Source: Paramacrobiotus metropolitanus (lineage: Eukaryota > Tardigrada > Eutardigrada > Parachela > Macrobiotidae). Taken from it: a DNA stretch of 64,000 nucleotides. A model generated the notes under the pieces. That model saw nothing but the letters and a program-made list of their open reading frames with translations. It was not told where the DNA came from and made no database searches. Location: NCBI RefSeq assembly GCF_019649055.1, contig NW_026570234.1:930001-994000 (forward strand), in the 5' to 3' direction. Position numbers and translations under genes: made by a program. Every line of letters begins with the position of its first letter. Position 1 is the stretch's first letter. Positions 1 to 64,000 of the stretch are shown piece after piece.

Positions 1-995
1 CGTACTAAATGCATTTTTGTATGGGCTGATAGTCATTTGTTCATATGTTTTCTTACTACTCTTGCTCGGGTATATATAACGTATACGCGCTTTGAAATGT
101 ATATTGAGTCGTACTGTACGGTAACGCACGAAAAACCATGACCTTTAAAATGATAAAGGAAATATAATAAACGCAGAAAGGCATTTTTTGATTTCTCGAG
201 TTTGTCGGCCCGAAAAACGCTCATCAGCTTCATGAAAAGCCTCATTTTGGTTTAGATTTATGTAATTTTGAGAACAAATTTAATGTTAACGCAGAACATT
301 AAATTTACCGTGGTACTGCATTTTTGGAGGCTCGGTTATATCGAACTTTTGTGTCGGTCTTAAATCTGAGATTTCGTCCTACTAGCTTTGGAAGATAGCT
401 TTAGCTTTTACAGATAGTTCTGGAAGTACTCGCATGTACAGTATGTGCTGTGGTTTCCCAATCCATAAAGCGGAGCAATATTCGAAAGTTTTGAATTGCA
501 GTTGCCGGTTACGTTGTGCTGCGCTATAATTCTGAGTTACCGTACTCTTTTTCCAAATAGTTTACGTGTACGACAGTTTTAATGATTTTACACGTCATTG
601 TTCGAGTTTAAATAAACAAATGCACGCGCAGACAGTCTCGATTTACAGGCAGGAAATTATAATTATGCGTATGCGCAGCATAACCGTCAAAAAACAAATA
701 ATGCCCACAGACATATACAGAGTACCGCCGGTAAAACATTGCTGATTATCCACGCTTGAAATGCTGTTTAGCGGATAAGCTTGTAAAGGTAAACTTTACA
801 TACTTAGTAGTGCAAAGTCCATCATTAACCTTACACAATGGCGACCGTGAACCTTTATTTATCATCGATTTGCAGCGCCTGTGATTCGTCATCTTTTTGA
901 TTATACACATGTTCTTCCTGATTGCGACTTCAACACTTTCCTGTCGTTTTCTCCCTTCAACCATTGCGTAACCGGCTACAGACGTTTACAACGAT
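1..995. other. Intergenic, no gene recognised
   Basis: AT-rich sequence with short overlapping reading frames on both strands, none with a recognisable domain or convincing splice structure. The right end should hold the 3' UTR of the PTB-domain gene that ends at 996 on the minus strand. Confidence 0.5.
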
Positions 996-1775
996 TTACG
1001 CATCCGATTCCACACTGGTGCTTGTTTCGCTTTTCGCTGCCCGTGCCGAGATTCCCATACTGCGTCCTTGTTTTTTAACATCCGCTTCCAGTGTCTGCAT
1101 GTAATTCGCCGCTTTAATATTTTCCCCATACTCTTTAAAAGCTTTGGCCAAACAGTACGCCATCTTCCTGGACTGGATACGGTTCTCACAAAGAAACACG
1201 TAACAGTCAAAAGGGCGGTCGTCAATCACGGACTTCTCTTTAATGGAAATCATAGCAAATATTCGCGGGAATAACACATCTTGCACGCCATACGATATGC
1301 GCTCGATAGGCTTCTTTCCCAGGTCGATTTCCTTGGAGGTCTCAGTGGCACGAACAGGGGATAATTGTCGTAAATATACACCAGGTTCCGATATCTCCAA
1401 GTCCAGTAGAGACAAATCTTCGGGATCCGTGGTTTTGGCCAGTGACACTAAATTATCCACCGCTTTGCGCGTGTGCTGAATACCCCAAATCCCGCTGGCC
1501 GGATGTAGGCCCAGAAAGCGTACGGCAAATGACTGAGGTAGTTTTAAACCGAGGAAATTCTGTGCCTTCTCTGGGTGCAGATTGGGATTAATGAGCGATA
1601 CACCAGGCGGGATCAGTGACCTTTGCGATGATTCCTCATCGTCGTCCGTGGTTTGGTCGCTGGGAATGTTTTCGTGGGATGGACGTCCGCGATCGATCCG
1701 GCCCTTACTCCCGGATACATCCGGGGTTGGGGGTTTTGTTTTGAATGAAAAAAAGCTCATGACAGAAACTGCCAC
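996..1775 (-). CDS. PTB/PID-domain adaptor-like protein, intronless
   Basis: Uninterrupted 259-residue frame. Residues 1-60 are polar and rich in Pro, Ser and Asp, so probably disordered. Residues ~80-215 read as a phosphotyrosine-binding (PTB/PID) fold: an opening strand FAVRFLGLHPASG, a helix with TRKAVDNLVSLAK, a strand with LDLEISEPGVYLR, the central ERISYGVQDVLFPRIFAMI and a terminal helix ending MAYCLAKAFKEYG. The PTB fold usually binds NPxY-type peptides or phosphoinositides in membrane-associated adaptors; the ligand here is unknown. The ISYxxxDxxxPxIFAxI pattern and the helix after a CYVFLCE strand are closest, from memory, to the PID1/FAM43/NOS1AP group, but I cannot assign a family. 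A second ATG lies five codons downstream (first base 1760). The absence of introns contrasts with its neighbours. The fold is fairly secure; orthology is not. Confidence 0.75.
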   Translation of the reverse strand: MAVSVMSFFSFKTKPPTPDVSGSKGRIDRGRPSHENIPSDQTTDDDEESSQRSLIPPGVSLINPNLHPEKAQNFLGLKLPQSFAVRFLGLHPASGIWGIQHTRKAVDNLVSLAKTTDPEDLSLLDLEISEPGVYLRQLSPVRATETSKEIDLGKKPIERISYGVQDVLFPRIFAMISIKEKSVIDDRPFDCYVFLCENRIQSRKMAYCLAKAFKEYGENIKAANYMQTLEADVKKQGRSMGISARAAKSETSTSVESDA

Positions 1776-2659
1776 CGCAACTACCGTCAGCTCAGGTGAA
1801 ATGGACCATCTATGGAAATGGTAACTAATATCCTCGTAAACAATATGTGAACAGGTATCGCAACACGCAATGCTTCAACTCCGTTACTCCAAATTTCAGG
1901 TGAAATAATCTGCACTACAAATGCTTATTTTATAGTTCAACAATCTGCCATCGTTGAGTAAGGCTGCTGGCCCTCGTACCGTGTATTCTGTCGCAACAAC
2001 GCTGCGGTTAGGTGATAAGGCAGGCGTTTAATTATCAAGTATCACGGAATCGGTGAGTACAGATCGTATAATATATATGCATAAACCAATATGTATTCGG
2101 TAATAACACAGGCGAACTAACGGTAAGCATCAGTTTAAGGTGGAGTTGGTGAATAGCGGTCTTCCGGCAGATCGCAAGGCAACGAGAAACCGATATGTCG
2201 GCACGGCAGTACGCGGTGTACTCTGTACTGTAGTGGAGCGCAATAATGGTGGTTGGGTATTACGCGTCCACTGACCGCGCTGGACCAAATGTTGTGTCGA
2301 TTTCCGAAAGCGCTCTCGATTACGTAAAATAAACTGTTAAGTCTTTTTTCTGGTTCGTCACTATGGATTGAATGAAACAGATATTTTGTAAGGTACTGTA
2401 CGTAATAGGTGCCGAACCTGGTCGCAGAATAGTGACCTCTTTGCGGCCGGCAGCATTGTAACGCTGCTTCGTCCCATTACAATACTTCATAAATTATTTA
2501 TCAAATAATTCTGCAATGCTTCAGTGTTACGCTTGTTCAGCACCGTGATGGCGGCAGTCCGCATTACCTCAACGTTCAAACGGCCTGCGGACTTCCGCTT
2601 ATAACTTTCTTGAAATTGGTTTTTTTCTGCATCTGCGCGCAGTGTGCATTTTTCTTGTT

Positions 2660-3712
2660 CTAAAATGTTTATACAAAGGTGATGATACCAAAAGTTTGTT
2701 TCCCCATTTTGTATCTCCCGCTTTAGACGCATTCCACTAAAGTTACCCAAATACCATATTGTTACACACGTTCTTCAGGGAGGAACTGAGAGAAATAATA
2801 ACTTAGAATAACTACTGCCAAACTGATTTTGAGAAGAACTGCAAAAAAGTTCAGAGACGATTTCCGGCGCCCCCACCTCGTCGCTTTCCCAAAAGGTCTT
2901 TGCCACTTTCCTCATTCTTTCTGCTCACTTTGTGCGAAGCGCAAAATATTGTTAAGTTCAGAATTCTTCCCTCTTGTAACATAAATTATTAAACAAAATA
3001 CTCTAGTCATACCGCTTTCTTACAAAAACAGGACTGTTGGTGACTAGGTACCCAAAACCGAAAGCTGTGAACTATACGGACCTTCATAAAGTGAAAAAAT
3101 CTTGAAAATATTTTCCTGTCTTTGGTGTATTTAGAAGTTCTTCGGTGTTTACGGTGGACATGATTTGGCATAAAAGGTGGTTTTTATGTATGCAACGAAT
3201 CATGCATTCACAAAAGCGGGAAGACCGGTAAAGGAAGAAATTAGGGCCTTGCGAAAGAAAACCCTTTTCTTAGATTTCTGAGCTTTTCAAAATGTTTTGC
3301 TATCATTATAATATTAAGGACACTATTTGCAGTTGACACTTTAAAAATACGGACAAAAACAATGCCGCGGCGGAAGTGAGAAAAAAAGAACGACGCTTAA
3401 AAAAGGACCGCGCGCGGCGCAAGCCCTTCAAAAGCGGCACAAGCCATTCCGTTTTCAGTTTTGATTCTTTTCAGTTTTGATATTTTGATGCTTTTTAGTT
3501 TTGATTCTTTTCAGTTTTAATGTTTTGATTCTTTTTAGTTTTTGCTTCTCGACGAAACTTTTGATTCTTTTTCTCCGGATAGTGTACATAATGGCCTATC
3601 TAATAAAAAATACTTCACTTGTGTTCTACTTCAAATGGCCGGGAGGCAAAATAGGGAAGCTTACTTTTGGTATCACCTTTGTAATTGCACGCGCATACTG
3701 TACATTGAAGTT
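2660..3712. repeat. Pair of inverted, diverged repeat segments with similar short frames
   Basis: The minus strand of about 2676-2735 and the plus strand of about 3641-3690 share cgggag, caaaat and acttttggtatcacctttgta-like blocks in the same order. Translated, they give related peptides: QNGETNFWYHHLC (minus) and QNREAYFWYHLC (plus). The first continues to a Cys about nine residues later followed by TLRA, loosely like a FLYWCH/transposase zinc-binding segment. This looks like two decayed copies of one repeat family in opposite orientation. The similarity is seen directly; the family is a guess. Confidence 0.4.
3448..3545. repeat. TTTTCAGTTTTGATT-like simple tandem repeat
   Basis: About 100 bases made of imperfect repeats of ttttcagttttgattc with variants ending tttttagttttgattc. 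The unit is roughly 16-20 bases. It has no coding value and looks like a small intergenic minisatellite. Confidence 0.7.
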
Positions 3713-4083
3713 ACATTCCCTTTAAGATAAAGGATTCCACTTCAGATTGCATAATAGCCCTGAGAGTCTAGCAAAAAAACATCTATTTGTTAATTTTGAA
3801 TGCCGTCATCATAGCCTCCTCGTTGGTGACTTTAAGCTTTCCTGCCTGGTTCCCCTCCCAAGCAGAAATCATAGCCATGACCATGATCCCCGGCGGCTTG
3901 TGGCAGTCATCAAATCATCCATAGAAGTACGCGGGAAAATCCAACCGTTGATAGTGGGCAGTGGCACCAGTCGCACCACCTTTCTATTCGTATCGTACGC
4001 GCCACCCGAGTTCGGTCTTCATGACTGGATCCATCATCCAGGGTACTTTAACTGTTAGGCAGGGCCAGAGAGCCATGCAGCTC

Positions 4084-4180
4084 GCAAGCGGCAGATAACA
4101 ATCGCAACCAGGTTGGGAACTTGGAATGTTCCCACCAAGCACAAAGTTAATGCCCTCACCGGCCTCACGCACTATTTAAC
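4084..4180 (+). pseudogene. Possible LINE endonuclease N-terminal fragment
   Basis: One frame reads RQITIATRLGTWNVPTK followed by HKVNALTGLTHYL, resembling the opening of AP-type endonuclease domains of non-LTR retrotransposons (typically IxTWNVRT followed by a helix). No continuation of an endonuclease or a reverse transcriptase was found, so at most it is a short dead relic. Chance resemblance is possible. Confidence 0.3.
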
Positions 4181-5659
4181 AGCGACCGGTATAAAGTAAG
4201 TACTATTCATGACAACGGCACAAATCGTATTGTTAAACTCCGGTCTTGTTAGGAAATTATCAGCATCAATTTCGGAAAAGTAAAATAATTTCTTTTCAAA
4301 ATTGATTACTTTTTGTGCTCTTTGATTACGTACTTAAACAATAGCTGGAAAAAGAAACCACATTAACTGCCCTAAGTGGGAAAACTCCAGATTAACTCCG
4401 ACAATAAATCAAAAGAATTCTGAAGATCCTCGCATTGATGTTCAAACGACTAATGCGAAATTATTTTTTGTCTCGGCTAACCAAAGTATGATTAACCGGT
4501 AAAACCTTCTTACCGGGTCAAGGCTAGCCACTAAAACGTTATGTACTTAATAGGGGATGCCAAAGTTTAACTGACTACAAATTTTAACAAAGTTTTGGTG
4601 TGGTTTTTTTAGTTTGCCCATCTCTAGATAGGGCACTAGGGTCGTTAATTAATTGAACCGGAAGTTGCTCGCCTGATACGGATTTCTTATTAGGTAATTA
4701 CTTTTTACTAATTAGGATTAGGGGAAAGTGTTTACTCGTAAGACAAATAACAAAACACGACAAATACCGTGCTAACATTTAACCGTTTTAACAATAAAAA
4801 GTTACACTTTGTCACTTATTATTAGTTACTACAGAGTTATTATTAGTTACTCTGTAGGTACTTTCTTTAACACCATACTCCCACAGTCCCACCTGGCACC
4901 TAGTCCCACGGACCCACACTTCCGGTCTTAACTTCTCACTGTCAGCTTGCCAACATAATGCACAAAGAAATAGCGGCCAGTGCCACCGGCACCATGTTAG
5001 AAGTACAAGAAGGGGCCAGCGCCCAGTGGCCACACTTGGAAATTTTCCCGCGTGCTGGCGGCGAAAGTGACACCAGGCCGGTCCGCGGTCCGTAACTGAT
5101 TAGCGACTCATCAGTCACATTCAAGGCACTGAATAGTGAATAGAATACAGCAGCACTGACAAGTAGTACAAGAACACCGCTTGGACAAATGCCCTTGAAT
5201 GCCGGGGCCCGATGTGATTGGTAATTTCATTTACAATCAGTCTTCCCTGGATCCCGCTAATTCGATCGCCAATTAAATATTTTTGCAGAGCAGACGTTTC
5301 AGGGTTCAGAAAATCAGATTAGTATTTTTTGTGCTAAACAGTGGAAAATTTAAATATTTTGTAACCACAAGTATTTCGTTCATCTGATCCTGTGTCAGGT
5401 ATGCTTGGCTTCGGAATTCAGATATTCCGTATTCTGTGATCCGACATGCAATAATAATACGCGCAAATTTATCATTTATGATACGAGTAGATCATAGAGG
5501 ACCTAGACGCAAATTTTGCTGCCTTGGGCCTTTGGCCCTTTCTGCTTGCGGTTTACCTACTTAAATCAGTCCTATCCGTTTTCTATCTTGCTTTCGGATA
5601 TTATTGATATTCGCCATTTTTCTCCGATCTACAAATATTCCTTTGTATTTGACAGGAAA

Positions 5660-8600
5660 ATGCCTCGCAAAAACAATTCCCGCGCAGCAGCAGCGGCAGC
5701 CGAGCAGCAGATGAATGCATCCTTGGCGGCATCCCTCGACGATATGGATAACAGCGGCGAAGAGGAGATTATGGTGGACAGTATTGAGGGAATTCGCATG
5801 GCCGACGGGGTGATCCAGTACTGGGTCCACTGGCTGCACTACGACCAAAAAGATAACACATGGGAACCCAGAGAGAACCTGACGAATTGCCACGACCAAC
5901 TGATGACTTTCCACCGACTCTGCGATGAGCAGAAGCAGGCACTGGCTCCCCCGAAACGGCCTAATATGAAGTCCATCCCGTCGGGTGTGGAGGAGAAGAG
6001 TGCAGCCAAGAAGAAGATCAAGGGTATCAACGGGACGGGTGAATGGGACGATGACGAAGCGGGACCTCGGGACTCCGTTAGTTCCAGTATTAGCAACCAG
6101 AATGGTCGCAAGGGACGTTCCAATAAAGGTTCATAATAGGACAAATAAGATTATGTTGCTAATTTTGTTTTTTCAGTACGCACCACGCAGTCTTTGTGAA
6201 CGTGTTGTGACTAGGTATTTGATACGTCATAGAGCGGTGGCGCTGTATGGTGCCTGGTTGCGTACTTTGTAGGGCTTTCTGTTTCTTAATGCATACGAGT
6301 ACAGGTAGAGCGCGAAAATTATATATTATTCCGGAAAATATACGTGTTGGTATCAGATGTGACCAAAAAAACGTTTTATTGATTTCTGATAATATTAATT
6401 ATTAGTAAAAATAATACTGGGACATACCGTAACCTTATCAGACTTTTTAGATTTACTGTTTAACAACGTAAAATGGATAATCTCGGTCGTTTTTCTTTCA
6501 GCCGTTTTAATCATGGATACCATAATACGGTATTCGCGTTGAATCTCTTAAGTATTTTATGCATTTTGTCGCATAAGTTCGCCATTGTCGTTACAAACAT
6601 TTTTAAAAAAATTTATTAGGTTTAGTCTGGAAAAATTTTGTAGCTTTTTATTTAAAGCAGATTATGTTGTTTGGGGAGTTTATTTGGCTACCTCTGCGGA
6701 GGGATGTAAAGCTGTAGACAGTGCAAGAAGCCTTATACAATTGATCTTACTTCTGAGACCTTTCAGATATTTAATGAAATGTCGGCGCTAAAAACTGCGG
6801 TTCTTTTGTTGTCCTGGAATTTAGGGTTGGGCGTACGCCACTTACTGTATGCCAGGAGGCGCTTTTGAAAAGCAGTTTGTGGAATTACCAAAACAGCTGC
6901 GCATTGGGCAACCCCTGCAGGTTTGGTGTTTTTTCGATTTGTTCAAATTCATACAATCCGTGCGTACCATAGCTTAAAAAATGCAGAAAAAAAAGTTAAG
7001 TTTGAAAACGAAAAGTCTATAAGCAAAAAGTTTTGAAAGAAACGTTTGATTTGCGATTTAAGAGAATTTCGTTCAGCATAGCGGTCTATGGCAAACCGCC
7101 TCGTAGACCTCCATGCTGAACGAAATTCTCTTAAATCGCAAATCAAACGTTTCTTTCAAAACTTTTTGCTTATAGACTTTTCGTTTTCAAACTTAACTTT
7201 TTTTTCTGCATTTTTTAAGCTATGGTACGCACGGATTGTATGAATTTGAACAAATCGAAAAAACACCAAACCTGCAGGCTGCCCAATGCGCAACTGCTTT
7301 TCAAAAGCGCCTCCTGGCATACAGTAAGTGGCGTACGTTGGGCCGAACAGTATGTGGCTGTTTGTGATACAGCATGCAATAAGTACGAACAGGACAGCTG
7401 TATACACCGTACTCTTGAATTTTTTGCGAAAGGGTGACATTCAAGGACGCTGATGTTTTGGTGTAATGTTTTCTCAAAGCTGGGTTACTTAATACTTATT
7501 TGTTCGTAGGTAAATCCGGCAAAACGACAATCGCTCTGGAAAAACTTCCTCCACCGTTGAAGCTTTCCGAATCCGATGGTAAGGAAAAAATTGTTTTAAG
7601 ACTCTGTCAGCAGCAGTAGAATTTACAGTACATAATCGAATTTTTTTGTAATAAATTTCTTTGTAGTGTATTTTAGTTGTTGCTGTATAATCCCTTCTAA
7701 AACATTCGCTGGTTGATTGGGTTGTTGTTTTATAGATGAGGAACTACCACTGGGCGGTCGACATTCCCGTTCTGCATCTGATGGAGATCGTAGCCGATCT
7801 ATATCTGCGGGAGCTCCTACAAGAGGATCAGCATCACTGCGTAATCCCGTTTCTGTGAAGTTGGCCACCAAAAAAACTCCCGCAAGATCTGCCGGTACAT
7901 TCGCTGGACTTTTGTTGTTTTCTGACGTTAATGTTGGCATATTGTTTACTAACTGGTACTCTAAAAGAATAGTTGGATCTGTATCATCTGTTCATAGGGT
8001 TTTTCTCTGCCTTTTTTCGCTTATCGAAAATAGGAATATTCTTTGCTTTGAAAGGCATCTTTGGAATAAGATCGTAATAACTTTAAGAATAAATTGTAAT
8101 AAGATTTATGAAATTTTAACTTACTCTTGAAATGTTCTTGAAGTTATAGCGATATACTTTGTATTTTTCCAGTAAACGACAAGTCTGCTGCATCGAGTAG
8201 CTCAAAACTCTCGACTAGTGACGCGACTCCAAAGCGCAGCGCGGCTTCCAAACCCTCGAGGAGGCTATCGGAGTCAGGTAGATGCGAAACGTACCGATAG
8301 GGCACATGCACAATAGTTGCAGTTTGACTTTGTTTTAAGTATGAGCTATTCTAAAGCAAAATCCCCTTAACTGGCGTGTCGTTGTAGAAGAGGAAATACC
8401 GATGAAAGAAGAGCCAAGAGGGCGATCTCGTAAAGCCCAAGAGACTGCGAAGCCGGCAGCCGCCGAGCCACAGCCGAAGAAGGCAAAGAGTTCTTCGACC
8501 AAGAAAGGTATTCAGTTAGAAACTTTGCTTAAGCATTTGCTGACCGGTAAGACAACTGTTTTATCATAAAGAGCCGGCGAAGTCCAAGGCTGAGAGCAGC

Positions 8601-9087
8601 GAGGGAGAAGGCGATGAGGAAGACGTTCCCCAGGGCATGTATGCCGTGGATGCTGTACTGGGTGCGTTGGTGGGAAATGACAGCAAAAACTACTACTTGA
8701 TCAAGTGGTATGGATACGATTTGAAAGACTGTACGTGGGAAACTGGAAAAGCAGTCTCACAGTCTCGGGGGGCGGTCAACGAATTCTACAAAAAATACGG
8801 GTAAGCGCAGTGAACATTATTGATACGAGTATAAACAGTTACTGCCACTTTCCTGGTTAATCGTGCTTATGTCTGGCTAAAAAATTTGAATGTAGCTCCA
8901 TTTTCAATTTATATCATAAAACCGGTCATCATCGGCAATTTAATTGGATGTTGATGTGAATTTCCTGTATGTTTTGTTCTAAAATGGAACGCTATTGCTT
9001 GACTGCAGGAAGCCATCCAATAAAAACCAATGGAAGGTTTTGTCACCGGAAGGACAGCAGTTCGAACAAATGTCCCAAGACGAGTGA
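5660..9087 (+). CDS. Protein with two chromodomains separated by a basic, Ser-rich linker
   Basis: Spliced model: 5660-6128, 7510-7578, 7736-7894, 8173-8277, 8388-8507, 8572-8800 and 9009-9087, giving 409 residues. All joins keep frame (phases 1,1,1,1,1,2). Chromodomain 1 is at about residues 35-88, with YWVHWLHYDQKDNTWEP. Chromodomain 2 is near the C-terminus, with MYAVDAVLGALV, YYLIKWYGYDLKDCTWE and a helix NEFYKKY; it has the Tyr, Trp and Tyr expected of a methyl-lysine aromatic cage, whereas domain 1 has Ile/Met at the first cage position. The linker is rich in Ser, Lys, Pro and Arg. Chromodomains bind methylated histone tails, so a nuclear chromatin role is likely (inference). The second domain is a true chromodomain, not the chromoshadow domain of HP1. 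The first donor (AAAG|GTTCAT) is weak; without splicing there the frame stops at 6136, giving a 158-residue single-chromodomain form. ATG 5660 was chosen because it starts the basic, low-complexity N-terminus; the frame is open upstream to an ATG at 5516. Confidence 0.85.
6832..7337. mobile_element. Foldback (long inverted repeat) element with 5-bp target duplication
   Basis: The left arm (6832 to about 7074) and right arm (about 7112-7337) are near-perfect reverse complements around a short centre containing ggtctatggcaaaccgcc. The left arm carries about 20 extra bases near 6877-6897. The flanks are ttggg at 6827-6831 and ttggg at 7338-7342, a likely 5-bp target-site duplication. It lies in intron 1 of the two-chromodomain gene. 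No transposase is visible, so it would be non-autonomous. The near identity of the arms implies recent origin or correction between arms; a transcript would fold into a long hairpin. Confidence 0.8.
7156..7440 (-). pseudogene. Open frame with a transmembrane segment resembling GPCR helix 4
   Basis: A 94-codon frame on the minus strand begins MSPFRKKFKSTVYT and continues into a hydrophobic stretch AVLFVLIACCITNSHILFG, then a Cys about ten residues later. A helix followed by NSHILF and a Cys is reminiscent of transmembrane helix 4 and the second extracellular loop of peptide-type GPCRs. The first ~35 codons lie outside the foldback element and the rest is its right arm, so the frame straddles the junction. 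It may be a captured gene fragment or chance. Low confidence. Confidence 0.22.
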
Positions 9088-10312
9088 CACTCTGGTTGTT
9101 TTCATGGAACAAATCTCTGCTGTTTTCATTTTGGGGTTTCAATCTGGAGGAGGTGTAATCTGTCGCGACAGAAAAAGAATTTGTTTTTTGTTATTTGTTG
9201 ATATCCTACGTACAATTAACCGGATCCCTTTTCTGGCAATCTAGAGTGTTCCTTTATCCGAATTGTTCACGAGTATTCGGGCATTTTGGCGTGTCCATCA
9301 TCCATGTAACGTTGAAACAGTTTTACAGAGCATAACAATGATAACATCGTCCGTTTTTCCTTGAAAAATTTAAATAATTTTGGAATCTTCTGTGCTTTGT
9401 GTTTTTGCGCTGTTTTACTGTTTTGTGCATCTTATGTTGCGCGTTGTGGAAAACGATACAGGTGCATATTTCTGTTTTCAAACAGCTTTTCAGTGATTTT
9501 TGTTTATTCCTTCAACAGTTTTTCCTGGAATTAAATCTGGTTGTTCTTGTGGAAACGAATCCCTCTTTGATTGTGAAAATGAATTACAAAATCTGCCGAC
9601 TTGATTGGTGTTATCATTGTTGCAGAGTAAAAACGTCAGAAGTTCGCGGTTTTTGTAGAATGCGCACGCATTTTTAGATTGGAAAAGTGGAAAACATAAG
9701 TAGTCTCAGTTCTCAAACGACTTCAACACAAAACCACAGTCTCTATGACAAAACCAATCAGTTCACCGCTGATGGTGATGGCCTTTGATAGCTGCTAATA
9801 ATTGATACCGCTATCAGATAGTGCATACAGTATCAGATCAGTAGTAATATAGATATTGGGCTGTGGTACTTACTTACAAGTACAGCATTACGCTCTACCA
9901 AATTATCAATGGTAAGTTCGAGCAGGCATGAAGCCGACTGTGTGGTGTGTTGCAGTGGAAGCAGTTTCAAACTTTCAAATAAATTAGTCTTATTAAAATC
10001 TTGGTGATTTTATGCTGGTAAGTACACCACTTTCACAGGCACTCAGTTACGTACATATGTATATAAAAAACGCTATTGTACAATGTATCCGTGTAGAATG
10101 ATTATTATGTTCTGCCATACCAGTGTTTGTTGGTTAAAAATTTAAAATGCATATTATTGCGTAGAGTAATTATTATTTTGCAGAGGCGCGGCGCCGGCGA
10201 CGGTGATATCTTCCGAAACATTTCAGCTTCTGCTCTGCAGAATTTCACACGCGTACTCTTGGCAGCTCTCGGCCTGATCATCTTTAAGTTTTGCACCTGC
10301 TGAAACCAGAAA
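9088..10312. other. Intergenic between chromodomain and aldo-keto reductase genes
   Basis: No gene recognised. The left part is presumably the 3' UTR of the chromodomain gene and the right end the 5' region of the reductase. Several short frames (for example 9399-9677) show no domain. Tandem plus-strand genes are separated by about 1.2 kb. Confidence 0.5.
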
Positions 10313-12121
10313 ATGTCTGCTCAGATCGTACCGAGAATTCTCCTGAATAGCGGCCAGCGCATGCCAGTTTTAGGCCTCGGAACGTATCAAGTAAGTACAT
10401 ACAATACTGTACTGTACTCGTATAAAATCGCATGTCGATGATGTGCGGGCAATAATGCAATTATCCAGTTATCCAGCGGTGTTTAAATCCGTAAATGAAT
10501 CTGTTCCACGTGCAGCCTGTGTTTTGAAATTCCCCGTATGTTAGATCCGAAAAATGGCTTTTTTCAGTCGAAGAGTGACAATGTAAAGGAAGCTGTGAGT
10601 TACGCCCTGGATGTCGGATACCGACACATTGATACAGCGTATTCGTACGGAAACGAGCAAGATATCGGAGAAGTTGTGCAAGAAAAGATCCAAAAAGGAT
10701 TAGTTAAACGTGAAGATCTCTTCATTGTGACGAAGGTACGCAAATGCAGAGTACAAGAACATCGGAAGGCTGATTATAACTCCTTCTTAGAAAAATATGG
10801 TTGTGTTGTACCGTGCATGTGCAGTGTACGCTCCAAAATAATGTCTCACGCTTTTCGGTTTCTGAGGTTCACTGATATCAATGGTATAGCCTATCCATTC
10901 CGTTCATTTGCAGCTATGGAGCACATTCCACAAACCGGAGCACGTTATTCCTTCGCTGAAAAAGTCCCTGGCTAACCTTCAAGTGGATTATGTTGACCTG
11001 TATTTAGTTCACAATCCTTGCGGTTTTAAATATACAGGTAGTGTAATCCAGTAATAAGTACTCGTACTTGCAGTAATCGCATTAGTTATTATGATTACGG
11101 ATAGCCGTGCAACCGGTGTAAGTAAAGGTTTATGAACAGTTTCGATGTTGAGTTTGTTATTCGCAGATGAAAGCAATTTATTTCCGACGGATGCCGACAA
11201 CAACGTCTGGTATGACCAGACGGATCACATGGATACTTGGAAGGTACTTTTATGCTCGTATAGACGTTAGTCGTAGAAGTATAGGTATCGCATGCTTCGG
11301 AGTCCGAGTACGTATGTTCTTAAAAGTTCCCTTTAGAAAGTAAAGTTGTGAAACTATTTTATGTAAGAGTTATTAGGATAACGGATCTATAATAAGGTTT
11401 TATTCCTGCTTACGCTTATTATCACGTTATGAATCGGGTTTTGTACTGCGTTTTCGGAAATCAAGATTTTGTAATTTTCTTGCTTTGTCTTATGACAGGA
11501 ATTAGAAAAAGCAGTCGATCAAGGATTAGCGAAATCAATCGGGCTGTCCAATTTTAATAAACGTCAGATAGAAAGGATCGTCCAGTCAGCCAGAATCAAG
11601 CCAGCAAACTTACAAGTTCGTATGAATTCCATAGGAACAAAATTTTAACGGTTTTGAAAAAATCGGGGTTATGGGTTGTGAATGCAGGTGGAATGCCATG
11701 CGTATTTTATGCAAAAACCGCTGTTCGACTTTTGCAAGCAGCATGGAATAACACTAACCGCGTATGGACCACTGGGCGCGCCGACTCGTCTTTTCAGTGT
11801 CAACCCGAACGATCCTGTTTTGCTGGAAGATCCTGTGGTCGTCGAAATCGCCAAATTATGCGGGAAAACGCCTGCTCAGGTTCGTCTCATGTTATCAGTG
11901 CCACGGGAAAATTTTCTGAAAATGCGAATGGTTTGCAGGTTCTGTTGCGATATTTGATTCAGATGGGCAGAATCGTTATTCCCAAAAGCAAAACCACTAA
12001 TCGTATCAAAGCGAATTTTGAGATTTTTGATTTTGAAATTTCCCCCGAGAACGTTGCCAAATTGGGCGGACTGGACCGACATTTACGATATTATCCTTTT
12101 GACTGGTGCGCATTTACATAA
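10313..12121 (+). CDS. Aldo-keto reductase
   Basis: Seven exons: 10313-10390, 10568-10735, 10914-11037, 11167-11243, 11499-11615, 11688-11879 and 11939-12121, giving 312 residues, the usual family length. The protein opens with the substrate strand [13 protein letters not shown]. The catalytic tetrad is present: Asp48 and Tyr53 in [15 protein letters not shown], Lys82 in LFIVTK and His115 in [24 protein letters not shown] and the cofactor-binding [12 protein letters not shown] follow in order. Family members are cytosolic (alpha/beta)8-barrel enzymes that reduce aldehydes and ketones with NADPH; the substrate here cannot be inferred. VHNP replaces the more common IHWP after the catalytic His. 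All exon phases agree and there is no internal stop, so the gene looks functional. It is convergent with the GPN1 gene, 638 bp downstream. Confidence 0.93.
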
Positions 12122-12759
12122 TTTGCAGATATGAAATAATGTCATTCTGATTTAGTATGTCTGCTGTATGTACAAGGTTTTGCGTTGCAGGTGCAAAGAT
12201 TCCGTGGAATTTCCGTTTCGTGACTCTTATTAATGATTTGATAGCCAATACGAGCCATAGAAGTATAATTATATGATTTTAGTGTTACTGTGACTAAACG
12301 CTGAATTTGTTATCCATTAGCTCATGCAACAATACGAATAATTCAGTAGTTGATCAAAGTCCACTTAGTACGTACTGCGATTTGATGTTGACGTTAATTT
12401 TCTCAAGTGCTCCTGCAAGAACATTTCAAACATTTTATATAATTTTCGAAGCTGTGATATGACACTGCCAGCAATAAACGGCCTATCCGCAATGGTGCTA
12501 ACAGGCAGTCTGCCGCAGTCAGAAACATTTATTACATTTTCCTTCAGTAAAGTTGAACAAAAACCGGTAAAAATGACATGAAGAATTCAGAATAAAATCA
12601 TGTATACGGCCATATAATTTTATCTCGAATGTTTCATGTAAAGAAAAGAGACAGAAATAAATCATGCTGCATCTTTAGTGCAAACTGCATCTGAACTGGT
12701 ACCATCAAACATCGAGCGTTCCCATGAGACGATTCTAACGACAACACAGTCCAATCAAA
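12122..12759. other. Convergent 3' region of reductase and GPN1 genes
   Basis: No gene. Holds the 3' ends of two convergent genes: an AATAAA-type signal on the plus strand near 12472 and a TTTATT (minus-strand AATAAA) near 12527 are plausible polyadenylation signals. They suggest closely spaced or overlapping 3' UTRs. Confidence 0.45.
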
Positions 12760-15396
12760 TCACTGACCGGCATTTTCAGCACGCTTTCGAGCCGCGGTTT
12801 GTATGGTTTCCTTGTTCTTTTTGATTGTCTCTAGAAACTTTTCGAACGCAACGTCGTCTTGCTCATTATTTTGTCCTGAAAGATATAAGCGAAATTGGCA
12901 ATGCAGTAGTCCGAAAACGTACCAAGAGTAAACAAAAATCGGAGAAATGAAATGTTACTCCAGCACACTTACGGATGGCTTCGGATTCAGATTCCATTTC
13001 ACTGAACGGACCTATTGTAACCTTATTGGATCCTTGGCTGGAAGCGGAATCACCTAGAAATATTACAATGTTTTCTCAATAAATCTCAACAACATACTTG
13101 AGTTTTAAAAATTCACCACTAGGCGAGCCGGCGGAGATTCCTTCCACTTCCCGTTTTAACTTTTCAAATCGATCCTCGTGTTTCTTCCCCTTACGCTGCA
13201 GCTGTTAGATGATCAAAACAATCACATGTAGCTTTCGCAATTTGCAAAACTGAAGGAAAAAGCTGAAGCGTTACGCACCTGCTCTTCTTTCATCTTCTGC
13301 AGTTCTGGCTTGTATTCTCTGCAAATAAATTAAGTAGTTTACAAGGCTACAGATACGATCAACTTAACGTTGATACCCATACCCTTAACATAAATTACAG
13401 ATTTATCGCCTCTGTTATAAGTTAACACAAAATATTAACCGGTGAGAATGTTGCTAAAACGACTCACGTCATATACACCTGCTTTGCAGCATCCAGTGCT
13501 TGAACAAGCTCCAAAAAACCTTGACCAGTGGCAGCGGAAACAGGCACAGCCTAATTTTAAAAAGCATGCGTCATTTTTTTTTACCTCAGTGGCCTCTAAT
13601 CACACCCGAATACGATTCCACTATTCTTTCAATCGATATTACAATTAAATAATTCAACCAAACTTGATTTTTGTTACGAAGGCCTTGATGATTTACTATA
13701 GGTATCATTGAGGACGAAATTAGATTTGTAATAGCGCCACTAAACAGATAATAAGGCGTGGCTATAAAAGAAAACAAGAACGCTAACAATAAAATAAGTC
13801 AAACGAAGATTTGGGAATGTATTGTTCGAATAAATGCCACTCTATATAAAATGCGATTGGAGACAATTAAACATTTAAGAAAAACGTACCTTTATTGCGT
13901 TATAAAATTCGTCCAAAATTAGACCTAAGGATCGCGACAGATTGGCAGCATACGTGGGCTCCTGCTCAATGGCCAAATCAAACGCTTCGAAATCCGTCAT
14001 CCAGTTAAGGGCACAGCTGGGATCCACGAGATCAGTTTTGTTCAAGGCAATCAAAAAAGGAAGTTTGCTCTTGTAGAGAATACTGCAGGCGTACAACATG
14101 TTGGACATGAAAGTTATGGGGCTTGTACTGGTCGACAAATCCATCACATAAATGACAACTGTCGGAAATACATCGGCCTACAATGTAAATCAGAAAGCGT
14201 AAAAGTCCATAAAATTTTCCACTTATGCAAAGATATTTAAATTACTTTTAGCGAAACCATTTAACAATGAACATTAGCTGATTAGCCAATTCGAAAAGTA
14301 ACTTTATTTTAATATTATTGATGTATAATTACCTATGTGCATTAGGACTTCAGCAGCTTACAATCGGATAACCCACGCGTTAAAAGCGAACATGCCAAGA
14401 AAGGGTGAGAAAAAATACGAAACCGTGATAAACACTCACAAGAGCCTCCGTGATTATTGTCCCAGATGCAGACCATGTGAAGACTTCAATCTGACCCGGT
14501 GTATCAAAAACCATATACCGCGCTTGATGTTTTCGTTTTTCCAGCAAGTCCAAAACGCTGGAGAATTTTGTTGTGAAGAGATTCAACGAAGTCATAATCG
14601 CACCATTAGGGCCCAAGCCGAACCTAAAGAAAGCCGCAACAATAGTCATTACTCCAGTAATCACTAGCTCTACAAAACTATTTCCAAAATCTTGAGCAGA
14701 ATAAAACAAAATTACTTAAGTGCGTTCGAGGTATAAAGAAATCTTTCTTACCTTTCCATCACAGCCTTGTATTTTACTGTATCTCGAATATCTATACAAA
14801 AAACAAAGAAGTAAAAATTGGCGAACAACATAACAGCAATTTCAAATTAAAGGGTGTTTTTTACCGATATTAACCGGATATGGAACATTGCGAACTGCCG
14901 GATCCAAATTCACCAAATACGGAGGTGAGCCAGTCTGGTTCAGGATATCGGTTAATTTCTAGAAAAAAAACACGAAACTTCTGATGTTAAATTGTTGTTA
15001 CGTATTATTAACTCGGACTCGGTGCTGAGCCTGACAAGCGGCCACACGCCTGAATGGAAAGATGCCAACACTGCTACAACCAGCTCCGATTCCAACGCAG
15101 AGACTGTCTCGCAAGTCGCAGCTGATTGCGCTCAAAATGTTGTGATTTATTTTTCACAAACTGCACCACATCGCGTCGCAATCGCAATCATTTTTAAGTA
15201 CCTGAACAAACGTCGTTTTTCCGGAACCTGCCATACCCAACACAAGCACGCAAGTAGGAAGTTCGGTTTCCCCTGCTGATTTTGATCCCAGCGCCGATTC
15301 TGCAGTTCCTGAGCCAGAACGAATATCTCCATCTCCAATTGCCAAGTTTTCCGCAACTGCTCCAGCAAGTTCGTTCACGGTCGAAGATATAGACAT
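12760..15396 (-). CDS. GPN1: GPN-loop GTPase 1 (XAB1-type)
   Basis: Ten exons on the minus strand: 15202-15396, 14865-14958, 14752-14791, 14440-14623, 13890-14177, 13468-13550, 13279-13318, 13117-13201, 12973-13053 and 12760-12875, giving 401 residues. Motifs in order: P-loop GMAGSGKTT (residues 54-62), [20 protein letters not shown], the family-defining Gly-Pro-Asn loop in GLGPNGA, the DTPGQ switch followed by [33 protein letters not shown], and the guanine-specificity NKTD. The C-terminal tail is charged and ends [23 protein letters not shown]1 with GPN3 is known to help assemble and import RNA polymerase II. The N-terminus before the P-loop (~50 residues, Gly/Ser/Ala rich) is long for the family. 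Every junction preserves frame with canonical GT-AG ends. Confidence 0.95.
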
Positions 15397-16242
15397 GTCT
15401 CGAAAATTAATGGCTTAAATTTAGTTAGAGACTCCGTCAACGTAACGGTAACAAAACTGCTGAGTAAAAGTAAATCATGGATCACATTGAGAATCTGAGG
15501 AATTCCAGGGATTCAGGAATCCCCATATCAGGAAACATGATTTGAATTACGTACATTATCAGAATATCTATTCACTACATAAATAGATAGATACTTGAAA
15601 GATACTACAAGAGAAACGTTGAAAACAAGTGCAATTCAGAAACTGCGAATGTTTACAGTTTAGACTGTTTAGTACTTAGTTTACAGTAGTTTACAGACAA
15701 ATTACAGTACCGGCCTACAGACTACGTAGGGACGGTAGAGTAGGCTCAGTAGGGTAGCACAGAGGGAAAAGTGCATATGCACAACAAACCTGCGCTTCCA
15801 GACGCCTGGGCGGTCGGCCTCGGCCAACAAGTACTTACAATCATTACTGCGTCTTATACTGCCTTTTGTGTCTTATTATTATTAATTTTATGTTTACGAA
15901 AGGGCACTAAAAAACGTTAAGGCCATTCTGGTGGACGTCCATGAAATACAATTTTGACGGACGTAGAAAAAAAAGTGACTGAAGTGAAGTATAAACAGGC
16001 CTTTTCAGCAATTTGTAACGAAGTTAATTTGTACTCCGAAGTCCGAACTCACTCCGAAGTAAATACGGGACTGGGAAATCAAAACTTCTATTTTTTTCAA
16101 GTACTGGTGCGAGTAAATGCTTATACTTATGTAACTATGTTTGTAGGTGTAAAGGTGTTTCTTTTTTTGCGCGCAGATGTTAACTTTGGCAAGTTTTGAT
16201 CCGACAAGTCTGTGGGCATTCTACAGTCTGTGTGTCAGTGTG
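15397..16242. other. Intergenic upstream of GPN1
   Basis: Expected to hold the GPN1 promoter (read leftwards). No gene recognised. A 9-base copy of the transposon target site (gtcagtgtg) ends this stretch at 16234-16242. Confidence 0.5.
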
Positions 16243-17222
16243 GGCTAGGTAAGATTCACATAATCATAATCATAAAACATAACACATAAAACATAAACAT
16301 AAAACATAATTCATAAGCATAAGCATAAACATAACTCATAAATATAACGTTGCTCATAAAATCTACTCATAAATCCCCATCTCCGGTTTATTTTCCGTAA
16401 TTAAGTACTGTACTTAAAATAAAATTAAGATTTTTCTTCTACTAGCATGCGGTTTTGACTTTTGTTAACGTGTTGTTGTGTGCACGATAAAAATGTTGCA
16501 CCTTGACCATAAAACAGGCAATACAGCGCTAGTGAGATTCTACTGATTGTGTTTTTTGATAACGCTGTGCGAGGTGACAAATTATGTTAAACTTCAGGAA
16601 TATGTCACAGATGCAGCTGAAGCATTTTACGAGTTCAGACAAGTTCTACTACGAAGTCCCGGGCGTCCTGGATTTGGTTTGCAGCTTCTTGAAACGTTGA
16701 GCAAGTGAGCATCAACAAAGATGACCTTTAAATTCTTTCTTACAAGAACCAATTCATTTTACCATGCGTATCTGATCTGCAGTTGATAATGACTCCAGAT
16801 AAATAGTGGCAGAATTATAGTTGGTGAAATTACTGGGGGACTGGGCTGCAGCACGATGAAAATCTTTTAAGTACCGCAAAAAAACATTTGGCTCTTCCAA
16901 CGCAATTCTGGGCATTTTGTATATAGATTTTTAGTACCACATTAACATCGCTTACATCTTGCGTGTATGCAGTTGATAGTTACTCAAAATAGAAGAACGG
17001 TAGTTTTATTGATTAATACTTGTACCAGCAAGCTACCACGGTAACTTCGATGCAATACTATGGTTTAATAGAGCAGGTTTAATACCTCATAATACACCTG
17101 TACAGAAACACGTCTTAATTATGTATGCTAAACATACACTGTTATGTTTTATGAATTATGTTTTATGTTTATGTTTTATGTGTTATGTTTTATGATTATG
17201 ATTATGTGAATCTTACCTAGCC
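16243..17222. mobile_element. Non-autonomous Mutator-like element, 74-bp TIRs, 9-bp TSD
   Basis: Bases 16243-16316 and 17149-17222 are perfect 74-base inverted repeats starting ggctaggtaagattcacata. They consist largely of cataa/acataaaacat units. The direct repeat gtcagtgtg at 16234-16242 and 17223-17231 is a clean 9-bp target-site duplication. Long TIRs with a 9-bp duplication are typical of Mutator-like elements. The ~830-bp interior has no long reading frame and no recognisable transposase. Perfect TIRs and TSD argue for a young insertion. Boundaries are seen directly; the superfamily is inferred. Confidence 0.9.
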
Positions 17223-18208
17223 GTCAGTGTGTCCAGTGTCCACATATAGTTGCAAAAATACTATTTTAATATAGTGAATTAGCCGGAATTACAGATATCA
17301 AGTCTATGATCATTTTTGGTTTACAATTTGGCGGTTTGTTGCTACAAAGTATGTAGTATGTACGAAGAAATTGTACACGTTAGTACGACACCAGTTACTA
17401 GTTATAGTGCACCTGCTCGGACAGAATAATCGGCTAATCCGCTAATTCCGGCTAATTCGGCCGCCTTAATTAATTCATACAGTGCAAAAATATACTAATT
17501 AAAATTCTATTGTTTTACTGCAATTAAATAAATTCAAAATCAAGAAATCAATCATTCAAAGCGTATTTATTGCGTTTATCACTGCCGATTTCACGTGCAA
17601 GGCAAACTACCGCCATTTGCCAAATAATGACGGTGTTAATATTTCGTAATGTGCAAATTGTGCAACCATCACTACGAAGAACGAACTAACGAAATGCCGA
17701 AATCTGATGATGACCTCAAAATTCAAAACTGAATCATAATCACCATTCGTCCACGCCAAAGGCTAAACCCGAATATATCATCGGTTAGCGCCGTTTCCGG
17801 ACTTTTCCGCACGGCACCACGATATATATCGATAGCGGTTCTGATGGATTCTTTAGCGAATTGGCGGCCTGTTGACTTCCGGCATTGGATAAAACGATAC
17901 CCCGCCCTGAGAATGGGACGGCGTTAGCAGCTGCAGCCAATGGCATTTAAGGAAACTGCTATCAATAAATCCCATGATAAACTTGTGAATCGCCATCGCT
18001 TTACCAGTTTGCACACCAGTTCTCGCTCCAGCATTGAATATTCGCTTCAATCCCAAGTTTGAATTTGAGCGTGTGTACAGTGTACACAAAGATTTTATCG
18101 TTAGTCTTCATCGACCGTTGCAGCTTGTTCGTCGGTCAGTTTTGTTTTGTCGTGACTTCGGGAGTTTCGTTTTCTTTCGACTTTTCAAATTTTTAACCGT
18201 TAACAATA
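17223..18208. other. Intergenic, promoter region of the H1-like gene
   Basis: No gene recognised. The left 9 bases are the transposon target duplication. A small palindromic gtgtacagtgtacac lies near 18070 and may be regulatory, but this is unsupported. Confidence 0.45.
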
Positions 18209-18720
18209 ATGGATACCGCAACTAGCGTGCAGAATGCGGGCGGTGGTGCCACTCCAGCCAAGGGAAAGAAAGCAGCAGCCAAACGGAAACCCGCCGCCAA
18301 GAAGGCTTCGGCCACGAAAGCCAAGGGAGCGACCAGGCAGACCAAACGGGCCACGACCAAGAAAGCTTCGCCCAAAAGCAGGGAGTCACAAAGAAAGTTG
18401 CTGTCAAGCCGAGAAGTGGCGCAAAGGGTGAGTAATCATTCGACGTTTTATTGCTTTCAGCCTGTGGACGAGTCGTGCGCGGATCGATATCATTCTCTTA
18501 TCAGTCTTATGTAATAACCAGTTCAGTTTACCGCCTAGTTTGGGAGTAGTTTTTTTCTCATAGTAAATCGGTAATTCTATTAAGTAACACTGTATTCTAA
18601 ATTTTTCTATTCGTTGCAGCAGCTGCTAAGAAACCAAAGGCTGCATCCGCCAAAAAGGCGGCCAAACCAGCGGCGAAAGCAGCAGGTAAAGGTAAAGCCG
18701 CAGCGAAAGGCAAAAAGTGA
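18209..18720 (+). pseudogene. Lys/Ala-rich H1-tail-like nuclear protein with an apparent 1-base frameshift
   Basis: Two exons, 18209-18427 and 18620-18720 (donor GTGAGT, acceptor TTGCAG). The ATG frame reads MDTATSVQNAGGGATPAKGK and continues with repeated AAK and KKA motifs to about 18371. After that the H1-like composition moves to another frame (KQGVTKKVAVKPRSGAK), which alone joins in phase to exon 2 (AAAKKPKAASAKKAAK ending GKAAAKGKK). The ATG frame joined to exon 2 loses this composition. One base appears missing near the aaaa run at 18369-18372. The intended product would be about 106 residues, resembling the C-terminal tail of linker histone H1 with no winged-helix globular domain. 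Such basic proteins bind DNA or chromatin (inference). Either a sequencing/assembly error or a genuinely broken gene; the former is plausible because the rest is well preserved. Confidence 0.7.
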
Positions 18721-20226
18721 GCAACTGCCCTCACTCCCTTCCCTTTGAAACCCGCTAATCAGGCCTTATGGATTCCAGTACGATGGCATTTGGTTTGTTT
18801 TTCTGTGCAGTTTTGTCCATTTGGTAATTCTTCCATCAAAATAGCCAATGAATTATGAGGTAGTTGTATTGATGTTAAATTGTTAGTGTACGTATACCTT
18901 TGTTGCCTTCTGCGCCATTCTTTTCTTGTCGATTTGTGTGTGGAATCGTACAAACGCTGGCACAGTATTAATCCTGTTGATTTCTTTTACTAATAAGCGT
19001 AACTGTCGATCCATGTGCTCTTTTTGACTTTAATATGCGTGTATTGCTTCGGCGAATATGACTACTATGGTCCTGAATTCGTTTTGTCTGTACTTATTAT
19101 TGATGTGGATTTCGGTTGAGCAGTGCCGGAAATGTACACACAGTGCTGTTCACTCCTGTTAGATCTCGAATTAAAAATCCAACGGACTCAGGGCATGCGA
19201 GTACAGTACACTGAGTACAGTAACTTGTTGTTTCGCAATAAAAAGAGACTTCGAAATTGGCTTTTTAATTAATCGGCAGTCTGTCGACAAGGGCAAAAGC
19301 CGCAAAACGTTCGACTGTCTACACAATTACTTTAAATCACGATGAAAAGTCGAAACAATCTAAAAGCACAATAAGCAATCACGAGTTTTTATACGGTTTT
19401 GGAGGATTTATGTGGTTTTCGACTGGTCTTCTTAGACGATTTAAAATTTTATAATCTACTTCGCTTAATTCAGTTTCCCTTTCCAGAAATGTTTGCACTT
19501 GCGTTAAAAAAATAACGACCTAAATAGTAAAAATTGTAATAATAAATACCGAAATTTAAAAGTAACCAACTAGTACTGCAAATACTAACATACACTGCTC
19601 TACTTGTATGAGGGTTTCGTTTGTTGTAACGTAAGTAAGCAAGTACCCCAATTTTACAGCCATTTTAATACCAATGCTATCTGCAAAAATTCAATAAATC
19701 TATGCAGTATGCATTTATACCTGTAATAACTAATCTGAAACTAAACTTTAAACAACAAAAGTCGAAATTTTAGGACAGACCCTGCAAATAGCTAAAAAGC
19801 ATCCATTTGTGCGCTCTACAAAACATGCAAAAAAATCACGAAGCCAGAAAGTCGTAACAAAAAAAATAATCTGGGAAAACCAATCCCGGTTAATTTCATA
19901 ATAGTCACTCAATGGCAAGAAACACGAACGATAAGAAGATATTAAAGAAGGTGCAGTGCATTCGTTAAAAAATTAAACAGTTCAAACAATAAATAATAAC
20001 GTACTGAGTGTTGACTACATAAATTTATCAGATTCATCTCATATCAGCTCATCTTAGAATCAGGAGCGCAGGTCACAGTCACAGATCCATCCCAGATCAT
20101 AATAGGTCTCCAAATAAAATACATCCTTATCAAGTTCGCTTTCAGTATAATTAGAAAGTTCCCTTGATGAGGATAGCTCCCACTTTTGAGCAAGAAATCA
20201 GAATGACCGGACGGGCAAAATAGAAA
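18721..20226. other. Intergenic, AT-rich
   Basis: No gene recognised on either strand. Should contain the 3' UTR of the H1-like gene on the left and that of nuclear receptor A on the right; nothing else stands out. Confidence 0.5.
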
Positions 20227-23200
20227 TTATTCTCTGTTTAGCAGCACACGGAAGGATATACCGGTTGAGGTTTTGATAGGATAATTGGTCAGCTCCCATG
20301 CATTGACATAGTTCACTGCCAGTTTATGGATAACCGGGAATGTGTCAATGAGCCTTTCCAATTTGCTGAAAGCAGTGGTTCGCTCTCCACCGGACAAACG
20401 CTTCCCCACCAAATAAAACACTACATCCACATAAAAAGCATGGCTAAAGGCCATAGCCTCTTTGTTGCGAGCATTCGTGGTGTCTGAAATAAAAAACTTT
20501 CGAATTGTTCACCAAATTTAGTTTTGTATCAACGATATGATTCCAACATTCAACAATTCTGATAGAAACTCCGAGCTTTTCTGTACCTGGACGGAAAACA
20601 GCGATGGCACCAAGTAGATAAGTTTCAGTCAAAGTCAGACCAATATCGTTCACCGCAGCAGCAAAGGAAAACACTGTACGAAAATATTCCGGTTCAGCAA
20701 AGAGACGATCCAGCCAATACCGACAGTAATGGATCTTTTCCGGGCCCACAACGTAATACATTTCTCCGTTTCGGATATAGCGGGCATGATGCACCTGCAA
20801 TGGAAATGAATTAATCATAAAATCAGCAGAAAAAAAGAAATGAGTGGAAAAGCACGAACCAGCCAGATAATGAGATACTTTTCGATAATTATAATTTTCT
20901 GATCGGTTACGTCGAGTTCACTGAATCCTGGCAGCATCGATATAAAATTTCCCGTTTTCACTATGCTATCTTTCAAAGTTTGTTGGATTATTTCCAGCAT
21001 CCGCTGCTTCGTGGTTTGCGGCTGAACCTAAGAAGACAGTCACTTATACCTCCTGATAAAACCGGACATCTGCCAAAATAACGAACGCTTCACGCACCGG
21101 AATTCGGCCACAGCTTAAAGCTTCAGTCATAAACTCGGTCCACAGCTTAATTTCGTCTCCATACACAACTTCTACAGCATGCAAAACAGCGCCCGCGGTT
21201 TTCTGAAGAAACATACTGCGCTCCTTCATTAAATCCCAATACTCCGCGACAAATGTTGGCAGTTTATGCACCGGACCATACCGAACTGGACGAAACGGCG
21301 CTGAAAGGTTCTTTTTATTCATAATGTCCATGACGTCTGAGAAATCAAAAATAATCAACCTTAAAGCATTGCTGCACAATGAATGCGACAATCAGGCACG
21401 CGACACACTGCACAAAACGAACTCTTTTTAAAATAGTTCCTTTGAACTGCGTTTTGATTTATGAACCAACAGAAATACTTTAAAACGTATTTTACACACG
21501 TACAGTAATCTAACAATCAGTTATCCCCTCCCGATTTAGACCAGAAACCCGAGCACACCCAGAAATAAAGATCCCATTGATACTTCAAGTTGCCCTTTCA
21601 AAAAGATTATGGAAAAAAGTGTTTTCCGGAAAAAAGACTCCATTCGAAGCCTATAAGAAATCACTAATTGATAAACTACGGTATATTTCAAGTAAAAGAT
21701 TCTCAGTTACAATTCTGAGCAGTAAAGCGAAATAACGCACAACAAATCTTCACCTTACCAGCAATGGTGCTTCTATCATCCGGGACCAAACTAGAAAATG
21801 TCTTGTAGGGTCTGACTGCTTGAATCGTCCGATGGCACAGGTCTGATTGATCGTCAGGTTTGATTTCGGATGACTTTTCTGGCTCCGTGATTTGTTCTCG
21901 AACATCAGACAGGGATCGAATGACACCAAATTTACCACCTGCAAAGTCGATCAAACATCACTTTACTAGTACCAGCGCACAGCCACTTTCCATCATTAAA
22001 GCTATTCAAATTATTTCATGAAACAAAAGTTTCAGTTCTAGATTTGTTTTAGGCACGAAAACTTGACAGATAACAAACACGCTTACGGCCAAGGGGAGTT
22101 TCAGCAACCGCCAGAGAAGGGATAAATTGCCGCGCTAAATAAAAAAACAACCATTCGTCAATAACGCTGTTTGCAAAAGAAATCTTTTTACAGTAGATCT
22201 CAAAGCAAGTTAGCAAAGCAAGATCTCAAAGCAAGTTTTTACAGTAGATCTCAAAGCGACCTAGACGGTAAAGAGCAACCAAGTGAGTAACTCTACTTCG
22301 TTATATTTAACGGTGGGTGCGTTACGTACCACTTTGATGTTATGGGATGAAGTGAAGTACAAGTATTAGTGACCTAACGTCACAGTAATCACCCACGGAA
22401 GCAAGTAATGAGGTTTTTTAATAAAAGACAATGACATGTGCCTTACAGTAACAGTAACTGATCCTAACTACTGCGCACGTGTCGAGTGAATCAGTAGTGA
22501 CCAAAAGAAATAAAGAATGTTAGTGTAATTTCATAACACACCTGTATTCGGGTTCGTTTGATGTCCGGACGGATGCTCTTCCTGTTCGTCCATGACGCAT
22601 GCAGGAATACTGTGTTTAGCGGATTTGGCCAGCTCAACGTGGAATTTGTCTCGCTCCGCTTTCGATATTCGCCCCATTTTCACCGCTAAAATTAACATAG
22701 GTAATTACAATTTTACATCCAATATAATTAAAATATCCAATATATTTTACATTTTACATCCATTAGCCTCATAAAATTCTAGGATGCTTATGAAACATTT
22801 TGAATATTTTTTTGCATACAACAGCATAGAGAACAGTCATAAAGGCGCCACTCGAAGTGTACTTTTATGAAGCAACTGGCAAAGACGTACACGCTGAGCT
22901 GCTGGGAAGATTTAACGCACCACAAAACCTCACAATCATCTCCCACATTTACTGTACTTTCACATTTTTTCAGGTACTAAGACTGACCGTGAAAACTCAT
23001 CCCAACAGACTGGCATTTGCGGAATCGGCAGGCCTTGCATCGTTCACGACTGTTATGAGCAACATCGCATTTGTCTCCGAAATCGCACTTGTAGTTCACC
23101 GACTTCTCCACACTCCGCTTGTAAAATGCCTGTAATCATCCATCAAAAATTTCGCAATCACTGTTAATCACATGGTGTAAGTTATAAGTACATAAGTCAT

Positions 23201-23326
23201 AAGTTTACTATTTTAGCAATGTACCTTGCATCCTTCACAGCTAACGACGCCGTAGTGCACACCTGTAGACTGACGTTCGCAGATTCTACATGGCCATCGA
23301 GAAAATTCCGTTCTCGTTAATTCCAT
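20227..23326 (-). CDS. Nuclear receptor A, complete DBD and LBD (NR1-like)
   Basis: Nine exons on the minus strand: 23225-23326, 22988-23129, 22542-22685, 22087-22134, 21759-21938, 21050-21336, 20860-21027, 20587-20794 and 20227-20483, giving 511 residues with all phases consistent. DNA-binding domain: finger 1 [20 protein letters not shown] ending CK (C-x2-C-x13-C-x2-C, P-box CEGCK), then AFYKRSVEKSVNYKC; finger 2 keeps C-x5-C-x9-C-x2-C with [15 protein letters not shown]. The extension AVKMGRISKAERDKF resembles that of HR3/ROR receptors. The ligand-binding domain carries FISMLPGFSELDVTDQK (helix 3-4 signature), LGAIAVFRPG and a helix 10-like ERLIDTFPVIHKLAVNY. The end, GISFRVLLNRE, lacks the acidic residue of a standard AF-2 helix. 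AFYKR replaces the usual GFFRR after the P-box. A ligand-regulated or orphan transcription factor by family. Start ATG 23326 is the first in-frame Met after an upstream stop. Confidence 0.9.
22187..22257. repeat. Short tandem repeat in a nuclear receptor A intron
   Basis: The phrase tttttacagtagatctcaaa occurs twice, with aagcaagatctcaaagcaag between the copies, giving three overlapping agatctcaaagc units. It lies between exons 3 and 4. No function is apparent. Confidence 0.6.
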
Positions 23327-24792
23327 GGAAAGAGCGTCAGAAAGACGATAACAATCACAAACACTGTTCACTAATAACAGCAGTTTCCACTGGTTAAATT
23401 ATCCTCCTGTAATCTCGGCCAACCAACAGCTACTTCGCCAAAAACCCCACCGTCGTGAGAATTTGCAGTCTTCGCAAGGCGTCATAGCAGGCAGTCCAAA
23501 GAAAGGATTAAATTTGACAGTAAGTTCAAGGAACCCTTCAAAGCATGTTGCGGGCTGCTACAATGCAGGAATCATTCATTACATTGATTTGGATTCCAAG
23601 TCAGAATTCGTCATCACTGTATTTCATTGACAGCAGATCGCTGCCTGACAATGAGATCAGCAGTTAAACACGGAACTAAAATTAAACAGTGCAATTTTAC
23701 TTATGCAGCAATATCATGCCAGTATGAATGGTGAACGTATTAAATAATAATATTTTAAAATAACTGTAAACCTGCAAAATACTGCAAACACGCTGACACA
23801 AGTTTCCCGGATTGTGTCCCTAAGGAGATTTTTTGAAAGCTGTACGAAATGTATTGTACTGTATTTATAAGCAGTCGCATCTGACGTGAATTCAGAACAG
23901 ACTTTGTTTGCATCGTGGCGTGCCGGCTGTAGCCTTCGAAAATCGTACCTATTGCTGCAGCCGGATGCGGGCACTCAGGTGACTGGGGTGGTCCACACTG
24001 TACCACCGACATTCGGTCGGCGTCCTGAGATGCTGATGAATGCCGAATGGTGATTACGGCACCTGTCCTGTACAGGCTGTACTCATGATGACGTTAACGT
24101 GGTTTACTATGGTAAGTAGTGGATGACATACCTGCAACGATTGCAAATGGCTCACCATTGCATCATTTTTCTTTCAAACTGATTTTCCGTTTCGCTCTCT
24201 GTTTTTTTTAGTAGTGTCCACTGTCCATGTGTCAAATTACTTACCGGAAGTGTGGGGTCGGCCACAGCGCTTTCGTCCCTCTATCCTTTAGGACACAGTT
24301 GCAAGGAATCGGCTCACTATTTTTTAAACTTTCAAAGCGCGATGCACAAACGACGAATACGTTCTGCTTAATCGCGAGTACAGAAAGCCCGGAAGGAAAT
24401 CGGTTTGGAAGAAAATTACTTCAATGCTGGGATGCATGTCCACTATCCACTTTATATCATACTCGTATAAACAGTAAACGTTTCCGACTTCGAGAGCAGC
24501 GATCGGAAAGGTCGACTTCAGTGATCAGCATTTACTACTGTAGCCATTTACGCGTCTCTTTGTAATTTGTATCAGCTTTCTAACCGTTTTTACGTGTTAA
24601 CGAAGTTTTTTTATCATGCCATTTAATGTTGGAAATTAAAATATACAAACGCAAACAATCTTCTAGTGCTGATCTTCCAGAAGCCAAAAGCTTTAATTCT
24701 ACAGTTTCTACTTTTCCATCGTTAACACACAATTACATCCCGCAACCGTTACACAATGCACATGCTCTCCTGGTATCAAAAACCCGGATATA
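23327..24792. other. Intergenic upstream of nuclear receptor A
   Basis: No gene recognised. Contains the presumed receptor A promoter at the left. Short frames on both strands (for example around 23714-24012 minus and 24227-24565 plus) have no domain or splice support. Confidence 0.45.
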
Positions 24793-25911
24793 CAGGGGTG
24801 CCGCGCCAAGTTCGGACAGTTGCGCAAATTAAATTAAAAAATATTTCTGTACTTGGTTTTACTTTTTATTTTGCACTATATTAGTGCAACTTTTTATTGC
24901 GGATCCGAATATGCTGAAATTTGAAATGCAAGATGGGGTAATAAGCAGCCAACCGGTTAAGAGGAAGATGGGGTAGGGGTCATATCCAGAGGGATTATAA
25001 CCAGAAAATTCCTCAAGTGACATTTTTTTATGGACATTTTTTTAAACTGTTGAGTATCCTTAAAGGTATGTGGTACGGGTCAGCAAAAACTTTCTCGTGA
25101 TTGGTGCTCGAGGTGACCCAGACAGAAGGAGCACCTCCCATAGACTTGTATGTTAAACAGTGCTTCCGGAAGAATGTGGTTGCCTAGCGCGCAGAGACAC
25201 ATAACTTCGAGATGATGTTTTCGAAGAATAAGACATGCATTAAAGTAGAGGATTTTTGTATTCTACGAGTACTTGTTATCTACGAAGCATGCAGTAAGAT
25301 AGAGCTGACAGAACGATCGAAGAAAAAACCGACAAAGCAGTGGCCAAATAAATTTTGCGTTAGTGCGAAAATGTGTTGAAGCGGGATGTCGCGGGCCTTT
25401 TGAGCAATAACAAGAGCTTAAAGTGTTGCTCAGTGGTTGGCCAACAAGTTTGTGTTGCATGCTTGACACATCCGACCTACTCTGATTCCTGTGCGAGCTC
25501 TCAAAGGGCACCGTCCACCATTCTGACAGTGCCTCCAGTAATATTGCAGAGGTCACGCCGCCATCATTGAAATAGAATGGAGTCAGACGAATTTAGCAAG
25601 GGCTTTGAATGGCAAATAGCCCAGCGTAAACCTTTTTGGGTTGTAGCTTCAGTACGAGTAGAATTTCTTACGAAATTTTAAACGGGAGGGAGACATGGAC
25701 GGTCCTTGGGTCGAACCGCATTTTTATTCAGGTCTGCTTCATTTTAAATCTCGCTGTAAAACAAGCCACGCCCTCGGCCTTGCGATCCATAGTGAAAAAG
25801 GTGCATAACACATATGCTAATAATAAAAAAATTAAATAACTAGTAATTTGTTGGTGGGTGACCCATAGTGATTTTTAAGAGAAGCTGTCCGAACTTGGCG
25901 CGGCACCCCTG
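24793..25911. mobile_element. TA-flanked DNA transposon remnant, 27-bp TIRs
   Basis: Ends are perfect 27-base inverted repeats, caggggtgccgcgccaagtt plus cggacag, at 24793-24819 and 25885-25911. Each is flanked by TA (24791-24792 and 25912-25913), matching the TA duplication of Tc1/mariner/pogo-type elements. The 1.1-kb body has only short frames on both strands and no recognisable DDE transposase, so it is non-autonomous or decayed. It lies between nuclear receptors A and B. Boundaries are clear; the superfamily rests on the TA duplication alone. Confidence 0.8.
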
Positions 25912-26231
25912 TATCTAGCGCCCATCCACAAAATAAATTCATACTCGTGAAAATTTCAAATACTGTAAAACAAAACGGAACCGGATGTACGTAGTTCATG
26001 GACACCACTACACTAGTAACATTTAAAAACACAGAAATAACACTTTAATTTTATACAGAAATATTTAAACGAATTGTTAGCACAGCTGTAACAACACGAG
26101 TTTCATAGTGATGTGAGCAGTCACAAGATCTGCACGAACCAAAATCCGGTAAAAGACGTTTGTGCGTGTTGGATGTGACCCTAGCGAAAGAGCAAGAAAT
26201 CTGCAGAAACACGCCTGTTGTTTTCCGTGCT

Positions 26232-28488
26232 CTACCGAAGATGACGGCGGGCTGCCAGGACGACTTCCCGAAACGTCACCGATGAAGACCGTATGGGAAA
26301 CTGCGTGAGGTCCAGGGTGCTAACGTAATCTACAGATAGTTTCTGCACTACAGGAAACTGCCTCATTAGGGAGTCCAGCTTTCGGAAAGTCAATGCTCGC
26401 TCTACACTGTTCAATCTTTCGCCAAATAGAAAAAATAAAGTATCCAAATAATAAGTGTGAGTTCGCTCCAAGAGATCCTTATTAGCAGCACCGGATGTGT
26501 CTACAAAAACCCACATTCACAAACTACGACAAACGAAGCAGAAAGTAAGCAGTCTGCTTAAATATGTAACCAAACCCAATACTTGAAAATTATCCAACTC
26601 AATTTACTTATGCTCTTTCTGGCTAATTCTGAAAATACTGCGAGCATAAACTACCAGTGCACTTGCCTGGCCGAAACAGCGCCACAGCCAATATCAGGTA
26701 CGTTTCTACGAGCGTCAATCCAAGGCTGTTTAAGGATGCCGCAAAGCTGATAACATATTCCACGTAATCCTGTTCCAACTGGCCAACGGAGATGAGCCAG
26801 TACCGACTGCTGTGGACATTTTCAGGCCCCACCAAATAATAAAACTCTCCTTTATATATAAACCGGGAATGGTGAACCTATTTACAGAATGCATATAACC
26901 CAAATGATTGTGTGTACTTATTTCAAGTGGGGCTAACTAATGTTCACAAAAGGACTACCTAGTACTACTCGTAGCGCAAATGCAAATCATATTAATTTAC
27001 CAGCCAATGAATGAGGTATTTTTCGGATACAAGAATCTTTTTATCTTCCACGCTAAAATCGCCAAATCCAGGAAGCATGGATGCAAAAGTCGCTAAACGG
27101 ACCATGCCATGTCGAACACACTCCGCCGCAATCTCCAGCATTCGCTCAGGCGTGGCCTGTGGTTGGAGCTGAAAATAAACAGCATCAACAGCATCATCCG
27201 TGCAATCCTGCACTTACTGTACCGGCCATATCGCGGTAAAAAATTTCTTCGAATCGGAAATACATGCATTCGTGAAGAAATGCAAGTGATCCGGTATACA
27301 CTGCTATTTCCTTTTTTATAACCGTAAAATTTCTTTCGAAAAAAATAGCATAAAGCCGTGCGGGGAAAGATTTTGTAAGATTCTTAATTGTAAGTAGAAC
27401 CTTACCGGAACCTGGCCGTCTTCTATGGCAGATACCATGAATTTTGACCACAGCTCGATTTCATCGCCGTAAGCTGCATCCACTGCTGCTGTCACAGCTT
27501 TTACAGCGCCTTCTAGTGCGCTCTTTCGTCGGTTTGTAAGATCCCAGTACGCGCTTAAAAAGGGAGGGAGATCAATCGTAGCAGACTTTTGCGAGTGCTG
27601 CTCCAGAGGTGCCCGTCTGGCATCATATTCCGTTCTGTGTGGCAGTTCAGTCGAGTCTGAAAAACAATATAAACGCTCTTCTATAAAGATCAATGATAAA
27701 TCCCGAATACCAGAAATTACCTGAACGACGTAGAACTTTATGCACAGGTAAGCCCTCGCCATCCTCCTCCGAATTTGTGTCTGACTCACAAATGTGCGAG
27801 CTATTGCGCCTGACTGGAGAAATACTTGAACAAATAACTGATTTCCCTGCAAATTTTGACCGGTCAAATACAAGCAGACAGGACCGCGGATAATCCGATA
27901 TTTTAGTACCGTTATACAACTTATACTATCGTACGACTGTCGACCGCAAGGGTAAAAAAAGGTAAAAACTGTGACTGATTAATCGTAATTCGTAACCATA
28001 TTATTATTACGACCAACTTACTATTACGGTTTCCAATGATAACAGAAGATACACTACTTCCGGAGCCCGAGCAGAAGGAAGATCCTTGGGAGGGAGCAAA
28101 TCTCAAAACTGCAACAAATGCCTTCAGCACAGCTCAGAAATTTAATTTGCGATTACAAATCTGTATCGTTTAAAAACGACCCTCGAATCTACGTACTTTC
28201 AGTGGCAATAACACTGCTGATCAAGGTGAAAGCGGGCAATGTCTGATTACGTTTTTGATATTTTCAGTATGTAGTATGAACTCGTCCAGCTCACAGTAAC
28301 TTACCAGTATTCTGCAAGCGATCAGGCGAAACTGCCGATTCGCGTGGCCGTTCGTCCGGCTCGTGTCCACTGGCGATCTGACTGTGGGCAATGAGATCGG
28401 ATTTATAAGCGGACACCTTTTTCGGGTATGGGCTCATTTCGTTTTTGCAAGCTCTGCGACGCCTACACAGGATACGGGTAATGAAATC
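26232..28488 (-). CDS. Nuclear receptor B, full LBD but no recognisable zinc fingers
   Basis: Eight exons on the minus strand: 28305-28488, 28022-28108, 27721-27846, 27406-27656, 27218-27310, 27001-27168, 26667-26877 and 26232-26500 (462 codons in one frame). The ligand-binding half is clearly paralogous to receptor A: FLSAYWDLTNRRKSALEGA, GDEIELWSKFMVSAIEDGQ, FASMLPGFGDFSVEDKK, KYLIHWL, YYLVGPENVHSSRYWL, LTLVETYLILAVALFRP and SLMRQFPVVQKLSVDYV. The 168-base exon and the phase pattern match receptor A. The 26667-26877 exon ends CCAG|GCAAGT, a GC-AG intron. The first exon found reads DFITRILCRRRRACKNEMSP, which only partly matches the end of finger 2, and no CEGCK exon was found upstream, so the DNA-binding domain is lost or displaced. 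Translation could start at the in-frame ATG with first base 28437. The small 27218-27310 exon has a weak acceptor. It may be a DBD-less receptor, a dominant-negative type or a decaying gene. Confidence 0.75.
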
Positions 28489-28710
28489 CTAAGGGCAGCA
28501 GAAAAAATAAAACAGATTAATATAATAATATAATTTAATATAAAATATAATTTGGAGCCATATGTTATTATTTTCTTACACTGCTAAAGCACTTAGTATT
28601 TCTGTCAAGAATTAATAAGGTTCATCACATTAATTATCATTACACTGATTACAAACTGCACTCCTTGCAGACTAGACTTACGGTAAGCTTCACAAAATTG
28701 TAACGAACAT

Positions 28711-29574
28711 CGCAAGATCAAAATCTTCTTTCGGATATATTAAACTTCATGAAAGATAACAACGCGTCAATATCGAATATTACTGTACTGTACATTTATA
28801 AGTGTCATTTCGATAAAAGTTACCATAATTCACAAGCTGCTCAAGACTTTTTGCCAGGAAACGTTAGCTGTTACACTGCACTAACAGTGCAATCCACTAC
28901 GAATCCAAAACTTAAAATGAATACTCATAAAGAAAAACAATCTTCCAAACACAGAACTCTATCAGGTAATTGAACCGTAATTCTTGCTACAAAAATACTC
29001 TGTACTACGAGCATTCTGCAATATTATTCTGTTGCATTAGTGATTAGGTAGTAAAAATAACAAAAAAAAACTACCCAGAGTCCCAGACACCCAGTCTGCT
29101 ACGAGCTCAGAATATTATACTGTTACTTAAACTGGCTGCACAGCTATCCATATCTTTGGAAAATACCTTTAAAACCGTCTAAATCCAAACCAGTTTGATG
29201 TCCAATTCAAAATTTTGGTGTCATTTTCGATTGTTGACAGTTTCCTCTCACTCGCTTGATACTTCAGAGGCACCGTCCAAAATCGACAGTACGTATTTCA
29301 TTTACTACATTATGCAGAAAATATAGGTATTTACTATTCTGCAGATATAAATTCATATTGTATATAGTATATACAGTAGAATAATATAAATACTAGATAT
29401 TCGCGATGTTGCGCCTCGTAGTTCTTGGCATTTCACCTCGTCAGCTCACGTTGCACAAGCCACAAAGTAAAGAACCGATGCGATTCGCCTCTCAGCTTCA
29501 AAAGCTAAGGGTTGATGCCATGCTTTAACTAATTAATCGTATAAATATGTTGTCTTTTTGTATGTAAAACCGTT
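28711..29574. repeat. Tandem duplication, copy 1 (864 bp)
   Basis: Copy 1 of an 864-base direct tandem duplication; copy 2 follows with no spacer at 29575. The copies are identical in everything I compared except homopolymer lengths at the right end (t5 against t6, a4 against a5) and the last few bases. Both hold the same 74-codon plus-strand frame (28749 and 29613), which I do not believe is a gene. It begins just upstream of nuclear receptor B's first identified exon. Such identity means a very recent duplication or an assembly artefact. Confidence 0.95.
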
Positions 29575-30438
29575 CGCAAGATCAAAATCTTCTTTCGGAT
29601 ATATTAAACTTCATGAAAGATAACAACGCGTCAATATCGAATATTACTGTACTGTACATTTATAAGTGTCATTTCGATAAAAGTTACCATAATTCACAAG
29701 CTGCTCAAGACTTTTTGCCAGGAAACGTTAGCTGTTACACTGCACTAACAGTGCAATCCACTACGAATCCAAAACTTAAAATGAATACTCATAAAGAAAA
29801 ACAATCTTCCAAACACAGAACTCTATCAGGTAATTGAACCGTAATTCTTGCTACAAAAATACTCTGTACTACGAGCATTCTGCAATATTATTCTGTTGCA
29901 TTAGTGATTAGGTAGTAAAAATAACAAAAAAAAACTACCCAGAGTCCCAGACACCCAGTCTGCTACGAGCTCAGAATATTATACTGTTACTTAAACTGGC
30001 TGCACAGCTATCCATATCTTTGGAAAATACCTTTAAAACCGTCTAAATCCAAACCAGTTTGATGTCCAATTCAAAATTTTGGTGTCATTTTCGATTGTTG
30101 ACAGTTTCCTCTCACTCGCTTGATACTTCAGAGGCACCGTCCAAAATCGACAGTACGTATTTCATTTACTACATTATGCAGAAAATATAGGTATTTACTA
30201 TTCTGCAGATATAAATTCATATTGTATATAGTATATACAGTAGAATAATATAAATACTAGATATTCGCGATGTTGCGCCTCGTAGTTCTTGGCATTTCAC
30301 CTCGTCAGCTCACGTTGCACAAGCCACAAAGTAAAGAACCGATGCGATTCGCCTCTCAGCTTCAAAAGCTAAGGGTTGATGCCATGCTTTAACTAATTAA
30401 TCGTATAAATATGTTGTCTTTTTTGTATGTAAAAACCG
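29575..30438. repeat. Tandem duplication, copy 2 (864 bp)
   Basis: Second copy of the 864-base unit starting cgcaagatcaaaatcttctt. Similarity ends near 30438 at tatgtaaaaaccgttc. No other feature was recognised inside the unit. Confidence 0.95.
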
Positions 30439-31497
30439 TTCACATTTACTGTAATCTATATTCTACGGTATAGAACACCAAAAATGGTCCAAAATTATTG
30501 CTTTCCGTACAAAACCCAGACGGACACACCACCGCTTACGATTGGTGGAAAACTAGATAGTAATGACGTGTACTCGTAAGCGAGATAGCGGCACCCGGTT
30601 TCTACTTTCCACTTTCTAGGTAGCTGTCTCTCATATTTAATTTACTGTACTTACTTTATTACCGCACCAGGCGCACCTTCCATAGTCGTATCACTCGTAG
30701 TCGTATGCTTGTGAACGTATTAATTCAACCACAATTCCGTGTGGCAAAATTATTCACTACTGTGCGGGATACCGACAACTCAAAAGGATGTGGGTATTTC
30801 CGTGTTGGGATGTACAGTAGAAACACTATTGTACTTAATTCCCCCTTGTGTGATTTTATTAATTTTGTACGTCATTAATTTTAGAGTCTTAAAGACCGGT
30901 AGCGGCATGGCGGCGGCGACGCACATACTGATTGTAAGCCGTAGATTGTATTCTACTCTCTAGCTAGCTATCAGAACCGTCGTATTTCATATGAATTTTA
31001 TGCACGCAGAATTTTGCAAAATTAATACTGCAATTACTGCTATTTCTAAATAATACAGTACTGTAATTCTGTCTGTAATACTTATAAATGAATGAGTTAG
31101 GAGTACAAGCACTACCCGTTACTTCCTTACTTATTTCCTAAAGTCAGAGGCCAGATAATAATAACTGTAATTCGTAAAGACTATTGTACAACGGATTGAG
31201 ACTATTGTACAACGGATTTAGATGAAAGCCAAAGAAAGATTCGAAATCAGCGAAATTTTTGGCCTGGGAACGGTCTCCAAAATCCAAATTTGAAATTACT
31301 TTTTAAGTACAGTACTGTGCGTGCTTTCAGCTTCGTACAGTCCAGTAGAAGCGCAAAGTCAAACTGCAAAGCATCCGTGTTGTTATCGCACTAAAATAAG
31401 CTAATTAAATCTATTTTAATACTCATCCTCCTCAGAGCTTCAAGATTGATAAAATTGTAAAACCATAAAATTATACAAAAAGAATTATATCCAGTAA
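30439..31497. other. Intergenic between receptors B and D
   Basis: No intact gene. Contains the GPCR-like fragment listed separately at 30739-30963 and, near 31180-31218, two adjacent copies of gactattgtacaacggatt. The rest is AT-rich without a coding signal. Confidence 0.45.
30739..30963 (+). pseudogene. GPCR helix-5-like fragment
   Basis: A 74-codon frame reads WQNYSLLCGIPTTQKDVGIS, then CTVETLLYLIPPCVILLILY followed by VINFRVLK. A loop Cys, a hydrophobic helix with central Pro-Pro and Tyr, then a basic end resemble extracellular loop 2 plus transmembrane helix 5 of rhodopsin-like GPCRs. No other helices were found nearby. Most likely a relic or chance hydrophobic frame. Confidence 0.28.
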
Positions 31498-31992
31498 TCA
31501 AGTTGATAACGGGCTTCTTAATTCGAGATCACACCATTCGCGTAGCTGCTCCCCTGATGGCATCGTATCACAAAATCGTTTCCCATTCTTCAATTTCATC
31601 GGCATTTCACTGGAATCCACCTTTAGTATATAACGTTTGATAACTTCTTGAAACAGCCTTAACGCCGGCCACAATTGCTCGATCTTGGACATTATGTTCT
31701 TGTCTCCGATACGGTGAGCAGTGATGTACATCAACACATCCATATAGTGCTTGTGAATAATCGCCAAGAATGTTTTATCCTCTACCGAAGCCGTTTCTAC
31801 GATGGTCCAGTGGATGCAAATTAACTACCAGTTTACGCAATGAAAGTTTTCAATGGCCTTACCAGGGTCAAACAGCAGAACGACAAATAAAAGGAATTTT
31901 TCAATAATATTCAATTGCAAAGCTCGAAGGCGGACGGAGATCTCCACTACAAAATCCACATAATCTTCTTCGCTGAAACAATTGAGAAGGTA
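31498..31992 (-). pseudogene. Nuclear receptor D, truncated: last two LBD exons only
   Basis: Two exons on the minus strand: 31863-31992 and 31498-31796, joined in phase 1 exactly as in receptors A, B and C. The first reads YLLNCFSEEDYVDFVVEISV and continues to LNIIEKFLLFVVLLFDP, matching the paralogues' LxLxExYLLxxxALFRP. The second has HKHYMDVLMYITAHRIGDKN, LWPALRLFQEVIKRYILKV and ends in GKRFCDTMPSGEQ. The paralogous first exon is 208-211 bases, but here only ~130 are left before the ~117-bp minisatellite begins. No upstream DBD or LBD exons were identified, so it is probably a truncated pseudogene. The remaining frame is intact, so truncation may be recent, or an upstream part may be unrecognised. 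Confidence 0.75.
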
Positions 31993-32013
31993 CTACAAAA
32001 TTTATCAGTACTT

Positions 32014-32610
32014 ACCGGCCCAGGTGGAGTGTTTTGGAAGAACCGTCACACGGAGAACCACCCGGGCATTTTTGACGAACCCGCCGTACTAGTATGGAGG
32101 GCCGTAGCCTCTTGACCCGGTCCGGAAATTTTGACCGGCCCAGGTGGCGTATTTTAGAAGAACCGTCACGGAGAACCCGGGCATTATTGACGAACCCGCC
32201 GTACTAAAGTATGGAGGGGCCGTAAATTTTGACCTGGTCCGGAAACTTTGACTGGTCCAGGTGGCGTGTTTTGGAAAACCGTCACGCAGAGAACCACCGG
32301 GCATTATTGACGAACCGCCGTACTAATGTATGGCGGGGGCGTAAATTGGACCGGTCCGGAAATTTGACCGGTCTAGGTGCCGTGTCTTGGAAGAACCGTC
32401 ACACGGAAAACCATTTGGGCATTATAAGCGAACCCGCCGTACTTATGTAGAGTGAAACCGTATTTTGACCCAGTCAAGAATTTTGACGGGTTTAGGTGGT
32501 GTGTTGGGTGAGCCGTTAACCGTCACGCTTAGAACCACCTGGTCAATATAGACGAAGCCACCGTTCTATTGTATGGGGGGCGTAAATTTGGACCTGCCCG
32601 GAAAGTTCGT
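32014..32610. repeat. Minisatellite, ~117-bp unit, five copies
   Basis: Five imperfect tandem copies start near 32015, 32133, 32250, 32366 and 32485. Each carries gaccggcccaggtggcgtg, a gaaccgtcac-type block, gggcattattgacgaacccg, ccgtactaatgtatgg and gaccYggtccggaaa. Spacing is about 116-119 bases; 117 is 39 codons, so the minus strand shows a repeating peptide (for example FSVTVLLKYATWAGQNFRTG). The last copy is the most diverged. The array abuts the truncated receptor D. GC content is higher than in the surroundings. Confidence 0.9.
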
Positions 32611-35015
32611 TTTCGGTCCGGAACTTAGTTTCACGACGGAAAAATAAATCACGGGAACAACGTTTAACAAAACTGAAGAACTTTTGATATATCAAAACGG
32701 CGTTGAGAATTGTAAAAGGGAGAAGGTTCAACTTTTAAAATGTTTTTTTCCGGCAAGCTTTCAGTAGGCACTTGCTTGGTTCCCAAAATGCAGAAAGACC
32801 AAGCAGGCATAAACCTCGGCTGTATTTTAGAATCCAGCCGGCCCAATCGAGGCCAATCTACCTGCTGCTGAAACTTCTACGGCTGTGCCGTCGCCATCTC
32901 GAGACTGCTACTCACTGATGGGTCGAGACTCCGAAAAAACTGATAGTACTTGCGTGACACGGACCAGGAAATAAAGCAATTTTTATTTGTTCTGTTATTC
33001 AAATGAAAGACAGGTGCAACATTTTTGATGCATCTGGCGACGTCCGAATCGTTGCCAGCTGCAACAAGAATGTGACCAAACGCATCACGTTCACAAGCAA
33101 ACCCGATGTCGCTATAACAAGGTATACAAGAACCTGAATTGGCGGTTTAATCTTGATCGGTGGTTGACCACCACTAGAACCCGCAGCTCGACAGTTGCAA
33201 CAGTTCAAGCAGGTTTCCGATTTATTGCGCCTTTGGAGGCGGGCTTCAAACAAATTTGTGGCTGCCGATATGAAACTTACTTAAAGCCATTTATCACAAT
33301 CACAGTATACCGTCACTAAAGATTAAAGGTAAATATTGCAACGTAGTATCCAATAATGCAACGTCCAAATTATGCAACGTAGAATCAAGCGATTGCAAAG
33401 TCAATCGTTCAATTGACTCCGATTAAGTTTATCTGGAGTTGCTGAGCGAAATCGACTCCGTCCTTACCGCCGAGTCGCCAGAATGGCATCATACCAAATT
33501 GTTCTGCAGAATTGAAGTGTGGATCGGCAGTCGATCCTTAATCTGGGTCCAGCCTTGACAAGCCCTTCGTAAAATTTTTTTGGTCATTTTAACAGATCTT
33601 TTACCGGCCATTTGAGCTTGCTTTCACCGCTTTTCGGCAGGATCGGTTAACCAACTTAAAGATATTGAGGCACCACTGAACCACCAGTAAATTCGCGTCA
33701 GTGAGTATCTAAAGATTCGACCAGACAAAACTTAGAGCGATTCGTCAACAATTTTTGGAATACCCGTATCGTTTTAGTATCGAGCCGCAGGATGCAGATT
33801 CCTGCCAGGTTCCTCGAGCCAGAACTAAACTCTAGCAAAAGCTACACTCCGTTGAAAGGCCTATGGTGGTTGCTGGAGCTGTACAACATAAGTATCTCAC
33901 TCAAGAAAACGTGGTCGCAGCTCACAGCAGCAAAAAGCCGCCCGTCGTAAAGTGCAAAACCTGGGTAACTGTGATACGACATTGAGAGACGGCTCTCAAG
34001 TCCCGCATGAAGATTCGAGTTGAAGCAGACCAGCTACAAATAACTGCAGACAAATGCCTTTAATAACTGGTAGATCAGTGATTCGAGAAGTTGTTTTCCT
34101 AAACTCGACCGGAGTAGACAAAAATCGTCTGAGCATTGACACATGAGATCTACAAATGGCCGACGCCAACAACCGCAATAATTTACATGGAGCTGAAACC
34201 TCCACACAGACAAAACCGAAAACAGAAAGAATGGCCGCAAACCGTACCAGCTGCACCTATGGGGTGCCCCAGCCTATCCGATACCAAAACCCCAGAGGCA
34301 ATGGAGAAAAAAGAAATTGAAGCAGATCACACGGCTATCTCTGCTCCCCAACACCCTAAAAGGAAGAAGCCATCAGGCGGGAAGACAGGCAAGAGTCCTC
34401 CACATGGAGTTTATGGAGTATGGGATCCCTGTACCACATGGCTTTGAAATTCCGCGCTTAGATTTAAACAGGCCTACCTGCCGGTCCATGGAATACCCGC
34501 ACCCATCTGGAAAACAAGATACCAGCATCGTGCAGAACATGTGGCAAAGAGGCATCTCATGAAAACGAGGGCCCTAAAAATTTGCCACCAATGACGAGCC
34601 CTTATGCGCGGAAATTACGGTTCAACAGCCGGAATGAGGAAAGGAATAAATGCAACCCCTTGGACGGCTCCGACTATCCTTGCTTAACGGTAGAATGCCA
34701 GATTTGGCACTGCGATACGGATATCGTTCAAAGCATCCGTTACCTGAAGTGACGGCAAGTCGTCGTTCCCATTCCCACGGACAAGGTTGAAAAGAAAAAG
34801 GCCTACCCGGGAGACCCTTGGTATGCTAACCAGGATAGTTACCTAAGTCTACAGCCTGCTGGCTAAGGGTGGGTAACCGACACTATCGGCGATTGATTAC
34901 GGGTTGCGAAGCCACTGTGCCACCGAATAGGGCACGAAAAGATCACCGCAGCCAGATAGCCCCGCCGCTAAGCGCAAAAAATTGAGTGTCAAATATTCAC
35001 TATATGCTTTGTCAA
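32611..35015. other. Unassigned stretch with a GC-richer block
   Basis: No gene recognised. A run of gcaacgta-containing repeats lies around 33335-33390. From about 34130 to 34970 the sequence is noticeably more GC-rich, with overlapping plus-strand frames rich in Lys, Pro and His. One holds CRTCGKEASH, loosely like a zinc knuckle, but no retroelement domain can be confirmed. Possibly an old insertion or an unrecognised fast-evolving gene. Confidence 0.35.
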
Positions 35016-35497
35016 ATGCAAACCGCCATTTTCAAACAAATTCTCGCGTATCTGCTCCTGCTTTTATTCATCACCGGAACCGAATTTCGTTGTTTCAAAT
35101 CTTCCGCATGCCAGTATGCGCAAGAAAATCAAGAGCCACTGTTGTTTAACTGCAGTGGCTCTGACATCCCAAAATCATGGACTCGAATGGGTTTTGGAAA
35201 AGTTGGCTTTGCATTCATTTATTCGTTGTTTAACTGCCAGTTACTTTATCGTTTTCCGTCGTAAGTAGTACCTTATCGGTTATTACCATAATTACTATAT
35301 CATTTTCCGCCACCACTTACCCTTGTTTTTTCGCTGTTACTTGATTTACCACTTTTTGTTACTTGAATCATACATTTACATTTAGCTTTAAGCCTGCTTT
35401 CCGCGAAGTGAAGGCCAACTACTCTCCTTATCTCTTGCAGTCTCAGCAGAAATGCATCCCACTGAGTGGAATAGTGTTTCTTCTATATTGTATTTGA
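35016..35497 (+). CDS. Putative two-exon secreted protein, unknown family
   Basis: Exons 35016-35260 and 35386-35497 (donor GTAAGTA, acceptor ACATTTAG) give 118 residues in one frame. MQTAIFKQILAYLLLLLFIT is a plausible signal peptide. The mature part has Cys at CFKSSACQYAQ, LFNCSGSDIPKSW, FNCQLLYR and, in exon 2, QQKCIPLSG. The pattern LFNCSGxxIPxxW loosely recalls the N-terminal cap of leucine-rich-repeat proteins, but there is no repeat series. An ATG ten codons upstream (34986) is also in frame. Support is only the signal peptide and the matching splice phase. Not recognised; it could be a chance frame. Confidence 0.35.
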
Positions 35498-37341
35498 AAT
35501 AAGGATATGTTTTATTCTCGTTTCATTTTTTCGCTTCGCGACTCTTTTTGCTCTTTCGGGACCATCCCTTACGCGCCAGGTGTAGCACTGTTTATTGGCT
35601 GGTTGCGGCCGTCAAGTTGAAGAGCTGGCTCAAAATCCTAAAACATGCCGGTCAGCACTCCCTGTGACCATGATGCTTCTGGCTGCTATCCTAAGGCCGG
35701 TTTGCGCTAAGCCAGCTGTGCTTAACGATTTTTCTCTGTGCTCCGACTGCCCACTACCCCTTTGGAGCTAAGCGCGTTATGTCAGACTGCCAACCCGCTC
35801 TCGACTGCCTACTCTTTCCTGCGTGCAAAAACCGGCTTTGCTATTCTCCAAAACATTCCATTCGGCCGACCGCACTCAGAAACAAAATCTCAATGTTATA
35901 AGTCCCGTCGCCGCTAAGTTACCTGTCAGTACTGTTGGTCGTGTCCGTGGACGTCGATGTCGTATCAGTGGGCTGACCTCACTAAGCCGGCTATGACCCG
36001 GTGTGACCCGGTAGCCTGAACATGTTTAATTTGAAAAATAGTTAACGCTACTTCTGCACAGACAGACATCTGTTTAATAATCGCTTTTTGTCTATAACAA
36101 ACAGACAAGTTTGCGGGTTGCCAGAATTGTATGAGATCATTTATCGGGTTTTGCTGTGGGTTCTTATTACAAATTTACAGCAGACTTCATTACCCAATAA
36201 AAGGATGTACCCTTCTATACCCTATTTATACCCAATAAAAGGATGTACAAACAAATACGGTCGTCTTATCCTGACAGTCGGTGCCAGGACCGACATAGTA
36301 TAGGACGTCTGACGTAAAAGCTTACCGATATGTCCCAGCATATGATGCAGCTGGGAACAGTAAGACAGACCCCCGCATGTTTACTGTTGTTGGTGTTTTA
36401 TTCAAAGAAGTTTTTGCACAAAAAAGTCTTACACGCTCGCTCGCTTGCACTAAGGGCGGTTACGACCTTCTATACTAGTGTATTTTACTTGTACAGATAC
36501 ATACTTTGGTGTGCCGGTACCTTCGAAGAACCGCCGACAATCGATAATTTGATAGCCGATTTTGTGCAATCGTATGATTTCGATTAAGGATCGACAGATC
36601 TCGTACGTCATTCCAGATGGTTTGGAATGAAAATCTCGATCTACGATACCTGGCTGCTTGAATCCTGCTTTCAAAATTTCGCTGAATTTCTGGGTGGATA
36701 GATTATAAAATATCGAATAGAATTAATACATACGTCCTTTTACGGTTTTACCACAGAGACTACAGGGTAGTAGCCACCGTAGTATTACCAGTTGTGTGGT
36801 TTTGCCGTATTTTCCCTATTCCTATCACTTTAAGTAAATTTAAAAATGTAATTCTACTACTTATTTTCTTTTCCATCCACTCATAATCGCTACCATACTA
36901 CTCGGTAGTAGAATCCGCTGGATTCAAACAAGATCTCAGATCTGCTCATACGATATAAATACCGTATTTGCAAGCCGCTGACCGAGAACTGGAAGAAACG
37001 TCATTGTTCATGAAATTGACGTATCGCACACCAACCGAACAGGCAATAATGATTCTATAAATTATAACTAACCGGCCAGAGTGCACTAGAATTTCAAAGG
37101 CCACATTTTCTGAAATACATTTATTTCAGACTTTACTGTTAGGTGATAACGATTTCCATGACATTTCTATATCTGCCGAGCACAAAGTCTTTTAATAAAA
37201 CACAGATCAAATTTCACCCTATAAAACGAGGATACAGTATGCAATTCTGTTCTGAGTAAACTCTCTATTCAGAAATATAAACATGTAATTCCACAAATGT
37301 CCGTTCCACAAACAACGAAAAATACTGGTAGTAATTGCAAT
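35498..37341. other. Intergenic between the putative secreted gene and receptor C
   Basis: No gene recognised. About 35560-36010 is GC-richer than its surroundings and has no long frame. The phrase cccaataaaaggatgtac occurs twice, around 36193 and 36230. The right end should hold the receptor C 3' UTR. Confidence 0.4.
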
Positions 37342-40300
37342 TCAGTATACTTGTCTGTCGGCATGAAACCTATTAACTAGCGCGCTCTGATCCCTCTTCC
37401 GTAGTATACTGTTAAACAGTTCCGTGAATGTTTGTCCACTGGCCATGCAGAGCGGCAAAGAACCAAAATCAAGCTGTGTAACATACAGCTCAGAGACCTG
37501 ATTCATCGTGGGAATACGGGTGAAAAACTGCTGGAGGGCAGTAACCATTTGTCTTCCTTGCGAAAGACCAGAAACATAATGCATTAGTGCGTCTAGGTAA
37601 TGAGCATGCAGAGCTTCCAAAGCGGCTCTGTCGTCCGCCGGAAATCGAGGATCAACTGAAACAAAAGGAATTATGCACTCTCTGTACACGTAAATTACCG
37701 TAACTAATCGTAAAAAAATATAAACAAATGTATATTTGGCCACACAAAACTAAAGCCTACGCACTCGGATGAAGAATGGATACAACCAGCAGAAGATATC
37801 GCATAACATCATCCAGTTGTAACTGTCGAATGTCGAGTACACATCTGTACACGTAATCCGCATATTCTTTCTCACAGACTTTGTCAACAAGGTAAGCTCG
37901 TTGATCCAGTTCAATATCAGCCAGTATGTATACTTCACGATCTGCATTGTTGTAATAAAACGATGAATGGAAAAACTAAAACACACAACAAAAGCTTTTA
38001 CAAAAGCTGCATGTACCAAACAAGCAAACAGAAGGAATTTTCTTACTTACAACCCAAAAATTAAGATATCGTTGTGGGATTAACTTCTGCAGCAACTGCG
38101 GATCCAGTTCAGCGAATCCCGGAAGGGTTTGTAGAAATAGTTTAAAACATAGCGAATTATTGCCTATATCATGTTGTAAAGCCCGTAACACGCGTCTTTC
38201 GGTCTCTAATGACTGCAAAAAAATCAAAACGTCGAACTGACTGAATCGACCAAATAAAAACCCAACGCTGGCTCACCGCATCTTTTTGCAAGAATGATGG
38301 ATGGCTCTGGTAACTTTCGAACTTATTCGCCAGTTTTGAGATAACACAGTCGATGGCGTGCTGCACCTTATTTATCGTTTCCACAAGAAAAAGGTTCCGG
38401 TTAAACATGGCTCGGACGTAATTACCCAGAAATTTCGGCATAGTGGAACGGTCCGAAGTTTCCAGCCAATCGGGGGACACAACTGGAAACAATCCGGACA
38501 ACATCCAGCTCGAAAATAAATTCACTGTAATGGCTGGGAAATCTTCGCTATCCTTGTCAAGTAAACCGAATGATGCTCGTGGATTAACTGGTACAAGCTC
38601 GGTTGACCTATGAGCCCCACCACTGTCAACAGATGACCCACTATCTGCCGACCCGTCAAAACTTCTGGTCGAAAAGGATGTGCGGCCCGGCTCTGAGGAA
38701 AATTCCTTCAGAGGTGTCATGATCACTAAAAAAGGAAATGCGGTCAGAAATATTCAGAACCAATAATTACCTGCTACCAGTAGAATCATCTTTATGCACA
38801 GAATTCAGTATCCACTTGCCCTTTTGAAAACAAATTAAGTACCTACTCCTAGTAACTGCTGCTTTTTGTATTGTCAGCTTATCTTATCAGATGACTACTA
38901 CTATTTAAAATTTTCATCTATGTAAACGAAGTTATTTAAATTTTCGAACTGCTAAATACGCAGTAAATTAAATTAAGTAGCTACTTTTGTCAGCAAGAAT
39001 GTACTGACAGGTCCAGGTCCTTTACAAACATTCAAAGACTTTGGAACTCGATAAAAGGCTTCATTTTCTGTTACATTATCCACCTTTAACGCGTGGATAA
39101 CTTTCAGACTGCTGTCGAAGCGCTAAAGCGCTACTGTAATCTTGAGATTCAGGTTTCGGACGTGACAGTGGCACAACACAGCTTCCGGAAAAGCTTCCTA
39201 ATCGAAACACCGATGTAAGATTGCCCCTGGCGTAGGTGTCCGAATCTGCAAAGCAACCACTAACTAGAAAACGCACTAGATAATTTCCCAGAAATGTTGC
39301 AAAGGATATACCACTGACGTCAAGCGACAACTCATTATCAGCATAGCATCTACACTGACTACACATCAGGCTTCATACTTTCGCCAATAAAGCGAAAAAC
39401 CTGAAAGCATCCCCATTATATGCTAGAATTTTCCTCCCACTTTAGCGTAAACATTCGTAATTATCGAAGGCTTTGCGTGCATCGTTCTGGAGTCTGGACC
39501 AAGCAATTGACTTGCAGACGTTATCAGAAATCGCCGCAATGTGAAAATATCTACGTCCTTTCCAAGCTAACCACTCACAAACAGCCTAATAACGTACTCG
39601 CCGTTTGACACAACCAACGCTTTACAGGAACTGTGGCTGCTAACTGACTGCTCTCGCAGTGCATAATAAATCCACAAAAAACTCTCAGTGGTCAGCCCAT
39701 GAATCTTACCAGTACTCCATGACATCGAGTCGTCTTGATCAGGAGCATAGTCTTTGTCGGGATTATTGTCGTCTGCCATAGCGGGAGAAGTCTCGGACTT
39801 CTCGTCCTTTGAGCGCCATGATCGGCTGCCTTTTACCGCTAATTACAAAACACAAAACTCTTAAAATTATGCACCTAAATATGATGCTTCTTTACTTGCT
39901 TAGATCTATGTGAATTCTTTGCATCTTACCTCTAACATCCATTCCTTCTTCCTGGCAGCGTCGAAAACGGCAGGCTTTGCATCTAAAAAATATGTACCGA
40001 ATCATCAAAACCAACAAGTTCAAATAACGAGAATAAAGGAAGAATGGGAATGTAAGACTACACGACAATATGTTTAAAACTTCAAATCATTTTACTGCTC
40101 CTACCGCATATTTACCAAGTAATAAAAATTCCCTGACAGCGAAGAAATTTTTCTTTTTAAGACATATCGCTGAAATGCCATGCTCCCATCTCGCAACATA
40201 ATCAGCAAGGACTACGTAGGGTATTATTTCACCTCGCAAAAAATCTTCAAAAATCACAAATTTTCATAAACATTATGGAGTGAAGGAGTTCTTCGGCAGC

Positions 40301-42009
40301 TTTGTATCGCAGCATAAAATTTAAATTTGATACTCGAGAGACGAAAGAAAATTACAGAGATTTCTGTAGTAACCACCTGCGGCCTCTTGTTCCGGCAGTG
40401 ACGGGACATGTTGATCCAAAGTAACACTTGTACTTAATTCCATTTATAATCCCTCTTTTGTAGAATGCCTACGAAAATCGCATTTCCAGTCTTTACCCAA
40501 ATTTAACAAGTCTAGAATTTCATACATACAATGCAGCATTTAAAATATCGCAGATATTAGTACCGATGCAATAAGCATAACACCAGAGTGCAGAATTGTA
40601 GTTCTCATAATTATGAAATACGAAAACGAGTACTATTCAAGTACAAGTACACCGTCTGTACACCTGTTTTATCGTTAATAAACTGCGTAGTGCCTACTAC
40701 TGTATTGTACAGTAGGATATCAAGAGTACGGTACACAATTAGAATCCAATTACATTACAATAAAATTACAATATTTTACAATTTTACAGTTTTACGTGCT
40801 TCCGTGGTCAGTACTGGTATTGTACTTACAGGCTTACATAGAATTTAATAATTACTATGCAATCTTGTAATTTTAACTTGAATTAAACTTTGTTGTTAAT
40901 TTTATAATTTTTTCCATAAATCAACACAAGTAGTTTAGGCTCAAAACTTTTAGCCCGTAGAGCGTACGTTTATACCATGCAAATGGCGATTTTTGGTTTA
41001 CGCATCCCGTATTACTGTTATCGCTAGAGTAGTAACAACGCAATCGCTACAATAAAATATAATACGCATATTCTGTAATTTCAATTACAACAGCATATAT
41101 TTCTGACGACGTCCTTATTCGTTACGTAGGGTATCGGTCAGTAATCACTCTGTATCCGTCCTTGAAAGTGAGAAAATTCAAAAACAAACTAACTGCGTAT
41201 TAAATAAACTCGCACTCAAAGGTGTTGTCAACAAAATAAAAGGGTCCTTTCTTCCAGCAAAGAGACTAAAAAAGGTGAAACAATGTTTATCTACTTACGG
41301 CTTTCGCGTTTATCTAAAACACATTCTCAAGCTCTGTCCAAAATCCTTGTTGAACAGCCACAGGCTACAAGGTATGAGCCACCACGTCATTACTGAATCT
41401 GACACAAATCACAAATACCTAATGGTACGCACTAAAATCTGAAAAATAGGTAACCGGTTTATTTAATACGGTACTGCATTTTCCATACATATTACTTAAC
41501 AGTCAACAAGTGCTAAAACTGCCTAAAAGCCTATAAATGAAAATAATTCAAACTCAAAACTGTAACGAAACGTGAGACGTTGCGTCGTATTATAAGAAAA
41601 TTCAGAACCACACAGGTCCACACTGCATACTGATATTAAAGTACGTTAGCTGCGTTCTGTAGCCTGCAATAATGTAACTCAAGTAAATGTTACAAAGCAC
41701 AAACGGTAATAACTTTATATTCCGGATAACAAAACCGTAAAAGCATTACTCAGTTTAGGTAACACAAATTTGCTAAAGACAGAAAAGCAACGTACGGTAA
41801 CTACAGTAGCTTCCTTCCATTCATGGACGACGCTGCGCATTTCTTACCTTGCACCCTTCACAGCTGATCACGCCGTAGTGAACTCCAGTTGATCGGCCAC
41901 CACACACTTTACACCGCGCGCTGGTTCCGGAATCGTAATCAACGGCGCCATGTTTTTTCTTCAATTCCATAATTGTAGAGAAACACACATAATCGATATG
42001 AGAATCCAA
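37342..42009 (-). CDS. Nuclear receptor C, complete DBD and LBD (NR1-like)
   Basis: Nine exons on the minus strand: 41848-42009, 40377-40468, 39930-39982, 39710-39838, 39084-39245, 38277-38725, 38051-38212, 37765-37975 and 37342-37655, giving 577 residues with consistent phases. Finger 1: [20 protein letters not shown] ending CK (P-box CEGCK). Then [15 protein letters not shown] and finger 2 with [18 protein letters not shown] and [13 protein letters not shown]; the third spacing is one residue longer than in receptor A, and an extra intron splits this finger. The ligand-binding domain has [50 protein letters not shown] and [15 protein letters not shown]. Its end, [12 protein letters not shown], fits a canonical AF-2 helix, unlike receptor A. 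In the 37765-37975 exon a longer open frame overlaps the true one; homology and phase select the frame with [17 protein letters not shown]. An alternative start is the in-frame ATG with first base 41970 ([11 protein letters not shown]). The longest and best preserved member of the cluster. Confidence 0.88.
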
Positions 42010-42616
42010 ATAATACTGTGAGCCTGTGAGGTGACATCAGCACAGATCATAAACGAAAAGCTATGAGTTCTAGTCAAAAGATGCAATCAAACCACGTACG
42101 AATGCAAAACTGCTCGACTGTCTCGCTTACGGAAAACATTTTCTTACCAATGATATAGGCTGCCAATACTGTGCTAACCAGCCAGCCCGGGCTTTTCACC
42201 GGCTGGTGACCGGTTATCGATTTTTCTGGTTCTTTCGAAAATTGAACTGATTGCAAATGTTGCAAAGAAATTCACGAGTCTGCGCAGCCCACCTTTATGC
42301 GTATTTGAAAAATAATAGCATACCTTTATATTTTGAGTTAAATAAAACTTTAAATCTTTATAACTACAAGAAAGTTGTTTCGGGGTTGGGTACGTTAAAT
42401 TTAACAAACACCACACATACCATACAGTATCTGATTTTAAATGCACTAACCATAAGTAGTGTGAGTATCAACCGCCCGCTGTGGTCAGTCAAATCTGATG
42501 TCATTGCACGTTATTAAACAGAAAAATTGAAAAATTTGTGTGGAGGAGCGTTTCCCAAATTAATTTTCTCTGTGGTTACATTGTACATAGTACTACATAC
42601 ATAGTATGATAGTATC
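42010..42616. other. Intergenic upstream of receptor C
   Basis: Presumed receptor C promoter. No gene recognised. The last eight bases, atagtatc (42609-42616), are the left target duplication of the hAT-like element. Confidence 0.5.
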
Positions 42617-43250
42617 CAGAGGCTCCACGAGACCCCTGACGACCTCGGGACATTTTTTTAGAGTAAATCTGACCTCGGGATAATTTTCAGCGCATTTTTC
42701 TGATATAGAAACCATTTTTCAAAATTTTTTTCGGAAGAAAAAATTTCTGACTGCCGGTGCCGCAAATACCATGGGCGGTTGCAATGACGCCACGAAAAAA
42801 ATTTTTATTTTGGGGTTTCGAACACTTTTCCTAGGTAAATCGATATCGCTGATTCTGAATATGTTGTCAGAAAAATTGTGTTTGTTATAGGAAGGAAGTA
42901 TTCTAAGTTTTAAAATTTTTGGAAAGATTTTGCAAAATGTTGTTTTTATCGAAAAAAATTATTTTTTTTCGAGCTGAAATATCTGTCTGATAATATATTC
43001 AGAATCAGCGATATCGATTTACCTAGAAAAGTGTTCGAAACCCCAAAATAGAAAAGTTTTTCGTGGCGCCATTCCAACCGCCCGAGGTATTTGAGGGGCG
43101 CATGGGGCACCGGCAGTCAGAAATTTTTTCTTCCGAAACAAATTTTCAAAAATGGTTTCTATATCAGAAAAATGCGCTGAAAATTATCCCGAGGTCAGAT
43201 TTACTTTAAAAAAATGTCCCCAGGTCGTCAGGGGTCTCGTGGAGCCCCTG
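42617..43250. mobile_element. hAT-like foldback MITE with 8-bp TSD
   Basis: The two halves are reverse complements over nearly the whole 634 bases. The left end is cagaggctccacgagacccc and the right end, reverse-complemented, is caggggctccacgagacccc. The direct repeat atagtatc at 42609-42616 and 43251-43258 is an 8-bp target duplication. CAGGGG-type ends with 8-bp duplications are characteristic of hAT elements. No coding capacity. Inner sequence such as cgatatcgctgattctgaat also pairs with its mirror, so a transcript would form a long hairpin. The halves differ at scattered bases, so it is older than the Mutator-like element at 16-17 kb. Confidence 0.9.
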
Positions 43251-43567
43251 ATAGTATCTATAATTAAAAGTAAGTAATGTTATTGACATTAATTGTTGTA
43301 AGTCTCTGGTAGCACTTAATAAACCTTATTACACATATAATATCTCTAGAGTGTAGGAACATGATGATGTGTTGAAATCCGCTAAAAATCCATTTCTTCG
43401 TGACTGTTTCCTCGGTTTGATACTCGTACTGCATCCAGCAGTCGCTTCTCTTGTATTTCATTGTGACATTTTGTGACTATCATCGTTTTTGCTTCGGTTT
43501 CTGAATCGTTTGATGTTACAAAAAGCCCTTCGTTGAAGTCCTTTCCTCACAATCAACGCGCGTTAAA

Positions 43568-44738
43568 ATGTGTGACAGAATTACCCAGCTTCAGGACCAT
43601 ATTAACCAGGTATGCCAATCCGTTCATAGAACGAAATTTTTTGGATCTATGGCCGTTAAATACAGCTAATCTAGATGCACGATTGCGCATTGTATTACAA
43701 AAGTTTTTTTCGAGATACCTGATAAGGTTTTTGTTTTTTTTAAACCGTTTAGCTCTTTTTGAAAGAATCCAAACTTGACGCAGAAAGTCATCGTTTTAGG
43801 CTTTCAGCTAAACAGTTCGCTCTGTTAACAGATTAGACTGTTGTTGAACAAAAAATATTTCGTTTAAAAACATTTCGCACTCTATTTGTCGTGGTGAGTA
43901 CGATGTTTCGGAGTTCTTGCTGACACTTGTTAATTGTTTTCATCATTTTATTAGTTGGCGGAGCAGATGTGTAATGCAATTGGAATTCTCCAGCAGACTG
44001 CACCCCCTTCATCGCTGCCGGGATTCGACAAACTGCTCTCCCCGTACGCCAAAACCGAAACTGGAGAAATACCACCTGAAGGTAATCATTAACGGTTATT
44101 TTCTGTTGATGCGATGTCAACATTTTTAGAGCAGTCTGAAGCAGAAAAACTTTGAATATGCGATTACTTTATAGGCGGAATTTTCCTGGTCAGAAGGTTG
44201 ACTTATGATTTTGTATCCTTGAATTTTTCACTTTGTAGATTTCCCAGCTTTGTTCGCGACATTAATTACCCGATCCGCCAGGGATGTGGATTATCTGATT
44301 GATCAGCTGCCTGCAGATGATGCGAATCTGGAACTGCAGGTTGCAGCATTACATCTTCTATGAGAAAATGAGATTAAATTCCAAAGAATTCAAATAATAC
44401 CGCATTGCTCACTTTGCACCTTTATAAAGCACATCGCTCGTTTTTTTATTATCGATATTAAGAAAATTGTTGTGTCGACAAGATTACACAAGTACAGTGC
44501 AGGGTTTACACTGGCTGTGCGGATTTTTGGTTTTTTGCATTACATACACGCATTTTACATGATGGCAGCTTTTAAATTGCAGATTAATGCGATCAAACGC
44601 ACCGATGGACAGAGCAAAGACGCCGTTAGAAATTTGATGAGCACTGTCAAAAATGGTCACGATTTGCTGTCCCGCATTCAGGCTGCACTGGCGGATATTG
44701 CGGAATGCGAAATTCAGATTAGAAAATTGGACATCTAA
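43568..44738 (+). CDS. MED21: Mediator complex subunit 21
   Basis: Four exons: 43568-43609, 43955-44081, 44239-44339 and 44583-44738, giving 141 residues, close to the ~144 usual for animals. It begins MCDRITQLQDHINQLAEQMC, continues with NAIGILQQTAPPS, then FPALFATLITRSARDVDYLI and DQLPADD, and ends in a coiled-coil-like NGHDLLSRIQAALADIAECE. MED21 is a small helical subunit of the Mediator middle module that pairs with MED7 and links regulators to RNA polymerase II. Phases agree (0,1,0). The exon 3 donor GTTGCA is weak but fixed by frame and homology. The 312-bp stretch to the left (after the transposon target site) shows nothing else. Confidence 0.95.
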
Positions 44739-45511
44739 GTCCACTGTCACTTTAAGGTGCGTTCCTTTAAAACTACCGATGTCCGTCTTCGAGCACCTTG
44801 AACTTACCCTTGGCAGATTTTGTAGCTGGGGTGGCTAGTTATTCATGCTGCAGTATTTATAATCTTTCGGTTTTTATGATTGGAAATTTTTAGAACTTTA
44901 CTATGTAGTATGGCACACATTCCGCCTTCGGCCTTGGTCGAAGTTTGTAATCACATGCCGGTACCAGTTCCACAAAGTAACAGCAAAGATAGTCATTTAT
45001 TATTGTGAGAATTTTAGAGTAGGAGAAGGGCTAGACAATAGACACCCCAAAAGTTACTAAATCGAATAACTGTTACTAAATCGTGTTTGCTGACAGTTCG
45101 CGATTTTGGGGGCATGAATATCCTGAATTAGATATGCATTTTATGCCGTTAAGAGATCTTAACATTTTGGTGGTTACCGGTACCGCTAGCGTTGGGTACT
45201 GTAGGTTGCGTATGATTCGGTACGAATATGAAATAGAAGATGATCGCACACTGACCATGTAAAACTAACTTGGATGAGCATGGGTTGTGCTATTTTAAGA
45301 TCGGATTTGTGCTGAACCATGCTATAGAGTACTAGATACTACGGGCCTACGGCTGGTGTTTTCCTCTTGAGCCTTAGCTTTCTCAGTGGATTTTAATAGT
45401 ACAGTGTTAGTGATAGGTTTTGAATTTGTAGAACTTTTCCGTAGTATTTCATACGTGTCCACTAGGTACTGCTAATTTCAGCATCACTTTAACATTCTGT
45501 AGTTTGTAACG
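44739..45511. other. Intergenic between MED21 and FIT-like gene
   Basis: No gene recognised. Contains the MED21 3' UTR and the FIT-like promoter. AT-rich, with short frames only. Confidence 0.5.
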
Positions 45512-46570
45512 ATGTCCAGTCGGCCGTCGCAACCATATCGTCGCGCTTCTGAGGGCATTGCACAGTTTGACGTATCGTCTACATTTCAGAAAGAGCACAA
45601 CCGTCTCCGAGAACGTCGTTCTGCCCGGTCACAAACGCAGCGTATCACGCAGCCCGTGGATAGTCCACCAACAGCGCGCGCACCCCCTCTTAAGAAACAC
45701 GTGGAGGAACCGTTGACGATATTTGGATTTTTTGTGACCTTTGTTGTGCATTTATGCCGAAGATACGTGTTATTCCAACCGCGGTTCAAAGCACCGCTGT
45801 ATTTATTTATCGTGTTCCTTGGTTCGTCGTTGGGGGACCTCTTTCGCCCTCAGAAAAGTCTGTACTTGGCTCGTCCGGGAAATGCCGTATCGGTGTGGCT
45901 TGTGCAGTTTGCACCGTATTGGACCATTCTGCTCCTCTTACCATTTGTTCTGCTGACGTCATACATATATTGTGGAGGGAAAGTGAAGAAAATCCTGCGG
46001 AACATCTCGCGCTTGTTGATTATTTTCATTGTTCACAAGTTAGTTTTGAGATCCTTCGATAAATTCCAGACATTCTCCGCGTTTTGCTCTAATGAAGATT
46101 ACGGAAATCAAAAGAGCTGTGTCGGACACGGCCACCGCTGGATGTCGTTCGATGTATCTGATGATGCGTTCTCGTTGATATTCCTCACTCTGGTCATTAT
46201 GGAGGAATTGATGTGCTTTTCTCGCTGGGAAGAACTGGACTATGCGTTGAAAAGATCGCCGATGGATGTGTTGGTGTCACCGGAACAATCTAGCACGAAT
46301 GCCATGTTCGTCAGGGATCGGTATTTTACGCTGAATGGTGTTATTCAGGCGGTGTTTATCGCATTGACTCTCCTTTGTATCATCTGGGATGTGATGCTTG
46401 TTATGACCGTTTTTTACTATCAAAGTTTGCCGCAGAAATTGTCCGCAGCGCTGGTCGCTGAAGGAGTTTGGTTTGTGACATATCATCTATGGTATCCGCG
46501 TGCGTGGCCTTATCTGCCGGGATTGGGAATTATCAGGAATTTAAGGATAGCAGCGCTTCGGAAATTTTGA
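45512..46570 (+). CDS. FIT (fat storage-inducing transmembrane) family protein, likely catalytically altered
   Basis: Intronless 352-residue frame. A polar, Arg-rich N-terminus (1-66) is followed by about six hydrophobic segments: around 69-82, 95-108, 128-153, 165-178, 219-232 and 277-303, with a final one near 311-328. Family marks are HGHRWMSFDVSDDAFSL and LVIMEE (residues 206-232), LPFVLLTSYIYCGGK (144-157) and FYYQSLPQKL (301-310) followed by the LWYPRAWPYLPG end. FIT proteins sit in the ER membrane and support lipid droplets; FIT2 is reported as an acyl-CoA diphosphatase using Asn80, His155 and His214. At the aligned positions this protein has Ser150, Asp218 and Gln304, so none of the three is kept. 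It may be a pseudoenzyme or use other residues (His206 and His208 are near). The N-terminal tail is long for the family. Intronless structure amid intron-rich genes could reflect retroposition. Confidence 0.88.
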   Translation: MSSRPSQPYRRASEGIAQFDVSSTFQKEHNRLRERRSARSQTQRITQPVDSPPTARAPPLKKHVEEPLTIFGFFVTFVVHLCRRYVLFQPRFKAPLYLFIVFLGSSLGDLFRPQKSLYLARPGNAVSVWLVQFAPYWTILLLLPFVLLTSYIYCGGKVKKILRNISRLLIIFIVHKLVLRSFDKFQTFSAFCSNEDYGNQKSCVGHGHRWMSFDVSDDAFSLIFLTLVIMEELMCFSRWEELDYALKRSPMDVLVSPEQSSTNAMFVRDRYFTLNGVIQAVFIALTLLCIIWDVMLVMTVFYYQSLPQKLSAALVAEGVWFVTYHLWYPRAWPYLPGLGIIRNLRIAALRKF

Positions 46571-47440
46571 TCTACAAATCAAATGGGATGATTTGACTCA
46601 TTTGAGTGTATATTTCTGTTCAATGTAAAATGCGTTTTACGTTGCATTAATTACAGTTTTTGATTGTAAGAGTGATTACGTTCTGCATAAAACTGTTATA
46701 ATTATGTATAACTATTGTCACTTTACATTTTGAGAAGTGTCGTCGTGTTCGGATGCGGTTGCTCATACATTAAGATAGCAAATGTGTGTGTTTAATTTGT
46801 AATTTGTGCACTTGTCAGTATGGTCGCCTAACAGACTCACTCGTTTCTATAATTCGGGTTTGCTAAAAAAGTGAATGGACGCCTAAATTGTATGAACGTT
46901 AACAAGTGCACACCAACCAACGACCGTACTTACTAGTAGAAAAGCAAAAACAAGTTTTTTATTAACTGTAGTATATGGACGCTGGCATTGTTGAAAGAGA
47001 TCCGCCAGTTAAAGGTTATAACAACTAAAAATAAGGATTGAAAGGCGCCCTAGACACTTCTACCACCTGTGTGACAATGTTGCTAGTGCGAAGCTGCTAA
47101 CTAGTACTAGTAAGTATAAATAAGTATAATTACTTAATAGACTTCCTAAATGAATTTTAAAAACATATTAAGCAACTGTTTTTAGAAAAAGTATGAAAAA
47201 ACAGAAATGATTTATCGTTAGAAAACCTTTTTTAAATACACTTACTCGCACATTTTGAGGATAGCGAAACAAAATTCTGCAGAAGGGGACGAATTCCCTG
47301 TAGCCAATTAAGCGCCCTGTGCTCATCAAAAGGCGAAGCGAGTTGTTGCAACTTGGCTGCCTGAGCCTATGTTTCAGCTTCTTCGAAATATAGGCGGTTT
47401 TGTTGTTATCTTTTGGCCATGCACGTCTGTGCTTCTAGTT
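46571..47440. other. Intergenic between FIT-like and PRPS genes
   Basis: No gene recognised. Two further in-frame PRPS codons lie at its right end: the frame is open back to an ATG at 47369, discussed with that gene. Confidence 0.5.
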
Positions 47441-49730
<2,290 letters not shown>

Positions 49731-51205
49731 TTGACCTTAGACCTCGCTGCAGTTCAGTACTTTCAATCCACGTGATGCGTTACCTTCAATTCAGGCCGCC
49801 TATACGTATCCCGCATCTTGTGAATGCCCGAATACTGCATTGTTTGTTTGATTTTTCCATTTCTGCGTATGTTGATTTTATTGTGACAATCCGAATTCCG
49901 TTTTAGTTGGGTTTGGTTGTACCCGGAATTTTGAATAACCAGACTGAGCGATTCTGAAGTTCTGTTCAAACGTTTTATTTGTTATTGTTGAAACACGATT
50001 TTTTGTTATTCGAACTGTTTCTCTTGCTGGATGTTGCTTTTCGACGGGGATAAGTTTCGCTAGAAGCCCGAAATAAAGAAAAACGCACCTTTATGCTTGC
50101 AGGGAATTTTCTGTAAGTAGCGATTGTAAGCTAAAACAGAATCAATCTATAGAATATGTGTTCTTTTCAATCGTGAGAAAAAAGTGTGCATAATGTTGCT
50201 GCAGTTACTGACGGTACACAAATATTAGGAATACTTAACTGTTATCACGAATAACCTGGGCGCATTTTTAGTGCAATTTTTCACATCAGGTGGAATATAA
50301 TTAATGACTGAAATCAAGCGAAACTGTTAAAACCAATGCGAAGTCATGTCCTGAAGGCAGATGCCAGATGGATATTACGATTATTAGCGACTTCCACATG
50401 TATGTCTACTTCTACTGCAGTTGTGCCGTACTTCAATATTATTATTTCGATATACAACAGTACTCAAATACTACCTAGTATGTGCAACATTACATTCAGT
50501 AAGGTTCTATAACTTGCTGACCAACCGGTTTCAAGACATATTTTCGGTAGAAAAGCTCTGATTTTCATCATATGTATGTTAAGCACTGCAAGTTTGCACA
50601 GAGGAAGAAAATATTCAACTTCGGTTAGGAATTTGGTTGCAATAAATCTCGGAATTTGTAATGCTTTGTCATTGTTTCATTAAATATAAGCATATGCCCA
50701 GGATGAAAAGAAAGCAGAAGTTACAACTTGCTTTTTGAACTCCAGTTTGGTACTTATACGAGTACTGTTTTGGTTCAAATTTCCCAGCCGACCAGGCTAA
50801 ATCATTTTATATCACTATTACAATTTAATAATTGTTGTGCCAAATGTGTCAGCAAGTTTTTCTTATTTTCTATGCTGTGGTTTAAAGGAAAATATTTTGG
50901 TTTCATTCAGTGGCACTGCTCAGCGTTAGGTGAGTTTATCATGGTCAGTTCTTGTACTATACCGAGATGATGATTACTGAAAATATGCGCTTCTTTTGCA
51001 ATTTCCATTTTTTTACTAAAACAGTTGCAGTAAAATCGAATACATGAAGATTGAAGAGACCAGTTTACAACTTCGTTAATAATTAACATTATTATTAGTA
51101 CAGCTAGATGTACTGCGCAAAGTCGATCCCAGCGTAGTGCCTTCTAGTTTCTTATGTTTTATTTGATTTTCGCAGGTTTTATCATAGTTTTTCATCGTAC
51201 AGAAA
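49731..51205. other. Intergenic between PRPS and SLC26 genes
   Basis: No gene recognised. The left part is the PRPS 3' UTR with a likely polyadenylation signal near 50072; the right end is the SLC26 5' region. Confidence 0.5.
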
Positions 51206-54200
51206 ATGTCCACTTCCGTACTTCTAAATGGTTTTGGAAGACCTGAAAGTGCCCCACCAATAAACCTGGATAACGACACCGGCGGCGGCAGCCGATGGGA
51301 AGTTCGTAGTGAAGAAAACTGCACTTGTTATGTAGGGGATGGAGCGCAGTCAGCAAGGGGTCAATCGTGCAGAGACTGGAAGAGGAAACTGCGCCGGTTC
51401 TGCTCCATAGAAAGCTGGAGACGCCGTCTGCCCATTACACTATGGCTGCCTAAATACTCCTTGCAGGATCTAAAAGGAGATTTAATCGCCGGTTTAACCG
51501 TCGGGATGACGACAGGTACATATGCAGTTAATAAAACTGTACAAGCCGTCCTCAAATTTTCTGAATCTCGAGCTCACTATAAATCTGTAGGTGAGCATAC
51601 TCGTATTAGGAAATGTTAGGTACTCCCAGGATGTGTTTCAAATTTTTGCTAATGAAACTGTTCATATGCTCGGTTTTTGTTAATTATCAGTTCAATAACT
51701 TCAATTAGTTTACTTATGGGCATAAGTTGTCATAAACACGTAAAACCAACGCAATTCCGTAAGCTACTACGTAATTGTTTGTTTAATTTGTTATTGATGT
51801 ATACTAAGGAAATACCTACGTAGGCCCAAGCAAGGGCACAGATGGATTTATTACTGTGTTGTTATATTTTACAGTGCCACAAGCTTTGGCGTATGCTCAG
51901 ATTGCCGATCTACCGCCTGAGGTAGGCACTTAAAAAATATGTACTTACTTACCTATTTAACGCCATAAAAAGACAACCAAATTCGTGCGCTTCTGAAGCG
52001 ATTGTGCCCTTTCGCTGGTCAGCGAATTATAAGCATTTTTATCGTACGCAAATTACTCTGTTAAAATGATTCAGTATTTGCTTAATTTGTAAAATTATTG
52101 AAAACGCAACAGTAACAACTATACAGCAACTTCCGATGGCTTTTACTATTTAAATAACTGTCAAAATTTCTGGATCAAACCACATATACTGCTTGAACAG
52201 CATTCAAAGTACAACAAGGTCCAAAATTTTTGTGAACGTTCCATGAGGTCATAAACTGGCTTCGATATCAAAATAACGAAAGAATCGGTGTGATCACTGT
52301 GCTTTGCTTAAAAATTGTTGAATTTTGTAAGTGTTGTAATGTGCTTGTACACCGCACTGCACATTATTGTGTAATTAATTTAGTATGGATTATACTCGTC
52401 GTTCATGGCTTGTTTCGCTTACGGTCTGTTTGGGACGTCCAAAGACCTTACACTGGGAGTAACGGCTGTAATATCGCTGCTCACCTCCGAATGCATTCCC
52501 GGAAAAGCAGATATGTACGAGCGTACGCGGTACGCAGTATTATTGGCGTTTCTTGTCGGTGTGTTCCAGATCGCCATGGGCGTCTTCCGCCTAGGTATGC
52601 TCGTATATCATCCAGGCCGTATTTCATTGTGAAACGATCAGGGCACGTGTGTTTTGATCGACTCGTGGTCAAAGTTTAAAAATTATCCTTAAGTGCTTTA
52701 TCATAAAAGGTCAACAAAATATATACCTACATAATTAATTTAGCCTAGATATTCTATAGCAAAGGTTTCGCACAAAGACACTCTTCTATTTAAGCAGATT
52801 CTCTTCTTAGTCCTTTTCCTGTCAAATTGTTTGCATATATTTAATAATGTCTTGCAAAATCTTGTACAGGTATCGTTATAATTTTTTGTAAGTTTGTAGT
52901 AATGTTATTGTACACTTTTGCGTACGTTGTGAGCTGCAGTACATTTGATAATATCACTCTTGCAGGTTTTCTTTTTAATCTCGTGTCCCACCCGGTTCTC
53001 AGCGGATTTACAACAGCCTCAGCGTTTGTGATCATGTTTAGTCAGATTAAAAATCTACTGGGCATCCCGGGCGGACACACGACGGACACAGTCATGCAGC
53101 AAGGGACGCATTATGTCATGAACATTCATAACTTAAGGTCCGGTCCATGCTCCTTATCGTCATATACTGTTGAACGTATTTGTCGGCAGCCAGCGGCTTA
53201 ATTGTGTTACAATTACAATATCACTTTAGGGGGTGGGATTTATTAATGGGAACATGTTGCATAAGTGGATTGGTCATTTTCCGAATGATCAAGATACCTA
53301 GGAAATCTCATGCTGGAAGCTTCGTCCGGGAAACATGGAGGATTATTGTGGCAGGCAAGAAGACTACTACAAAAATCGTATTCAATCATGATCAGATACA
53401 CCACCTTTAACCGTATAAATGTTTAAAGCCGTTTTTACATTAATCTAAGAAACTTTATGTTAAAACGAAACGCTATGTTAAAGATCAGATTTTCAGTTGC
53501 ATAAAGGTCATTCTTTTTGGCAGCTCGCTACGGTGTCGTAGTAATCATTGCCACCCTAGTGGCATTCCTTTTACAACGCTATGGGTATCCGGTACTATCT
53601 TTAACTGCCGATGTTAATACAGCGCTGCCACCTTTAGCGCCGCCAAAATTTTCATGGAATAACCAAACCACAGCCGAAAACATCGAAGACATGCTGTCCG
53701 GATTACCATTTGTTGCCCTGATTAGCGCAATGGAAACTATTGCCATTGCCAAAGCATTTGGCAATAAATTTGGGTATGCAGTGGATGCAACGCAGGAACT
53801 AATGGCCATTGGCGTGGCAAACTTCCTTTCTTCCTTCGTATCGGCGTACCCTGTAGCCGGAAGCTTTACCAAATCTTCCTTAAATGCTCAAAGCGGTGTA
53901 AGTGATAAAATACCAGATTTTATCTTCGCATAACACAATTTACGGCTTTAAAATCGTGCCGTACGATGTCGAAAGTTAAATTTTTCCTGTTTACCCGGTA
54001 ATTTATCTGCACATTATGTACGTAGTAATAGTGTAGCACTACCGTATTTGATCACGTTATTTCTCTTGCATATTCTACCGGTACAAATGTAAAGAATATT
54101 ACTTAAAATTGTGCGCAATGTTTTCGTAATTACAGAAAACGTTCTTCGACAAATCTTGTATTAACATTTTTTTGGTAATGTATAAGGCTTTTTATGAGCA

Positions 54201-55395
54201 TTTTCCATAGGTACGGACGCCTTTTGGTTGTTTTGTCACCGGATTCTTTGTCATTGTTGCTCAACTTACGATGGCCCAGGCCTTCTGTTACGTTCCGAAA
54301 GCGGCTTTGGGTGCAGTGATCCTTGTGTCGGTGGTTATGCTTATCGATGTCAAAATCATAAAAGAACTGTGGCAAAGCAACCGAATCGAACTCATCCCGC
54401 TTTTTGGAACAATAACTTTTAGTGTCTTCTTTGGCGTCGACTACGGTTTTTTAGCTGGGATCTCTTTCTCCTTCGCAGTGGTCATGTACATGCTAACAAA
54501 ACCACGGTTACGCTTACAGTGTCGAACACGAATTTATATGGACCGCGAACAGCCAAGTCTTACCAGGAAAGTTATCAATATACAAGTGAGGCCGGATGGA
54601 AGAATTTTCTTCCCGGCTACAGAACCTTTTAAAAGGTACCTTATCAATCGCGTGCCGGATGGGTGCCATATCAAACGACAAGGAGCGTTAGGTACACAAA
54701 AATTCGGGTCTAACCTTATAGTTCTAAAAATATGTTGCTGAATGAATTTTTGAACATTATAAAACATTCGTATTTGAGCTGTTGTCTGCCTGTCATTTTT
54801 TAGGTCAGTGCAGATAATAATTATGCTTGTACGACTGTCATTTTTCAAAGCAAATTTAATCAAACATTTGATAATGCAGTACGCATTAGAACTTTGTATA
54901 GAAACTTAATCTATCTGTAATTTAGAACCGCTACTCCAGAAGTTGAGTGTGCAAAGGGAAGAACAAGACAAAAACGGTGACATCGACTCTCCAAAACATC
55001 TTGCTAGAGACACCAAAGAAGATAATATAATATCGCCGTCTACCAATTTACTGCAGCAGCCTAAGCAGACTGTTATTTTTTCCGGCGCTGATTTAGCAAA
55101 GATTGACTTCACGTCGCTGATGTCCTTGCACACTGTTGTGAGCAAATTTCTCAGTGCCGGCTATGCAGCCTACTTCGTTAAGACATCCGTGAGTACACTG
55201 CGGATAATTTTGCCAAAGGATCAAAAGGTTCTAATTCCGGCCGGCAAAAAGTCCAGCGAACTGATTACTTTACTGGTTGCACCCTTGAGTTGGCGGGATC
55301 GTACTATGTCGGTGCCGGTTGTAATCGACATGGAGGACCTGGACGAGATCAACCTCGTGGAGCCCATGCGAGCTAAAAACCCGAATATCACATAA
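51206..55395 (+). CDS. SLC26-family anion transporter with C-terminal STAS domain
   Basis: Eight exons: 51206-51515, 51875-51921, 52384-52594, 52966-53137, 53230-53354, 53524-53897, 54211-54691 and 54926-55395, giving 729 residues. The protein runs LPKYSLQDLKGDLIAGLTVG, VPQALAYAQIADLPPEYGLY, FGTSKDLTLGVTAVISLL, HPVLSGFTTASAFVIMFSQI, PVAGSFTKSSLNAQSGVRTP, YVPKAALGAVILVSVVMLID and FGVDYGFLAGISFSFAVVMY. These are the transmembrane hallmarks of sulfate permease/SLC26 exchangers. The C-terminus has a STAS-like VIFSGADLAKIDFTSLMSLH and AGYAAYF, split by a charged insert (~residues 590-620). Family members move sulfate, chloride, bicarbonate or oxalate across the plasma membrane; substrate undetermined. 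The 53230-53354 exon ends GCAG|GCAAGA, a GC-AG intron required by frame. Other joins are canonical and in phase. Confidence 0.93.
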
Positions 55396-56165
55396 TAGTT
55401 TAAGATTGTTCACGGTGCTCCGACAGTCATGCTTAGTAGAACACACGGTCACATTAAACTATGATACGCGTATTATATTTCTGCGCCAAAATTAATAAAT
55501 TATTAGATCACATTGATGTTCTGATTTTTCAGTAAAACCCAGCTAAATATTTATATTGTATCAATTAGTGCAGGTAAATAACGTGATCGTCACTGGTGAG
55601 CCATTTAGCAATTTAAAAAATTTATATTGGCAGACAGTTAGGGTGACCTTTCCTTATCTCTGCAAGTTTCTTTGGCTTTTGCTGTACACTTATCAGAGAG
55701 AGATGATTACTTAATTAGTTTTGCAATATCCGGATTTTGCATCATGTTGGCAATAAATTTATGTGCCAGTAAGGCGTACAGCTGAGTCTGGACAGCGGCG
55801 ATTTGAACATGATCGTTGCACTGTGAACCAATTAATGAGCGAAACCACACCCAGTGTCTGGGATATACATACAATTGTATAAACACACCATTTTGTGGTA
55901 AGTGCAATAATAATATGTGTATAGATGCAGTTGCATTAACACCCACGAGCTTTTACTTATTAGCGGATGACGCCAAAGTTTATTTACAAATTACAGTGGA
56001 AATACAGCAGAGTGATTTAATTTGCTATCAGTCTATCAAGTTGTGCTCTGTAGTAGACATTTTCGACAATCATTTGCCCGCGGCTGGCTCGATCTACAGT
56101 AAAATCAACTTTGCTTATCCAAAGGTTTCCTTTTTTATAAATTGTTGGCGTTTCTGTACTGTATT
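55396..56165. other. Intergenic between SLC26 and bHLH genes
   Basis: No gene recognised. Short frames on both strands have no domain. Contains the SLC26 3' UTR and the bHLH promoter. Confidence 0.5.
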
Positions 56166-57147
56166 ATGGAAAACAAAGATTCCGATGCGTATATCGATGA
56201 TGACGCGTTATTTGTTATTTCGGAAGTTGTGATCGATTCAGAACCCTCAGATGAACTGGAATCGTCGCAGACGGCCGCATCGCCGACCACCCCGATAAAA
56301 AAGCGACGGAATTCAAATGAAAGGGAAAGATGGCGGCATCGTAACGTCAACACCGCCTACGTAAGTGTTCTGTGCTAAATTGCAAAATACGTGTTTCGTT
56401 AAGCGGCTGTTACAGTTTACTACATGTCATTATTACTCGAACACCTCAAAGCATCATAGATTTATGCTAGAAAAGCTAAAGTCATCCAATTGCAAAACTA
56501 ATTTGATTGCAAAAGTTTCTGACGTTTGGTATATACAAAGTATTGTGCGAAGGTTTGTCAGTTTGCTGTATACTTTTATACTTAATAAACAGCTATAAAT
56601 TACTAATACTTGAACTAAATATATGTAGCGTCTTTAAATCTTCTTACTTGTTAGAATAATTTTATACGACGAAATAAGTATGGATTATAAGTGTAAACTA
56701 GGCCGTGTTGTTCTACTTTATCTTTATATGCACAAGTATTCGACATCAAAGCTTTCGCATGCTTATACTCATCAGGTCTACCGCTTATACGCTTAATGAA
56801 TATTTTTTCAGGAGAGTCTGGGAAAATTACTACCTGTATATCCTCTTAACAAAAAGTTGAAAAAGAAAGAAATTCTTGTCAGATCCATCAAATACATCAA
56901 AGTTCTCCAGCGCGTTCTGCAGACGTTGGATAACCACCAGAAAACGCGCAACGGTGAAAAGATTTCGACTACTCTAAGCGACGACATGCGTCCAATCTAC
57001 GCAGTGGACAGTGCCTGCTCACCGGCGACCTTATCGGATTCTTCACCGGCAGCCAGTCCTGAGGACCTTACGCAATATACCGGCTCCAGTAGTGATTCAT
57101 CAGATGAACTGGATCAGCTACTGTTTGATCTACAGTCCATCTCCTAA
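56166..57147 (+). CDS. TAL/SCL-family bHLH transcription factor
   Basis: Two exons, 56166-56360 and 56812-57147, joined in phase 0 (TAC|GTAAGT and TTTCAG|GAG), giving 176 residues. Acidic N-terminus (1-45), then the basic region KKRRNSNERERWRHRNVNTA (about 45-64), helix 1 and loop YESLGKLLPVYPLNKKLKKK, and helix 2 EILVRSIKYIKVLQRVLQTL. The RERWRxxNVN motif and the K-L-K/S-K-x-E-I-L helix start are characteristic of TAL1/LYL1/NHLH-type factors (HLH3B in flies). Such proteins dimerise with E-proteins and bind E-boxes in blood or neural lineages. The C-terminus (~110-176) is Ser-rich with acidic SSSDSSDELDQLLFDLQ, a possible activation or interaction segment. ATG 56166 was chosen; another in-frame ATG lies eight codons upstream at 56142. 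The intron cuts helix 1. Confidence 0.92.
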
Positions 57148-58264
57148 TTGCCATATGCCACGTCAGGACAAGACTGACCGGCGCCTTGACCTTTGTCCAA
57201 CAATCAGCTGTTCATCGGGTTAATGCATAACTGACGACAATTTCTGATACGAATGTATATATATTACTCATGGTCTTCACGACATTTTTGACTTGTGTTT
57301 AAACCTCGCAGTGTATGTGTGTATGCTGTCGTTAAGCGATGCAGATCTAATCGGGTATAGTGTTTCTTGACACATGCACAGACATTAAACTTTGATACTT
57401 TCGCCACGCGTCGTCCCTGGCTGGAAGCGCTGCGTCGCCGGCCACGCTGGGTTTGTTTATGTTGAATAGTTCCATGCTTTAGGTATCTGATCGGCTATTA
57501 GGGTCGCGTTTATGGTTAATTAGCGCAGTGATGGGTGTGCATATAATGTGCTTGCGCAGGGCAAAATTGCAGTTGCTACTGCTACTGTTATTGCACTTAA
57601 ACATAAAATCTCAACCGCACAGTAAAAGCGAGCTATCCGAGTTGCGATGGCAAAAGTAATCTTTTGAAAATATAGCGCTGTTGCACGTAAACCGGGACAT
57701 TGCGTGAACCATGAATTAATTACGATATAAGCCAAGTACTTTAATTATGTATTGGGGTGATAGTTTCTATGGTCAGAGTGCGCAAATGGTACATTAATTA
57801 CGCAACTGAAGTTCGCATAACTAACGCGGTCGACAGATCGATCCAAAATGTTGTTTACAATTTATAGTGTGGAAGTGTAAAAATGTGCGGAATGATTTAT
57901 GGTTTATCCTGTCGCTCTTACGCAAAGAGTATTGTTATGGATTCACATAGTCCAGGGAATTGTAGGGTCATCGGGAGCAGGGTGCTGAGTTGCGGCAGTG
58001 TCTAGTTACGCGATATGTGTATAGCAGAATAATGAATTAATATTATATATTGTTTTTATTTAGTTTACTGAGTACTGTATAACATATGTAGGTAAGTAAA
58101 CTATATATTAATTTTCCAGTTATGGAATTTAGTAGAACAAATCATGTGCGAGGTAGCATTTTTGTTGATCAGCGCAGTCACCTTTCAGTCATAGAGAATA
58201 ATAAAGTCATGGTATACACTATACCGTATGTATAAACCTATTCCACCAGTTTAATATTTCATTA
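57148..58264. other. Convergent 3' region of bHLH and neuropeptide genes
   Basis: No gene recognised. Contains the 3' UTRs of the bHLH gene (plus strand) and the allatostatin-C-like gene (minus strand). Confidence 0.5.
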
Positions 58265-61002
58265 TTATCCAGTAACTTTTCTTCCAAACCTCCCAAAACA
58301 GGAAACGGGATTCATGTAGCACAATTTGGTACTTTTATTGGTGACTAGCTCCTTGACGACGGGGTCTGTGGCAGTGGCAGTCGGGTCGGGTTTAAAAGAT
58401 AAATCGGCTAAATAGGCTTTATCGCTATAAATCCACGGGAGTGCACCGCGCGGATGCGGCCGCAGGCGTTTGTTCGCAATGGCATTCCTTACCCGCTGCA
58501 TCAGCGGAGCAAAGGCCTGCATGGATTGCGGATTGATCTGGGAACGGCGCGCCACCTGGAAATACGCCGGCACTACTTCCGCTGGTGGTGTGTATAATTC
58601 AGGAAGCGAGCCAATTTTCCACAGGGCGTTTGTCTGATGGACCGGCGACTGCAAATTGCATTGTTAGTGACTTTTTATAATTTGACACGATTATCGACGC
58701 GGATAATCTTCAAAAAAAAGAAAACGTTTCACAGGGCGCCTTTTCGTTGAGCACATTGTATATGTTTCTAAGTTTCTCAATTTGTTGGGGGCGATTTGTA
58801 ACGAATAAGTGATTAACCCATTCATGCACAGGTGTAATAATTGGGCCGGATGGCTTTAAAAGGCATTATTATTAATTGTAGTACCAGAGTAACAAAACTG
58901 TTTGTAGGACAAACGTTAATCTCGACTAATGGTTCCTAGTGTGCTCTAAGACGTCAAACTCTGAATAAGCGTTTAAGCATAACTCACGGCACTGGTCGAA
59001 CTGCATTTAAACTGAACTGGTTTATATGGACGCAGAACGCTGGACGCTCCTTAGTGCATTATCGTTATTATACTCTAAAAAGCTCGACACGCGCTATTGC
59101 TGCAGATTACTTCGAAGGAAATATATGTAATAAGATCATTCACCAATGTGATCTCCCGTAAAAAATTAGCGTGATTGGACTTTTTGGTTTTATTAAAAGT
59201 GCAGGTGTGTCCGATACGGTTTGAATGCATTTCAGTATTTTCAGTTACTTTTTTATAGTAGATAACTTAGCGATATCGGTATCAACGGTGCTAGCTGACC
59301 TTACAGAACACCTCACAAATCACAAATGATCTGCTGAGCTATTATAGTTAATAAATTAAACGACGTACATATGTAAAGATAATAGGAATTGCTACTGCAC
59401 ACACTATCCAGTAAAACGACACAATAAGTAATATTAATGGTACAGAAATTTGTTGATACAAATAGTTAGCCAGTGAAGGCCTTACGTAATTTCTTCGATG
59501 TGTTATATTTTGTAAAGCTTATTCGATATTATATGCAGTAAAACGCCAAGGAATCTCAATTTTACTCCAGATAAAAGATAGTGTTCTGCTGTAGTATCTG
59601 TACATATATATCACAACAGCAGGGTGGTCAGAACAGGCTTATAAAAGTATTTTATTTCCGTACAGCAACGTGAGATATGTATCGGACAATTATGGTTGCA
59701 TACGATACTGCTATTACTGCGACATCCGAGTCAGCAGCGACAGTATAATTTTACAAGATGACGCTTGCGTGTCCTTTTGATAGACAAATTATTTTTGCAG
59801 TAATAGAGTTTTCAATCGGAAGTGGCCTTCACCTTGTCGTTCTTGTGTGCCGGTAATTGCATTGCGCATGTATACAAATTTCACAGGAAAAAATGTATCC
59901 TTTAAATCAAGTGAGTATTTGCTAGCGAGTGGCGACTGCAATCATTTTAATGGCTCCAGTATATACCGACTACGCAAGCGACCTTTTGTTTAACTAAATA
60001 TCAGTTAAGAGTTTTTGCCAAAAAAACTGTATTCGAACGAATTAGAAATAACAAATGGAGTTTATTGCCTGCATGTACCGAAACGCATATTAGTGCATAT
60101 TTCATCTGTTGAGAATAGGTCTTTGAAAAAAATAGATTCAACTTACATACTCTGTCTTCTTGCATTTAGCTACAGCCTATACATATAGAAATACATAATT
60201 CTTGTTGTTACTCTACCCGAGTAGGGTTCGTACTTTGCTCGATGAATTGATTACTTCTGTGTGCTGTAGTAGTCTCGAATTACGAACATTTTTATTGAAA
60301 AAGTTCTGTAAAGGTTAAACGGAAAATTTACAGACAGATTTTGTAATTCAAAGTTCATTTTATGCGGCTTGCAGAAAAAATATGTTCCTATATTTATCAT
60401 TTAGAAAATTCCGAGTGAATGCAGTGTGCGGTATACATTCGAAATTGATTTACGAGTATGTTAGTTTTACCCTACGAAGGTTATTTACAACCTAACACAA
60501 CATTGACTGTGATTCACTATTATTGCACTCCTACATGAGTTTTCAGTTTGGCATGCCATCTGCAATTACGGTAAATATGCTGAAGATAAAAAACAAAAAC
60601 ATTTATTTAAGAGCGCGATTATCCCCATAAAAAACAAAATCAGCTACATAATAATTATTACCAACGCAATTAGCTATAGCCTATAAGCGTAGTTAACTGT
60701 TCTCCCTGGCGGTCACATTATATTAAAATTTGTATTTCTAAGTTTTAAATTAGCCAGTTTTAAATTTTTTAATTTTAAATTTTACAGTAGAAGGTTATCT
60801 TTAAATATTCTTTAATTAGTACCTCATCGAAACTGTTTCCGGTTGTCCAGTCCAGAGGCGTCCATTTCCCGCCGATATCATCATCATTATTTCTCGCTCT
60901 TTCACCGGTACACATCATGGGCCACATAAGTACCACGAGCAGGCTGCAGTAGCAAACTGTCCAAACATTTTTCAACAGCACCGGAAAAACCGATCGCATC
61001 AT
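58265..61002 (-). CDS. Allatostatin-C-like neuropeptide precursor
   Basis: Two exons on the minus strand, 60823-61002 and 58265-58648, separated by a 2.17-kb intron, give 187 residues. MMRSVFPVLLKNVWTVCYCS followed by LLVVLMWPMM is a signal peptide, cleaved probably near CTG-ERA. A spacer of about 135 residues follows, with possible RR and KR sites. Near the C-terminus, residues 166-184 read STKLCYMNPVSCFGRFGRK. The C-Y-x-N-P-[IV]-S-C-F core (coding bases 58295-58321) matches arthropod allatostatin C (CYFNPISCF), with two Cys that form a disulfide ring. Allatostatin C is a secreted peptide that inhibits gut muscle or juvenile-hormone synthesis through somatostatin-like GPCRs. Unusually, the core is followed by GR-F-GRK: cleavage at the RK site would give a peptide ending CFGRFamide; cleavage at the single Arg would give SCFamide. 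A second Met start lies one codon in. Splice phase is 0 and the frame is intact. Confidence 0.88.
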
Positions 61003-63226
61003 GAATTACTCGTACAATAAAAAACACTTTGACGCTCAGCATATGATTGTCTTATCCGGCTCATTCACGCCCGTTGTTAGATTTACAATGATAATGTTTT
61101 ATGGTTTTAACCTATGTAATTCACAAAAATTCGTATGACAAGCAAACTCGGTGCTGGCCCATGCGATTATAAAGTCTTATTTTGCCAAAGCAGAGAGTCG
61201 ATTAATATTTTTATACAGAAATGCGTTGAAAATAAGATGTGCGTTCGAACATGATTTATTCAAATCCGTTCTCAAAACACAAAACACTCGGGACCCTCTC
61301 TAATCTTCTTGGTTTTCATTCCAGCTTCCGGTACAGCTGTACAGTACGTACGTACAAATGCTGCTCAGTGTTACCGAATTCTATTCTAATATGTATATGA
61401 TGATCCTCTATTCCTGTGCGCAGTTCGTGTGTTCTACGGATTATAGGTTGCTGGCATCGTTTGACCGCTTGGCATACCGACTGTAACCGACACAAGAAGG
61501 GTGATGCGTATATATTTTGTTGGCTTGTTTCTCCCGTAATGTTTTTGCGTCATTCGGGACATACAAGAAGTAAGTAGCAAGTACACGTTCAAGGGGACAC
61601 AACATTAACTAATACTTTTCTTATATCGGTTACAGGCTTACAGCAGTCCCGATTCCCACTGGGACGGTTTGGTTTCCAGCAAGTTATCGACAGTATCATG
61701 TTTTAACGATGCACTCATACGTACATGGAGAAAACACCTTTGACGGCGTTAATCTGTGCTGGGCCGCTTAAACGATTCCTGATACTTTTACGTAAGCACA
61801 ACTCCCTTTTGCCAATGTAGCAGGATCCTCCGGTATCCTAATCTTTTTTACGTTGAAAGGAGACAATGTGTTTACCAAAACGTGCGAGAAACATGTCATG
61901 TTTGACATTTAAGTTTACCATGTGATTTTGGATAAAGAAAACGTTCTTATGCTGTTATTAATCACCTCCTCCATAATCCATTGTATATCTATATATTGTA
62001 ATATCTACTCGATTAGCACTGCACCATCCCAAATGCCGGTATCTACTATCTATATACGTGCAAATGCCGATTAGGGCAACGCGACCACACGTGTTTGTGG
62101 ATTTTGTATGCTCTCTGGATAGACTGAATGCACAAAATCAATCTTTCAAAGTGGTTAATTAACTTTTATCTTCCTTGTATAACCCGTAAAAGCATATCGT
62201 TTGTTTCCCAATAAAATTAATTTAAGCCTTCGAAACGTAATCGAACTTTTCTTTAGCGCTTAACAATAACCGGATAGTAGTTATTTGTTATAACTACAAA
62301 CGGATCAATATAACTATTTTTGTACAAGAGCGGTGTCTTGAAATAATTTTTCTAGGGGATCTATGGATGATTACGACCGTATTTTATCATATACAGTACA
62401 TCTCTTTGTAGCAGCTCTTTTATTACTGCCCGACAGCAGCTCTGTTGATGGCCGCTGGCTGATCAAGTTCAGCTGACGGTCGATTTATGTTGTACCATAG
62501 TGAAAAGATATATATTGCTTTTCAGTGAACCTAGTAGTCACCCTACTAATGCCATGTGATTTTACTAATGCCATAATTACTGCCATGGGTCTACAATACA
62601 TAATTATATTGGTTATAGAACATTTCGAACCGATTTTCTCCCTCCCGCAGGGCTATGGATTTAAGGGACCAGAATTTTACCAATCAACATGGATTTGTCT
62701 TTTCCTGAAACAGTGGCCAACTATTGAGCAACGTGCCATAAGCAACATATTCATATGAATTTTAATATCAGCGGTATTTAAGGCATCGTACAAATCCAAC
62801 AGAAAAGCCGGTACTTTCTTTGCTGACCAATCAATCCCGTACAAGTACTTAATCTCCTTTAAATCTGTGCTTTATGGAATATAGCCGCATCAAATTAAAG
62901 TGCAATTCGAAAGCCCAAACCGGACGCAACATCGCATATATATAACACCGCGAGCCAAAAATTAAAGCACCATGCATGAAAATCATAAATGCACTCGTAT
63001 GCAACCAAATATCTGCTTATCATTAATTTTTGTGATCTCAAAGCATTTCAGTATGTATACAAATGACGTGAAATTCGTAGCTGCTTCAGAAAATGCGTTA
63101 CTTCGAGTTACAGTGGTAATTATACTAATTAAAATTCCTTCCGTCATTAAGCCAAATGAAACGACGTTGATGTAACGCGACGGATATATGTAATTACGCC
63201 ACATTTAGCGTAAAAGCCCATTTAAT
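61003..63226. other. Intergenic between neuropeptide and LIM genes
   Basis: No gene recognised. AT-rich. The left part is the presumed allatostatin-C-like promoter; the right end is the 3' UTR of the LIM gene. The short frames at 62525-62758 and 62972-63175 have no domain. Confidence 0.45.
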
Positions 63227-63756
63227 TCAGCCTTCGCGCACCATGGTCTCCGTTGCACCGACGCCCTGTGCAGGGCGGCGCGTTTCCTCAATCGCGCACT
63301 GGTGACAGTAAGGACGACCATCCACAGTAAAATAGCTGCGTTCCTGATCTTGAACAAACGGAAACTTGCAGTTCTGCAAAAGGAAAACGAATCAATACGG
63401 CATAAATAACTAAGTGCATATGTAATTTCAGCGGTAATTATGTACTCTTCCAACAGTTTAAGCGTTCAAGTGTATTTTCGCATAATACAAAACAATAAAT
63501 GATAATAAAGAAAAATATGTACCGTGCATGTAAAGCAGTCTGGGTGAAGATAACCAAATTTGGTCTTGACTTTGACATCGGCCACGGGATACTGACAGGC
63601 TTCGCAACGCGGTGAACGCTCGGCCAGACAGCGATCGCACAATGGATGCTGATTTTCCCACAGACTAAACGGACCGTTCAGACGGTCGTGGCAGCCGGTA
63701 CAGTGCAGGCATTGCGGATGGTAAAACCGGTTTACTTCCGGAATTCCCAAATGTTC
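63227..63756 (-). CDS. LIM-domain protein, C-terminal part (5' end beyond the window)
   Basis: Two exons on the minus strand: 63523-63756 and 63227-63373, joined in phase 0 (127 residues, stop at 63227-63229). The left exon is entered by an acceptor (TGTATGCAG) and the gene continues beyond 64000. Seen: the second half of one LIM domain, FYHPQCLHCTGCHDRLNGPF then LCDRCL (H-x2-C, C, C, then C-x2-C), and a complete one, CEACQYPVADVKVKTKFGYL, HPDCFTCTNC, DGRPYCHQC. The Zn ligands fit C-x2-C-x17-H-x2-C-x2-C-x2-C and C-x2-C. It ends in a short tail TRRPAQGVGATETMVREG. LIM domains are protein-interaction modules of cytoskeletal or muscle Z-disc adaptors; ending in LIM domains is typical of PDLIM/Enigma or PINCH-like proteins, but I cannot choose. 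63757-64000 is intron. Confidence 0.85.
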
Positions 63757-64000
63757 CTGCATACAAAAAACAAAACCGCAATTATAATGCTGGAATTAAC
63801 AATAAGCAATCTTTCAATAAACACATGTTGCGAATCAGTACGCGTATGCAATAATTGTGCTTCCTACAGTAACTGTCTGGGTTGCGGTGTAGTGCGACCT
63901 ATTAAAAATTGGATTCGTGCACCTCGAAGAAAGCTTAAGTGCCTGTTTTTATTTTACTATGCAAATTACAGGCTATATATAACGGTGAAAAAATTAACCC

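Follow-up and report, generated by a model that had tools for sequence, protein, structure and literature searches.

Four nuclear-receptor (NR) loci lie together within 22 kb of the genome of the tardigrade Paramacrobiotus metropolitanus, and they raise the question of whether such a cluster is one local radiation caught in the course of decay or the visible part of a wider family in which receptors without a DNA-binding domain (DBD) are a regular form. The stretch of DNA analyzed (64,000 nucleotides, positions 930,001 to 994,000 of contig NW_026570234.1, referred to as the window; the contig is C14 in our numbering) had been read in a preliminary description as holding four NR loci at different stages of decay. 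The interest of the locus lies in the DBD-less family to which one of the four belongs rather than in the four-gene cluster itself.

Organization of the cluster

Hand-spliced models, in which splice sites, phases, and stops were checked, place the four loci on the minus strand and together span positions 20,227 to 41,970. The preliminary description had delimited the same cluster as 20227-42009; the cluster stands, and its end has to be drawn back to 41,970, where the model of receptor C starts. The exon lengths and phases reported there are exact in the spliced models: two exons of receptors A, B, and C measure 168/168/162 and 208/211/211 nt, respectively, in identical phases, and the copy of the latter exon in locus D has only 110 nt. 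With ~80 NR genes of this type in 169.8 Mb, the number expected per 22 kb is ~0.01, and four are present; the clustering is therefore not due to chance.

Receptor A (20227..23326, minus strand, as are the other three loci) has eight exons encoding a DBD, a CTE, a hinge, and a ligand-binding domain (LBD) in 479 aa, with GT-AG introns throughout and no internal stops. Its DBD occupies two exons (22988..23326), of which the upstream one (23225-23326) carries CEGCK and the downstream one (22988-23129) continues with AFYKR and, further on, CKACRFRKC, the exon boundary falling after the P-box in phase 0. The CTE exon (22542..22685) reads AVKMGRISKAERDKFHVE and resembles the ROR-gamma segment AVKFGRMSKKQRDSLHAE. 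The LBD is spread over four exons of 239/168/208/257 nt (20227..21336), and this receptor shows no clear AF-2 acidic residue. Receptor C (37342..41970) is likewise complete, with nine exons that encode a DBD, a long hinge, and an LBD in 564 aa without internal stops. Its DBD is divided over three exons (39930..41970; 41848-41970, 40377-40468, and 39930-39982), an extra intron splitting the second zinc finger. Both receptors have the C4 double zinc-finger DBD by their matches to the Pfam zf-C4 model (A, 3.6e-25; C, 1.9e-20).

Receptor B (26232..27846) is DBD-less. Its model runs from a hinge exon (27721-27846) onward through four LBD exons of 251/168/211/269 nt, 5 exons and 340 aa in all, with one GC-AG intron and no internal stops. 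tblastn searches with the zinc fingers of A and C as queries found no third DBD in the window, including the regions near B and D. The Pfam Hormone_recep model recovers B above the cut-off (6.9e-6) and A and C below it (0.002 and 0.0009, respectively). In an AlphaFold run with A, B, and D alone, the model of B was poor (pLDDT 46, pTM 0.39), and its top-listed PDB matches were NR LBDs, all with E > 0.001 and TM < 0.3; the assignment of the NR LBD fold therefore rests on sequence. Locus D (31498..31972) comprises the last LBD exon and, before it, 110 nt of the penultimate one (~1.4 final LBD exons, 130 codons open). Pfam gives no match for it, and its identity comes from alignments with C, B, and A (1e-8 to 2e-15). 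A minisatellite with a 117-bp unit in 4.8 copies (32014..32581) abuts its truncated 5' side. We considered D as a functional short receptor and rejected this; since it lacks a 5' half and the minisatellite adjoins the break, we keep it as a 3' remnant. The models, Pfam, and tblastn thus agree with the earlier inventory of two complete receptors, one locus without zinc fingers, and one of two exons.

Relationships to other receptors

The DBD tree joins A and C with the DBDs of loci on contigs C140, C6, and C102 in a clade of five members (support, 98/92), outside which fall the separate HR3-like and E75-like DBDs of the same genome (labels that we assigned by sequence likeness). The HR3-like DBD (L029) pairs with human ROR-gamma (95/80), and A and C do not; as they show no grouping with HR3/ROR in this tree, we rejected them as HR3/ROR orthologs. 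HR3/ROR (NR1F), E75/REV-ERB (NR1D), and E78 (NR1E) are nonetheless the nearest known types, both by the DBD and CTE of A, whose closest PDB match is ROR-gamma (93 bits), and by the family LBD, whose best match within the genome is an exon beside an HR3-like gene, followed by an E78-like gene. The loci are not, then, a mix of known subfamilies, and the suggestion that they form a lineage-specific, tandemly arranged NR family is sustained. The P-box of A and C is CEGCKA; the AFYKR that follows, proposed earlier as a mark of the family, is not diagnostic, as other members carry AFFKR or GFFKR.

Within the window, A and B are mutually closest by identity (45%), and the LBD tree places B with low support (82/77). 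C or D compared with A/B gives 21 to 27%, whereas C is most like a locus at C76:311-318 kb (70 to 81%) and D is most like loci at C76:226 kb and on C302 (52 to 76%). Since these relatives on other contigs are closer than A and B, the four loci are not one recent local radiation.

A large set of LBD loci without zinc fingers

A query of the genome with the A protein recovered many LBD exons on contigs without any zinc-finger match. By using the A protein and its LBD, together with LBDs from C32 and C80, as queries, we tallied ~34 LBD loci that lack a DBD, spread over 12 contigs, a locus being one in which the penultimate LBD exon is present and a nearby DBD hit is absent; the figure is a manual count of exon matches and not of confirmed genes. 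Fourteen of these loci are on C32; C87, C314, and C215 have three each; C80, C69, and C52 have two each; and C93, C424, C37, C29, and C14 have one each, that of C14 being receptor B. C32, C87, and part of C80 were read as DNA, and C215, C314, C93, C69, C37, C52, C29, C59, and C424 are known from exon-by-exon matches. Two DBD searches, one of them at E ≤ 1, found no zinc-finger exon on C32 (1.28 Mb), C93, C215, C314, C424, C69, C37, C52, C29, or C59.

A genome-wide search with the Pfam LBD model gave 18 matches, none of them to the C32 family, and all four of the DBD-less members tested scored below the Pfam cut-off. A profile built from DBD-less members recovered LXR-alpha (6e-8) and VDR (7e-8) as its best matches in PDB, with CAR also among the best, and all 60 matches listed were nuclear receptors. 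Together with the Hormone_recep matches of A, B, and C, these results indicate that A, B, C, and the DBD-less family carry an LBD of the NR type. That the loci are haplotype copies of one another is unlikely, as matching exons of the genes compared (C32, C80, C69, and C314) mostly differ by 10 to 45% in protein sequence.

Anatomy of and selection on the core array

The genes of C32 and C87 follow a common plan, with a short first exon that has its own ATG, a second exon, and four LBD exons. The first exon often holds a basic run (e.g., RKRSKR), the second carries a VxxLLRGxFNEDFQPT..FPxGFRK segment, and most models end in TLLQDCLKR. The N-terminal module made up by the first two exons replaces the zinc fingers and was seen on C32, C314, and C87 only. 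Fourteen models are uninterrupted (11 of the 14 on C32 and all three on C87), and every one has LBD exons measuring 168 nt and either 208 or 211 nt; eight of them are complete from the start Met, and seven of these eight begin with a short basic, NLS-like run. We treat the NLS-like and LxxLL-like (VxxLLRG) readings of the module as leads only. At one locus (L062), two equally scoring copies of N-terminal exon 2 lie 1,076 bases from each other (C87:186933/188009), a local first-exon duplication.

Pairwise dN/dS among the 14 uninterrupted models has a median of 0.26 and a maximum of 0.41 over 71 unsaturated pairs, a comparison that covers C32 and C87 only; this core array is under purifying selection. 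In the LBD tree, C32 and C87 form one clade (100/99). The DBD-less genes of C80, in turn, join a C80 neighbor that is sited below a DBD exon (99/93), and this grouping makes more than one loss of the zinc fingers probable. The picture of successive stages of decay has therefore to be largely given up: A and C are uninterrupted, and the DBD-less form of B recurs in a large clade whose readable part is under purifying selection. For the most part, decay is replaced by a recurrent architecture, maintained by selection where this was measured, and among the four loci of the window the term holds for D alone, which is plainly a remnant.

Proposed role of the DBD-less proteins and alternative explanations

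We interpret the cluster as part of a tardigrade-specific NR1-like family in which A and C are DNA-binding receptors, B is one of the ~34 DBD-less members, D is a remnant, and the DBD-less proteins act in trans on receptors, and we assign this interpretation a probability of about 0.6. Under it, zinc-finger exons would have been lost in several branches, one of which would then have multiplied in tandem (C32, C87, and C314) with its LBD kept and with the short N-terminal module and the conserved C-terminal TLLQDCLKR. The proteins would enter the nucleus, bind small hydrophobic ligands, and either dimerize with DBD-bearing paralogs or USP/RXR or compete for the cofactors of these. By analogy with SHP and DAX-1 and with the HR96-LBD genes of the spider mite, they would most likely partner or compete with DNA-binding receptors in a ligand-dependent way, so that ligand sensing would be separated from DNA recognition. 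What the sequences show directly is how the genes are built, their homology, a copy number drawn from exon matches, no DBD exons in the searches, and, in the core array, open frames under purifying selection; that the proteins are nuclear, bind ligands, and dimerize, and in which direction they regulate, is inferred.

Several other explanations have to be weighed against this one. Pseudogenization or decay of partial duplicates is a very unlikely account of B and the remaining DBD-less copies. Apart from the remnant D, two core models of C32 (787k and 802k) and the divergent C32:120k need a frameshift, and at least two C32 copies (labels L065 and L067) look broken, C32:760k lacking the middle LBD exons and C32:653k having in-frame stops; decay therefore does occur in the array. 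The 14 uninterrupted models, with their constant exon lengths and eight full readings from the start Met, nevertheless argue against decay as the general condition, as do the low dN/dS and the N-terminal module and C terminus that the copies have in common. Zinc-finger exons might alternatively have been missed, lying far upstream, being very divergent, or falling in assembly gaps. The searches ran exon by exon, most of the DBD-less contigs are known from matches, and the split second finger of C did escape the Pfam search and was caught by the protein query. We regard such an oversight as rather improbable in view of the zero matches at E ≤ 1 on ten contigs, the 1.28 Mb of C32 among them, the short, ATG-bearing first exon conserved among the C32 genes, and the ready detection of the DBDs of other family members in the same genome.

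The LBDs might also have left transcription altogether and become extranuclear carriers or scavengers of lipids or steroids, a possibility that would fit the LBD being the part most retained and the mutual divergence of the array copies, which may be likened to that of sensor or carrier families. The basic NLS-like start of nearly all the complete models and a C-terminal TLLQDCLKR that seems to resemble an AF-2 helix make it unlikely. As for affinity, the best PDB matches of the LBD profile (LXR, VDR, and CAR) belong to NR1H/NR1I, neighbors of NR1J, and would be compatible with an expansion of HR96 (NR1J), the receptor type of the spider mites. HR96 has the P-box CESCKA, whereas A and C have CEGCKA; the DBD is nearest the ROR/REV-ERB types; and the best LBD matches within the genome point to HR3-like and E78-like genes. 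An HR96 origin is accordingly a quite doubtful alternative to the NR1-like tardigrade family that we favor.

Comparison with known receptor families

A tardigrade-only group of C4-type zinc finger NRs expanded by tandem duplication, "Group 5," was reported by Duan et al. in 2026 (PMC12941274), in a survey of four species that included P. metropolitanus, with 42 zf-C4 proteins and with tandem duplication reported as less common in it (PMC12941274). Our NR1-like family is probably this Group 5, whose motifs 3, 4, 5, and 6 resemble segments of A to D when the consensus motifs are compared by eye only. Neither the family nor its tandem habit is therefore new, and the statement that NRs rarely expand in tandem outside nematodes has to be qualified in the light of Group 5 (PMC12941274) and of the spider mites (PMC10435515). 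The DBD-less members described here fall outside the Group 5 survey because it was anchored on zf-C4.

The closest precedent is the spider mite Tetranychus urticae, with 47 HR96-like LBD genes that lack a DBD (PMC10435515). There, too, DBD-less genes number in the dozens and DBD-bearing relatives are few, in a lineage-specific expansion that includes tandem pairs; a division between ligand sensing and DNA recognition has been proposed for the mite HR96-LBD proteins, and RNAi of a tandem DBD-less pair alters the expression of detoxification genes (PMC10435515). This RNAi-backed function belongs to the mite genes only, and the tardigrade family is known from its sequences. The mite genes are of the HR96 (NR1J) type, whereas the tardigrade genes are nearer to HR3/E75/E78-like receptors and share an N-terminal module. 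SHP and DAX-1 (NR0B) are NRs without zinc fingers that dimerize with other NRs or corepress them (PMC3038971). Like them, the C32/C87 models have an LBD without a DBD in intact genes; unlike the tardigrade family, they are vertebrate proteins and not expanded, and the likeness is one of architecture, with no orthology suggested. The supplementary NRs of nematodes likewise show a large expansion and odd residues after the P-box; no link to HNF4 was seen in our family, and its host is a tardigrade. An SL1 search of the genome gave no match, and neither did its control; exactly three TPS loci are present, in agreement with the three TPS-TPP genes published for P. metropolitanus (PMC8277472). Pressing these comparisons further, we tentatively suggest that the array may have arisen independently of the mites and that its DNA-binding-free LBDs, with their new N-terminal module, might serve a few DNA-binding partners either as ligand sensors that can stand in for one another or as SHP-like corepressors.

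DBD-less NRs are usually regarded as rare oddities, and domain-based surveys are blind to such genes; in the present case, most of the family is overlooked by the Pfam LBD model as well as by the tardigrade survey based on zf-C4. If expressed, its members would add, from another phylum, a second large example of NRs in which ligand sensing is split from DNA recognition, and would point to a path that animals can take repeatedly toward a chemical-sensing repertoire. Tardigrade NR counts would then have to be revised, with candidate receptors for desiccation or radiation responses among the additions.

Other features around the cluster

Between B and D lies an exact direct duplication of 850 bp (28710..30423), whose copies (28710-29559 and 29574-30423) are 100% identical and represent either a very recent duplication or an assembly artifact. 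Just upstream of receptor C is an inverted repeat (42617-43250) with arms of 148 nt at 96% identity, which is hairpin-like and MITE-like. Beyond the 3' end of A, an open frame at 18197-18436 encodes a Lys/Ala-rich, histone H1 tail-like sequence in which Pfam finds no known domain. About 85 kb from A, on the plus strand at C14:862-865 kb, there is a further DBD-bearing receptor of the same family, with a TAG inside one of its DBD matches.
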